DNA of 40,095 nucleotides from Porticoccaceae bacterium (lineage in GTDB: Bacteria > Pseudomonadota > Gammaproteobacteria > Pseudomonadales > Porticoccaceae): NCBI GenBank assembly GCA_029254005.1, contig JAQWYJ010000125.1:1-40095 (forward strand). Reading direction: 5' to 3'. The translations under genes and the position numbers were made by a program. This document shows positions 1 to 40,095 of the stretch, piece after piece. The stretch's first letter is position 1, and each line of letters begins with the position of its first letter. The notes below the pieces were generated by a model. It was given only the letters and a program-made list of their open reading frames with translations. It was not told where the DNA came from and made no database searches.

Positions 1-2
1 CC

Positions 3-287
3 ACGGCGGTTACTTCTGCGGTTGTTTTTGCCCTATCCTTATTTTCACTTTATGCTTTGTCGGGCGCTAATCTTATTGGTCGACTCCCGCTGCTAAAACT
101 TGGGCTGGTAGTTATTTCAGCGATTTATTTGTGTCGTGGTTTGGCCTTTGTGCTGATAATGCCTCTGTTTCCCGACAATAGTTTAGCTTTTTGGTTGGTC
201 AGTTCAGGCATTTGCCTGACCATTGGTATTTTATATTTTGTTGGCACGTTACAGAGCTGGGCGCTGATGGGTAAAAACCGCAGATGA
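3..287 (+). CDS. Partial small membrane protein (5' end outside window)
   Basis: The frame is open from the left window edge to the TGA at 285-287, so this is the 3' part of a gene that begins outside the window. About 94 residues are visible. They form three hydrophobic stretches: one right at the edge (TAVTSAVVFALSLFSLYAL), one around LVVISAIYLCRGLAFVLIM and one around FWLVSSGICLTIGILYFVGT. The protein ends in a short basic tail (GKNRR). This looks like a small integral inner-membrane protein. I do not recognise the family. A TTG at 57 could serve as a start, but the uninterrupted upstream frame with its own hydrophobic segment argues for a longer protein. Confidence 0.6.
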   Translation, partial: TAVTSAVVFALSLFSLYALSGANLIGRLPLLKLGLVVISAIYLCRGLAFVLIMPLFPDNSLAFWLVSSGICLTIGILYFVGTLQSWALMGKNRR

Positions 288-333
288 GATAAAACTCGTC
301 TCAATTACATAGGCCTGAAAACAGAGTACAGAA

Positions 334-717
334 ATGAATCTTAATCAAATCACATTGCCCGTGGAGCAAATGCCTGAGGCGGTCAATTTTTATCTAAAGC
401 TGGGTTTTACTCAAATTGTGGATACGCCCCATTACGCGCGCTTTCAGTGCCCAGAGGGTGATGCCACTTTTTCGTTGATGTTGGAGAGTGGGGACTTCAG
501 TAACGGCGCAGTGATTTACTTTGAACACCGACATCTTGATGATTGGATGAGAAAGTTAAAATCTATTGGTATTGAATTTTCACAAGATCCAGCAGACCAG
601 GATTACCTTTGGCGAGAAGCTATTCTTGAGGATCCCTCTGGCAACAAAATCAAATTGTATTGGGCTGGCGAGAACCGGCTCAATCCACCGTGGCGAGTAG
701 AGAGAAAGACGAATTAA
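334..717 (+). CDS. VOC (glyoxalase/bleomycin-resistance fold) protein
   Basis: A 127-residue protein with the single-domain vicinal-oxygen-chelate pattern: an N-terminal beta strand (NLNQITLPV), a helix with the family's 'FYLKLGF' phrase, a central segment ending in a Glu-containing strand (VIYFEHRHLDDW), and the C-terminal 'LEDPSGNKIKLYW', where VOC proteins usually carry the last metal-ligand strand. Such proteins dimerise and can be metal-dependent lyases, dioxygenases or drug-binding resistance proteins; substrate cannot be told from sequence. The ribosome binding site is weak (CAGAGTACAGAA before ATG). A YbjQ gene and a second VOC gene follow on the same strand, suggesting a loose detoxification-like cluster. 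Confidence 0.8.
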   Translation: MNLNQITLPVEQMPEAVNFYLKLGFTQIVDTPHYARFQCPEGDATFSLMLESGDFSNGAVIYFEHRHLDDWMRKLKSIGIEFSQDPADQDYLWREAILEDPSGNKIKLYWAGENRLNPPWRVERKTN

Positions 718-749
718 ATTCTTGGTAGATTGATAAAAAGGAGCGCTTT

Positions 750-1067
750 ATGATTTATTCAACCACAGAGTCTATACCAGGCAGAGAAACCGAGTCTGTC
801 GTTGGTGTGGTGACAGGCAACGTCGTGCAGTCAAAGCATATTGGCCGCGACTTAATGGCTGGGTTAAAGAGCATTGTTGGTGGGGAGATCCGCGGTTATA
901 CCGAAATGCTGACAGAAGCCAGGAATATTGCAGTTCAGCGACTGGTTGAAAGTGCCGGAGAAAAAGGTGCAGATGCCGTTGTGGGCATCCGTTTTACCAC
1001 CAGTGCAATAATGGACGGCTCTTGTGAAATCATGGTGTTTGGCACCGCGGTGAGATTAAAACCATAG
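750..1067 (+). CDS. YbjQ/UPF0145 family protein
   Basis: This 105-residue protein matches the YbjQ (UPF0145, 'heavy-metal-binding domain') family over its whole length. It shows the typical N-terminal 'TTESIPGRE', the 'GVVTGNVV' strand, the 'RDLMAGLKSIVGGEIRGYTEML' region and the 'AREARV-like' helix followed by 'GADAVVGIRF'. Family members form pentameric rings; their biological role is not established, and metal binding is only suggested by the domain name. The start is well supported: AAGGAG lies seven bases ahead of the ATG. It sits 32 bases after the first VOC gene on the same strand and is probably cytoplasmic, with no signal peptide or membrane segment. Confidence 0.88.
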   Translation: MIYSTTESIPGRETESVVGVVTGNVVQSKHIGRDLMAGLKSIVGGEIRGYTEMLTEARNIAVQRLVESAGEKGADAVVGIRFTTSAIMDGSCEIMVFGTAVRLKP

Positions 1068-1118
1068 TTGATGATTAAGCAGGAGCTTTGTCTTGACCGA
1101 TTTACTTAACAGAGCATC

Positions 1119-1439
1119 ATGAGAAGCTTTTTTCTCGTTTTGGCATGGTCCTGTGTGGTTGGAAGCGTTGTTGATGGAGTTCTTCTGCTCTATGCCGTCT
1201 GGATTAATTATTTGCACGATTGGTTGCTGTTGTGTATCTCAATTAACGATTTCCTCAGAGACTACATGCAGCCTTTGTTCTGGGTAAAGCAGGTGGCGTT
1301 TTTGGTTTTACCTGAGGCGATGGTTTTGTGGCTGTTTAACTTGCCCGCGCTGTTGTACTTTCCGGTTAGAATTATCACCAGTACTATGATTGGCTACTGG
1401 GCGTTATCTAGGGCGGCAGAGATGTCGAAGCACAGCTGA
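1119..1439 (+). CDS. Small integral membrane protein (duplicated locus, intact copy)
   Basis: A 106-residue protein with an N-terminal hydrophobic segment (FFLVLAWSCVVGSVVDGVLLLYAVWI), a middle amphipathic part rich in aromatic residues, and two further hydrophobic stretches (VKQVAFLVLPEAMVLWLF, LPALLYFPVRIITSTMIGYW). I do not recognise the family. The second half of this gene is repeated in decayed form near 7,410-7,600, where the TGG codon of 'LFWVKQ' has become TGA. The presence of a recognisable relic supports this being a real gene. It lies just upstream of an intact VOC gene, and that order is the same in the decayed copy. Confidence 0.6.
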   Translation: MRSFFLVLAWSCVVGSVVDGVLLLYAVWINYLHDWLLLCISINDFLRDYMQPLFWVKQVAFLVLPEAMVLWLFNLPALLYFPVRIITSTMIGYWALSRAAEMSKHS

Positions 1440-1528
1440 CCAAACCAGTGTTACTTTTTATAGCAGAGTAGAATTTTTGATTCAGCCAAACTAGACAGGA
1501 ACTGGCAATGTATCTTAAGGAGATGTAA

Positions 1529-1891
1529 ATGGGATCTATAAATGGAAAACTGGATTACGTGGAATTTCCGGCAGCGGATATTTCGGCAACCAAAGCATTT
1601 TTTAGTGAGGTATTCGGTTGGACTTTCGAGGATTTTGGCCCGGACTACACGGCGTTTTCTAAGCAGGGCCTAGATGGTGGATTTTTCAAGTCAGATAAGA
1701 AAGCAGCCACTGAAACTGGGTCAGCCCTTATGATTTTTTACAGCACTGATCTTGAAGGTACCTTGAGTAAGGTACAGGGAGCTGGCGGTGTGATAAGCCA
1801 AGAAATCTTCGCTTTCCCTGGCGGGCGGCGGTTTCATTTTGTCGAGCCCAGTGGAAATGAACTTGCGGTATGGTCAGATATTAGTCTTTAG
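1529..1891 (+). CDS. VOC family protein (duplicated locus, intact copy)
   Basis: A 120-residue VOC-fold protein of the 'PhnB/glyoxalase-like' short type. The N-terminal strand (KLDYVEFPAADI) is followed by a helix with 'FFSEVFGWTFEDFGPDYTAF', then 'GLDGGFF', and the C-terminal strand 'HFVEPSGNELAVW', which carries the usual Glu ligand position. Function could be small-molecule binding or lyase activity; no substrate can be assigned. The start is strong: AAGGAG sits six bases before the ATG at 1,529. A frameshifted relative with an internal stop lies at 7,698-8,089, so this is the surviving copy. It is followed by a small glycine-rich membrane gene on the same strand. Confidence 0.82.
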   Translation: MGSINGKLDYVEFPAADISATKAFFSEVFGWTFEDFGPDYTAFSKQGLDGGFFKSDKKAATETGSALMIFYSTDLEGTLSKVQGAGGVISQEIFAFPGGRRFHFVEPSGNELAVWSDISL

Positions 1892-1960
1892 CAAAATTCT
1901 ATTACAGACCTAACTGGTTAGGTAATTAATATTAATTAAAGTGACAGGGGTAATGGTTGC

Positions 1961-2155
1961 ATGAGCGGTAAAAAGAGTGAGAAAAGCAACCATTATTACG
2001 CTGGGCCAGGAATGATTTTCGGCGGTGGCATTGGCTTGGTTTTTGGGCGGACTATATTGGCAGATGTTGCACTTGGTTTCATTGTGGCTGCTGGTATCGG
2101 GCTGGTTTTTGATTCCATTGTTGGCCACGCTAAGAGTAAAAATGGCGGTAACTAA
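1961..2155 (+). CDS. Small glycine-rich membrane protein (intact copy)
   Basis: A 64-residue protein with a polar, basic N-terminus (MSGKKSEKSNHYYAG) and two glycine-rich hydrophobic stretches (MIFGGGIGLVFG and ALGFIVAAGIGLVF), ending in a conserved hydrophilic tail (AKSKNGGN). The GxxxG-like spacing suggests helices that pack tightly in the membrane. I know no named family. A shortened in-frame relative at 8,129-8,251 keeps both ends (start of protein and 'KSKNGGN') and loses the middle, which supports this reading frame over the overlapping frames. AGGGGT lies about ten bases before the start. A terminator follows about 145 bases downstream. Confidence 0.6.
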   Translation: MSGKKSEKSNHYYAGPGMIFGGGIGLVFGRTILADVALGFIVAAGIGLVFDSIVGHAKSKNGGN

Positions 2156-2300
2156 AGGTTGTTGTGCACTAGTCGGTGCTTTTAGGATCACGCATTATAA
2201 ATTTATTTTTTTTACTATTGTGCTTTTTTGCTTTATGAAAGTCGTATTACTCCAGAGACCTGCAAAATGATTTCTTAAACAGTGATGTTTCCCTTGCTTG

Positions 2301-2341
2301 AAAGGAGCTGGCTACCTATAACGTGGTCAGCTCCTTTTTTA
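2301..2341 (+). terminator. Rho-independent terminator, copy A
   Basis: AAAGGAGCTG at 2,301-2,310 pairs with CAGCTCCTTT at 2,328-2,337, and a run of T follows. The stem core is GGAGCTG/CAGCTCC. It closes the VOC/small-membrane-protein transcript. A homologous hairpin with three changed base pairs lies at 8,400-8,440. Confidence 0.85.
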
Positions 2342-2489
2342 TTTCGGGCTTGAGATGGCAGCAAGTGGCCTTCTTAATAATTAGTCGAGAGGTATATTGT
2401 TGTGTTCAGGTGGGTCGGCAGTGAGAAGCTCCAGCAATATGCGGCTTGTATTGGCGACTAAAGTAGACCGAACACTATTTGGAGAAACT

Positions 2490-2684
2490 GTGGAATTTGT
2501 TGAATATGGTGACAGACAGGGTCGTACAGTGATCTACTTTCATGGTGCCCCCGGCGCGGCAGAAGAAGCTGCTTTTTTCTCTGATACGGCTCAATATCAA
2601 CATCGTTTGCTGGTAACGGTTTTCTATCGATGAGTCTCTCACTGATGAAGATTATTTCCAACATATGGCCAATGAAATTCAAAC
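2490..2684 (+). pseudogene. Truncated, frameshifted alpha/beta hydrolase (copy A relic)
   Basis: From the GTG at 2,490 the translation matches the intact hydrolase at 8,956 for about 35 residues, including the oxyanion-hole region 'YFHGAPGAAEEAA'. About eight bases present in the intact gene (the CGTCACAA region after GCTCAA) are then missing, which shifts the frame to a TGA near 2,631. Nucleotide similarity continues out of frame through CAGTCTCTCACTG and CCAACATATGGCC, and ends near 2,684. The nucleophile, acid and histidine parts of the enzyme are absent. A longer reading frame opens at 2,397, but the conserved GGAG and GTG favour 2,490 as the ancestral start. This copy cannot make an active enzyme. 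Confidence 0.88.
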
Positions 2685-2865
2685 CATAATTGACTAGTAA
2701 GTCGGATTTCTGTCTTGGTCGATCAACTTCTGTTCCCGTTACAACTAGTACTGCGTTTGTATCTGCCCTAGGGGTGTGACTAACTGGTGGGACTGTCTGC
2801 TCTGAACACTTTGTTAGCACGAGCAAGTGTTTTGTCCCTAAGTTTGTCACCTGTTTTGGACGTCT

Positions 2866-3381
2866 TTATCGTCTGTGATTTCTACGTTTTTTGTATTCGG
2901 TAAAAGTGAACAAATAGATACCACTAACCCATAAGACAAACAAACCGACTCCAGCAGGCAGAAATACCCATAGTTTGACCCAATCGGCAAAAAAACTACC
3001 GTCATGGATTGATTCAATGACATCACTGCGACGCTGGGCGACCGATAAGACCTCAGTGGTATGAGTATCTATTTGCACTTCCCAATCGGTTTTAGAGACA
3101 AACTTGATGATTCCTTTGCCGGGTTTTAAATCAGCTCGTTGGAGTTGGTCCCAACGCGTAAACTCAGCAACCTCAACAGTTGAGGCAGCGTCGAATAAAT
3201 CTTGCATTGAGGCCATGGGGACAAGTTGCCTCTCACTACCCTTCTGACTTGGTGGTTGAATCCAATCGAATTCTTTTTTAACCATCAGTAGTATACCGGC
3301 ACCTATCATAATAATTAGCGGAAGTGCTATTGAGAAAGACCCCCAATAGTGGATCTTTCTCAACAAGGTAGATGTTCGCAT
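2866..3381 (-). CDS. PepSY-associated membrane protein
   Basis: A 171-residue protein in the PepSY-TM style. It has an N-terminal membrane helix preceded by the typical 'LLRKIHYWGS' phrase (residues about 6-35, IALPLIIMIGAGILLMVKK), a periplasmic PepSY-like domain of about 90 residues, then the 'ESIHDGSFFADWVKLWVFLPAGVGLFVLWVSGIYLF' ending. Family relatives occur beside iron and haem uptake genes or as shortened versions of PiuB-like reductases. No His-rich b-haem pattern of full-length PepSY-TM proteins is complete here, so the role is open. It is 39 bases downstream of the large VPS10/BNR gene on the same strand, and the two are probably co-transcribed. Confidence 0.8.
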   Translation of the reverse strand: MRTSTLLRKIHYWGSFSIALPLIIMIGAGILLMVKKEFDWIQPPSQKGSERQLVPMASMQDLFDAASTVEVAEFTRWDQLQRADLKPGKGIIKFVSKTDWEVQIDTHTTEVLSVAQRRSDVIESIHDGSFFADWVKLWVFLPAGVGLFVLWVSGIYLFTFTEYKKRRNHRR

Positions 3382-3420
3382 TTAGATTTTCGCCTCAATC
3401 ATCAGATGATTTAATACCAT

Positions 3421-6400
3421 TTAATCCATCTCCATCGGTTCATTGGAGATGCCTTCCATTATCCCGCTGGGCACCCAGGGCGCCCCAAAGTCTGATAAAG
3501 CCTTTTTGAAGGCAGGGAACTCTATTTTAAATAAATTATCCAATTGCGGTTGTAGCTCTCCAAGTGCGTCTTTTACGTAGGTCATCTGTTGCTGCTGAGT
3601 AGCGGTCAAGCCCCAAGTATTCACCCCAGCAAGTTCAACCACCGATAGACGGCTTGAAATCGTGGCGGGCGAGGCGCCAAATCTACTACTCGCACGCTTG
3701 CCATTAATTATCTCATCCAGATTGAAAACCGCTCTTCTTAATTGCTCATATTGCGCCTCTAAGTCACCAGCAACGGCAGATGAGCGATCTAACGCTACTC
3801 TAAAGGATTTTATCAAAGTTTTTAAATCACTTATTTGACTGGTTGCTTTAGACAGGCTGCGCCTTAGTTCAGCCACTTCAATTAGCATGGCTGATCGCTG
3901 TTGGGGTGAAAGACCTCCTTCTTCTGTTTCTTGATGAAGCGGCGTAACGTTAAAGTTTACCGCATCAGTGAGTTCACGCGTTTCTCCATTGACTGTGCTA
4001 AACAAGGTTGCAGTATAGGTACCAGGTGATACCAGTGGACCTACATCGTCTGCACTTTCAGAACCCAACGCCCTGGATGAGGATAAGCGTAAATCCCATG
4101 TTAACCGGTGCAGGCCTTTGCCAGTGTTGGCACTTACTTTACGAATCGAATCACCCTGATCATTTTTAATAATCAAATAAACCATAGGTTCTGATTCTCT
4201 TAATTCTGTCTCTACTTCTTCCCATGAGGGATACAGCGGATAGCCACCTTTTTCTTCCACCTTTTTTTCTTTTTGTTCACGCTGTTCAGTTAATGATTTA
4301 ACACCGTCACGCAAATAGTAGGTGAAAGTAGCCCCAAATTCTGGATTCTCAGTACGATATTCAAAATCACCCTGTGTGCTGGTATGGAATGTTTCAGGGA
4401 GGTACCAGAGTGCATCTCGTGATGGAAATAGCAATGCTTCTTGCTTTAAGCTTTCGCTGTTAATGTTACGCAGCGGCGAGAAGTCATCCAGTATATAAAT
4501 TCCTCGACCAAAACTACCGGCGACAAGATCATTTTCCCGGCGTTGAATTTTTACATCACGAAAAGAAATGGTCGGAACACCACCCGTCAATTCAATCCAC
4601 TCTTTACCTCCATCAACGGTAAAAAATAATCCGAACTCAGTACCAACAAACAATAAGTTCTGGTTTTCGTGGTCCTGGACGATGCGCCAAACTAAATGCT
4701 TATCAGGCAAGTTGGATGCGATAGATTTCCACGATTTACCTCGATTAGTGCTCTTTATTAGATAGGGCTTGTAATCCCCCTGCTTGTGATCATCCAAAGC
4801 GGCATAAACCGTATCTTTATCAAATAAATCAGCGCGTATATCGTTGATGTAAGCTGTATCTGGGATACCTTTAATCTTGCCAATCTCGTATTTGGTCCAG
4901 TCTTTACCGCCGTTTGAACTGACTTGAACTAAGCCATCATCGGTACCTACATACAAAAGATCAGGATCTAGCGGGGACTCCGCTATATTTGCAATGGTAT
5001 TAAAATTAGACATTGCATAAAGATCGAAACCTGAGTTAACTGACCAGGTCCTGCCCATCACCGGCATGTGCATGCGGTTTTGATTTTTGGTCAAATCATC
5101 TGAAATTGCACGCCAGCTGTTACCTCGATCATCAGATCGCCAGAGTCGCTGGGATGCATGATATAAGCGCTTTGGATCATGATTAGACACCAATATAGGG
5201 GCATCCCAATTATATCTTTCAGCCGGTTCATCAGGCTTTGCTTGAGGCTGAATAAAGACAATTTCACCGGTTTTTCGATGATAACGTGCAAGATTACCCT
5301 GTTGCCACTGACCGTAGACTATGTCTGGATTACCCGGCTCTGTCGCAGGCTGATGGCCATCTCCCCAAAGAATTAAAAACCAATCATTGTTCTTGATTCC
5401 ATGCTCTTTGGTTGTGCGCGATGGACCACCTTGAGAGCTATTATCCTGAGTGCCGCCATAGACGTAGTAAAAGGGTTTGCTATCGTCTACTGCAATTTTA
5501 TAAAACTGAGCAATTGGCAAGTTACCTTGGAAACGCCATTTTTTCATATCGTCTCGTGTTTCGTAAACTCCACCATCACTGCCAACTAACATGAAATTTT
5601 TATCTGTGGGATGAAATGCCATAGCATGATCATCAACATGCTTATTTTTGAGATTGAAAGGTGTCCAGGTTTTGCCGCCATCATCACTGTATTTACTGTA
5701 GTTACTCACCATATAGATGCGATCAAAACGGTGGGGATCCGCGAAAAGTTCTTGATAATAGTGGGGTCCGGTTCCTCCTCCAACTTCATCGGACATCTTC
5801 TCCCAACTGGCACCTTGGCTAGCTGAGCGATAAACTCCGCCTTTGCGTTGATTTAGCTCAATGGCCGCATAGACCACGTCCGGATCAATTTTGGAAATAG
5901 CCAGGCCAATTTTCCCCATATCTGCTTCTGGCAGGCCATTAGTGAGCTTACGCCAGGTCTTGCCACCGTCATCTGAGGTGTGAATTGCTGAGCCAGGTCC
6001 TGTACCCACAAAAGCAGGCAAAGTTCGTTGTCGCTGCCAAGTTGCTGCATAGAGCTTATCGGGATTTGTCGAATCAATAACCAAGGAAGTCACTCCGGTC
6101 CATTCATCGGTTTCTAAAACATTGCTCCAGGTTTCACCACCATCAGTGGTTTTGAATAGTCCTCGTTCACCACCTTTAGACCAAAGTGGTCCCTGAGAGG
6201 AAACCCAAACTGTATTGGAATCCTGTGGATGAACAACAATATCTGAAATATGTTCAGATTCATTCAAGCCTTTATTTTTCCACGTTTCACCGCCGTCAAG
6301 TGACTTATAAACTCCGTCACCGAAACTCAGGTGCCTACCACCATTGTTCTCTCCCGTACCTACCCAGATAATATTAGAGTTGCTCGGATCTATGGTGACA

Positions 6401-6690
6401 TCACCGGTTGAAAAAACAGCTTGTTTATCGAAAATGGGCATCCATGTAATACCTGCATTTACAGTCTTCCACACGCCACCTGAACCGACTGCAATATACC
6501 AAACCGACGGATTTTTAGTGTCCACCTCAATGTCAGCAATTCGCCCGGACATATAGGCTGGACCAATACTACGCAGCTTCATTGAGGCAAATAATTCATC
6601 AGTCATAACAGCAGACTGATCTTTTTTTTCGGCATGCAACGACGTCGAAGTGAGGGCTGCTACAGCCATCAAGATAATAAATAATCGCAT
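3421..6690 (-). CDS. Secreted VPS10/sortilin-like BNR-repeat protein
   Basis: A protein of about 1,089 residues. The chosen start (6,690) gives a clean signal peptide (MRLFIILMAVAALTSTSLHA) with AGGAA about seven bases upstream; a further ATG 42 bases upstream would place charged residues before it. Residues about 25-720 form a series of beta-propeller blades with repeated 'S.DGGKTW' Asp-box motifs (SLDGGETW, TTDGGETW, TSDDGGKTW, SDDGGKTWTP, SNGGKDWTK, TVDGGKEWIE). This is the architecture of bacterial 'VPS10 domain / glycosyl hydrolase BNR repeat' proteins. The C-terminal 350 residues contain a beta-rich part and a helical part near the end. Such proteins are exported; enzymatic activity is unproven for most. 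It sits between the two copies of the duplication, on the opposite strand. Confidence 0.85.
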   Translation of the reverse strand: MRLFIILMAVAALTSTSLHAEKKDQSAVMTDELFASMKLRSIGPAYMSGRIADIEVDTKNPSVWYIAVGSGGVWKTVNAGITWMPIFDKQAVFSTGDVTIDPSNSNIIWVGTGENNGGRHLSFGDGVYKSLDGGETWKNKGLNESEHISDIVVHPQDSNTVWVSSQGPLWSKGGERGLFKTTDGGETWSNVLETDEWTGVTSLVIDSTNPDKLYAATWQRQRTLPAFVGTGPGSAIHTSDDGGKTWRKLTNGLPEADMGKIGLAISKIDPDVVYAAIELNQRKGGVYRSASQGASWEKMSDEVGGGTGPHYYQELFADPHRFDRIYMVSNYSKYSDDGGKTWTPFNLKNKHVDDHAMAFHPTDKNFMLVGSDGGVYETRDDMKKWRFQGNLPIAQFYKIAVDDSKPFYYVYGGTQDNSSQGGPSRTTKEHGIKNNDWFLILWGDGHQPATEPGNPDIVYGQWQQGNLARYHRKTGEIVFIQPQAKPDEPAERYNWDAPILVSNHDPKRLYHASQRLWRSDDRGNSWRAISDDLTKNQNRMHMPVMGRTWSVNSGFDLYAMSNFNTIANIAESPLDPDLLYVGTDDGLVQVSSNGGKDWTKYEIGKIKGIPDTAYINDIRADLFDKDTVYAALDDHKQGDYKPYLIKSTNRGKSWKSIASNLPDKHLVWRIVQDHENQNLLFVGTEFGLFFTVDGGKEWIELTGGVPTISFRDVKIQRRENDLVAGSFGRGIYILDDFSPLRNINSESLKQEALLFPSRDALWYLPETFHTSTQGDFEYRTENPEFGATFTYYLRDGVKSLTEQREQKEKKVEEKGGYPLYPSWEEVETELRESEPMVYLIIKNDQGDSIRKVSANTGKGLHRLTWDLRLSSSRALGSESADDVGPLVSPGTYTATLFSTVNGETRELTDAVNFNVTPLHQETEEGGLSPQQRSAMLIEVAELRRSLSKATSQISDLKTLIKSFRVALDRSSAVAGDLEAQYEQLRRAVFNLDEIINGKRASSRFGASPATISSRLSVVELAGVNTWGLTATQQQQMTYVKDALGELQPQLDNLFKIEFPAFKKALSDFGAPWVPSGIMEGISNEPMEMD

Positions 6691-6732
6691 ATGACATTTC
6701 CTATGGATAGAACCAACAATATGAATTTTCAT

Positions 6733-7384
6733 GGATAATTGTACTTCACGAATTTTAAGCGCAACTTAGACTATACTCTTTACCTTTTGTGCTTTTGGCA
6801 GACTAACATGTAGATATTAATATCTGTATATTACATGGGTCAAGTCGCTTGTTAAGCGACACCAGAAATAGTTTAAACTCAGTTCTTATAACTAGATAAT
6901 TTAGCTTAAAGTAGGTCTTGTGGAGACTATATTGGGAAGAAAGCCTAGCTATGGTAAGGCCCTGACAGATTAAAGTAGTGAAACTGTAGAGATCTTTCTT
7001 TAAAATTATTTTTCCTGCGATGAGCTAACAATGCGGAGGCTTTATTCTCTTCAGAATCTTACAGATGTACTTGGCACCTGCTGCTAGAAAAATGGCTCAC
7101 CACCAGATTGATGCGCGAATCTCAAAAATTATGGTCTGTTTTGGCAATACGCATTCTCGTAATCCACTTAGTTGGCTCCCAACAGTCACCTGAGGATCGT
7201 TTAATTCTCCAGAAGCAAAAACCGAGTTATCAGTAGGACCAGAGAATCAATCGATCCAATCAATCTAGTCAGGATCATTTTTACAGACAGACCTGTTTAG
7301 CACGCGCGCCAAACCGCCTAGTTTTTAAATTACTACAGCTATGTGCTAAACAATCCGCCCAATGGCATAGATCTAAGTAAGTAC
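6733..7384 (+). other. Gene-poor stretch with no recognised content
   Basis: About 650 bases upstream of the VPS10/BNR gene hold no reading frame of useful length on either strand. The first 60 bases must include the promoter and leader of that gene. Short stretches read like decayed coding sequence: CQUITE short phrases such as DARISKIMVCFGNTHSRNP on the plus strand near 7,110-7,165, or WEPTKWITRMRIAKTDHNF on the minus strand over about the same bases. Stops interrupt both, and neither points to a family I can name. The stretch ends where similarity to copy A begins. Confidence 0.5.
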
Positions 7385-7600
7385 TTTGTTGATTAATTGT
7401 TGTTAAGGATTTCAATTAAAGATTTCCTCAAAGACTACATGCAGCCTTTGTTCTGAGTAAAGCAAGTAACGCTTTATAATTTACCTGAGACTTTAGCGCT
7501 ATGGCTACCCACGTTCTGATCGCTATTTTACTTTTTGGTTAGATTAAGTACTGGTAAAGCGGTGTCCTCTGGTTTTTTTGGAGTAACAAAATTTTTTTGT
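7385..7600 (+). pseudogene. Relic of the small membrane-protein gene (copy B)
   Basis: This stretch aligns with the second half of the gene at 1,119-1,439. The shared segment around GATTTCCTCA.AGACTACATGCAGCCTTTGTTCTG is almost unchanged, but the next codon is TGA-type (TTCTGAGTAAAG) where the intact gene reads TTCTGGGTAAAG. Beyond that, similarity continues weakly through TTACCTGAG and TACTTT.CGGTT with small gaps. The 5' half of the gene is missing or too diverged to see. No ribosome binding site or start codon remains. Confidence 0.75.
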
Positions 7601-7697
7601 AATGATCATAAAACCAGTGTCAATTTATATGAAACAGCAAGCTTTTTGATTTGGCTAAATTATAGATAGATTGACAACTTACCTAAAGGAAATGCGA

Positions 7698-8089
7698 ATG
7701 ACCTCAACCAATGAAAAATAAACTATGTGAAATTCCCAGCAGTGGACATTCTGACGACCAAGGCATTTTTCGGTCGGGTGTTCGATTGGACACTTGAGGA
7801 CTTTGGCCCAGATTACACGGCATTTTCTAATCAGGGATTGGATGGGGGTTTCTTTACGTCAGACAAAAAATCGGTTACAAAAACTGGGTAGGCTCTAATC
7901 GTATTTTATGACACTGATCTTGGCGCTACTTTAGGCAAGGTGTTGCAAGCTGGTGGTTTAATAAGCCAAGAGATATTTTCTTCTTCCGGTGGTAGGCGAT
8001 ATCATTTCATCGAGCCCAGCGGTAATGAACTTCGAGTATGGACAGATATTATCTTGCAGAAAAATGATATTTTAGGGCTACATAGTTAG
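7698..8089 (+). pseudogene. VOC family pseudogene (copy B)
   Basis: The sequence after the ATG at 7,698 follows the intact VOC gene at 1,529 but loses one base near the eighth codon, which brings up TAA and TGA at once. After correcting that shift, the translation runs FPAVDILTTKAFF, then DWTLEDFGPDYTAF, GLDGGFF, and the C-terminal HFIEPSGNEL, all closely similar to the intact copy. A second lesion is an internal TAG at the position where the intact gene reads TCA (ACTGGGTAGGCT versus ACTGGGTCAGCC). The original stop has also changed (CAG for TAG), extending the frame to the TAG at 8,087. Two independent inactivating changes make a functional product unlikely. Confidence 0.92.
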
Positions 8090-8128
8090 CTTTTTGGCGT
8101 TAATTAAAGTGGCATCAGCAGAAGTGCA

Positions 8129-8251
8129 ATGAGCAATAAATATAGTAAGAAAAGCATACATTATTACGTTGGTCTAGGAACGGTTTTCGGCAGTGGCTTG
8201 ATTTTCGCTTCAGCTGTTGGCCAAATCAAAAGCAAAAATGGTGGTAATTAA
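8129..8251 (+). CDS. Shortened in-frame relative of the small glycine-rich protein
   Basis: This 40-residue frame begins MSNKYSKKSIHYYVG, matches the N-terminus of the 64-residue protein at 1,961, and ends in the same 'KSKNGGN' tail. The middle differs by an in-frame loss of 24 residues that removes most of the second hydrophobic segment. Only one membrane-length stretch (VGLGTVFGSGLIFASAVG) remains. The frame is intact from ATG to TAA, unlike its decayed neighbours. A GAAG-type ribosome binding site (CAGAAGTGCA) is weak. It could be a surviving micro-protein or simply a relic that has not yet met a stop. Confidence 0.4.
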   Translation: MSNKYSKKSIHYYVGLGTVFGSGLIFASAVGQIKSKNGGN

Positions 8252-8399
8252 AGCTTACTTTGAGGCTGTGGATTTTTGTCGAGCCTAAACTTTGTATATT
8301 TTGGCGGTGGTAATTGAACTCTTGTGATATCTGGTGGTCATAATAAATGAGAAGTGTGTATAAAGATTTCTTAAACATTAACGTTTTCCTTGATTTTAA

Positions 8400-8440
8400 T
8401 GGGACTTATTAAGCAAAAACTTAGCAAGTCCCTTTTTTTT
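8400..8440 (+). terminator. Rho-independent terminator, copy B
   Basis: GGGACTT at 8,401-8,407 pairs with AAGTCCC at 8,426-8,432, with an inner TAAG/CTTA pairing, and eight T follow. The upstream sequence (GATTTCTTAAACA..) matches the lead-in to the terminator at 2,301, so the two are homologous, yet three stem pairs differ in a compensated way. Confidence 0.82.
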
Positions 8441-8460
8441 GTGGTGCTTAGAATTAATTT

Positions 8461-8553
8461 GTATGCTTTCAAAGAAACTTGGGTGCAGTGAACCCTGTAA
8501 TCTTTGGAAATGGTCGCAAATTTAAAAAATGCTGTGGTAAACACCTCCGGTAA
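8461..8553 (+). pseudogene. SEC-C zinc-motif relic
   Basis: In frame with the TAA at 8,551-8,553 the translation ends LGAVNPVIFGNGRKFKKCC followed by GKHLR. This lines up, without gaps, with the C-terminal SEC-C motif of many proteins (…NPCPCGSGKKFKKCCG…). The last CC pair and the GNGRKFKKCCG core are kept. The first two cysteines are replaced (V and F), so zinc could not be bound normally. No open frame with a start extends upstream. It is best read as the remaining 3' end of a decayed gene. It lies in the part of copy B that has no counterpart in copy A. Confidence 0.5.
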
Positions 8554-8955
8554 CCATAAGGTGTTGGTCTCATTTTCCTGGTTATTTCATTTTAGTGATC
8601 TCCTAATAGATCAATGTCTTGGATGGTGCTCAAAGGTCAATGAAGTTACACATTGTCTATACCATTATGATGGCGAAGAAACGTTCTTAAAAAGGTTGTT
8701 ATTGCTTTAATCAGAGCTTTGTTTTGAGTTTGAGAGAGCGGTAAATAGCTACCAATAACTCAATTTATTTATTGTCAGAATTTATGTTTGTGAAACCTTT
8801 GTCTGTGATCCTCTGGCTCAGGTGCTAGTGGCCTTTTTACGATCAGTCAATAGGTATGCTGTTGTGTTGAGGTGGATTGACAGTAAGAAGCTCTGGTTAC
8901 AACGTGGTTATATGAATCGGCAATCGACGCTGATAGAACACTACTTGGAGAAACT
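8554..8955 (+). other. Non-coding stretch before the hydrolase
   Basis: About 400 bases without a credible gene. A 68-codon frame crosses it from 8,504 but begins at TTG without a ribosome binding site and resembles nothing I know. From about 8,800 the sequence is again similar to copy A (GTGGCCTT.TT, then GGTAT.TTGTTGTGTT.AGGTGG), so the last 150 bases are the homologous leader of the hydrolase and likely hold its promoter. Confidence 0.5.
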
Positions 8956-9768
8956 GTGGAATTAGTTGAATACGGTGACAGACAGGGTCGTACAGTGATC
9001 TATTTTCATGGTGCCCCCGGCGCGGCCGAAGAAGCTGCTCTCTTCTCCGAAGTGGCTCAACGTCACAATATCAACATTGTCTGCTGGCAACGATTTTCCA
9101 TTGATCAGTCTCTCACTGGTGAAGACTATTTCCAACATATGGCCGATGAAATTCAAACTCAATTTCATGATCGATCTTTGGATATAATTGGCTTTTCCAT
9201 CGGTGCCTATGCGGCACTAGAGGTTGCTTCGCGATTGGGTGATCAAGTGGGCCAAGTGCATTTGATCTCGGCGGCAGGACCCATTAGCAGTAAAGAGATT
9301 TTGGATGCTATGGCCGGTGGCATGGTATTCAAGTTAGCCAAGAACCAACCGATGCTGTTTTCATGGTTGACTGGTTTGCAACGCTTAATAGCCGTTCTAG
9401 CACCTAAGTTTTTGTTCAAGATGTTGTTTGCCTCGGCACAGGGCTCAGATCGAGAATTGGCGCAGTCTGCTGATTTTCAACATGTCATAAGGCCATTGTT
9501 AACCTCGTGTTTTTCCAACTATGCGAAGGGTTATCAGCGTGATATCGACCAGTATGTGCAATGGTCGGGTAGTTTAAAAACCGCTATTATCGGAGTCAGT
9601 CTATGGCATGGTACAGAGGATAATTGGTCTCCCTTTGCTATGGCCACCGAATTGCACCAGCTTGTTGAAGCCAGACAGCCAGTCAATTCTATGGTGGGGC
9701 TATCGCATTATTCCTGTCTTTATCAGGCTATTCCCAAAATCTGCGCTGTACTGGATGTATCTGAGTAG
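8956..9768 (+). CDS. Alpha/beta hydrolase (intact copy)
   Basis: A 270-residue single-domain alpha/beta hydrolase, probably cytoplasmic. The oxyanion-hole motif is HGAPG (residues 18-22), the nucleophile elbow is GFSIG (Ser81), the acid is Asp222 in 'HGTEDNWSP', and the base is His251 in 'GLSHYS'. Residues about 100-190 make a helical cap. The triad is complete, so it should be an active esterase, lactonase or similar; substrate is unknown. The start is a GTG with GGAG five bases ahead, conserved in the broken copy at 2,490. An ATG upstream at 8,912 is out of frame. It is the surviving copy of a duplicated gene. Confidence 0.88.
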   Translation: MELVEYGDRQGRTVIYFHGAPGAAEEAALFSEVAQRHNINIVCWQRFSIDQSLTGEDYFQHMADEIQTQFHDRSLDIIGFSIGAYAALEVASRLGDQVGQVHLISAAGPISSKEILDAMAGGMVFKLAKNQPMLFSWLTGLQRLIAVLAPKFLFKMLFASAQGSDRELAQSADFQHVIRPLLTSCFSNYAKGYQRDIDQYVQWSGSLKTAIIGVSLWHGTEDNWSPFAMATELHQLVEARQPVNSMVGLSHYSCLYQAIPKICAVLDVSE

Positions 9769-9894
9769 CTAATTCAACGAGCAATCTCGACGACCCCTTA
9801 TTTTGAGTTATTGAGTCTGTTTGTTATTGCCTATTAATGGTAGTCTACATCCGTCCAGACATGAATTGAGCTTCATAAGGGAGAGATTTAGGAA

Positions 9895-10638
9895 ATGACT
9901 TTAATATCAAAAGTAGACCTTTATTTGCGCTCAGTAGTAGCACAGCCACAGGCTAACCAAGCCATGGTTTTTTCTGGGTTACTGGGATTCTTAGGTGCGT
10001 TCATTATGTTCGTTGGCGACCTGTTGCTTTATGCTCACTGGGACGCAGTTCCAGCGATAAATGATGCAGTTCTTGCTCTGTTGCCTGGGCGTAAAGCGGT
10101 GCTACTAGCTACTATTAACGACCTGCATCTTTCTGGCTTACTAGGCCCCATTGCGGCAGTTTTTTATTTGTTTGGTGCATGGCACCTGTATATTAAATTA
10201 GCTTCACGATCGCCACTCTGGGCTAGCTTTACGGCTATCTGCTTTGCTTTTAGTATTGTCATCGCTGGTGCTTTTCATGCCTTGTGGGGAATGTTTGGTT
10301 TTGTAGTTCAGTTTGCAAATCAGTATGCGAATGAATCTTTGATGCTACTTAATACGACGTCTAACTACATGGCATTTATCACTGATATGGTGACAATTCC
10401 ATTGGGTTTGGCTTGCGCGGTTTTGTTAGTTCGAGGGTTTTTGGGCAAAACTGACTATCCCCGTTGGATGTCGGTATTTAATCCACTGTTATTGTTAGTG
10501 GTGGGTGGGCCTATATTAGATTCGATTGCAGTTGATATGGTTGTGCCCTATGGTGCTTTGGCTGTTGGGACTTTCTTTAACGTGGCAATGATGGTGTTTT
10601 TTGCCGCTTCCATTCTAAGTCCAATAAGACAAAGTTAG
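9895..10638 (+). CDS. Six-to-seven-helix membrane protein (possibly DUF6796-like)
   Basis: A 247-residue integral membrane protein with evenly spaced hydrophobic segments: about residues 25-48, 82-103, 112-135, 155-180, 192-212 and 218-242. Conserved-looking features within the membrane parts include 'GDLLLYAHW', 'DLHLSGLLGPIAAVFYLFGAWHLY' and 'AGAFHALWG', with several histidines and acidic residues near the membrane faces. The overall look resembles the uncharacterised DUF6796 group, but I hold that loosely. It is preceded by GGGAGAGATTTAGGAA before the ATG. Six bases separate its stop from the next hydrolase gene, so the two are very likely one operon. Confidence 0.65.
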   Translation: MTLISKVDLYLRSVVAQPQANQAMVFSGLLGFLGAFIMFVGDLLLYAHWDAVPAINDAVLALLPGRKAVLLATINDLHLSGLLGPIAAVFYLFGAWHLYIKLASRSPLWASFTAICFAFSIVIAGAFHALWGMFGFVVQFANQYANESLMLLNTTSNYMAFITDMVTIPLGLACAVLLVRGFLGKTDYPRWMSVFNPLLLLVVGGPILDSIAVDMVVPYGALAVGTFFNVAMMVFFAASILSPIRQS

Positions 10639-10644
10639 GTCTAG

Positions 10645-11553
10645 ATGACGCGAAGAAAGCACCGTACTTTTGTCTTTATTACCGCTGTGATATCCGGCAT
10701 CCTGTGCTTTGGTATGTTGCTAACTGCTTGGACTTTTTCCTCTAACCTCATGTATCCGTCTTACCAATGCAGCGAAGAACATTTTTTGTATTGTGGTGAT
10801 CCTGCGCAACTGGATCTGGTGTTTGACGATGTGGTTTTCACTTCTAAAGATGGCATTGATTTGAGTGGCTGGTACATACCGTCTAGCCAATCAGCCAAGG
10901 CTATTATCTTTGTTCACGGTCATGGCGCAGATCGGCATGAAGGTATGCGTTGGTTCACAGCGATGCATAATGCTGGCTTTAATATACTCGCTTTAGATTT
11001 GCGCAACAGTGGACAAAGTGAAGGCGAATTTTCGTCGATGAGTTATTTTGAAAAACTTGATGTTATCGCTGCCGTGGATTTCTTAAAGCATCAAAAAAGT
11101 ATAGACAGAATTGGTATATTCGGTACTTCTATGGGTGCGGCGACCGCCATAATGGCCATGGAGCAAGATTCTCGAATCAGTGCCGGTGTGTTTGAGGCGG
11201 GCTGGGCAAACCTTCGAGATCTTCTTGGCGAAGTGATATCCCAACATCTAGGTTTACCTCGATTGCCGCTTTTGCCTATCTCTATATGGCTATTTGAATG
11301 GCGCTCTGGTGCTGATATAACTACCGTCAATCCTGATGCTGTTCTGGCTAATATCGCTCCACGACCGGTATTTATTATTCATTGTGAGGGTGATCAATTA
11401 ATCAATATTTCGCATGGTGAGAGAAATTTCTCTGCTGCTCAATTGCCTAAGGAATACTGGCGTTCTCCCTGTGATATTCACGCAAGAGCCTGGCAGTCTG
11501 CACCGAATTATATTGAAGCTCGCGTAGCAGGCTACTTTTTGAAGTATTTGTAA
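10645..11553 (+). CDS. Membrane-anchored alpha/beta hydrolase
   Basis: A 302-residue hydrolase of the serine aminopeptidase/BAAT-like S9 group. An N-terminal uncleaved anchor (residues 9-30) is followed by the catalytic domain. The oxyanion region is HGHGADRHEG (91-100), the nucleophile is Ser162 in 'GTSMGAA', the acid is Asp250 in 'HCEGDQ', and the base is His279 in 'CDIHARAW', so the triad is complete. The active domain probably faces the periplasm, given the anchor and an upstream basic MTRRKHR. Two cysteine-bearing loops (QCSEEHFLYC) near the anchor could form a disulfide. It is in an apparent operon with the preceding membrane protein. It is not a close relative of the hydrolase at 8,956. 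Confidence 0.85.
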   Translation: MTRRKHRTFVFITAVISGILCFGMLLTAWTFSSNLMYPSYQCSEEHFLYCGDPAQLDLVFDDVVFTSKDGIDLSGWYIPSSQSAKAIIFVHGHGADRHEGMRWFTAMHNAGFNILALDLRNSGQSEGEFSSMSYFEKLDVIAAVDFLKHQKSIDRIGIFGTSMGAATAIMAMEQDSRISAGVFEAGWANLRDLLGEVISQHLGLPRLPLLPISIWLFEWRSGADITTVNPDAVLANIAPRPVFIIHCEGDQLINISHGERNFSAAQLPKEYWRSPCDIHARAWQSAPNYIEARVAGYFLKYL

Positions 11554-11735
11554 CTCGCGGGTTGATCGAAAAAAATCTTATTTCATAGCGTAAAAAATTT
11601 ATGTCGCTACAGGCGTGTCAGTCCAAACATAGCTGCCTATCGGCAAATATTGTTAAATTGAGTACCCAGCCTATACTAACGAGTGCAGACCTTTTTGTGA
11701 AAGACTATTTTTAATGTCATTTAATGGAGGTAAAG

Positions 11736-13151
11736 ATGCCCACAAATTCAATTGTGTACCGCAACCCATTAATCATTTTACTGGCGACATTAGCATTGCA
11801 AGTGTCGGCGGCCACCTCAGGTGATTTTCAGCAGCCTAATATTGTGCTGGTAGTCATGGACAACTTTGGCTATGGAGAAATTGGTGTCTATGGCGGGGGT
11901 GTTATCCGCGGTGCGCCAACGCCTAATATCGACAGCATTGGACAGCAGGGATTTCAATCTACCAATTTTAATGTCGAGGCAGAATGTACGCCATCTCGAT
12001 CAGCACTGATGACAGGCCGCTATGGTATTCGAACCCGACAGCGCCCCGAGGGCTCGCCGCGAGGGATTTGGTACGGTTTGACATCGTGGGAAATTACATT
12101 GGCAGAAATGCTCTCCAATGCAGGTTATGCTACTGGTATGTTTGGCAAGTGGCATTTGGGTGATGCTGAGGGTCGCTACCCCACCGATCAGGGCTTTGAT
12201 GAGTGGTATGGTATTCCTAATTCTTCTGATCAAGCATTCTGGCCGGATAGTGACAGTTTTCAGGCTGACTCGGGCGTAGAATTTACTCGTGTGATGACCG
12301 CTGTACGTGGCGAAAAGCCACAAAAGAAAGAAGTATATGGTCGTGCAAAACGTGCCACTATCGACCGTGAAATTACTGACCATGCGCTGGACTTTATCGC
12401 ACGCAAAGCCAATGCTAAGCAGCCATTTTTCGCTTACGTCCCCTATACTCAAACTCATGAGCCGGTGGATGCTCACCCTGATTATAAAGGCTCTACTGGC
12501 AATGGCAGTTTTGCTGATGTATTGGCCCAGACCGATGCTTATGTGGGCGAATTATTATCTGCTGTCGATGAGTTGGGTTTAAGGCAAGAGACTATCTTTA
12601 TTTTTACCTCAGATAATGGTCGCGAAGGTATTAAACGGTCCTTTGGTTTCACTGGTCCGTGGCGTGGAACCATGTTCTCGCCATATGAAGGCTCCCTGCG
12701 CGTCCCTTTTCTTATTCGTTACTCAGGCCATATACCCGCTGGACAAGTGTCAAATGACATTGTTCACTTGATCGATATTTTTCCCACTCTAGCGTCTTTC
12801 GTTGGAGGTGAAATTCCCACTGATCGAGTCTTAGATGGCGTTGATCAGAGTGGATTTTTCACTGCAAAACAATCTAAGTCTCTCAGAGAATCGGTTATTA
12901 TCTATATTGGCAATGACATCTTTGGGGTTAAATGGCGCAACTGGAAAATGTTACTCAAAGACATTGATGAAAAAAGTTACGCGATTAAAAACTTAGCTTA
13001 TCCTTCATTTTATAATCTTATTGTGGATCCAAAAGAGGAAGAACCTGAAAAATTCTATCTTGATGATACCTGGGTAGAGACGCCTCTATATCAGGTTATG
13101 GAAGAGCATTTGATATCCATTGAAAAAGATTCAGGATCCCCCGGTGATTAG
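11736..13151 (+). CDS. Arylsulfatase-family sulfatase (Cys type)
   Basis: A 471-residue exported sulfatase. The second ATG (11,736) is preferred over 11,724 because GGAGG lies five bases before it. A signal peptide covers residues about 1-25 (LIILLATLALQVSA). The sulfatase signature CTPSRSALMTGR holds Cys84, the residue that a formylglycine-generating enzyme converts to formylglycine. Metal ligands are Asp42 and the adjacent Asn in 'MDNFGYGE', and the Asp-Asn of 'TSDNGREG'. The DN instead of DD is usual in the arylsulfatase subgroup with 'YGGG..RGAPTPNID'. It should hydrolyse sulfate esters in the periplasm, consistent with marine sulfated organics. No formylglycine-generating enzyme gene is in the window. 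Confidence 0.9.
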   Translation: MPTNSIVYRNPLIILLATLALQVSAATSGDFQQPNIVLVVMDNFGYGEIGVYGGGVIRGAPTPNIDSIGQQGFQSTNFNVEAECTPSRSALMTGRYGIRTRQRPEGSPRGIWYGLTSWEITLAEMLSNAGYATGMFGKWHLGDAEGRYPTDQGFDEWYGIPNSSDQAFWPDSDSFQADSGVEFTRVMTAVRGEKPQKKEVYGRAKRATIDREITDHALDFIARKANAKQPFFAYVPYTQTHEPVDAHPDYKGSTGNGSFADVLAQTDAYVGELLSAVDELGLRQETIFIFTSDNGREGIKRSFGFTGPWRGTMFSPYEGSLRVPFLIRYSGHIPAGQVSNDIVHLIDIFPTLASFVGGEIPTDRVLDGVDQSGFFTAKQSKSLRESVIIYIGNDIFGVKWRNWKMLLKDIDEKSYAIKNLAYPSFYNLIVDPKEEEPEKFYLDDTWVETPLYQVMEEHLISIEKDSGSPGD

Positions 13152-13264
13152 TTGGGGGAGCTTATGAGCTTTATCTCACCTGTCGACCTATTGTCGGGGT
13201 AAAGTCGTAGCCGACAGCCCTCTAAATCTGCAACAGTGGTATTGCAGAGGCATAAGGAAAGAAT

Positions 13265-13678
13265 ATGATTGTTAAAAAATTAAGAGATAAAAATGGCTGG
13301 ACTCAAGAAGAGCTAGCCGAGTGTTGCAATTTAAATGTGAGAACTATTCAGCGTGTTGAGAGTGGGCAGAATGCCAGCCTTGAAACATTACAAAGCCTTG
13401 CTTCTGTATTTGAAATCGATATTTCAACATTAACAGAGGAAATTACAGTGATAGATAAAAAATTACAGAGCTGGAAGGTTTTACCTTGGTGGTTTAGGGT
13501 TAATATGTTCGGTGTTCGTAAAAAGCGAACTGTTCTTTGGTGCGAATGTATTATGATATTTGCTGGCTTTACCTATGGCATCCTTTTACAGGATTCATCA
13601 ACTGCAGCCATTATGTTTTTTGGAGCCTATGTTACCAGCTGGTTGGTTAGATATGGCGATAAACATCATGTTTGGTAA
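13265..13678 (+). CDS. XRE-family regulator with a C-terminal 2TM tail
   Basis: A 137-residue protein. Residues 1-58 are a Cro/C1-type helix-turn-helix (KLRDKNGWTQEELAECCNLNVRTIQRVESG, broken here by my reading into helices 1-3), typical of the 'WTQEQLA..sGLS.RTIQRiE.G' regulators. Residues about 65-90 are a linker that ends in basic residues (GVRKKRTV), and residues about 90-132 contain two hydrophobic helices (LWCECIMIFAGFTYGILL, TAAIMFFGAYVTSWLV). This HTH-plus-2TM plan suggests a regulator tethered to the inner membrane. AAGGAAAG precedes the ATG. A strong bidirectional terminator follows. No operator can be identified with confidence. Confidence 0.85.
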   Translation: MIVKKLRDKNGWTQEELAECCNLNVRTIQRVESGQNASLETLQSLASVFEIDISTLTEEITVIDKKLQSWKVLPWWFRVNMFGVRKKRTVLWCECIMIFAGFTYGILLQDSSTAAIMFFGAYVTSWLVRYGDKHHVW

Positions 13679-13709
13679 ACCTTGCGGTAGATTAGAGGTG
13701 ATATAGGTT

Positions 13710-13736
13710 AAAAAGCCCGCTAGTTGCGGGCTTTTT
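13710..13736. terminator. Bidirectional terminator between XRE gene and purH
   Basis: AAAAAGCCCGC, loop TAGTT, then GCGGGCTTTTT is a perfect 11-base inverted repeat. It has a T run on both strands, so it can end the plus-strand regulator transcript and the minus-strand purH transcript. Confidence 0.93.
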
Positions 13737-13758
13737 AATATTGAGACAACAACAAGCA

Positions 13759-15333
13759 CTAGTGTCTAAAATGACGCATGCCTGTAAACACCATAGCCAT
13801 GTCATGCTCGTCAGCTGCGGCAATCACCTCATCGTCGCGCATGGAACCACCTGGCTGAATAATACAGCTAATCCCAGCTTGTCCCGCACTGTCGATACCA
13901 TCTCGAAATGGGAAAAAAGCATCGGATGCCATCACCGCACCCTTAACTTCCAGGCCGGCGTGTTCGGCTTTAATGCCGGCGATTCGCGCACTATTAATGC
14001 GGCTCATTTGACCCGCACCTACACCAATTGTCTGGTTGTTTTTGGCGTAAATGATGGCATTGGACTTGACCATTTTGGCTACTTTCCAGGCAAATAGCAT
14101 ATCTGTCATTTCAATGGCAGTGGGGACTCTTTTGGATACTACTTTGAGATCTTCCTCGGTAACCATGCCGTTATCACGGTCTTGAATGAGCAGACCACCG
14201 TTGACACGTTTGTAGTCAAAGTCCTGCGGACGCTGGTAGCCCCAAGTGCCGCACTCTAGTAGCCTAATGTTTTTCTTTGCGGCAACAATAGCCAAAGCAT
14301 CTGTTGACACCGACGGAGCAACAATGACTTCGACAAATTGCTTTTCACAAATAGCTTCAGCGGTTTGAGCATCTAGCTCACGGTTGAAAGCGATAATGCC
14401 ACCAAATGCAGACTCTGGGTCTGTAGCAAACGCTAAGTCATAGGCAGTCCCAATATCAACTGCGACTGAAACACCACAGGGGTTGGCGTGTTTAACAATA
14501 ACGCAGGCAGGTTGATCAAACTGTTTGACGCATTCAAGAGCTGCATCAGTATCGGCAATGTTATTGAACGAAAGCTCTTTGCCTTGCAGTTGTTTTGCTG
14601 TAGCCACACTGGCTTCGGTGGGATTAGCCTCGGTGTAAAAAGCTGCCTTTTGATGAGGATTTTCGCCGTAACGCATGTCTTGAGTTTTGAAGTATTGCAC
14701 ATTGAACGTATCGGAAAAATCACGTGCAGTATTGTCTGTATCACGAGCACCAAAGTGATTGGCAATCATGCCGTCATAGCCAGCAGTATGCTCAAAGGCT
14801 TTGACCATGAGCGCATAGCGTGTACCGTAATCAAGTTGCCCTTTATTGGCCTGCATCTGTTCAAGGACCATCGCATAGTCAGTATTGTTAACCACAATTG
14901 CGACATCTTTATGATTTTTTGCCGCTGAGCGAACCATGGTTGGGCCGCCAATATCAATATTTTCAATGGCGTTAGGCAATGTACAGTTAGGGTCTGCAAC
15001 AGTCGCTGCAAAAGGGTAGAGGTTAACAATTACCATATCTATAGGTTTAATCGAGTGCTCTGCCATGATTGCATCATCGGTGCCACGACGACCTAAAATT
15101 CCGCCGTGTACTTTGGGGTGCAGGGTTTTTACGCGGCCATCCATCATTTCTGGAAAACCAGTATAGTCGGATACTTCTGTAACCTTAATGTTGTTCTCTT
15201 GAAGAAGGCGAAAAGTTCCACCGGTGGAAAGTAGTTCCACGCCCATTGTGGATAAAGCCTGTGCAAAATCAATAATACCGTTTTTATCAGACACGCTAAT
15301 CAGTGCGCGTGAAACTTTTTTTAGATCGCTCAT
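13759..15333 (-). CDS. purH: Bifunctional AICAR transformylase / IMP cyclohydrolase
   Basis: A 524-residue protein catalysing the last two steps of de novo IMP synthesis: formyl transfer from 10-formyl-THF to AICAR, then ring closure. The N-terminal cyclohydrolase domain (about 1-195) begins '[16 protein letters not shown]' and contains 'ELLSTGGT' and '[15 protein letters not shown]'. The C-terminal transformylase domain holds the catalytic Lys-His pair in 'VKHANPCG' and the final 'FFPFRDGID', '[14 protein letters not shown]' and '[11 protein letters not shown]' motifs. Length is that of the family. GAGGA precedes the ATG. It lies 15 bases after fis; the placement next to fis-dusB is common in this group of Gammaproteobacteria. 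Confidence 0.97.
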
Positions 15334-15348
15334 GAAGTCCTCAGGTGG

Positions 15349-15669
15349 TTACAAAAGATCATATTGTTTTAGTTTTTTGCGCAGCGTGCCTCGATTTAGG
15401 CCAAGTATTTCAGCTGCTTTACTTTGATTGTTATTAGTATATGCCAACACTGCAATTAGCAGAGGAGTTTCTACTTCGGTCATAACTAAGTCATAGAGAT
15501 TGGCCGTAGTCTGGCCTCCGAGATTATCAAAATAACGATCCATAGCAGTGGCGACACTTAGGCGCAGAGATTCCTGAGTATCAGTGATAGGTGTTCTTTG
15601 ATCTAAACCATATTCGTCATTAATGACTTGATTGATTTTTTGTAGTTCCAGTGATTTCTTAGTATTCAT
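15349..15669 (-). CDS. fis: Fis family DNA-binding nucleoid protein
   Basis: A 106-residue protein whose C-terminal helix-turn-helix 'NNQSKAAEILGLNRGTLRKKL' spans about residues 80-101 and is nearly identical to that of E. coli Fis ('TRAALMMGINRGTLRKKL'). Residues about 40-75 make the dimer helices (YDLVMTEVETPLLIAVLAYT). Fis is a homodimer that bends DNA, stimulates rRNA and other growth promoters, and shapes the nucleoid. Its start overlaps the stop of dusB by four bases (ATGA), so it is translated from the dusB-fis operon as in enterobacteria. Slightly longer at the N-terminus than E. coli Fis (98 residues). Confidence 0.95.
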   Translation of the reverse strand: MNTKKSLELQKINQVINDEYGLDQRTPITDTQESLRLSVATAMDRYFDNLGGQTTANLYDLVMTEVETPLLIAVLAYTNNNQSKAAEILGLNRGTLRKKLKQYDLL

Positions 15670-16652
15670 GCAACTTTTTCCTCAGATCGATAATCGAGGA
15701 AAAAGTTCTGTAGCAATTGCCTCTGTTGTTCAGTGGTCTCAAGACCATTGAACACCCTGGTAAAGTTTCTGCCACCAACAAGCGGGTTGATATACCAGCC
15801 TATGTGTTTGCGGGATATACGTAACCCTCCAGCTTCACCATAAAACCGATGCAGTGCCGAAAGGTGCCCAGACATGACTCGCGAACACTCTTCCATACTG
15901 GGTGGGGCCAGCGGCTGACTATATTTTAGAAAATGATTTATTTGATTGAATATCCACGGGTTACCTTGAGCTGCTCTACCAATCATAACCGCCGCCGCAC
16001 CGGTGTGTTTGAGTACTTCTGCCGCTTTTTTAGGGTCCGTAATATCGCCATTAGCAAAAACAGGAATAGATATATTCTGTACTACTTCTGCGATAGTGTC
16101 ATATTCTACTTCACCAACAAAACGACATGCTTTTGTACGGCCGTGAACAGCTAATGCTGATATACCGGCATCTTCGGCAATCTTTGCAATATCCACAGCG
16201 TTACGATTTTGTCTATCCCATCCAGTTCTTATTTTTAGAGTTACGGGAACGTCTACAGCATTTACTGTTGCGGTTAGGATATCTTTTACAAGTTGTGGGT
16301 ATTGCAGAAGAGCCGAACCAGCTGCACGCTTACAGACCTTTTTTGCGGGACAACCCATATTGATGTCAATTATTTCTGCGCCCAATTGAACATTAAAACG
16401 AGCTGCATCTGCCATCATTTGTGGATCATAACCGGCAATTTGCACTGATCTAGGTGCCGGCTCATCACCAAACTGTACCCGCTGACGGGACTTTCGTGTG
16501 TCCCATGTATCAGGATTAGCTGCCACCATTTCTGATACCACTAAGCCAGCACCCATTTTTCTGCACAGTTGGCGAAAAGGTAAGTCGGTCACTCCCGCCA
16601 TTGGTGCAAGTACGGTCTGGCTTTTAATTTGGTATGGGCCAATGCTAAACAC
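15666..16652 (-). CDS. dusB: tRNA-dihydrouridine synthase B
   Basis: A 328-residue FMN-dependent TIM-barrel enzyme that reduces specific uridines in the D-loop of tRNA to dihydrouridine. Family motifs are 'LAPMAGVTDLPFRQLCR' at the N-terminus, 'IDINMGCPAKKV' with the catalytic-loop cysteine, 'VTLKIRTGWD', 'AVHGRTK', 'FANGDITDP' and 'MIGRAAQGNPWIF'. The C-terminal helical domain contains 'RKHIGWYI'. Length and order fit DusB. The start is a GTG at 16,652, with AGAG about six bases ahead. It overlaps fis and forms the classical dusB-fis operon, whose promoter should lie in the 136-base gap before prmA. Confidence 0.95.
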   Translation of the reverse strand: MFSIGPYQIKSQTVLAPMAGVTDLPFRQLCRKMGAGLVVSEMVAANPDTWDTRKSRQRVQFGDEPAPRSVQIAGYDPQMMADAARFNVQLGAEIIDINMGCPAKKVCKRAAGSALLQYPQLVKDILTATVNAVDVPVTLKIRTGWDRQNRNAVDIAKIAEDAGISALAVHGRTKACRFVGEVEYDTIAEVVQNISIPVFANGDITDPKKAAEVLKHTGAAAVMIGRAAQGNPWIFNQINHFLKYSQPLAPPSMEECSRVMSGHLSALHRFYGEAGGLRISRKHIGWYINPLVGGRNFTRVFNGLETTEQQRQLLQNFFLDYRSEEKVA

Positions 16653-16765
16653 GTTAATCTCTAATGAAATGATTACGTATGATACCTTGTCATGTATTGA
16701 TTAAAAAGTGATCAATTGATAATTGTTTTAGTTGTTATAGAATCTGCGGTGATTGGTGGTTAAAA

Positions 16766-16779
16766 CGCGGTTAACCGCG
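16766..16779. other. Perfect palindrome CGCGGTTAACCGCG
   Basis: A 14-base perfect palindrome sits directly downstream of prmA and upstream of dusB. Read on the minus strand it is followed by TTTTAA, so it could fold as a short terminator for prmA. Symmetry this complete would also suit a dimeric regulator at the dusB-fis promoter. The loop would be only four bases, so the terminator reading is weak. Confidence 0.35.
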
Positions 16780-16788
16780 GTAGTATTT

Positions 16789-17673
16789 CTATAAGTCGGT
16801 TTTTTTCGCACTTAGCTGTGCCCACTCTGATTCGATGATGGGGGTAAAGAAGGTAAAGTTGCTTGTGTAGGGTTTTGCCACAGCATCAATCTGACTATCT
16901 AAAAGACCTGCTAAGCATAAGAGGCCGGAAGGTTTGGTTATGTCGCATAGTTTCGGTGCTAATTGAATGAGAGGTGCAGCTAAAATATTTGCAACAACAA
17001 CATCCGCGGTTAATGTATGCGGCAATTCCTCTGGTAGAAAAGTTTGCAGTCGCTTATCAACTATGTTGTTCCGTACCGCATTGTCTCGACTTGCCAGCAG
17101 AGCTTGCGGGTCATTGTCTACCGCAATAACGTTTTTGGCACCCAAAAGTAAGGCTGCAATACCCAATATGCCGGAGCCGCAGCCGTAATCAATGACAGTC
17201 TTACCGCTTAGATTTTGGGAATCGAGCCACTTCAGGCAGAGATGAGTTGTTGGATGACTGCCGGTACCGAAGGCTAGACCTGGGTCTAGGCTTAAATTAA
17301 CGGCATTTGGGTCTGGTGCCTCTATCCAGCTGGGGCATATCCACAGGCGTTGACCGCATTGAAGTGGCTGAAAATGTTGTTTCCATTCTTGAGACCAGTC
17401 TTTGTCTTCAAGTTGTTCCCATCGCTTAGATATTGTAGCGGGTAAATGACTGGTTAATCGTGCATCAATAGATTCTGTATCGGTACCTGAAGGAAATAGT
17501 GCCGTCATTACACAGGCATCCCACAGAGGTGTTTCTCCAACGGCGGGTTCCAAAATAGGTTGATCTGCGGCATCTTGAAGAGTTACAGAAAGAGCGCCAA
17601 GTGCTAATACAGCTGCTTCAGCCTCAGCGCTACGTTCAGGAGAGCAGTCAATGATGAGCTGGATCCATTGCAT
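16789..17673 (-). CDS. prmA: Ribosomal protein L11 methyltransferase
   Basis: A 294-residue SAM-dependent methyltransferase that trimethylates ribosomal protein L11. The N-terminal about 100 residues are the L11-binding domain (MQWIQLIIDCSPERSAEAEA). The SAM-binding core has 'DPGLAFGTGSHPTTHLCLKWL', motif I 'VIDYGCGSGILGIAALLLGA', the acidic 'AVDNDPQAL', and the 'VVANILAAPL' catalytic-pocket motif, all typical of PrmA. Length matches E. coli PrmA (293). A GAGG lies about 12 bases before the ATG. It follows accC on the same strand with a 48-base gap; accB-accC-prmA is a usual neighbourhood. Confidence 0.96.
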   Translation of the reverse strand: MQWIQLIIDCSPERSAEAEAAVLALGALSVTLQDAADQPILEPAVGETPLWDACVMTALFPSGTDTESIDARLTSHLPATISKRWEQLEDKDWSQEWKQHFQPLQCGQRLWICPSWIEAPDPNAVNLSLDPGLAFGTGSHPTTHLCLKWLDSQNLSGKTVIDYGCGSGILGIAALLLGAKNVIAVDNDPQALLASRDNAVRNNIVDKRLQTFLPEELPHTLTADVVVANILAAPLIQLAPKLCDITKPSGLLCLAGLLDSQIDAVAKPYTSNFTFFTPIIESEWAQLSAKKTDL

Positions 17674-17721
17674 ACTTAAATAAACACCTCAGATTCTATT
17701 ATTCTTGGGCGTACACTTAGC

Positions 17722-19062
17722 TTATAAACCAAGTTTTTTTTCAAGATAATGAATATTAACACCACCTTTTCTAAATGCTTCGTCTCTCACTAAATCTTCA
17801 TGTAAAGGGATGTTAGTTTTTATACCGTCAATAACCATTTCATCAAGAGCAATACGCATGCGGGACAAAGCAGTTTGTCGGTCGCGGCCGTAAGTAATGA
17901 CTTTGCCTATCAAGGAATCATAATTTGGTGGCACACGATAGCCATTATAAATATGAGAATCGACACGAATACCATTACCCCCCGGCGCATGATAAGCCTC
18001 AATGGTGCCAGGCTGAGGCATAAAAGTAACTGGATCTTCAGCGTTAATTCGGCATTCAAACGCATGGCCATGGAAAGTGATGTCATCTTGGGTGAACCCC
18101 AGTGGGCGGCCACTAGCAATTCGTAGCTGCTCTTTCACAATATCCACGCCGGTGATCATTTCGGATACAGGATGTTCCACCTGAACGCGAGTATTCATCT
18201 CAATAAAGTAAAAGTGCCCGTCTTCATAGAGAAATTCAAAGGTTCCTGCGCCACGGTAGTTGATTTGAATACAGGCATTTACACAGCTAGTGAATACTGC
18301 TTGCCTAGCTTCTTCTGGAATTCCCGGAGCGGGAGCTTCTTCTAGTACTTTTTGATGGCGTCGCTGAAGTGAGCAGTCTCTGTCGCCTAAATGTATTGCG
18401 TGCCCTTGACCATCAGCAAGAATCTGTACTTCTACGTGACGCGGGTTCTGTAAGAATTTTTCCATGTAAACTGTGCCATCGCCAAAGGCTGCTGCTGCCT
18501 CTGTTTTGGTAATACTAACGGCATTAATTAATCCATCTTCACTCTCTACAACGCGCATACCACGACCACCACCGCCAGCGGCTGCTTTGATAATTACTGG
18601 ATACCCAATCCTAGTTGCAATTTGACGCAGTTGACTTTCGTTGGTGGTAAGAGGACCGTCAGAGCCAGGAACCGTGGGAACACCGGCTAACTTCATAGCT
18701 TTAATTGCGGCAACTTTATCACCCATAATTCTTATTGTGTCAGCCTTTGGTCCTATAAAAACAAAACCGCTATTTTCTACTTGATCGGCAAAATCAGCAT
18801 TTTCAGCTAAAAACCCGTACCCTGGATGAACGCCAGTCGCACCAGTTATTTCCATGGCACTAATAATGGCTGGAACATTTAGGTAGCTTTGCGGCGAGGG
18901 GTTTGGCCCAATACATACTGCTTCATCGGCAAGTTTGACATGCTTCAATGCGGCGTCCACCTTGGAATGCACCGCTACGGTTTTAATATCAAGCTCTTTA
19001 CAGGCTCGAAGTATTCTAAGAGCTATTTCACCACGATTGGCGATAAGTACTTTATCCAACAT
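17722..19062 (-). CDS. accC: Biotin carboxylase subunit of acetyl-CoA carboxylase
   Basis: A 446-residue ATP-grasp enzyme that carboxylates the biotin carried by AccB, using ATP and bicarbonate, in the first step of fatty-acid synthesis. The N-terminal '[21 protein letters not shown]' is diagnostic. Further motifs are '[12 protein letters not shown]', the glycine-rich ATP loop '[12 protein letters not shown]', '[19 protein letters not shown]', '[16 protein letters not shown]' with the Mg ligands and catalytic Arg, and 'ECRINAEDP'. Length matches E. coli AccC (449). It follows accB by 20 bases, giving the conserved accB-accC operon. It may be autoregulated at accB as in E. coli, but nothing in the sequence shows this. 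Confidence 0.98.
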
Positions 19063-19082
19063 GATTTGGGTTCCGGACGCGA

Positions 19083-19532
19083 TTAAAGAATAGTAAATAG
19101 AGGTTGGTCGAATTCTATTGGTTCGCCATCTTCTACTAAAATGGCCCCGATAACACCGCTTTTGTCAGCCTCAATTTGATTCATCATTTTCATCGCCTCA
19201 ATAATACAGAGTACGTCACCAACTGAAACTGTCTGACCTACACTGACAAATGCTGGAGATCCGGGTGCGGGGGACGCATAAAAGCTACCCACCATCGGTG
19301 AGGTCACGTTGTGGCCTTGAACAATTTGCTGAGTCTCTTGTGCTGGAGCAGTTGCAGGTGTTGCCATTAGTGGGGTTGCTGGAGGTAGTGCCATCGGTGG
19401 TTGAGCGGCATAAGCTACAGCGGGGCCTCCACGGCTAATACGCACTGAGTCATCGCCTTCGGTAATCTCAAGTTCATTGATGTTTGATTCTTCTAGTAGC
19501 TCAATAAGCTTTTTTACTTTGCGGATATCCAT
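19083..19532 (-). CDS. accB: Biotin carboxyl carrier protein of acetyl-CoA carboxylase
   Basis: A 149-residue carrier protein. Residues 1-35 form the N-terminal domain '[23 protein letters not shown]', followed by a Pro/Ala-rich flexible linker (about 40-75) and the biotinyl domain. The biotinylated lysine is in '[15 protein letters not shown]', in the family's canonical A-M-K-M motif, and the 'thumb' region is the segment '[17 protein letters not shown]'. Biotin is attached by BirA (not in the window). GAGAG six bases before the ATG supports the start. It precedes accC, and aroQ lies 23 bases upstream, so aroQ-accB-accC is one transcript. Confidence 0.97.
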
Positions 19533-19555
19533 ATAAGTCTCTCAATCGGAATTAA

Positions 19556-19993
19556 TTATTTTAGTATATTTAGGGCCGCATGGAGGGCCAGCTCGTAACT
19601 CGTAACACCAAAGCCACCTATAACACCTTCGGCGATATCAGAGAAATAAGAAAATTGTCTAAATTCTTCTCGTGCATGTACGTTGGACAGATGTACTTCT
19701 ATAAAGGGAATGTTGACCCCAAGTAACGCATCTCGTAGAGCAATACTGGTATGTGTAAATGCGCCTGGGTTAAAGATAATAAGGCGGACATCGTCTGCCA
19801 GCGCGCTATGAATAGTTTGAATTAGTTCATGTTCTGCATTGCTTTGATAAGTGCTGAGCTGATGACCATGTGACTTTGCTAGGGTGATCATTTGCTGATC
19901 AATATTAGTCAACGTTTCAGATCCGTAAACCTGTGGTTCACGCGTGCCGAGCAAATTGAGATTTGGACCGTGTAAGAGCAGTAGCTTTGCCAT
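19556..19993 (-). CDS. aroQ: Type II 3-dehydroquinate dehydratase
   Basis: A 145-residue enzyme of the shikimate pathway that dehydrates 3-dehydroquinate; type II members are dodecamers. Motifs are the N-terminal '[16 protein letters not shown]' with the catalytic loop Tyr ('VYG' for 'iYG'), '[10 protein letters not shown]', the catalytic-His segment '[19 protein letters not shown]', and '[17 protein letters not shown]'. The length is typical. It is the first gene of the aroQ-accB-accC-prmA run. The 277 bases upstream, before dsbD, are AT-rich and should contain the promoter, but I could not pick a convincing -35/-10 pair. Confidence 0.97.
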
Positions 19994-20270
19994 ATCAAAA
20001 CACCGGATGTTAAACGAACAAGCGTGAAGTCTGCACTAATTTTTCGGATCTGTCTATTTTTCGAATTAAAAATTGTATTTTCGACGAAATTAAAGGAAAT
20101 TAACCTTATTTTTTGGTCATTTTAGCGACATTTATATTTTTAGAATAGTATTAAACCGACGTTTGCATCATTTAGGTGCAGGATAGGGGCGAAATTTAGT
20201 TTTTTTAAGTAAAGTTGATTAAATTCGATAAAATTCGGCAATTATGAAGCTATTTTCTCCGATCTTGTCG

Positions 20271-22019
20271 CTATTGTATAGAAATGGCGCTAAGAACAAT
20301 GTTTTCTGTTAAAATTTGTGGTAGCACTTCAGGATCACCTGAGCCTGCTGGATAGGCGAGGTAAAGCGGCACACCGCTGCGTTGAAACTGATTGAGTAAT
20401 AATGTGATTTTAGGGTCGTTGTTAGTCCAGTCACCCTTGAGGTAGGTTACCTGGTTATCGTTGAGGGTTTGATAAAAATTATCGGTAAAGGCAACACGTT
20501 CATTAGCCAGACAAGTGATACACCAGTCGGCGGTGAGGTTAATAAATACTGGCTGCTGGGTCTTGCGAAGCTCTGCGAGCCTCTCTGGGGAGTAGGGTTC
20601 CCAACGCTTTGGTTCGTTGTCTTTTGAAATAGACAGCACTGGTGCTGCCATGGCACCTAAGAGGCACAGAGCCGCAAATGCGTTAGTCCACGTTATATCT
20701 GTCATTTTTCTGTCGGCTTTTTGACGTAGTTTTGTCAGCCACAGTGACATCGCTATAAGAATCACACCAAGTACCACCACAGCAAGCACATCTACGCTAG
20801 TTTGACGTCCAACCACCCATAATAACCAAACTGCAGTCATATACAGTGGAAACGCCAGGAATTGCTTGAAGGTATCCATCCATAAGCCAGGCTTGGGGAG
20901 TTTTTTGCTTAAGCTAGGGATCCATGTAAGAAGAACAAATGGCAGCGCCATGCCCAGACCCAGGCAAGCAAAAACGAGTAACGCTATCATGGTAGGTTGA
21001 GAGATAGCGAATCCCAATGCAGGGCCCATAAAGGGTGCTGTACAAGGGCTTGCGACCGTAGTCGCTAGAACACCGGTCATGAAAGAGGAGGATAACCCTT
21101 CGTTTTGCTGGGTGTTCTGTCCAACAGACATTAAGCTAGTTCCAATTTCTAGATACCCAGAAAATGCTAATCCCATGACAAAGAACAGGTAAATAAGCGC
21201 CGTGACAAAGATCGGAGACTGCAGTTGAAATCCCCATCCTATGGCTTCTCCGGCAGCACGCAAACTAAGCATAGCAGCGGCGATACCAACAAAACTTGCA
21301 ATAACACCAAAAGCGTAAGCAAAACCATGCGCCTGTTTTTGTTTTTGTGTTTGGTGTGTTAGGCCAAAACTCATGGCTTTGATCGATAATAACGGAAACA
21401 CACAGGGCATGAGATTTAGGATCATACCGCCGACCAAGGCAAAGCCCAGCACCCAGAGTAGAGACAGTTGAGCATCTTGTTGACTTGGTACCATTGCAGC
21501 TAGCGCTGAGGCGGAAGGTGAATCGCTTATCTTGACATTTTTGGTTGTAAGGTCAATGGTTAACCACTGTTTGTAGGGTGGATAACAAAGTCCAGCATCG
21601 GCACACCCCTGTGACTCTATTTCAAGCTCCATACTGGTTTGGGTTGATTTGAATGGCAATTCTATGACGGTTTGTAAATAATAAACTTCTAATTCTTGCT
21701 CAAAAAAATCATCGTATTTTGAAATACCTTTATTAAACTTAGGTGCCTGGAGCTGTGTTGTGGCGTCTACTGCATTGAACTTAAATCGATTACGGTAAAG
21801 ATAATAATCAGGTTCAATCTTCCAATCTAATACCAGTTTATCATTCTGGATTTCTATAGATACCTGATATACCTGCTCCACTGGAAGGAAAGTATTGGAG
21901 GAGGTTAGCAGCGATGATGAATTAGTTGCAGCGCTACTGGTGAAATCATTTTGACTATGGCTGTTTAGCGAAACGAGGGAGGTAAACATAAACAGCAAAG
22001 AAAGTAGTCGAATGGTCAT
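20271..22019 (-). CDS. dsbD: Thiol:disulfide interchange protein DsbD
   Basis: A 582-residue inner-membrane protein that passes electrons from cytoplasmic thioredoxin to periplasmic disulfide isomerases and cytochrome-maturation factors. The start at 22,019 gives a signal peptide (MTIRLLSLLFMFTSLVSL) with AAGGA seven bases ahead; a longer frame upstream lacks that fit. The N-terminal alpha domain carries the Cys pair in 'CADAGLCYPP'. The eight-helix domain holds the membrane Cys pair in 'LMPCVFPLLSIK' and 'ASPCTAPFMGP'. The C-terminal thioredoxin-like domain has 'DWCITCLANE'. All three redox pairs are present. It faces away from the copper-chaperone gene. Confidence 0.95.
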   Translation of the reverse strand: MTIRLLSLLFMFTSLVSLNSHSQNDFTSSAATNSSSLLTSSNTFLPVEQVYQVSIEIQNDKLVLDWKIEPDYYLYRNRFKFNAVDATTQLQAPKFNKGISKYDDFFEQELEVYYLQTVIELPFKSTQTSMELEIESQGCADAGLCYPPYKQWLTIDLTTKNVKISDSPSASALAAMVPSQQDAQLSLLWVLGFALVGGMILNLMPCVFPLLSIKAMSFGLTHQTQKQKQAHGFAYAFGVIASFVGIAAAMLSLRAAGEAIGWGFQLQSPIFVTALIYLFFVMGLAFSGYLEIGTSLMSVGQNTQQNEGLSSSFMTGVLATTVASPCTAPFMGPALGFAISQPTMIALLVFACLGLGMALPFVLLTWIPSLSKKLPKPGLWMDTFKQFLAFPLYMTAVWLLWVVGRQTSVDVLAVVVLGVILIAMSLWLTKLRQKADRKMTDITWTNAFAALCLLGAMAAPVLSISKDNEPKRWEPYSPERLAELRKTQQPVFINLTADWCITCLANERVAFTDNFYQTLNDNQVTYLKGDWTNNDPKITLLLNQFQRSGVPLYLAYPAGSGDPEVLPQILTENIVLSAISIQ

Positions 22020-22262
22020 CTGGAGTTCCTTAGAGTCTCTTTGACAGCATTTAAACACAAACCATTTGTACGAATTTTATTACTGATTGTATCCGTATTT
22101 TAATAAAGACGGTATTTTTCGGCTCATTTTCACCTTTTGATCAAAAATTATGGTCTAAACTACTCACTAATGAATAAAATGCTATGAGTTTAAAATGACG
22201 AATTTTAATCCCATGCTATAGTTATCGGCAAGCGTTTAAGTTTTATCTATTGGAGGAATTGT

Positions 22263-22727
22263 TTGAAACATGTTTTATTATTACTAGCGGCACTTAGTGC
22301 TATTCCAGTATTTGCTGACAAAGCACCTATTGTTGATAAGCTAGTGCTTAATGTAACTGATGCTTACATAAGAACCATGCCGCCAGGCCAAAGAGTGACT
22401 GCTGGCTTTTTAACTATAAGTAATGATGGTGCTGAGGACTGCCAAATTTTGTCAGCCACATCCTCTTTTTCTGAGCGAATTGAGTTCCATCAGCATTTAT
22501 ACGCGGATGGTATGATGCAAATGCGGCCTTTAGCGCAGGTCCTAGTGACTGCTGGTGAAACTGTTAAATTTAGTCCCGGAGGCCTTCATCTGATGCTTTT
22601 TGATGTTGCAAAGCCATTGGTTGTAAATGCGATTGTGCCAATACGATTGCTGACAGACCATTGCGGAACTTTATTGGTAAATCTCCAGATAAGAAATTTA
22701 CTGCAGCGGCCCATGATGGAGCATTGA
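22263..22727 (+). CDS. PCu(A)C periplasmic copper chaperone
   Basis: A 154-residue exported protein of the PCu(A)C family, which carries Cu(I) to the CuA site of cytochrome oxidase or buffers periplasmic copper. A signal peptide (MKHVLLLLAALSAIPVFA) is followed by the 'AYIRTMPPGQRVTAGFLTI' strand. The copper site matches the H(x)M...M...HxM pattern: 'EFHQHLYADGMMQMRP' and, after about 20 residues, 'PGGLHLMLFD'. The start is a TTG at 22,263, supported by GGAGG six bases ahead; no ATG is suitably placed. It has 2 bases to the next gene, so the two are co-transcribed. Confidence 0.88.
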   Translation: MKHVLLLLAALSAIPVFADKAPIVDKLVLNVTDAYIRTMPPGQRVTAGFLTISNDGAEDCQILSATSSFSERIEFHQHLYADGMMQMRPLAQVLVTAGETVKFSPGGLHLMLFDVAKPLVVNAIVPIRLLTDHCGTLLVNLQIRNLLQRPMMEH

Positions 22728-22729
22728 TT

Positions 22730-23791
22730 ATGGCTTTTTTTACTAACATGAAATCTGCTTGGAAGCGTTTGTTCAGTGACACAGGGGCTACATTATCCGA
22801 AGAATATGTTGGGGAAAATGCACCTAAAGCGGTTCGTTTTGGTTTGTATTCTGTGGTTGTTATTTTTGTATTTTTGATTGGTTTAGGCTTGTATTGGAGC
22901 TCTGAGCCAGCTGAATTCAATGTTGTTGAAAATGACAATGCTCAGAGCAAACAATTGATTGGAGCCACAACAACGAGCACATTAATAAAGGTTGTCGAGG
23001 TATTGTTAAATAAACCTGGTGGCTATTTAAGTAATGACATATTGCCTCCTGGCGTATGGATGGACAATCTGCCTAACTGGGAATATGGAGTACTTATTCA
23101 AGTTAGAGATCTGAGTAAAGCCATGCGGGAATCTTTCAGTCGTTCTCAGTCGCAGTCCACGGAAGATTACGATCTCTCTTTGGCTGAACCGCGCTTTAAT
23201 GTTGATCACCAAAGCTGGGCAGTTCCATGGCCAGAACGAGAATACAGTGACGGACGAGACTACCTGGATAATTATTTGACCCGCTTACAAGATCAAGAAA
23301 CCTACGATGCTCAGTTTTATGCCCGTGCTGATAACCTAAGATATTGGCTAGGTACGGTTGAAAAGCGTCTGGGAAGTCTTTCACAGCGGCTCTCTGCGAG
23401 TGTTGGCCAACGTCGGATAAATACAGATTTAGCAGGCTCTGATGGTGCTTTGCAGTCGACTTACACGCCAAAAGAACTTATGGTCAAAACTAGTTGGTGG
23501 CAGATAGATAATGTTTTCTATGAGGCGCGTGGTACAGCTTGGGCTTTGGTACATTTCCTGAAGGCCATAGAGGTAGATTATGGTAATGTATTAGCAAAGA
23601 AAAACGCATTGGCAAGTGTTCAACAAATTATTCGTGAGCTAGAGATGACGCAGCAGCCAATGCGTACGCCTATGATTGTAAACGGTGAAGGATTTGGGCT
23701 ACTTGCCAATCATTCGTTGGTAATGGCTTCTTATATCAGTCGCGCAAATGCGGCGATTATTGATTTGCGAGAATTACTGTCCAAAGGCTAG
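22730..23791 (+). CDS. DUF2333 family membrane-anchored protein
   Basis: A 353-residue protein of the DUF2333 family found in many Gammaproteobacteria; its function is unknown. The start at 22,730 follows the copper-chaperone stop directly and has GGAG eight bases ahead; a longer frame from 22,661 would overlap that gene. A single membrane helix lies at about residues 38-58 ([16 protein letters not shown]). The rest is predicted periplasmic and mostly helical, with '[19 protein letters not shown]', '[19 protein letters not shown]' and '[21 protein letters not shown]' as recognisable conserved blocks. Its stop codon overlaps that of rpiA on the opposite strand. Confidence 0.85.
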
Positions 23792-24474
23792 TTAGACGAA
23801 ACTGCCAAATGTTTTATGATGCCGTCTTGGGTCGCCAAAAAAAGTACATCAGCTGGTTTAAGGGCAAATAAACCATTGGTAACAACTCCAGTGATTTGGT
23901 TAATTTTTTCTTCTAGAGCACAGGCCGACGCCATGGGATATAGATGATGTACATCAAGAATTAAATTACCGTTATCGGTTACCACATTCTCACGCAACAC
24001 TGGGTCACCGCCTAGTTTGACTAGTTCACGAGCTACATGACTTCGCGCCATAGGAATGACTTCAACAGGTAGCGGAAAGCATCCTAGGTGTCTAACCCAT
24101 TTGCTTTCATCGGCGATACAAACAAATTCATTGGCAACAGCGGTAACAATCTTTTCTCGCGTCAAGGCGGCACCGCCGCCTTTAATAAGTTCTAAATGTG
24201 CGTTGGCTTCGTCCGCACCGTCTACATATAAGGTTACTTCTGAGACAGCATTTAGTTCAAACACACTGATGCCATGATCACGCAGGCGCTTAGCTGAGTC
24301 TTCAGAGCTAGCGACAGTGCCTAAAAACAAATGTTTATGATTTGCAAGTAAATCAATAAAACAGTTAGCGGTTGAGCCAGTACCTATACCTAAAATGCTG
24401 TCAGGATCTAGTTTAGCTAATGTGTAATCCAAAGCAGCCTGTGCTACTGCTTGTTTGAGTTCATTCTGATCCAT
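23788..24474 (-). CDS. rpiA: Ribose-5-phosphate isomerase A
   Basis: A 228-residue enzyme interconverting ribose-5-phosphate and ribulose-5-phosphate in the pentose phosphate pathway. Motifs are '[15 protein letters not shown]' (phosphate loop), '[30 protein letters not shown]', read here as the DGAD and KGGG catalytic segments, and 'PVEVIPMA'. The length matches E. coli RpiA (219) with small extensions. It is divergent from ilvA, with 173 bases between the two starts holding both promoters. Rpi and threonine deaminase adjacency is common in gammaproteobacteria. Confidence 0.97.
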
Positions 24475-24647
24475 GTGTTATTCCAGTTTGCTATAGTGCC
24501 CGGGGGGTCAGATTATACGATGAATCCCTAAATAAGTCAGATTCATCAGAGCGACTATGTAAAAAATCTTGAATAACTGGGCAAAGAAACTGGCGTAACC
24601 GTTAATATAAACTTACCATTGCCAACTAGACAAAGGGTGAACTACCA

Positions 24648-26162
24648 ATGCCGCAGACGTACGTAAAAAAAATTCTTGATGCTCGAGTTTATGATTTAGC
24701 TTTAGAGACTCCTGTGGATAAAGCACCCATACTGTCTCAGCGTCTGGGTAATCAAGTGTTGTTAAAGCGGGAGGATTTACAGCCAGTTTTTTCTTTTAAA
24801 TTACGTGGTGCTTACAACAAATTACGCCAACTTTCTGCTTCACAATTGGCCGCGGGGGTAATTGCAGCTTCCGCTGGAAATCATGCTCAAGGTCTTGCAT
24901 TGGCCGCCCAAAAGATGGGGGTAAAAGCGACTATTGTTATGCCCAAGACAACGCCGTTAATTAAAGTCGATGCTGTGCGAGGATGGGGTGCGAAGGTGGT
25001 TTTGCATGGTGATAATTACGATACAGCCGCGGCTCATGCAAATGTGTTGATTGCTGAGGAAGGTTTGACGTACATCCACCCTTTTGATGATCCTGACATT
25101 ATTGCGGGTCAAGGTACTGTGGGGATGGAGATTTTACGACAATTACCTGGTGATTTAGATGCGATTTTTGTTGCAGTCGGTGGTGGCGGGCTATGTGCCG
25201 GGGTTGCAGCTTATGTCAAATATGTGCGTCCTGGAGTCAAAATTATTGCGGTTGAGTCTGATGATGCAGCTTGTTTGGATGCCGCAATGAAAGCAGGAGA
25301 GCCTGTTCGATTAAAAGAAGTGGGTATTTTTGCAGATGGTACTGCCGTTGCTCAAATTGGCACAGAGACCTTTCGTATTTTAAAAGATTTGGTGGATGAG
25401 GTTATCACTGTCAGTACCGATGAAATATGTGCCGCTATTAAGGACGTATACAATGATAGCCGCGCAATTTGTGAGCCCTCTGGTGCAATGGGTGTAGCTG
25501 GGCTGAAAAAATATGTAGAGCAGCATGCCGTCGTAGGCCAAACATTATTAGCGGTGCAGTGTGGTGCAAATATTGATTTTGACCGTTTGCGCTATATTTC
25601 AGAGCGTACTGAGATAGGTGAAAAGCGTGAGGCTATTTTAGCAGTTGCCCTGGATGAAAAGCCAGGTAGTTTTAAAACGTTTTGTCAAGCACTGGGGCGT
25701 CGAACCATCTCAGAGTTTAACTACCGATATAGTGATGCTAGTCAGGCACAAATTTTTGTTGGAGTTAAAATAAGTTCAGAAGATGATCGAGATCAGTTAG
25801 TTGCTGAGTTGACCCAAGACGGCTATCAGGTTGCTGACATGACTGATAGTGAAGTTGCTAAATCTCACATTCGGCATATGGTTGGTGGTCGTTCCCCTCA
25901 GGTGGGCGAGGAGCAAGTTTTTCGTTTTGAGTTTCCTGAGCGCCCCGGTGCCCTGTTCGACTTTTTAGTGCAGTTGGGCAATGATCTTAATATCTCTATG
26001 TTCCATTATCGCAATCATGGTTCCGCATTTGGCAAAGTTTTAGTAGGTTTTCAGGCATCGAAAAAAGATGGGCAAGAGGTGAAAGGGTTCTTGGATAAAC
26101 TTGGTTATCGTTTCGAAGATGAGACAGATAACCAAGCCTATCGCTTTTTTTTGGGCAGCTAA
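24648..26162 (+). CDS. ilvA: Threonine deaminase, biosynthetic (two ACT domains)
   Basis: A 504-residue PLP enzyme that converts threonine to 2-oxobutanoate, the first step of isoleucine synthesis. The catalytic domain spans about 1-320, with the PLP lysine in 'FSFKLRGAYNKL', 'ASAGNHAQGLALAA', the glycine-rich 'VAVGGGGLCAGVA' and 'QCGANIDFDRLR'. Two C-terminal ACT-like regulatory domains follow (about 335-415 and 425-504; 'ILAVALDEKPGSFKTF' and 'FRFEFPERPGALFDF'), which mediate isoleucine inhibition and valine activation in the long form. The length matches E. coli IlvA (514). No leader peptide or attenuator is visible upstream. Confidence 0.96.
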   Translation: MPQTYVKKILDARVYDLALETPVDKAPILSQRLGNQVLLKREDLQPVFSFKLRGAYNKLRQLSASQLAAGVIAASAGNHAQGLALAAQKMGVKATIVMPKTTPLIKVDAVRGWGAKVVLHGDNYDTAAAHANVLIAEEGLTYIHPFDDPDIIAGQGTVGMEILRQLPGDLDAIFVAVGGGGLCAGVAAYVKYVRPGVKIIAVESDDAACLDAAMKAGEPVRLKEVGIFADGTAVAQIGTETFRILKDLVDEVITVSTDEICAAIKDVYNDSRAICEPSGAMGVAGLKKYVEQHAVVGQTLLAVQCGANIDFDRLRYISERTEIGEKREAILAVALDEKPGSFKTFCQALGRRTISEFNYRYSDASQAQIFVGVKISSEDDRDQLVAELTQDGYQVADMTDSEVAKSHIRHMVGGRSPQVGEEQVFRFEFPERPGALFDFLVQLGNDLNISMFHYRNHGSAFGKVLVGFQASKKDGQEVKGFLDKLGYRFEDETDNQAYRFFLGS

Positions 26163-26188
26163 GCGCCATTAACGTGTAATTCAGCGGC

Positions 26189-27598
26189 TCACAGAAGGTC
26201 TGAAATCTTACGAATCTGAATTGCCTCAAATCCGGACCCAGCAAGTGCATCAGAGATAACAACTACGGGATCCTCAGCAGAAAAATCATTTCTTTTCAGC
26301 ATTATATGCGCAGCGGCTGCAAGTGTTTTTTCTGGGTCCTCGCTAAACTCAATGTGATAACTAAGTACGTTACGATTGAGCATAAGCTGCCGCATGGTGC
26401 GGTGATTATTGGTAAAAGCACAAATAATCGATTCTTGGGGATGGCAATTGGTCACACGATTAGCCATTCTCCCACGTTGGGTGGGTACAATAATCGCTTT
26501 AGCGGAAATAGATTCAGCCAAATTAACGGCGGCTTTGGCTATTTGTTGCTTATCTTCCTTGATGATCAAGTTGTCGGTAAACAAAAGACCACGACTGCTT
26601 TCAGTTGAACGGGCGATTCGATCGAGAATTTCTACACATTTTACCGGGTACTTTCCTATCGTAGTTTCTCCTGAAAGCATAATGGCGTCCGCTTCTTCGT
26701 AGACAGCATTGGCAACATCAGTTACTTCGGCTCGTGTTGGTATTGGGTTTTCAATCATCGATTCAAGCATATGAGTGGCGACAATTGCACGCTTACCCAT
26801 TTCTGCACAGGTGCGGATAATACGCCGTTGGATACGGGGTAAAACTTCTAAAGGCACTTCGACACCTAGATCCCCTCGGGCAACCATAATACCATCAGCT
26901 ACATCGATAATCTCCACCATATTAGTGATGGCTTCTTGATCTTCAAGTTTGGCTACGATCTTGATTTTGTCAGCGCGCTCGCCAAGTAGTTCTTTTAGTT
27001 GATGGATGTCATCGGCTTCTCGTACGAATGAAAGCGCAATAAAGTCCACTCCTTGGGTCATGCCAAATTCTATATCTCGCCGATCTTTTTCGGTGATTGC
27101 AGGTAAATTGACCCTGATCCCTGGTAGGTTAACATGTCGTTTACTTTTGAGCAGGCCACCATCAATGACCTTAACTTGCATAACACGCGCTTGTTTTTCG
27201 AGCACTTCTAGGTTGATCAGACCATTATCGACAGTGATAGTGTCGCCAACATTTACATCGTTAATAAGATCGTCATAGTTAATTTGTATTGATGACTCTT
27301 CGACATTCTCAGCACCACGAGCAACGATGGAAAGAATATCCCCTTCATTAAGGTGTAAGTCGTTGGCCATGTCCCCGGTGCGAATTTCAGGTCCCTGAGT
27401 ATCAAGTAAAATTGCGATCGGATGATCAAGCTTGATGTTGAGTTGTTTAATAGACTGAATAATTTTTGCATGGGACTCATGGTCTCCATGAGACATATTG
27501 AGTCTTGCGATATTCATTCCTGCGTAGGCAAGCTTCTCGAGCATATCGATGGATTCAGTGGCTGGTCCGATCGTACAAATTATCTTGGTTTTGCGCAT
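26189..27598 (-). CDS. pyk: Pyruvate kinase
   Basis: A 469-residue glycolytic enzyme that makes ATP and pyruvate from phosphoenolpyruvate and ADP. The N-terminal barrel begins 'RKTKIICTIGPATES' and shows 'MNIARLNMSHGDHE', the variant 'LDTQGPEIRTG', the catalytic-site signature 'ITVDNGLI', 'KIKIVAKLED', 'GIMVARGDLGVEVP' and 'TRAEVTDVANAVYEEADAIMLSGET'. The B domain is at about 70-165, and the C-terminal regulatory domain follows residue 340. The DTQGPEIR replaces the more common DTKGPEIR. Its ATG lies inside the end of fau (19-base overlap), so the two are translated from one transcript. Confidence 0.96.
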   Translation of the reverse strand: MRKTKIICTIGPATESIDMLEKLAYAGMNIARLNMSHGDHESHAKIIQSIKQLNIKLDHPIAILLDTQGPEIRTGDMANDLHLNEGDILSIVARGAENVEESSIQINYDDLINDVNVGDTITVDNGLINLEVLEKQARVMQVKVIDGGLLKSKRHVNLPGIRVNLPAITEKDRRDIEFGMTQGVDFIALSFVREADDIHQLKELLGERADKIKIVAKLEDQEAITNMVEIIDVADGIMVARGDLGVEVPLEVLPRIQRRIIRTCAEMGKRAIVATHMLESMIENPIPTRAEVTDVANAVYEEADAIMLSGETTIGKYPVKCVEILDRIARSTESSRGLLFTDNLIIKEDKQQIAKAAVNLAESISAKAIIVPTQRGRMANRVTNCHPQESIICAFTNNHRTMRQLMLNRNVLSYHIEFSEDPEKTLAAAAHIMLKRNDFSAEDPVVVISDALAGSGFEAIQIRKISDLL

Positions 27599-28170
27599 AT
27601 TATTTGTTTCTCTGTTACTATAAGGTTGAGAGTTATATCCCAGCTTTGTCGGTCAATAGAGCTGATTTCTTGACAACTATGGGCCAGGCCAATCAATGTG
27701 GGAACGTCCCTTTTGTTGGTATTCATAAAAGCAAGTGTGCGATCATAATAGCCCCCACCCATGCCAATTCTATTGCCCTCTCGATCAAAGCCTACTAAAG
27801 GCATTAAGATGAGATCTAAATCTTTCGGCGGTTTGGAATTTTTATTTGTTATAACAGGTTCTAAAATATTAAATTTATTCGGTTTTAACTCAGTGTTTTC
27901 ATCATATTCTGCGAAACAAAGACTGTTATTGGTGGCTCTATCAATGACAGGTAGATAACAGATTATATTCAAACTAGAGGCGACCTCTATTATTCCATGG
28001 GGGTCTATTTCACCGTCATTTGCTAGATATAAACCAATATGTTTTGCCTGTAAAAAGTATGTTTGAGAGATCAATTGCTGTGTAAGTGCTTTGGCAGCTT
28101 TTTTTTGATCAGCGGACGCTAGGGAACGTCTGGCAGTGCGCAGCTGCTGTCGAATATCGCCACTGTCCAT
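27580..28170 (-). CDS. fau: 5-formyltetrahydrofolate cyclo-ligase
   Basis: A 196-residue ATP-dependent enzyme that recycles 5-formyl-THF to 5,10-methenyl-THF. The start at 28,170 (MDSGDIRQQLRTARRSL) is chosen because a longer frame would run back into the 6S RNA. Motifs are the N-terminal 'RQQLRTARRSL' basic helix, 'IGLYLANDGEIDPHGI', 'LILMPLVGFDREGNRIGMGGGYYDRTL' (read as the GFD and GMGGGYYDR nucleotide and folate loops), and 'TLIGLAHSCQE'. It sits immediately downstream of 6S RNA, as ygfA does in E. coli, where the two share a transcript. pyk overlaps its end. Confidence 0.94.
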   Translation of the reverse strand: MDSGDIRQQLRTARRSLASADQKKAAKALTQQLISQTYFLQAKHIGLYLANDGEIDPHGIIEVASSLNIICYLPVIDRATNNSLCFAEYDENTELKPNKFNILEPVITNKNSKPPKDLDLILMPLVGFDREGNRIGMGGGYYDRTLAFMNTNKRDVPTLIGLAHSCQEISSIDRQSWDITLNLIVTEKQIICAKPR

Positions 28171-28189
28171 ACAAGTTCTCGGTTTGAAT

Positions 28190-28363
28190 TTAGGTCCCAG
28201 AATGCCGCTGCCAACGTGGCCTTGAACCGAAAAGTTCAAGGTGGCGACTCTCGCAACATATCAGGCTTTCCGACGCACGGAAGTGCACAACAATGTTGGC
28301 AGAAAGAAGCCGGGTAATAATTATCGGCTCAGGGACTTCTTGGCTGGCAAACATTCGAGGATT
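28190..28363 (-). ncRNA. ssrS: 6S RNA
   Basis: Read on the minus strand, the segment has the 6S architecture. The 5' arm TCCTCGAATG pairs with the 3' arm CATTCTGGGA with one mismatch. 'AGTCCCTGAGCCGATAATT' matches the E. coli 6S segment AGTCCCCTGAGCCGATATTT. The apical 'CCTTGAAC...GGTTCAAGG' hairpin is the same as in E. coli (CCTTGAACCAAGGGTTCAAGG), and the segment ends 'GCAGCGGCATTCTGGGACC'. 6S RNA mimics an open promoter and sequesters sigma-70 RNA polymerase in stationary phase. It lies 19 bases upstream of fau, the expected neighbour. Ends are estimated from pairing and the -10 box and may be off by several bases. Confidence 0.93.
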
Positions 28364-28368
28364 ACAAC

Positions 28369-28374
28369 ATTGTA
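28369..28374 (-). promoter_or_regulatory. -10 box of the 6S RNA promoter
   Basis: On the minus strand TACAAT lies about six bases ahead of the deduced 5' end of the 6S RNA, which suits a sigma-70 -10 element. I could not assign a good -35 hexamer in the AT-rich sequence further upstream. Confidence 0.55.
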
Positions 28375-28442
28375 CCAGAGCAAATTTAAAAAATAGTGGT
28401 AGAGTTAGCGAATCTAGGTGGTTTTTGCGACGAAAAGTAATT

Positions 28443-28736
28443 TTAATTGGTTAAATCGGCAAGGGCTGAGTTTAATTTCGTATCCATCGCGCGCATTAAC
28501 CCTGAAGCCTGGTTATTTTGGTCGGCTGCGCTTTCGGTACGAATAAGATCATGAGCTAAATTTAATGCTGCCATTACAGCGATTCGCTCCAGTCCGATAA
28601 TATGTGATCCACGCCGGATCTGCTCCATTTTTTCATTGAGTAATTTTGCTGAATACTCCAAGCCTTCACGTTCTTCTGGGGCACAGTTAACCTGATACTC
28701 TTTATCTAAAATGCGGATTTTCAGTGAAATACTCAT
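28443..28736 (-). CDS. zapA: Cell division protein ZapA
   Basis: A 97-residue FtsZ-ring-associated protein. The N-terminal globular domain has 'SISLKIRILDKEYQVNCAPEEREGLEYSAKLLNEKM', read here in parts as the 'V.ILgkeY.v.C..eE...L..AA.lL..kM' family pattern. The 'GLERIAVMAALNLAHDLI' helix begins the C-terminal coiled coil used for tetramer formation. ZapA cross-links FtsZ filaments at midcell. Its start is one base after the end of the small coiled-coil gene upstream, so the two form an operon. It lies upstream of 6S RNA on the same strand, the usual arrangement in Gammaproteobacteria. Confidence 0.95.
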   Translation of the reverse strand: MSISLKIRILDKEYQVNCAPEEREGLEYSAKLLNEKMEQIRRGSHIIGLERIAVMAALNLAHDLIRTESAADQNNQASGLMRAMDTKLNSALADLTN

Positions 28737-28738
28737 CG

Positions 28739-28942
28739 TTACTGTTCCGCACTCAATGATTGAAGGCGTGTGATCATAGTCTCTACTTTTTGACGTGCCA
28801 ATTCATTTTTTTTCATCAGGCTACTGCGTTCTCCTATAAGATGATTCTCACGATCACGAAGGCTTTGATTTTCGCGCTTTAGTTGTTGGCACAGTTCAAT
28901 TAAGCGGTCCAGTTTTTGTTCAAAATTATCAGCGTCTGACAT
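28739..28942 (-). CDS. ZapB-like small coiled-coil protein (TIGR02449 type)
   Basis: A 67-residue protein that is almost entirely coiled coil: 'FEQKLDRLIELCQQLKREN', then 'QSLRDRENHLIGERSSLMKKNELARQKVETMITRLQSL'. This matches the TIGR02449 group, which is encoded immediately before zapA in many Pseudomonas-like genomes and is often compared with ZapB. Partnership with ZapA at the division ring is inference from gene order. The start at 28,942 is chosen on family length; a longer frame from 29,014 would add a hydrophobic segment that relatives lack. Neither start has a good ribosome binding site. Confidence 0.82.
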   Translation of the reverse strand: MSDADNFEQKLDRLIELCQQLKRENQSLRDRENHLIGERSSLMKKNELARQKVETMITRLQSLSAEQ

Positions 28943-29092
28943 GATTAGCGAGTTACCGAAAAAAAGAATAAGAAATAATATAATAACTATAGGCATTGTG
29001 TGGGTGTTGGTCAATTATAAGATTGCATCAACTAGGATGCAGCGATAAATTAACAGTGGTAGGATGCCAATCAAAATTAGCGAGGTATTAAT

Positions 29093-29638
29093 GTGACATT
29101 TGAGCAACTTGAAGACTTATTCTACGCAACCAATGTAAGTGCAAGTCCGTCGGCGTTTCATGGGTTCCTTTGTGGTCGGTTAAGCTGCGGTGCCGTTCCG
29201 ATTGAAATTTTGGTCGCGGCATCTACTGATTGGCTGGGATTGTCTGAGGAACAGGCTGAAGCAATTCAGGTGGACCTGCAGGTTTTTTATGAGACAGCCT
29301 TGAGCGATTTGGAAGATTATTCTTTTTTATTCAGTCCATTGTTACCAGATGACGAGTTCCCCCTGGGAGAGCGATTAATTGCTGTGGGAGAATGGTGTAG
29401 TAATTATTTGTCTGGTTTGGCCGAAGGTATGGAAGATAGTTTTGATGTTTCTGAAGATGGTAAAGAAGCGCTTAGTGACCTTGGCGCCATAGCTCAAATT
29501 TCGGTAGATTTTGAAACAGATGATGATGGAGAGCGAGACTATACCGAATTAGTTGAGTATGTGCGTCTTGCGGTGCAGGTAGTATTTACCGATGTTAACC
29601 CAGAATTAGATCCAGAAAGAAATCCAACTATTCATTAA
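29093..29638 (+). CDS. ygfB: UPF0149 (YgfB/YecA-type) family protein
   Basis: A 181-residue acidic helical protein of the UPF0149 family. Family phrases are 'SAFHGFLCGRLSCG' near the N-terminus, 'FSPLLPDDEFPLGERLIAVGEWCSNYLSGLAEG' (in the middle), and 'YTELVEYVRLAVQVVF' near the end. The protein is cytoplasmic; in Pseudomonas aeruginosa YgfB affects AmpDh3 expression, but its general role is unclear. The start is a GTG with GAGG seven bases ahead; the overlapping ATG two bases earlier is followed at once by a stop. It leads the conserved ygfB-pepP-ubiH-ubiI run and is divergent from the zapA operon. Confidence 0.93.
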   Translation: MTFEQLEDLFYATNVSASPSAFHGFLCGRLSCGAVPIEILVAASTDWLGLSEEQAEAIQVDLQVFYETALSDLEDYSFLFSPLLPDDEFPLGERLIAVGEWCSNYLSGLAEGMEDSFDVSEDGKEALSDLGAIAQISVDFETDDDGERDYTELVEYVRLAVQVVFTDVNPELDPERNPTIH

Positions 29639-29685
29639 TTATTTACATTCAGATGCTATTTAACAGCGTCTGGGGGAGTTTCAAG

Positions 29686-30996
29686 ATGATCAGCAAAAAA
29701 GAGTATGCGGCAAGACGGGCAGAGTTGATGTCACTTATGCACAGCAACAGTATCGCTGTTATATCGGCTGCGCCAGAAAAAATACGCTCAAGAGATACAC
29801 ATTATTCCTATAAACAAAATGTTAATTTATCTTATCTCTGCGGTTTTCCTGAACCAGAATCGGTATTGGTTTTAATTCCTGGTCGAGAGCAGGGTGAGAT
29901 GGTGTTGTTTTGTCGCGATAAAGATCCGTTGCGCGAGACTTGGGATGGTAATCGTGAGGGCCCTGAGGGCGCTGTAAGAAACTTTGCCGCGGATGATGCT
30001 TTTCCTATTGCCGATATTGACGACATACTACCAAATTTAATTGAAGGAAAAGACCGACTTTATTACGCAATTGGTAAAGATCCAGAATTTGATAAACACT
30101 TAATGGAATGGGTTAATCATGTGCGCAGTCAGCGAGGGAATGGCGCTCTTCCTCCTGGTGAGTTTGTCGATTTGGATTATTTTTTGAATGAAATGCGTCT
30201 GATTAAAACGTCAGAAGAGTTGAAAATAATGCGTAAAGCGGGTCAAATTTCAGCCAGCGCTCATCGCCGAGCGATGAAAATTTGTCGCCCAGGTGTTTTC
30301 GAGTATCAGCTTCAAGGAGAAATCGAGCATGAATTTATGGACTCTGGTTCGGTGGGAGCAGCATACAGCAGCATTGTCGGTGGTGGAAAGAATGGTTGCA
30401 TATTGCACTATATTGAAAATAGAGATGCGCTTAAGGATGGCGATTTAGTGCTAATCGATGCTGGTTGTGAATATGAGAACTATGCTGCTGATATTACACG
30501 AACGTTTCCTGTTAATGGCAAATTTAGCGCAGAGCAAGCAGCAATATACGATATTGTATTAAAAGCGCAGACTGATGCTATTGCTATGATTGGTCCAGGT
30601 ATCGAATATAACAAAACAAATGAAGCAACTATCTTAGCTATCACCCACGGCTTAGTGGAATTGGGTATTCTAGAGGGTGATGTCACCGAGTTAATTGCTC
30701 AAGAAGCGCATCGAGAGTTTTATATGCATGGTGCTGGCCATTGGTTAGGTATGGATGTTCATGATGTAGGAGATTATAAAATTGAAGGTCAGTGGCGAGT
30801 TTATGAACCTGGTATGGTAGTCACGATTGAACCAGGCATTTATATCGCTCCGGGCAATCCTAAGGTAGATAAGAAGTGGCATGGTATTGCGGTTAGGATT
30901 GAGGATGATATTGTGGTAACTAAAACTGGAAATGAAAATATTACAGAAGCAGTGCCTAAAAATAGAGAGGAAATTGAAGCGTTGATGGCAGAATAA
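29686..30996 (+). CDS. pepP: Xaa-Pro aminopeptidase
   Basis: A 436-residue metalloaminopeptidase releasing N-terminal residues next to proline. The start at 29,686 has GGGGGAG seven bases ahead; a frame start 33 bases earlier lacks this. The N-terminal domain has 'RDTHYSYKQNVNLSYLCGFPEPE'. The C-terminal 'pita-bread' domain holds the Mn ligands: Asp in 'LIDAGCEYENYAADITRTFP' (two), His in 'GAGHWLGMDVHDVG', Glu in 'VVTIEPGIYI' and Glu in 'AVRIEDDIVV'. All five expected ligands are visible. It follows ygfB by 47 bases and precedes ubiH by 10. Confidence 0.96.
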   Translation: MISKKEYAARRAELMSLMHSNSIAVISAAPEKIRSRDTHYSYKQNVNLSYLCGFPEPESVLVLIPGREQGEMVLFCRDKDPLRETWDGNREGPEGAVRNFAADDAFPIADIDDILPNLIEGKDRLYYAIGKDPEFDKHLMEWVNHVRSQRGNGALPPGEFVDLDYFLNEMRLIKTSEELKIMRKAGQISASAHRRAMKICRPGVFEYQLQGEIEHEFMDSGSVGAAYSSIVGGGKNGCILHYIENRDALKDGDLVLIDAGCEYENYAADITRTFPVNGKFSAEQAAIYDIVLKAQTDAIAMIGPGIEYNKTNEATILAITHGLVELGILEGDVTELIAQEAHREFYMHGAGHWLGMDVHDVGDYKIEGQWRVYEPGMVVTIEPGIYIAPGNPKVDKKWHGIAVRIEDDIVVTKTGNENITEAVPKNREEIEALMAE

Positions 30997-31006
30997 ACAC
31001 AGTCCA

Positions 31007-32290
31007 ATGGCTACCCACTCTGGTATTCAAGAACAGTCAACTTATCCCCGATTCGATATTGTTATTGTGGGAGGTGGTATGGTGGGCATTAGTTTGTCAC
31101 TGCTGCTTGCCAAACAAAAACATTGGAATATTTTACTGATTGAGTCTGGGCCTTTGGATGGTTTAGCGCCCTGTGCGAGTAATCTAAGTCTCAGCTTTGA
31201 TGAGCGTTCAACGGCACTGTCATGGACCAGTCGCAATATCTATAAAACCATGGGGCTGTGGGATAAACTGCAGCCGTATTGCAGTCAGATTCGACAAATC
31301 CATGTTAGTGATAGAGGTCATGGAGGCCTAACGCGTATTTGTGCTGAGGAAACTGGCGTTGATGGACTAGGTTATGTGATTGAAAATCGATTACTGGGAT
31401 CTATATTAACTAAGAAGCTAGGAAAAGAAGCCATCTCTCTGTATGGAAATACCAAGATCGCCGAGGTTCAACCATTGCGCTCAGGGGTAGAGCTTCAGCT
31501 TAGTTCAAATAACCCCGATGCGGATAAAATACCCAGTGTTATTCATACCGAACTCTTAGTTATTGCCGATGGGGCTAACTCGAAAACTGCAGCAAAATTG
31601 GGAATTTATAGTCAGCAGACCTCGTATCATCAAACGGCGATTATTGCCAATGTTCAGCTTGGACAGAGGCACCAAGGTATTGCCTATGAACGTTTTACTG
31701 ATCAAGGCCCAATGGCATTATTACCGTTGACTGATTTTCAAGATCAATATCGAAGTTCACTGGTTTGGGTGCAGCCAGAGGCCTCAGCTACGTCTTTAGT
31801 TGAAGGCTCAGAACAAGACTTTCTTGATCAACTGCAAAAGCGCTTTGGCTTTCGTCTAGGTCGGTTTAAGCAGGTTGGTAGTCGTATGTCATACCCACTG
31901 AACTTGACACTGGCCAAGGAACAGATTCGCCGCAATGTGGTTTTGATGGGTAATGCAGCACATAGTTTACACCCAGTTGCTGGGCAGGGATTTAATCTAT
32001 CTATGCGAGATGCCGCCGCTTTAACCGCAGTTCTTAGTGCGGCTCATCAGCGGCAGCGTAGTATAGGGTCAGTTGAAGTATTGGATAGTTATTATCAGCA
32101 ACAACTCTCTGATCAGCGCAATACTGTGATGTTGAGTGATAATTTGAGTAAATTTTTTAGCGCATCCTCCATGGTTACCACCGTAGGTAGGAATTTAGGC
32201 TTATTGGCCTTAGATGGTGCGCCACAATTACGCCAAGGTTTTGCGCAGTTTGGCATGGGTATGGCAGGTGCGGAGGTTAGGCATGGGTAG
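31007..32290 (+). CDS. ubiH: 2-octaprenyl-6-methoxyphenol hydroxylase (UbiH)
   Basis: A 427-residue FAD-dependent monooxygenase of aerobic ubiquinone synthesis. The Rossmann motif is 'FDIVIVGGGMVGISLSLLLA'. UbiH-type features are 'SFDERSTALSW', 'IHVSDRGHGGLTRI', 'LGYVIENRLLG', the 'IADGAN' (DG) motif, and 'VVLMGNAAHSLHPVAGQGFNLSMRDAAAL', whose GD-type segment here reads GNAAH. GNAAH replaces the usual GDAAH or GNAAH found in UbiH relatives, so it is not a defect. It follows pepP by 10 bases and its 3' end overlaps the next gene by eight bases. The ribosome binding site is weak, suggesting translational coupling. Confidence 0.93.
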   Translation: MATHSGIQEQSTYPRFDIVIVGGGMVGISLSLLLAKQKHWNILLIESGPLDGLAPCASNLSLSFDERSTALSWTSRNIYKTMGLWDKLQPYCSQIRQIHVSDRGHGGLTRICAEETGVDGLGYVIENRLLGSILTKKLGKEAISLYGNTKIAEVQPLRSGVELQLSSNNPDADKIPSVIHTELLVIADGANSKTAAKLGIYSQQTSYHQTAIIANVQLGQRHQGIAYERFTDQGPMALLPLTDFQDQYRSSLVWVQPEASATSLVEGSEQDFLDQLQKRFGFRLGRFKQVGSRMSYPLNLTLAKEQIRRNVVLMGNAAHSLHPVAGQGFNLSMRDAAALTAVLSAAHQRQRSIGSVEVLDSYYQQQLSDQRNTVMLSDNLSKFFSASSMVTTVGRNLGLLALDGAPQLRQGFAQFGMGMAGAEVRHG

Positions 32291-33503
32291 TTTAGCCGGC
32301 CCGCAATATGACATTATCATTGTTGGCGCAGGTATGGTGGGCGCAGCAGCGGCCTGTTTATTGTCCAAAGAAAATCAATCAGCAAGATCGGCTCCACTAA
32401 AAATTGCTTTGATAGAAACGAAGGTTGCGAAACCGTTTAATCCAGAGCAGTTTGACCCACGTGTCGCAGCTATTACAGAGCGTTCAAGACGTATTTTGGC
32501 TGATTGTAATAGCTGGACCGCAATTGCAGAATTAAGAGTCAGTGCTTATCAAGCTATGGAAGTTTGGGATGCTGAAAGTACCGGTAGAGTTAGCTTTGAC
32601 TGTGCTGATATTCATCAACCCAATCTTGGGCACATTGTTGAAAGCGCTGTCATTGTTCATGTACTTTTACAGCAAATACGTTTGCTTGATAACGTGGATT
32701 TAATTTGTCCTGCTGAGGTTGATCAATACTACCAAGATGACAGTATGATATCCGTTCAGCTAGCTGATGGGCGACATCTTAGTTGCTCGTTATTAATTGG
32801 TGCTGATGGTGGTCATTCTAAAGTACGCGAGCATTTTGGTTTTGAGTGTAAGCAGTGGAGTTATGATCATCAGGCTATTGTAACTACAGTAACCACCGAA
32901 AAGCCTAACTTGCGAACGGCGTGGCAGCGTTTTATGCCAACTGGTCCGTTGGCATTATTACCTTTGGATTTACAGGGAGATCTACACAAAAGTTCTCTTG
33001 TTTGGTCTCAAAATGTAACAGATGCAAAGCGGTTAATGGCTTTGAATGACCAACAGTTTTGTGCTGAATTATCTCAAGCTAGCGAGCAGTCCTTGGGTGA
33101 AGTGTTGGTTATTGATCGACGCTTTAGTTTTCCGTTAATGCAAAGTCACGCAACTAACTATGTAAAGCCAAGGGTGGCTTTAGTAGGGGATGCTGCCCAT
33201 ACTATACATCCATTGGCAGGGCAGGGCGTAAATCTTGGCTTCGCAGATATTCAGGTGCTCAGTGAAGAAATTTTTAGGGCGATAGACCGTAATTTAGACA
33301 TAGGAGACGAAAGAATTCTTAAACGTTACCAGCGGCGGCGACAACCAGAAAATCTCGCTGCGATGGGAATAATGGAGGGTTTTAAGCGTTTATTTGCGGC
33401 AGATCAATTACCGATAAGACTGTTACGCAGCATCGGTATGACTAAATTTAATAAGTTGATACCTCTCAAAAACCAAGTCATCAAACGTGCTATGGGATTA
33501 TAA
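32283..33503 (+). CDS. ubiI: UbiI/UbiF-type ubiquinone hydroxylase
   Basis: A 406-residue FAD monooxygenase paralogous to UbiH. The start at 32,283 has GAGG five to six bases ahead and an eight-base overlap with ubiH; a longer frame would overlap it by 76 bases. The Rossmann motif is 'YDIIIVGAGMVGAAAACLL'. Type features are 'FDPRVAAITERSRRIL', 'YQAMEVWDAESTGRVSFDCADI', 'LGHIVES', 'LIGADGGHSKVRE' and 'RVALVGDAAHTIHPLAGQGVNLGFADIQVL'. The 'MEVWDAE' and 'LGHIVE' phrases fit UbiI (VisC) rather than UbiH, but UbiF cannot be excluded. Both genes together supply two ring hydroxylations of ubiquinone. Confidence 0.9.
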   Translation: MGSLAGPQYDIIIVGAGMVGAAAACLLSKENQSARSAPLKIALIETKVAKPFNPEQFDPRVAAITERSRRILADCNSWTAIAELRVSAYQAMEVWDAESTGRVSFDCADIHQPNLGHIVESAVIVHVLLQQIRLLDNVDLICPAEVDQYYQDDSMISVQLADGRHLSCSLLIGADGGHSKVREHFGFECKQWSYDHQAIVTTVTTEKPNLRTAWQRFMPTGPLALLPLDLQGDLHKSSLVWSQNVTDAKRLMALNDQQFCAELSQASEQSLGEVLVIDRRFSFPLMQSHATNYVKPRVALVGDAAHTIHPLAGQGVNLGFADIQVLSEEIFRAIDRNLDIGDERILKRYQRRRQPENLAAMGIMEGFKRLFAADQLPIRLLRSIGMTKFNKLIPLKNQVIKRAMGL

Positions 33504-33521
33504 GTACGCACTATTAATGCC

Positions 33522-34373
33522 TTACTCGTCCGCCTGCGCGAGACGTTCTTGACGTTTTTGCTCCTCAAAAAGCACCGCTTTTATTTCTGCCAGAACGCCG
33601 TCTACATCAGATTCCCCATCTGTTGTGTCAACTCTCCCTGTTAAGATTGTGTCTGGCTTAAGCTCTCCGTCTTCATAGAGAGCCCACATTTCTTCAGCAT
33701 ATTGTGTTTCTAATAATTCAGGGGCGAATTGTCCGTAATAGTGTGTCATATTTGCAACATCTCTTTGCAACATAGACTGGGCATGATTGTTAGCTGAGGC
33801 ATCTACGGCCTGTGGTAGATCAATAACTACCGGCCCATAATCATCAACCAATACGTTAAATTCAGACAGATCACCGTGGACAATGCCGGCACATAGCATG
33901 AGTACTACGTAGTGCATCATTATGGCGTGATCTTCAATGGCTTGCTCTGCGCTCATGGATACGTCCCCTAGACGCGGTGCAACATCGCCTTGATCGTCTG
34001 TTACCAATTCCATGAGTAGAACCCCATCAAAACAACCGTAGGGCCTGGGAACCCTAACACCAGCATTTGCCAGTAAATATAGGGCATCTACTTCGGCATT
34101 TTGCCAAGTCTCTTCCTGCTGTTTACGGCCGTATTTTGAGCCTTTTTCCATAGCTCTCGCACGGCGACTATTGCGAACTTTTCGACCTTCTTGGTACTGA
34201 GTTGCTTTTTTAAAGCTTCGCTTTAGCGCATCTTTATAAACCTTTGCACAGCGTACTTCTCTGCCACAGCGCACAGTGTAAACCGTTGCTTCTTTGCCGC
34301 TCATCAGCTGACCAATAACAGCGTCAATAACGCCATCATCAAGTAATGGCTGTAGTCTTTTAGGTATTTTCAT
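33522..34373 (-). CDS. RIO1-like serine/threonine kinase (PA4780 type)
   Basis: A 283-residue kinase of the bacterial RIO1-like group. The N-terminal 'KIPKRLQPLLDDGVIDAVIGQLMSGKEATVYTV' carries the nucleotide-binding loop (SGKEA), and the ATP lysine is in 'CAKVYKD'. An insert rich in basic residues (SFKKATQYQEGRKVRNSRRARAMEK) follows. The catalytic loop is 'GIVHGDLSEFNVLV', with the base Asp and the Asn, and the metal-binding loop is 'VVIDLPQAVD'. Such kinases are usually cytoplasmic; their bacterial targets are unknown. Convergent with ubiI, with an 18-base gap and no terminator. Confidence 0.93.
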   Translation of the reverse strand: MKIPKRLQPLLDDGVIDAVIGQLMSGKEATVYTVRCGREVRCAKVYKDALKRSFKKATQYQEGRKVRNSRRARAMEKGSKYGRKQQEETWQNAEVDALYLLANAGVRVPRPYGCFDGVLLMELVTDDQGDVAPRLGDVSMSAEQAIEDHAIMMHYVVLMLCAGIVHGDLSEFNVLVDDYGPVVIDLPQAVDASANNHAQSMLQRDVANMTHYYGQFAPELLETQYAEEMWALYEDGELKPDTILTGRVDTTDGESDVDGVLAEIKAVLFEEQKRQERLAQADE

Positions 34374-34409
34374 AAGTACGTCAGCAGGTGTGATCTAATC
34401 ATAAGCTTG

Positions 34410-35456
34410 CTAGCTTAATGCTACTAGCTTAAAAGAGCCATCGCTGGCTAGTATATCGATGACATTAAAATAATGTTTGGCTTTTTTCTCAAGGGGAATA
34501 AATGTATTCACGACAAACAGAGCATGCCCTTGAGGAGCTAAAAGTCTTTTGGTTGCCGCTAAAAATTTAGTACACATGTCACCATCTACAGCAAAGCCTT
34601 GATGAAAAGGAGGATTACACAAAATTGTATCAAATTGCTCTGTAATTGTGTCGCCCGCATCAGAGGCAACAATATTGATCTGATGAGAGCTCCCTTTGAA
34701 ATTTTCCGTCACTGCCAGCAGTGCGGCAGCATTATTATCGGTGAGAGTAATCTCCTTAAAATTCAATTTGAGTGCACAATAAGCAAGATAGCCATAGCCG
34801 CAACCAAGATCCAGTAATCGCTCCGGGGGGTGTTTAAACCGCTTTAAAAACGTGGGTAACTGAGTCGCTAAAAATGCACTTCCACGATCAACTTTATCCC
34901 ACCCAAAAATACCAGGTTTACTACTGATATTTTTATCAGGGATAGCCTCTAGAGTGCGTATCATTTGGTAATTATTGTCATTTAATAAATTCTTTGAAGC
35001 TTGATGAAAGGTAATTTTTGCTAAGTAGTTAGCCCCATTTTTTTTGGCTAGGCTATCGTCACTCATTAAAGTGCAGGCTTTTTTCACATAACTTTTAATG
35101 CCATCATTTTTTTCGCCAGAAAGGATTAAGGTTGCCTGACCTTTTAATAGACTGATACTTTGGTTAATGACATGGTGACTACTTGCGCGTTCTTTGGAAA
35201 CACGAAAGAGAATCGCATCAAAACTGTGCTTATTAAAGACACTAAAGTCTAGATCATTAAATATGACCGTCAATCCCGATGCTTTAGCTTGTTGCGCTAT
35301 ATCATAGCGATTACTTATTAGCTGCAGATCACCGTGCCTTTGCAAGGCAATATCAACCCAATTAACTGAAGCCCAGTTTTCATCAGCAACAATTAATTTT
35401 TTTCCTTTTATTACGCAGAGTTGGTCAAGTAATTGGGCGACATTTATATCGATCAT
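34410..35456 (-). CDS. rsmC: 16S rRNA guanine-N2 methyltransferase RsmC
   Basis: A 348-residue two-domain RNA methyltransferase. The N-terminal half is a degenerate methyltransferase-like domain (residues 1-170). The C-terminal half has the linker 'KPGIFGWDKVDRGSAFLATQLP', the SAM motif 'LLDLGCGYGYLAYCAL', 'ITLTDNNAAALLA' and the catalytic 'CNPPFHQG'. This fits RsmC, which methylates G1207 of 16S rRNA. RlmG is a close relative, but the GIFGWDK linker fits RsmC better. The ATG at 35,456 is preferred to a TTG 18 bases upstream. It sits 39 bases from rsuA, another 16S rRNA modification gene, on the same strand. Confidence 0.88.
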   Translation of the reverse strand: MIDINVAQLLDQLCVIKGKKLIVADENWASVNWVDIALQRHGDLQLISNRYDIAQQAKASGLTVIFNDLDFSVFNKHSFDAILFRVSKERASSHHVINQSISLLKGQATLILSGEKNDGIKSYVKKACTLMSDDSLAKKNGANYLAKITFHQASKNLLNDNNYQMIRTLEAIPDKNISSKPGIFGWDKVDRGSAFLATQLPTFLKRFKHPPERLLDLGCGYGYLAYCALKLNFKEITLTDNNAAALLAVTENFKGSSHQINIVASDAGDTITEQFDTILCNPPFHQGFAVDGDMCTKFLAATKRLLAPQGHALFVVNTFIPLEKKAKHYFNVIDILASDGSFKLVALS

Positions 35457-35495
35457 ATTTTTTGTCCGTTGCAAATCAAATCGGTATGTTGCTAA

Positions 35496-36188
35496 TTACC
35501 CTATGCAGGCCACTTCGGCTTCAGATAAGGCGCGATAATCTCCCTCAGCAAGATCTTCGTCAAGAGTAATACCACCTACCCTGAACCGATGGAGTTTAAC
35601 CACATGGTTACCCAATGCAACAAACATTCGTTTAACTTGGTGATACTTACCCTCACCTATGGCTAAGGTTAAGCAATGGCTATCTATCTTTGTCATAGTT
35701 GCAGGCATACATCGATGTTTTTCTCCATCCAGTTGGACGCCTAAGGAGAGTTTTTCAGGGTAATTATCCTCTATAGGATTGCCCAGAGTCACAGTATAGA
35801 CTTTAGTGCACTTTGAGCGTGGCGATGTTAGTCGATGATTCCACTTACCATCATCAGTAATTAGTAGAAGCCCAGTGGTGTCTATGTCAAGCCGACCGGC
35901 AATTTGTAACTCATCACTGCGATGCTCATAAACAAGACTAAGGGCTGTAGGGTGATGCTTATCTTTACTCACTGATACAACGCCAGCAGGTTTGTTAAGC
36001 ATAAAATATCTATGTTTACAGGCACTGATGACTGACCCATCTAAGCTAACTTTCTGCTCTGAAGTCACCTTAGTAGCTGGATTGGTGGTGACTTGGTCGT
36101 CGATTTCGACTGCTCCAGTCTTAATGATACGCTTAACCTCAGAGCGAGAAATGTCAGTCGCATTGCTAATGTATTTATCTAGGCGCAC
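35496..36188 (-). CDS. rsuA: 16S rRNA pseudouridine-516 synthase
   Basis: A 230-residue pseudouridine synthase. An S4 RNA-binding domain occupies residues 1-55 (MRLDKYISNATDISRSEVKRIIKTGAVEI in parts). The catalytic domain contains 'RYFMLNKPAGVVSVSKD' and the catalytic Asp in 'GRLDIDTTGLLLITDDG', then 'EGKYHQVKRMFVALGNHV' and 'RVGGITL', all standard for the RsuA branch. The modified base in E. coli is U516 of 16S rRNA. Its start is two bases after the hemB stop. Its base composition is like the genes to the left and unlike most of hemB. Confidence 0.95.
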   Translation of the reverse strand: MRLDKYISNATDISRSEVKRIIKTGAVEIDDQVTTNPATKVTSEQKVSLDGSVISACKHRYFMLNKPAGVVSVSKDKHHPTALSLVYEHRSDELQIAGRLDIDTTGLLLITDDGKWNHRLTSPRSKCTKVYTVTLGNPIEDNYPEKLSLGVQLDGEKHRCMPATMTKIDSHCLTLAIGEGKYHQVKRMFVALGNHVVKLHRFRVGGITLDEDLAEGDYRALSEAEVACIG

Positions 36189-36190
36189 CG

Positions 36191-37192
36191 CTAATCAATG
36201 CCCTTAAGTAATTGAGCCGCTTCTTTTGCAAAATAAGTAAGAATCCCGTCAGCACCTGCACGTTTGAAGGCCATTAAAGACTCCATGATAATCTGCTCGC
36301 GATTTAACCATTTGTTGTCAAAAGCTGCACAATGCATTGCATATTCGCCACTCACCTGATACACAAATGTCGGTGCTTTTAATTCGTCTTTTACCCTACG
36401 AAGAATATCCAGGTAGGGCATTCCAGGCTTAATCATAATAATATCTGCGCCCTCTGATATATCCATTTCTACTTCACGCATAGAATCTTTTTTATTTGCA
36501 TAATCCATTTGATAGGTATCTTTATTAAGAGCTCCAAGATTTTTAACAGAGCCTACAGCATCCCTGAAGGGCCCATAAAAATTTGATGAATATTTTGCAG
36601 CATAAGATAAAATTTTTGTATCTATAAACTTATTTTTTTCTAGAGATTTTCTAATAGCTTTTATTCTTCCATCCATCATATCTGAAGGAGCTATTATATC
36701 TACTCCACACTCAGCATGACTTAAAGATTGTTTAACTAGCACCTCTATAGTTTCATCGTTAAGAATTTCTTTATTAGCCCCTAGTATTCCATCTTGCCCA
36801 TGAACTGTATATGGATCTAAAGCAACATCACTTATTATTGCAATATCTTTTACAGATTTTTTAATACTTCTTATAGCCCTTTGCATCAAACCATCTTGAT
36901 TAAATGATTCTGTTCCTTGAATATCTTTATACTTTTTCTCGATACATGGAAATAAAGCTATACCTTGAATGCCAAGTTTTTTTAAAATCTTTATTTCTTT
37001 AATTGCAATATCTATACTCATTCTATAAATATCAGGCATGGACTTAATTTTTTCAGTTTTATTATTTCCTTCTATGATAAAAATTGGCTGTATTAAGTCA
37101 TGAGGAGACAATATATTCTCCCTAATTAGATTTCGAATAGGGCTATTATTGCGAAGTCTCCTTAGTCTTATATTTGGAAAATTTTTTTTCAT
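36191..37192 (-). CDS. hemB: Delta-aminolevulinate dehydratase (porphobilinogen synthase)
   Basis: A 333-residue TIM-barrel enzyme condensing two 5-aminolevulinate molecules to porphobilinogen in tetrapyrrole synthesis. Active-site lysines lie in 'KILSYAAKYSSNFYGPFRDA' (first Lys) and 'IIMIKPGMPYLD' (Schiff-base Lys). The metal-binding segment reads 'DVALDPYTVHGQDG' instead of the cysteine-rich zinc version, so this is the Mg-dependent type, as in Pseudomonas. The C-terminal 'TFVYQVSGEYAMHCAAF' and 'AFKRAGADGILTYFA' are typical. The start at 37,192 gives a normal length. Base composition breaks within the gene near 36,480: the C-terminal third is about 42% GC, the rest about 31%. Confidence 0.95.
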   Translation of the reverse strand: MKKNFPNIRLRRLRNNSPIRNLIRENILSPHDLIQPIFIIEGNNKTEKIKSMPDIYRMSIDIAIKEIKILKKLGIQGIALFPCIEKKYKDIQGTESFNQDGLMQRAIRSIKKSVKDIAIISDVALDPYTVHGQDGILGANKEILNDETIEVLVKQSLSHAECGVDIIAPSDMMDGRIKAIRKSLEKNKFIDTKILSYAAKYSSNFYGPFRDAVGSVKNLGALNKDTYQMDYANKKDSMREVEMDISEGADIIMIKPGMPYLDILRRVKDELKAPTFVYQVSGEYAMHCAAFDNKWLNREQIIMESLMAFKRAGADGILTYFAKEAAQLLKGID

Positions 37193-37268
37193 TTTATTAG
37201 TCTAACACTTTTTATTTTAAGAGAAGATGTTATATTAATCTATCTACAATTATAACAATGGAGGTTAT

Positions 37269-37745
37269 ATGTCTATTTGGCATGAAAAATTCACTTTAGA
37301 ACATGTTATTTCTTTAAGAAATAATAATTTAAATAAGCATTTGGGCATTGAATTTATTGAGTTGGGTGAAGATTATATTGTGGCTAGAATGCCGGTTGAA
37401 GACTTTACGAGGCAATCTAGGGGTATACTACATGGTGGAGCATCATGCGTTCTAGCAGAAGCTCTCGGAAGCATCGCATCCAATATCTGCATAGATATGA
37501 GAAAACAAAAAGCTGTTGGTTTAGAAATAAATGCAAATCATGTAAGACCAGTCTCTAGTGGCTATGTTACAGGGAAGACTACTGTCGCAAGTCTTGGAAG
37601 ATCTGTTCATGTATGGAATATTGATATAAAAAATGATGCCGGTAAAATGAACTGTGTTTCTCGATTGACGACAGCTATAGTAAATCTTAAAGAAGATGAA
37701 ATTATAAAAAACTCTAAACTCTTAGATGATTTATTAAAAACTTGA
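37269..37745 (+). CDS. Hotdog-fold acyl-CoA thioesterase (YdiI/MenI-like)
   Basis: A 158-residue single hotdog-domain thioesterase. It follows YdiI/MenI of E. coli from the start: 'SIWHEKFTLEHVISL', 'LGIEFIELGEDYIVARMPV', 'GILHGGASCVLAEALGSIAS', with the catalytic Glu in 'LAEALGS', and 'VGLEINANHVRPVSSG'. E. coli YdiI hydrolyses 1,4-dihydroxy-2-naphthoyl-CoA and other aromatic acyl-CoAs; the substrate here is unknown. GGAGG lies four to five bases before the ATG. It is divergent from hemB with a 76-base AT-rich gap and convergent with hemF, leaving only three bases between the stops. Codon use is AT-rich like its right-hand neighbours. Confidence 0.88.
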   Translation: MSIWHEKFTLEHVISLRNNNLNKHLGIEFIELGEDYIVARMPVEDFTRQSRGILHGGASCVLAEALGSIASNICIDMRKQKAVGLEINANHVRPVSSGYVTGKTTVASLGRSVHVWNIDIKNDAGKMNCVSRLTTAIVNLKEDEIIKNSKLLDDLLKT

Positions 37746-37748
37746 GGT

Positions 37749-38636
37749 TTATAAAAATTTCTTAAGATTTTTCTCGAATGCGGCTAATTTAATATCTTTT
37801 TTACCCGTCCATATTACGCTGGGAGGCATAGACATTAGTATAGAGTCTGCTCTGCCACCAGACTGTAATCCGAATATAGTTCCTCTATCATAGACTAAAT
37901 TAAATTCCACATATCTTCCGCGTCTAATTAGCTGAAAGGTTTTATGTGTTTTATTATATTTTTTCTTAGTACGTTTCTTAATTATATGTACATAAGACTC
38001 TAAATATGTGTTTCCTGTATCTAGAACAAACTCTTTATAGAAACTTTTTTTCTGGTTATTAAGGTTATCAAAGAATAAACCTCCTATCCCTCTCTTTTCG
38101 TTTCTATGTTTATTAAAAAAGTATTCATCACATTGTTTGCTAAAGTCCTGATAGAAAGTGCTTTTATATTTATCGCATACTTTTTTAGCTGATTCATGCC
38201 AAGATTTTATATCATCTAAATATACAAAATATGGAGTAAGGTCAAAACCGCCACCAAACCACCAATTTTTTTTTGACTTATTATCTGTTTCAAAATATCT
38301 TATGTTAAAATGTGAGCAAGGTACAAAAGGGTTATCAGGATGAATAACAACTGAAACACCTGTAGCAAGAAAGCTTTTAACGCCCCCCTTTATTTTTTTT
38401 GCTAATGCACTGTTTGGTAGAACAAGGCCCTCTATTGAAGAAAAATTAACCATTCCCTTTTCTATTACTCTTCCATCAGAAAGTTCACAGCTTATGCCGC
38501 CACCACCAGATTTATACTTCCATCTTGTTTTTGAAATTTTTACTTTTTGATCCAGGTCATGAAAGTTATTAATAATATTTTTTTGTAACTTCTTGAAAAG
38601 TAATTCTATCTCTTTAAAATCTTTAGACTTTTTCAT
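37749..38636 (-). CDS. hemF: Oxygen-dependent coproporphyrinogen III oxidase
   Basis: A 295-residue enzyme that decarboxylates coproporphyrinogen III to protoporphyrinogen IX using oxygen. Family motifs are 'GGGGISCELSDGRVIEKGMVNFS', 'HFNIRYFE', 'WWFGGGFDLTPYF', 'RGIGGLFFDNL', 'RRGRYVEFNLVYDRGTIFGLQSGGRADSILMSMPP' (present in parts) and 'W.G', all in order. The length matches E. coli HemF (299). It is the second heme gene in this block after hemB. Its ATG overlaps the end of tsaC by four bases, giving a topA-tsaC-hemF operon. The protein is rich in Lys, Asn and Ile, fitting low-GC codon use. Confidence 0.96.
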   Translation of the reverse strand: MKKSKDFKEIELLFKKLQKNIINNFHDLDQKVKISKTRWKYKSGGGGISCELSDGRVIEKGMVNFSSIEGLVLPNSALAKKIKGGVKSFLATGVSVVIHPDNPFVPCSHFNIRYFETDNKSKKNWWFGGGFDLTPYFVYLDDIKSWHESAKKVCDKYKSTFYQDFSKQCDEYFFNKHRNEKRGIGGLFFDNLNNQKKSFYKEFVLDTGNTYLESYVHIIKKRTKKKYNKTHKTFQLIRRGRYVEFNLVYDRGTIFGLQSGGRADSILMSMPPSVIWTGKKDIKLAAFEKNLKKFL

Positions 38637-39184
38637 TTCCTTATATTCTCATTAGTTCTCATATCAATTATTATACTAGGTTTACTGTAATTACCTATAT
38701 CACCTTCTATCAAATAATCTACTTTATTCTGAAACTCAGATATAAAAACTTTTTGATCTTTAATATTTTTATCCCCACTTATATTAGCACTGGTTGAGAT
38801 TATTGGACTTTGAAACTTATCACATATTTTATTAATTACAGGATGATCTGATATTCTTATCCCAATAAGACCAGTATCTTCATCTATTAACCAATATGGG
38901 ACATCTTTTTTTGCTGGTATTAACCAGGTTGTATGACCAGGCCAAGTAGACTTTACTTTTTCAGTGATAATATTAATATCCACTAGGTTTGTTAATTGAT
39001 TGATACTTGAGGCAACCAAGAGAAAAGGTTTTTTTGAGTTACGATTTTTAATATTAGAAATTCTAACTACAGCTTTTTCATTCCATGGATCACAGCCTAA
39101 CCCAAATACTGCTTCAGTTGGGTAGCCTATAACACCACCGTCACTAAGCAGTTTAATAGCATTCTCAGGAGAACCAATTATCAT
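38633..39184 (-). CDS. tsaC: Threonylcarbamoyl-AMP synthase
   Basis: A 183-residue YrdC-domain protein that forms threonylcarbamoyl-AMP for the t6A modification of ANN-decoding tRNAs. Motifs are 'GGVIGYPTEAVFGLGCDPWN' near the N-terminus, 'IKNRNSKKPFLLVASS' (the KxR...P segment), 'WPGHTTWLIPA', 'IGIRISDHP' and 'PIISTSANISG'. It is the short TsaC form without the C-terminal Sua5 domain. The start overlaps the end of topA by four bases and its end overlaps hemF by four. topA-tsaC adjacency is common in Gammaproteobacteria. The base composition is AT-rich. Confidence 0.94.
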   Translation of the reverse strand: MIIGSPENAIKLLSDGGVIGYPTEAVFGLGCDPWNEKAVVRISNIKNRNSKKPFLLVASSINQLTNLVDINIITEKVKSTWPGHTTWLIPAKKDVPYWLIDEDTGLIGIRISDHPVINKICDKFQSPIISTSANISGDKNIKDQKVFISEFQNKVDYLIEGDIGNYSKPSIIIDMRTNENIRK

Positions 39185-40095
39185 TTTTTCTTAGCTCTAA
39201 ATTTCCTTCTAAATTTCTTTTTTGGAGCATTTTTTATCATTTCAATGCATGTTTCTTCATCTAAATCTTTGGGTTCTACATCTTTTGGAATTTTAGCATT
39301 CACTTTTCCATTAGTTATATAAGGACCAAATCGGCCATTCAGTACTTTTATTCCAGACTCTTCAAAGAAATTTATGTTTGCATTTATATCAGCTTCAATT
39401 TTTTCTTCTATTAACTCAATTGCTTCTTCTTCTTCTATGCTAAAAATATCTCTTCCTCTAACAGAAACATTAGTTTTGCCGCATTTTAAATATGGGCCAA
39501 ACGGGCCTATGTTTATTAAAACATCGTCTTCTTTGAAAGTTCCAATCTTTTCGGGTAAACCAAACATCCTGATAGCATCATCCATAGTGATAGAGTCAAT
39601 ATTTTTTTTCTGCTCATATGTAAGCGCAGCCCACTTAGGTTTTTCTTCATCTTCTTTAGTGCCCATTTGAATAGTCGGGCCATATTTAGTAAGCCTCACG
39701 GTTACTGGCCTACCTGTTTCTGGGTGAATGCCTAGGTCTTTTAATTCTCTTGTTTCTGATATATCTACCGTCACTAGTTTATCTTCAAGATTAACTCTAA
39801 ATGGCTCATAAGTAGATTTAATGCAGGTCATAGAATCTTGATCACCATTAGCAATTTTATCAAGATTATCCTCTAGCTTTGCTGTGAAATCATAGTCTAC
39901 TAAATCATTACTGAAATGTTTCGTAAGAGTATCACAAACAACTTTTGCTAGTGCTGTTGGCTGGAAGTTGCTAGCCTCAGGGTCGACATAATTACTGTCA
40001 AGTATTTTTGATATGATGGTAACATAGGTAGATGGACGTCCAATTCCTAATTCTTCTAACGCTTGAATTAAGCTGGCCTGATAATACCAAGCTGG
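39181..40095 (-). CDS. topA: DNA topoisomerase I, C-terminal part (5' end outside window)
   Basis: The frame is open to the right window edge and gives the last 304 residues of a type IA topoisomerase. The visible N-terminal part is the end of the core domain: 'ASLIQALEELGIGRPSTYVTII', with the strongly conserved GIGRPSTY, and 'FTAKLEDNLDKIANG'. The tail consists of TopA C-terminal repeats: 'LGIHPETGRPVTVRLTKYGP', 'MFGLPEKIGTF', 'NIGPFGPYLKCG' and 'LNGRFGPYITNGKVNAKIPKD', ending in a basic KKKFRRKFRAKKK tail. No C4 zinc-finger cysteines of the E. coli type are seen. It relaxes negative supercoils. It leads the topA-tsaC-hemF run. Confidence 0.94.
   Translation of the reverse strand, partial: PAWYYQASLIQALEELGIGRPSTYVTIISKILDSNYVDPEASNFQPTALAKVVCDTLTKHFSNDLVDYDFTAKLEDNLDKIANGDQDSMTCIKSTYEPFRVNLEDKLVTVDISETRELKDLGIHPETGRPVTVRLTKYGPTIQMGTKEDEEKPKWAALTYEQKKNIDSITMDDAIRMFGLPEKIGTFKEDDVLINIGPFGPYLKCGKTNVSVRGRDIFSIEEEEAIELIEEKIEADINANINFFEESGIKVLNGRFGPYITNGKVNAKIPKDVEPKDLDEETCIEMIKNAPKKKFRRKFRAKKK

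Follow-up and report, generated by a model that had tools for sequence, protein, structure and literature searches.

Apparent gene-by-gene decay of an old duplicated gene block in a Porticoccaceae bacterium

Introduction

Redundant gene duplicates in bacteria are kept for a while and then lost through frameshifts, stop codons or deletions, with differing survivors. For mitochondrial gene order, the tandem duplication-random loss (DRL) model describes how a block is doubled, one copy per gene decays at random, and relics and a new gene order are left behind; the locus reported here resembles that outcome. The model is named in PMC5745709 and PMC4223735.

The window, that is, the whole stretch of DNA analysed, comprises 40,095 nt of a Porticoccaceae bacterium (GCA_029254005.1, contig JAQWYJ010000125.1, positions 1-40,095) and is a MAG contig. 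It was compared with UBA9550, a sister species represented by one fragmented MAG of ~340 contigs with 5% contamination and N-filled joints: all UBA9550 evidence below comes from that single MAG. A literature search, with subscription journals largely outside its coverage, showed no published account of the locus among the matches listed. Our reading is that the window probably holds an old two-copy stretch from which the redundant genes are disappearing one after another, a half-completed case of duplication and random loss.

Results

Two homologous copies of one gene block

Copy A (~1205-2700) recurs as copy B (~7378-9175) in equal order and orientation, intergenic sequences and terminator position included. 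The copies lie 4.7 kb apart with a PepSY-VPS10 segment between them, and the features are as follows.

1119..1439, plus strand: membrane protein gene, copy A, survivor; 106 aa, orphan
1529..1891, plus strand: VOC-family gene, copy A, survivor; 120 aa, Pfam Glyoxalase PF00903 at 36.5 bits (cut-off 20.6)
1961..2155, plus strand: small glycine-rich ORF, copy A; 64 aa, coding status doubtful
2300..2338, plus strand: predicted intrinsic terminator, copy A; 16-pair stem and T run, -25 kcal/mol, z -6.8
2361..2700, plus strand: hydrolase relic, copy A; comprises the upstream region and ~70 initial codons with an 8-bp deletion and an in-frame TAA, after which homology ends
2866..3381, minus strand: PepSY_TM protein; 171 aa, Pfam PF03929 at 43.3 bits (cut-off 28.8)
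3421..6732, minus strand: VPS10/sortilin-like BNR-repeat protein; 1103 aa, Pfam PF15902 at 109.5 bits (cut-off 33)
7378..7620, plus strand: membrane gene relic, copy B; without a recognisable 5' part, and with one TGA common to UBA9550
7698..8055, plus strand: VOC relic, copy B; carries a 1-bp deletion and a TAG and has lost its native stop
8129..8251, plus strand: shortened small ORF, copy B; 40 aa against 64 in A, 72 fewer bases
8401..8432, plus strand: terminator-like hairpin, copy B; stem sequence different from that in A, T run after, -14.1 kcal/mol, z -3.0
8479..8550, plus strand: SEC-C-like remnant, inside a ~370-base stretch missing from copy A
8956..9768, plus strand: alpha/beta hydrolase gene, copy B, survivor; 270 aa, GTG start, open, LIDHydrolase PF10230 at 34.7 bits (cut-off 27)

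An earlier note on this DNA had claimed that the same ordered block occurs twice, and the pairwise alignment it proposed bears this out: similarity extends beyond the protein families into the intergenic and terminator regions. Two blastn matches link 1218-2029 to 7391-8197 (69% identity over 813 columns, E 9e-89) and 2361-2684 to 8824-9158 (80% identity, E 7e-84), and ungapped repeats extend the similarity to 1205/7378. Four non-coding stretches align between the copies with scores reached in 0 of 500 dinucleotide shuffles each: the membrane-VOC intergenic (58/89 identical), the VOC-small ORF intergenic (44/68), the stretch from the small ORF to the terminator (117/183) and the stretch upstream of the hydrolase (82/120). 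The 5' part of the membrane gene (301 of 500 shuffles reach the score), YbjQ against the far upstream of copy B (36 of 500) and the sequence behind the hydrolase break (86 of 500) did not rise above shuffles. The copies are thus homologous throughout the doubled stretch; the aligning non-coding parts and the VOC clade described below rule out that they are mere members of common families. Several genes with their intergenic sequences are present twice in one orientation, as duplication-random loss calls for. Neither blastn nor shuffle-tested alignments revealed a duplication junction between the copies.

Only 1 of 200 shuffles folds as well as the copy-B hairpin, which is absent from the output of a consensus terminator scan. 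The SEC-C-like remnant lies below its Pfam cut-off (E 0.048; 14 bits against 20.4), and the search of genus genomes showed DNA resembling its stretch at G000:C114, G054, G056 and G062.

Apparently staggered lesions and surviving genes

Damage is found in both copies, as the earlier note had described: hydrolase A, membrane B and VOC B are broken and the small ORF of copy B is shortened, while hydrolase B is intact with its triad residues. Its 'frameshifted, truncated' hydrolase A is indeed damaged, being cut off after ~70 codons and not only frameshifted. One copy of each gene has been lost and the survivors are split, membrane and VOC having been lost in B and hydrolase in A: three clear losses in one lineage. 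Purifying selection acts on membrane A, VOC A and hydrolase B, which upholds for these genes the proposals that copy A keeps its first genes and that each gene is selected separately; the small ORF, included in both proposals, shows no constraint.

At the thresholds applied, the membrane-A protein matches nothing in Pfam or NCBIfam; it is constrained between the window and UBA9550 (dN/dS 0.05, dS 0.15; Fisher test of synonymous against nonsynonymous, p 2e-5). Membrane B carries a TGA at the TGG of A plus further stops (2 TGA and 1 TAA within the match at 7379-7564). That TGA is also present in UBA9550, which would place the onset of membrane-B decay before the species split. Between species, membrane B still has a dN/dS of 0.39 (p 0.004): unless the gapped alignment is misleading, the gene must have been under constraint for part of the period after the species diverged.

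VOC A passes the curated PF00903 cut-off. NCBIfam assigns it no subfamily or substrate: its two matches there score 23.6 and 17.5 bits, far under the respective cut-offs of 250 and 280. It is constrained between window and UBA9550 (dN/dS 0.15; Fisher p 2e-6). In UBA9550, VOC B is open across all 104 codons covered and free of the window lesions, with a dN/dS of 0.19 between the species. The two VOC copies within UBA9550 differ by a dS of 1.20 and a dN of 0.11 (dN/dS 0.09). An open VOC B at this divergence and constraint indicates that both VOC copies were maintained for long, and the substitution pattern marks them as old genes, both long under purifying selection. In a tree with 38 distinct relatives from the fetched loci, a subset of the 110 genomes (out of 341) that gave a match, the VOC copies of the window and UBA9550, four in all, group in a clade of their own (support 98/100; B pair 99/88); the bootstrap had not settled (0.976). 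Private changes in VOC B number 28 in the window (codon positions 10/6/12) and 12 in UBA9550 (5/0/7; p 0.017): VOC B changed faster on the broken branch.

The small ORF behaves differently from the surviving genes. Between the species, copy A shows 11.7 nonsynonymous and 2.3 synonymous changes (dN/dS 1.56, p 0.53), UBA9550 has ATT where the window has ATG, and the protein is matched in 1 of 293 order genomes, its own. By these counts it appears to be without constraint, and its standing as a gene is doubtful.

Hydrolase B passes the curated PF10230 cut-off, and its GTG at 8956 falls in a column with Met in several relatives (L005, L029, L030, L033). Its Ser (GFSIG), Asp (GTEDNW) and His (SHYS), which we take from the fold to be the catalytic triad, match the relatives covering those columns. 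It is constrained between window and UBA9550 (dN/dS 0.13; Fisher p 2e-8). Among the 36 genomes compared, the five closest relatives other than itself are 42-52% identical and three more only 22-26%.

In hydrolase A, the TAA stands at the CAA of B. Its private changes in the window fall 4/1/11 over the codon positions (p 0.006) and A differs from B with a dN/dS of 0.20 (p 3e-4), which argues for a working gene until lately. Fixed differences between the copies number 342 of 1223 positions upstream and 0 of 136 in the hydrolase (bin sums), so the hydrolase 5' ends have a history that differs from the rest of the block. In UBA9550 the 8-bp deletion is absent across the 51 codons covered. The copy-A scaffold there stops inside the hydrolase, and its 23 end bases are identical to the start of the hydrolase-B contig; because of this identity, the intact stretch may be a product of gene conversion or of a misjoin. 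A search with a 21-base pattern (≤2 mismatches) found the two known ends only and no third UBA9550 contig sharing them. Relative to window B, UBA9550 hydrolase A shows 3 nonsynonymous and 0 synonymous changes, an unexpected pattern for a gene under constraint; a Trp-to-Leu difference there, considered as a sign of decay, is not telling, since most relatives have Asp or Asn at that position. The alike 5' ends would thus reflect gene conversion or a misjoined contig. No UBA9550 match was found to window positions 8011-9086.

Search for a single-copy ancestor

The earlier note had proposed a comparison with close relatives to find a single-copy ancestor, and none was found in the following searches. 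A DNA search of 50 genus genomes, with six candidates scored per genome, detected the block only in its own genome and UBA9550. A protein search with the membrane and small proteins, made in 293 evenly drawn genomes of the order (six of the genus including its own; UBA9550 not among them), likewise yielded no such ancestor, the membrane protein being matched in three genomes: its own and two weakly. Among relatives, 47 VOC loci with 38 distinct sequences had no membrane, small or hydrolase protein match in the flanks fetched, mostly 1.5 kb, and 0 of 19 hydrolase loci (18 genes) had a VOC match in the flanks fetched.

Discussion

The VOC-B lesions and the hydrolase-A deletion are absent from UBA9550 over the codons covered, and the membrane-B stop is common to both species: decay appears to have been staggered. 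We propose that a stretch of membrane protein, VOC protein, small ORF, terminator and hydrolase was present twice and that spares were lost singly from either copy. Membrane B would have broken before the species split, and VOC B and hydrolase A only in the window lineage. Each protein would have been needed once, with chance deciding which copy broke. Hydrolase A would have been full length before being cut near codon 70, and recombination between the copies may have homogenised the hydrolase 5' ends. The net effect would be an altered gene order, with the surviving hydrolase ~6 kb from its former neighbours and PepSY-VPS10 between. The simple duplication with reciprocal decay of the earlier note does not hold, given the open UBA9550 VOC B, the long upkeep of both VOC genes and the separate history of the hydrolase 5' ends. 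A bolder version, which we regard as less likely than not, is that each loss can be placed in sequence and that gene conversion kept the hydrolase end alike while the remainder diverged, so that recombination between the copies influenced which genes were still free to be lost from which copy.

A quite possible alternative, though one we would not call probable, is that copy B is a xenolog: the locus acquired a PepSY-VPS10-block B segment by recombination with an unsampled member of the genus, with a crossover at the hydrolase on the right and, on the left, an illegitimate join within hydrolase A. The latter would then have been cut at arrival, and hydrolase B would combine a foreign front part with a resident gene making up most of its length. 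The sharp shift in A/B divergence at the hydrolase start, where the crossover would lie, agrees with this, as does the VPS10 gene (dN/dS 0.08 between the species), which occurs in 2 of 50 genus genomes, both block carriers. PepSY and VPS10 genes also adjoin in G230, of the same family, where the neighbour of the VPS10 gene is 57% identical to the PepSY_TM protein over 171 aa. Synonymous differences in VPS10 (253/732) exceed those pooled over 14 genes of contig C297 (842/3491; p 1e-8); single C297 genes, however, reach dS 0.41 and 0.45 against 0.46 for VPS10, which weakens high VPS10 dS as proof of import. The donor would also have to be an unsampled carrier of the same block, since the two VOC copies are closer to each other than to any of the 38 relatives in the tree, and the constraint history of hydrolase A is unlike that of a gene cut on arrival, unless its changes predate arrival.

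That selection purposely kept one copy per function, by subfunctionalisation or for a dosage or regulatory gain from splitting the block, is improbable. The constraint on membrane A, VOC A and hydrolase B would fit, but random loss in which each gene keeps one copy leaves survivors on both sides in 75% (three genes) or 87.5% (four genes) of cases by simple arithmetic; the reciprocity, read in the earlier note as a sign of selection on each gene separately, therefore needs no special cause. The unconstrained small ORF speaks against purposeful retention as well, and a predicted terminator-like hairpin precedes the hydrolase in both copies, so splitting would gain no separate transcript. The window being a MAG contig, the broken genes might be assembly or consensus errors; we consider this very improbable in view of several separate lesions, private VOC-B changes spread evenly over codon positions, a G+C of 0.36-0.40 over 6501-9000 (0.39-0.50 in the remaining 500-base steps of 1-14000) and recurrence of the membrane-B TGA in a second MAG.

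Regarding duplication with staggered random loss, the preferred reading, several observations weigh on the other side: the block is known from one other genome, itself fragmented and lacking a match to window positions 8011-9086; its hydrolase-A end may be converted or misjoined and differs oddly from window B; membrane B retains a sign of constraint between the species; the searches described above found no single-copy ancestor; and the PepSY-VPS10 segment fits import of copy B equally well.

On a small scale, the locus shows the resolution of a redundant gene block in a marine bacterium through losses whose relative timing can be worked out, and illustrates gene-order change without transposition. 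It also cautions that one good copy of each gene should not be taken as special selection. Given strain-level genomes, it could serve for estimating how fast duplicates are lost.

Compared with known systems, the locus is a clear, ordinary instance of duplicate-gene decay and not a new kind of system. The surviving hydrolase resembles LIDHydrolase proteins in score and in its Ser, Asp and His. In contrast to the mitochondrial DRL cases, the locus lies on a bacterial chromosome, its copies are separated and old (by the VOC dS in UBA9550) and alike at one end, and its original single-copy order was not found. Relative to bacterial non-functionalisation and differential loss in general, it gathers losses of different age in one stretch, which a sister species helps to order.

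Doubled block and its distribution

The doubling of the block reported in the earlier note is real: copy A (about 1205-2700) and copy B (about 7378-9175) align, with 69% identity between 1218-2029 and 7391-8197 and 80% identity between 2361-2684 and 8824-9158. Four non-coding stretches between or before genes also align, with scores reached by 0 of 500 shuffles. The similarity extends to 1205/7378 via ungapped repeats, and three pairs outside the block ends were unremarkable (301, 36 and 86 of 500 shuffles scored as well). The lesions listed in that note were all found. Two genes separate the copies, and each copy contains a hairpin followed by a T run at a matching position, with unlike stem letters:

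2300-2338, terminator-like hairpin of copy A; -25 kcal/mol, z -6.8; in the consensus scan
2866-3381, minus strand, PepSY gene
3421-6732, minus strand, VPS10 gene
8401-8432, terminator-like hairpin of copy B; -14.1 kcal/mol, z -3.0; absent from the consensus scan

The copy B hairpin is retained despite the dead membrane and VOC genes ahead of it, and both sides of its stem differ in sequence from that of copy A. About 370 additional bases lie between the terminator and the hydrolase of copy B. A SEC-C-like motif remnant below the Pfam cut-off is found at 8479-8550, in a stretch absent from copy A; similar DNA occurs in the window's own genome (G000:C114) and in genomes G054, G056 and G062. Elsewhere, a 31-base inverted self-match (13708-13738), a near palindrome of 90%, lies between ORFs 11724-13151 and 13759-15333.

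The window is a complete contig (C21) of a 2.55 Mb MAG of 147 contigs, from a genus that we take to be near the SAR92 clade. Among 50 genomes of the genus, its own included, the block was found in one other only, the sister species Porticoccaceae bacterium UBA9550 (G036 and, in the genus search, G043, with identical contig numbers and coordinates). There, contig C102 carries copy A, C324 has PepSY-VPS10 plus the first part of copy B, and C297 has the hydrolase together with what lies behind it; window 8011-9086 has no match anywhere in UBA9550. These scaffolds contain N joints: one within YbjQ (C102), one of 2 N (C324) and two on C297. Over window 1-28239, individual genes differ in their synonymous divergence from UBA9550, from about 0.05 to 0.46, a spread resembling that of a recombining mosaic.

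Constraint on the surviving genes

We compared the window with UBA9550 by Nei-Gojobori dN/dS and by Fisher tests of synonymous versus nonsynonymous changes. The ratio was 0.05 for the membrane gene of copy A (p = 2e-5), 0.15 for VOC-A (p = 2e-6), 0.13 for the copy B hydrolase (227 codons; p = 2e-8) and 0.08 for VPS10 (p = 1e-105). The interpretation in the earlier note is partly right: selection on separate genes is supported, as purifying selection, for the three surviving copies, and is not supported for the small ORF (nonsynonymous changes 11.7, synonymous 2.3; p = 0.53). The ATG start of this ORF is ATT in UBA9550, and it occurs in 1 of 293 order genomes, its own (a draw with six genus genomes, UBA9550 not among them); we do not regard it as an established gene. 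The membrane protein, matched in 3 of 293 order genomes including its own, the other two weakly, is an orphan. The reciprocity itself needs no special cause: if each needed gene retains one randomly chosen copy, survivors do not all fall in one copy with probability 1-2/2^n (75% with three genes, 87.5% with four). A split between copies is the ordinary expectation, and special selection is not indicated.

Age of the copies and order of breakage

The VOC copies of UBA9550 differ by dS 1.20 and dN 0.11; in the window dS is 2.2, near saturation. In a tree of 42 rows (the four copies and 38 distinct relatives from the loci fetched; bootstrap unsettled, 0.976), the four copies form a single clade (98/100) and the two B rows pair (99/88). 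Divergence and tree together indicate that both VOC copies were long maintained under constraint. A duplication that was recent and decayed reciprocally at once does not fit the VOC gene.

One TGA in the membrane gene of copy B is common to the window and UBA9550. Neither the 1-bp deletion nor the TAG of the window's VOC-B is present in UBA9550, where VOC-B is open for 104 codons up to the contig end, and its copy A hydrolase is free of the 8-bp deletion across the 51 codons present. These lesions suggest that membrane-B was the first to break and that the breaks in VOC-B and hydrolase-A came afterwards, on the branch leading to the window. Private VOC-B changes number 28 in the window (codon positions 10/6/12) versus 12 in UBA9550 (5/0/7; p = 0.017). 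Counter to a long-dead membrane-B, its dN/dS between the window and UBA9550 is 0.39 with a remaining synonymous excess (p = 0.004); because of this excess, the gene may have been lost only a little earlier than the species separated, or the alignment, which has gaps, may mislead.

The hydrolase end differs. In window bins 1200-2499, 342 of 1223 sites have one base in the two A copies and another in window B; bins 2500 and 2600 contain 0 such sites among 136. Synonymous change between the window's hydrolases (13 of 42.5 sites) is also lower than between the VOC copies of UBA9550 (42.7 of 71.3; p = 0.002), so the hydrolase copies are either younger or have been homogenised. The window's hydrolase-A carries 16 private changes (codon positions 4/1/11, p = 0.006), as would be seen in a gene translated until lately. 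In UBA9550, the copy A hydrolase stretch is the final 154 bases of a scaffold whose end shares 23 identical bases with the start of C297; compared with window B it has 3 nonsynonymous differences and no synonymous one, and may reflect conversion from copy B or a misjoin.

Origin of copy B

An import of copy B together with VPS10, with recombination at the hydrolase, fits several observations, although it is not proven. VPS10 matches occur in 2 of 50 genus genomes, the window's own and UBA9550; at the level of the order, 56 of 341 genomes have matches, many of which are weak and partial. PepSY adjoins VPS10, in a different order, in a genome of the same family (G230). VPS10 synonymous divergence from UBA9550 (253 of 732) exceeds that of 14 pooled C297 genes (842 of 3491; p = 1e-8), but individual C297 genes reach dS 0.41 and 0.45, close to the 0.46 of VPS10. 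Because the VOC copies are each other's nearest kin and hydrolase-A bears past constraint, we rank duplication within the lineage somewhat ahead of import. Staggered loss holds whichever origin applies, so confidence in it and in import overlap.

The VPS10-like gene has a 43% identical paralogue in its own genome (G000:C12:460-3627). On UBA9550 C324 (locus L037), a second VPS10 C-terminal piece (336-608, 78% identical) lies ahead of the full gene (715-4020), across the 2-N joint that adjoins it, and is either a true tandem duplication or a strain mix.

The locus illustrates duplicate decay well; the locus itself is new, its kind already known.
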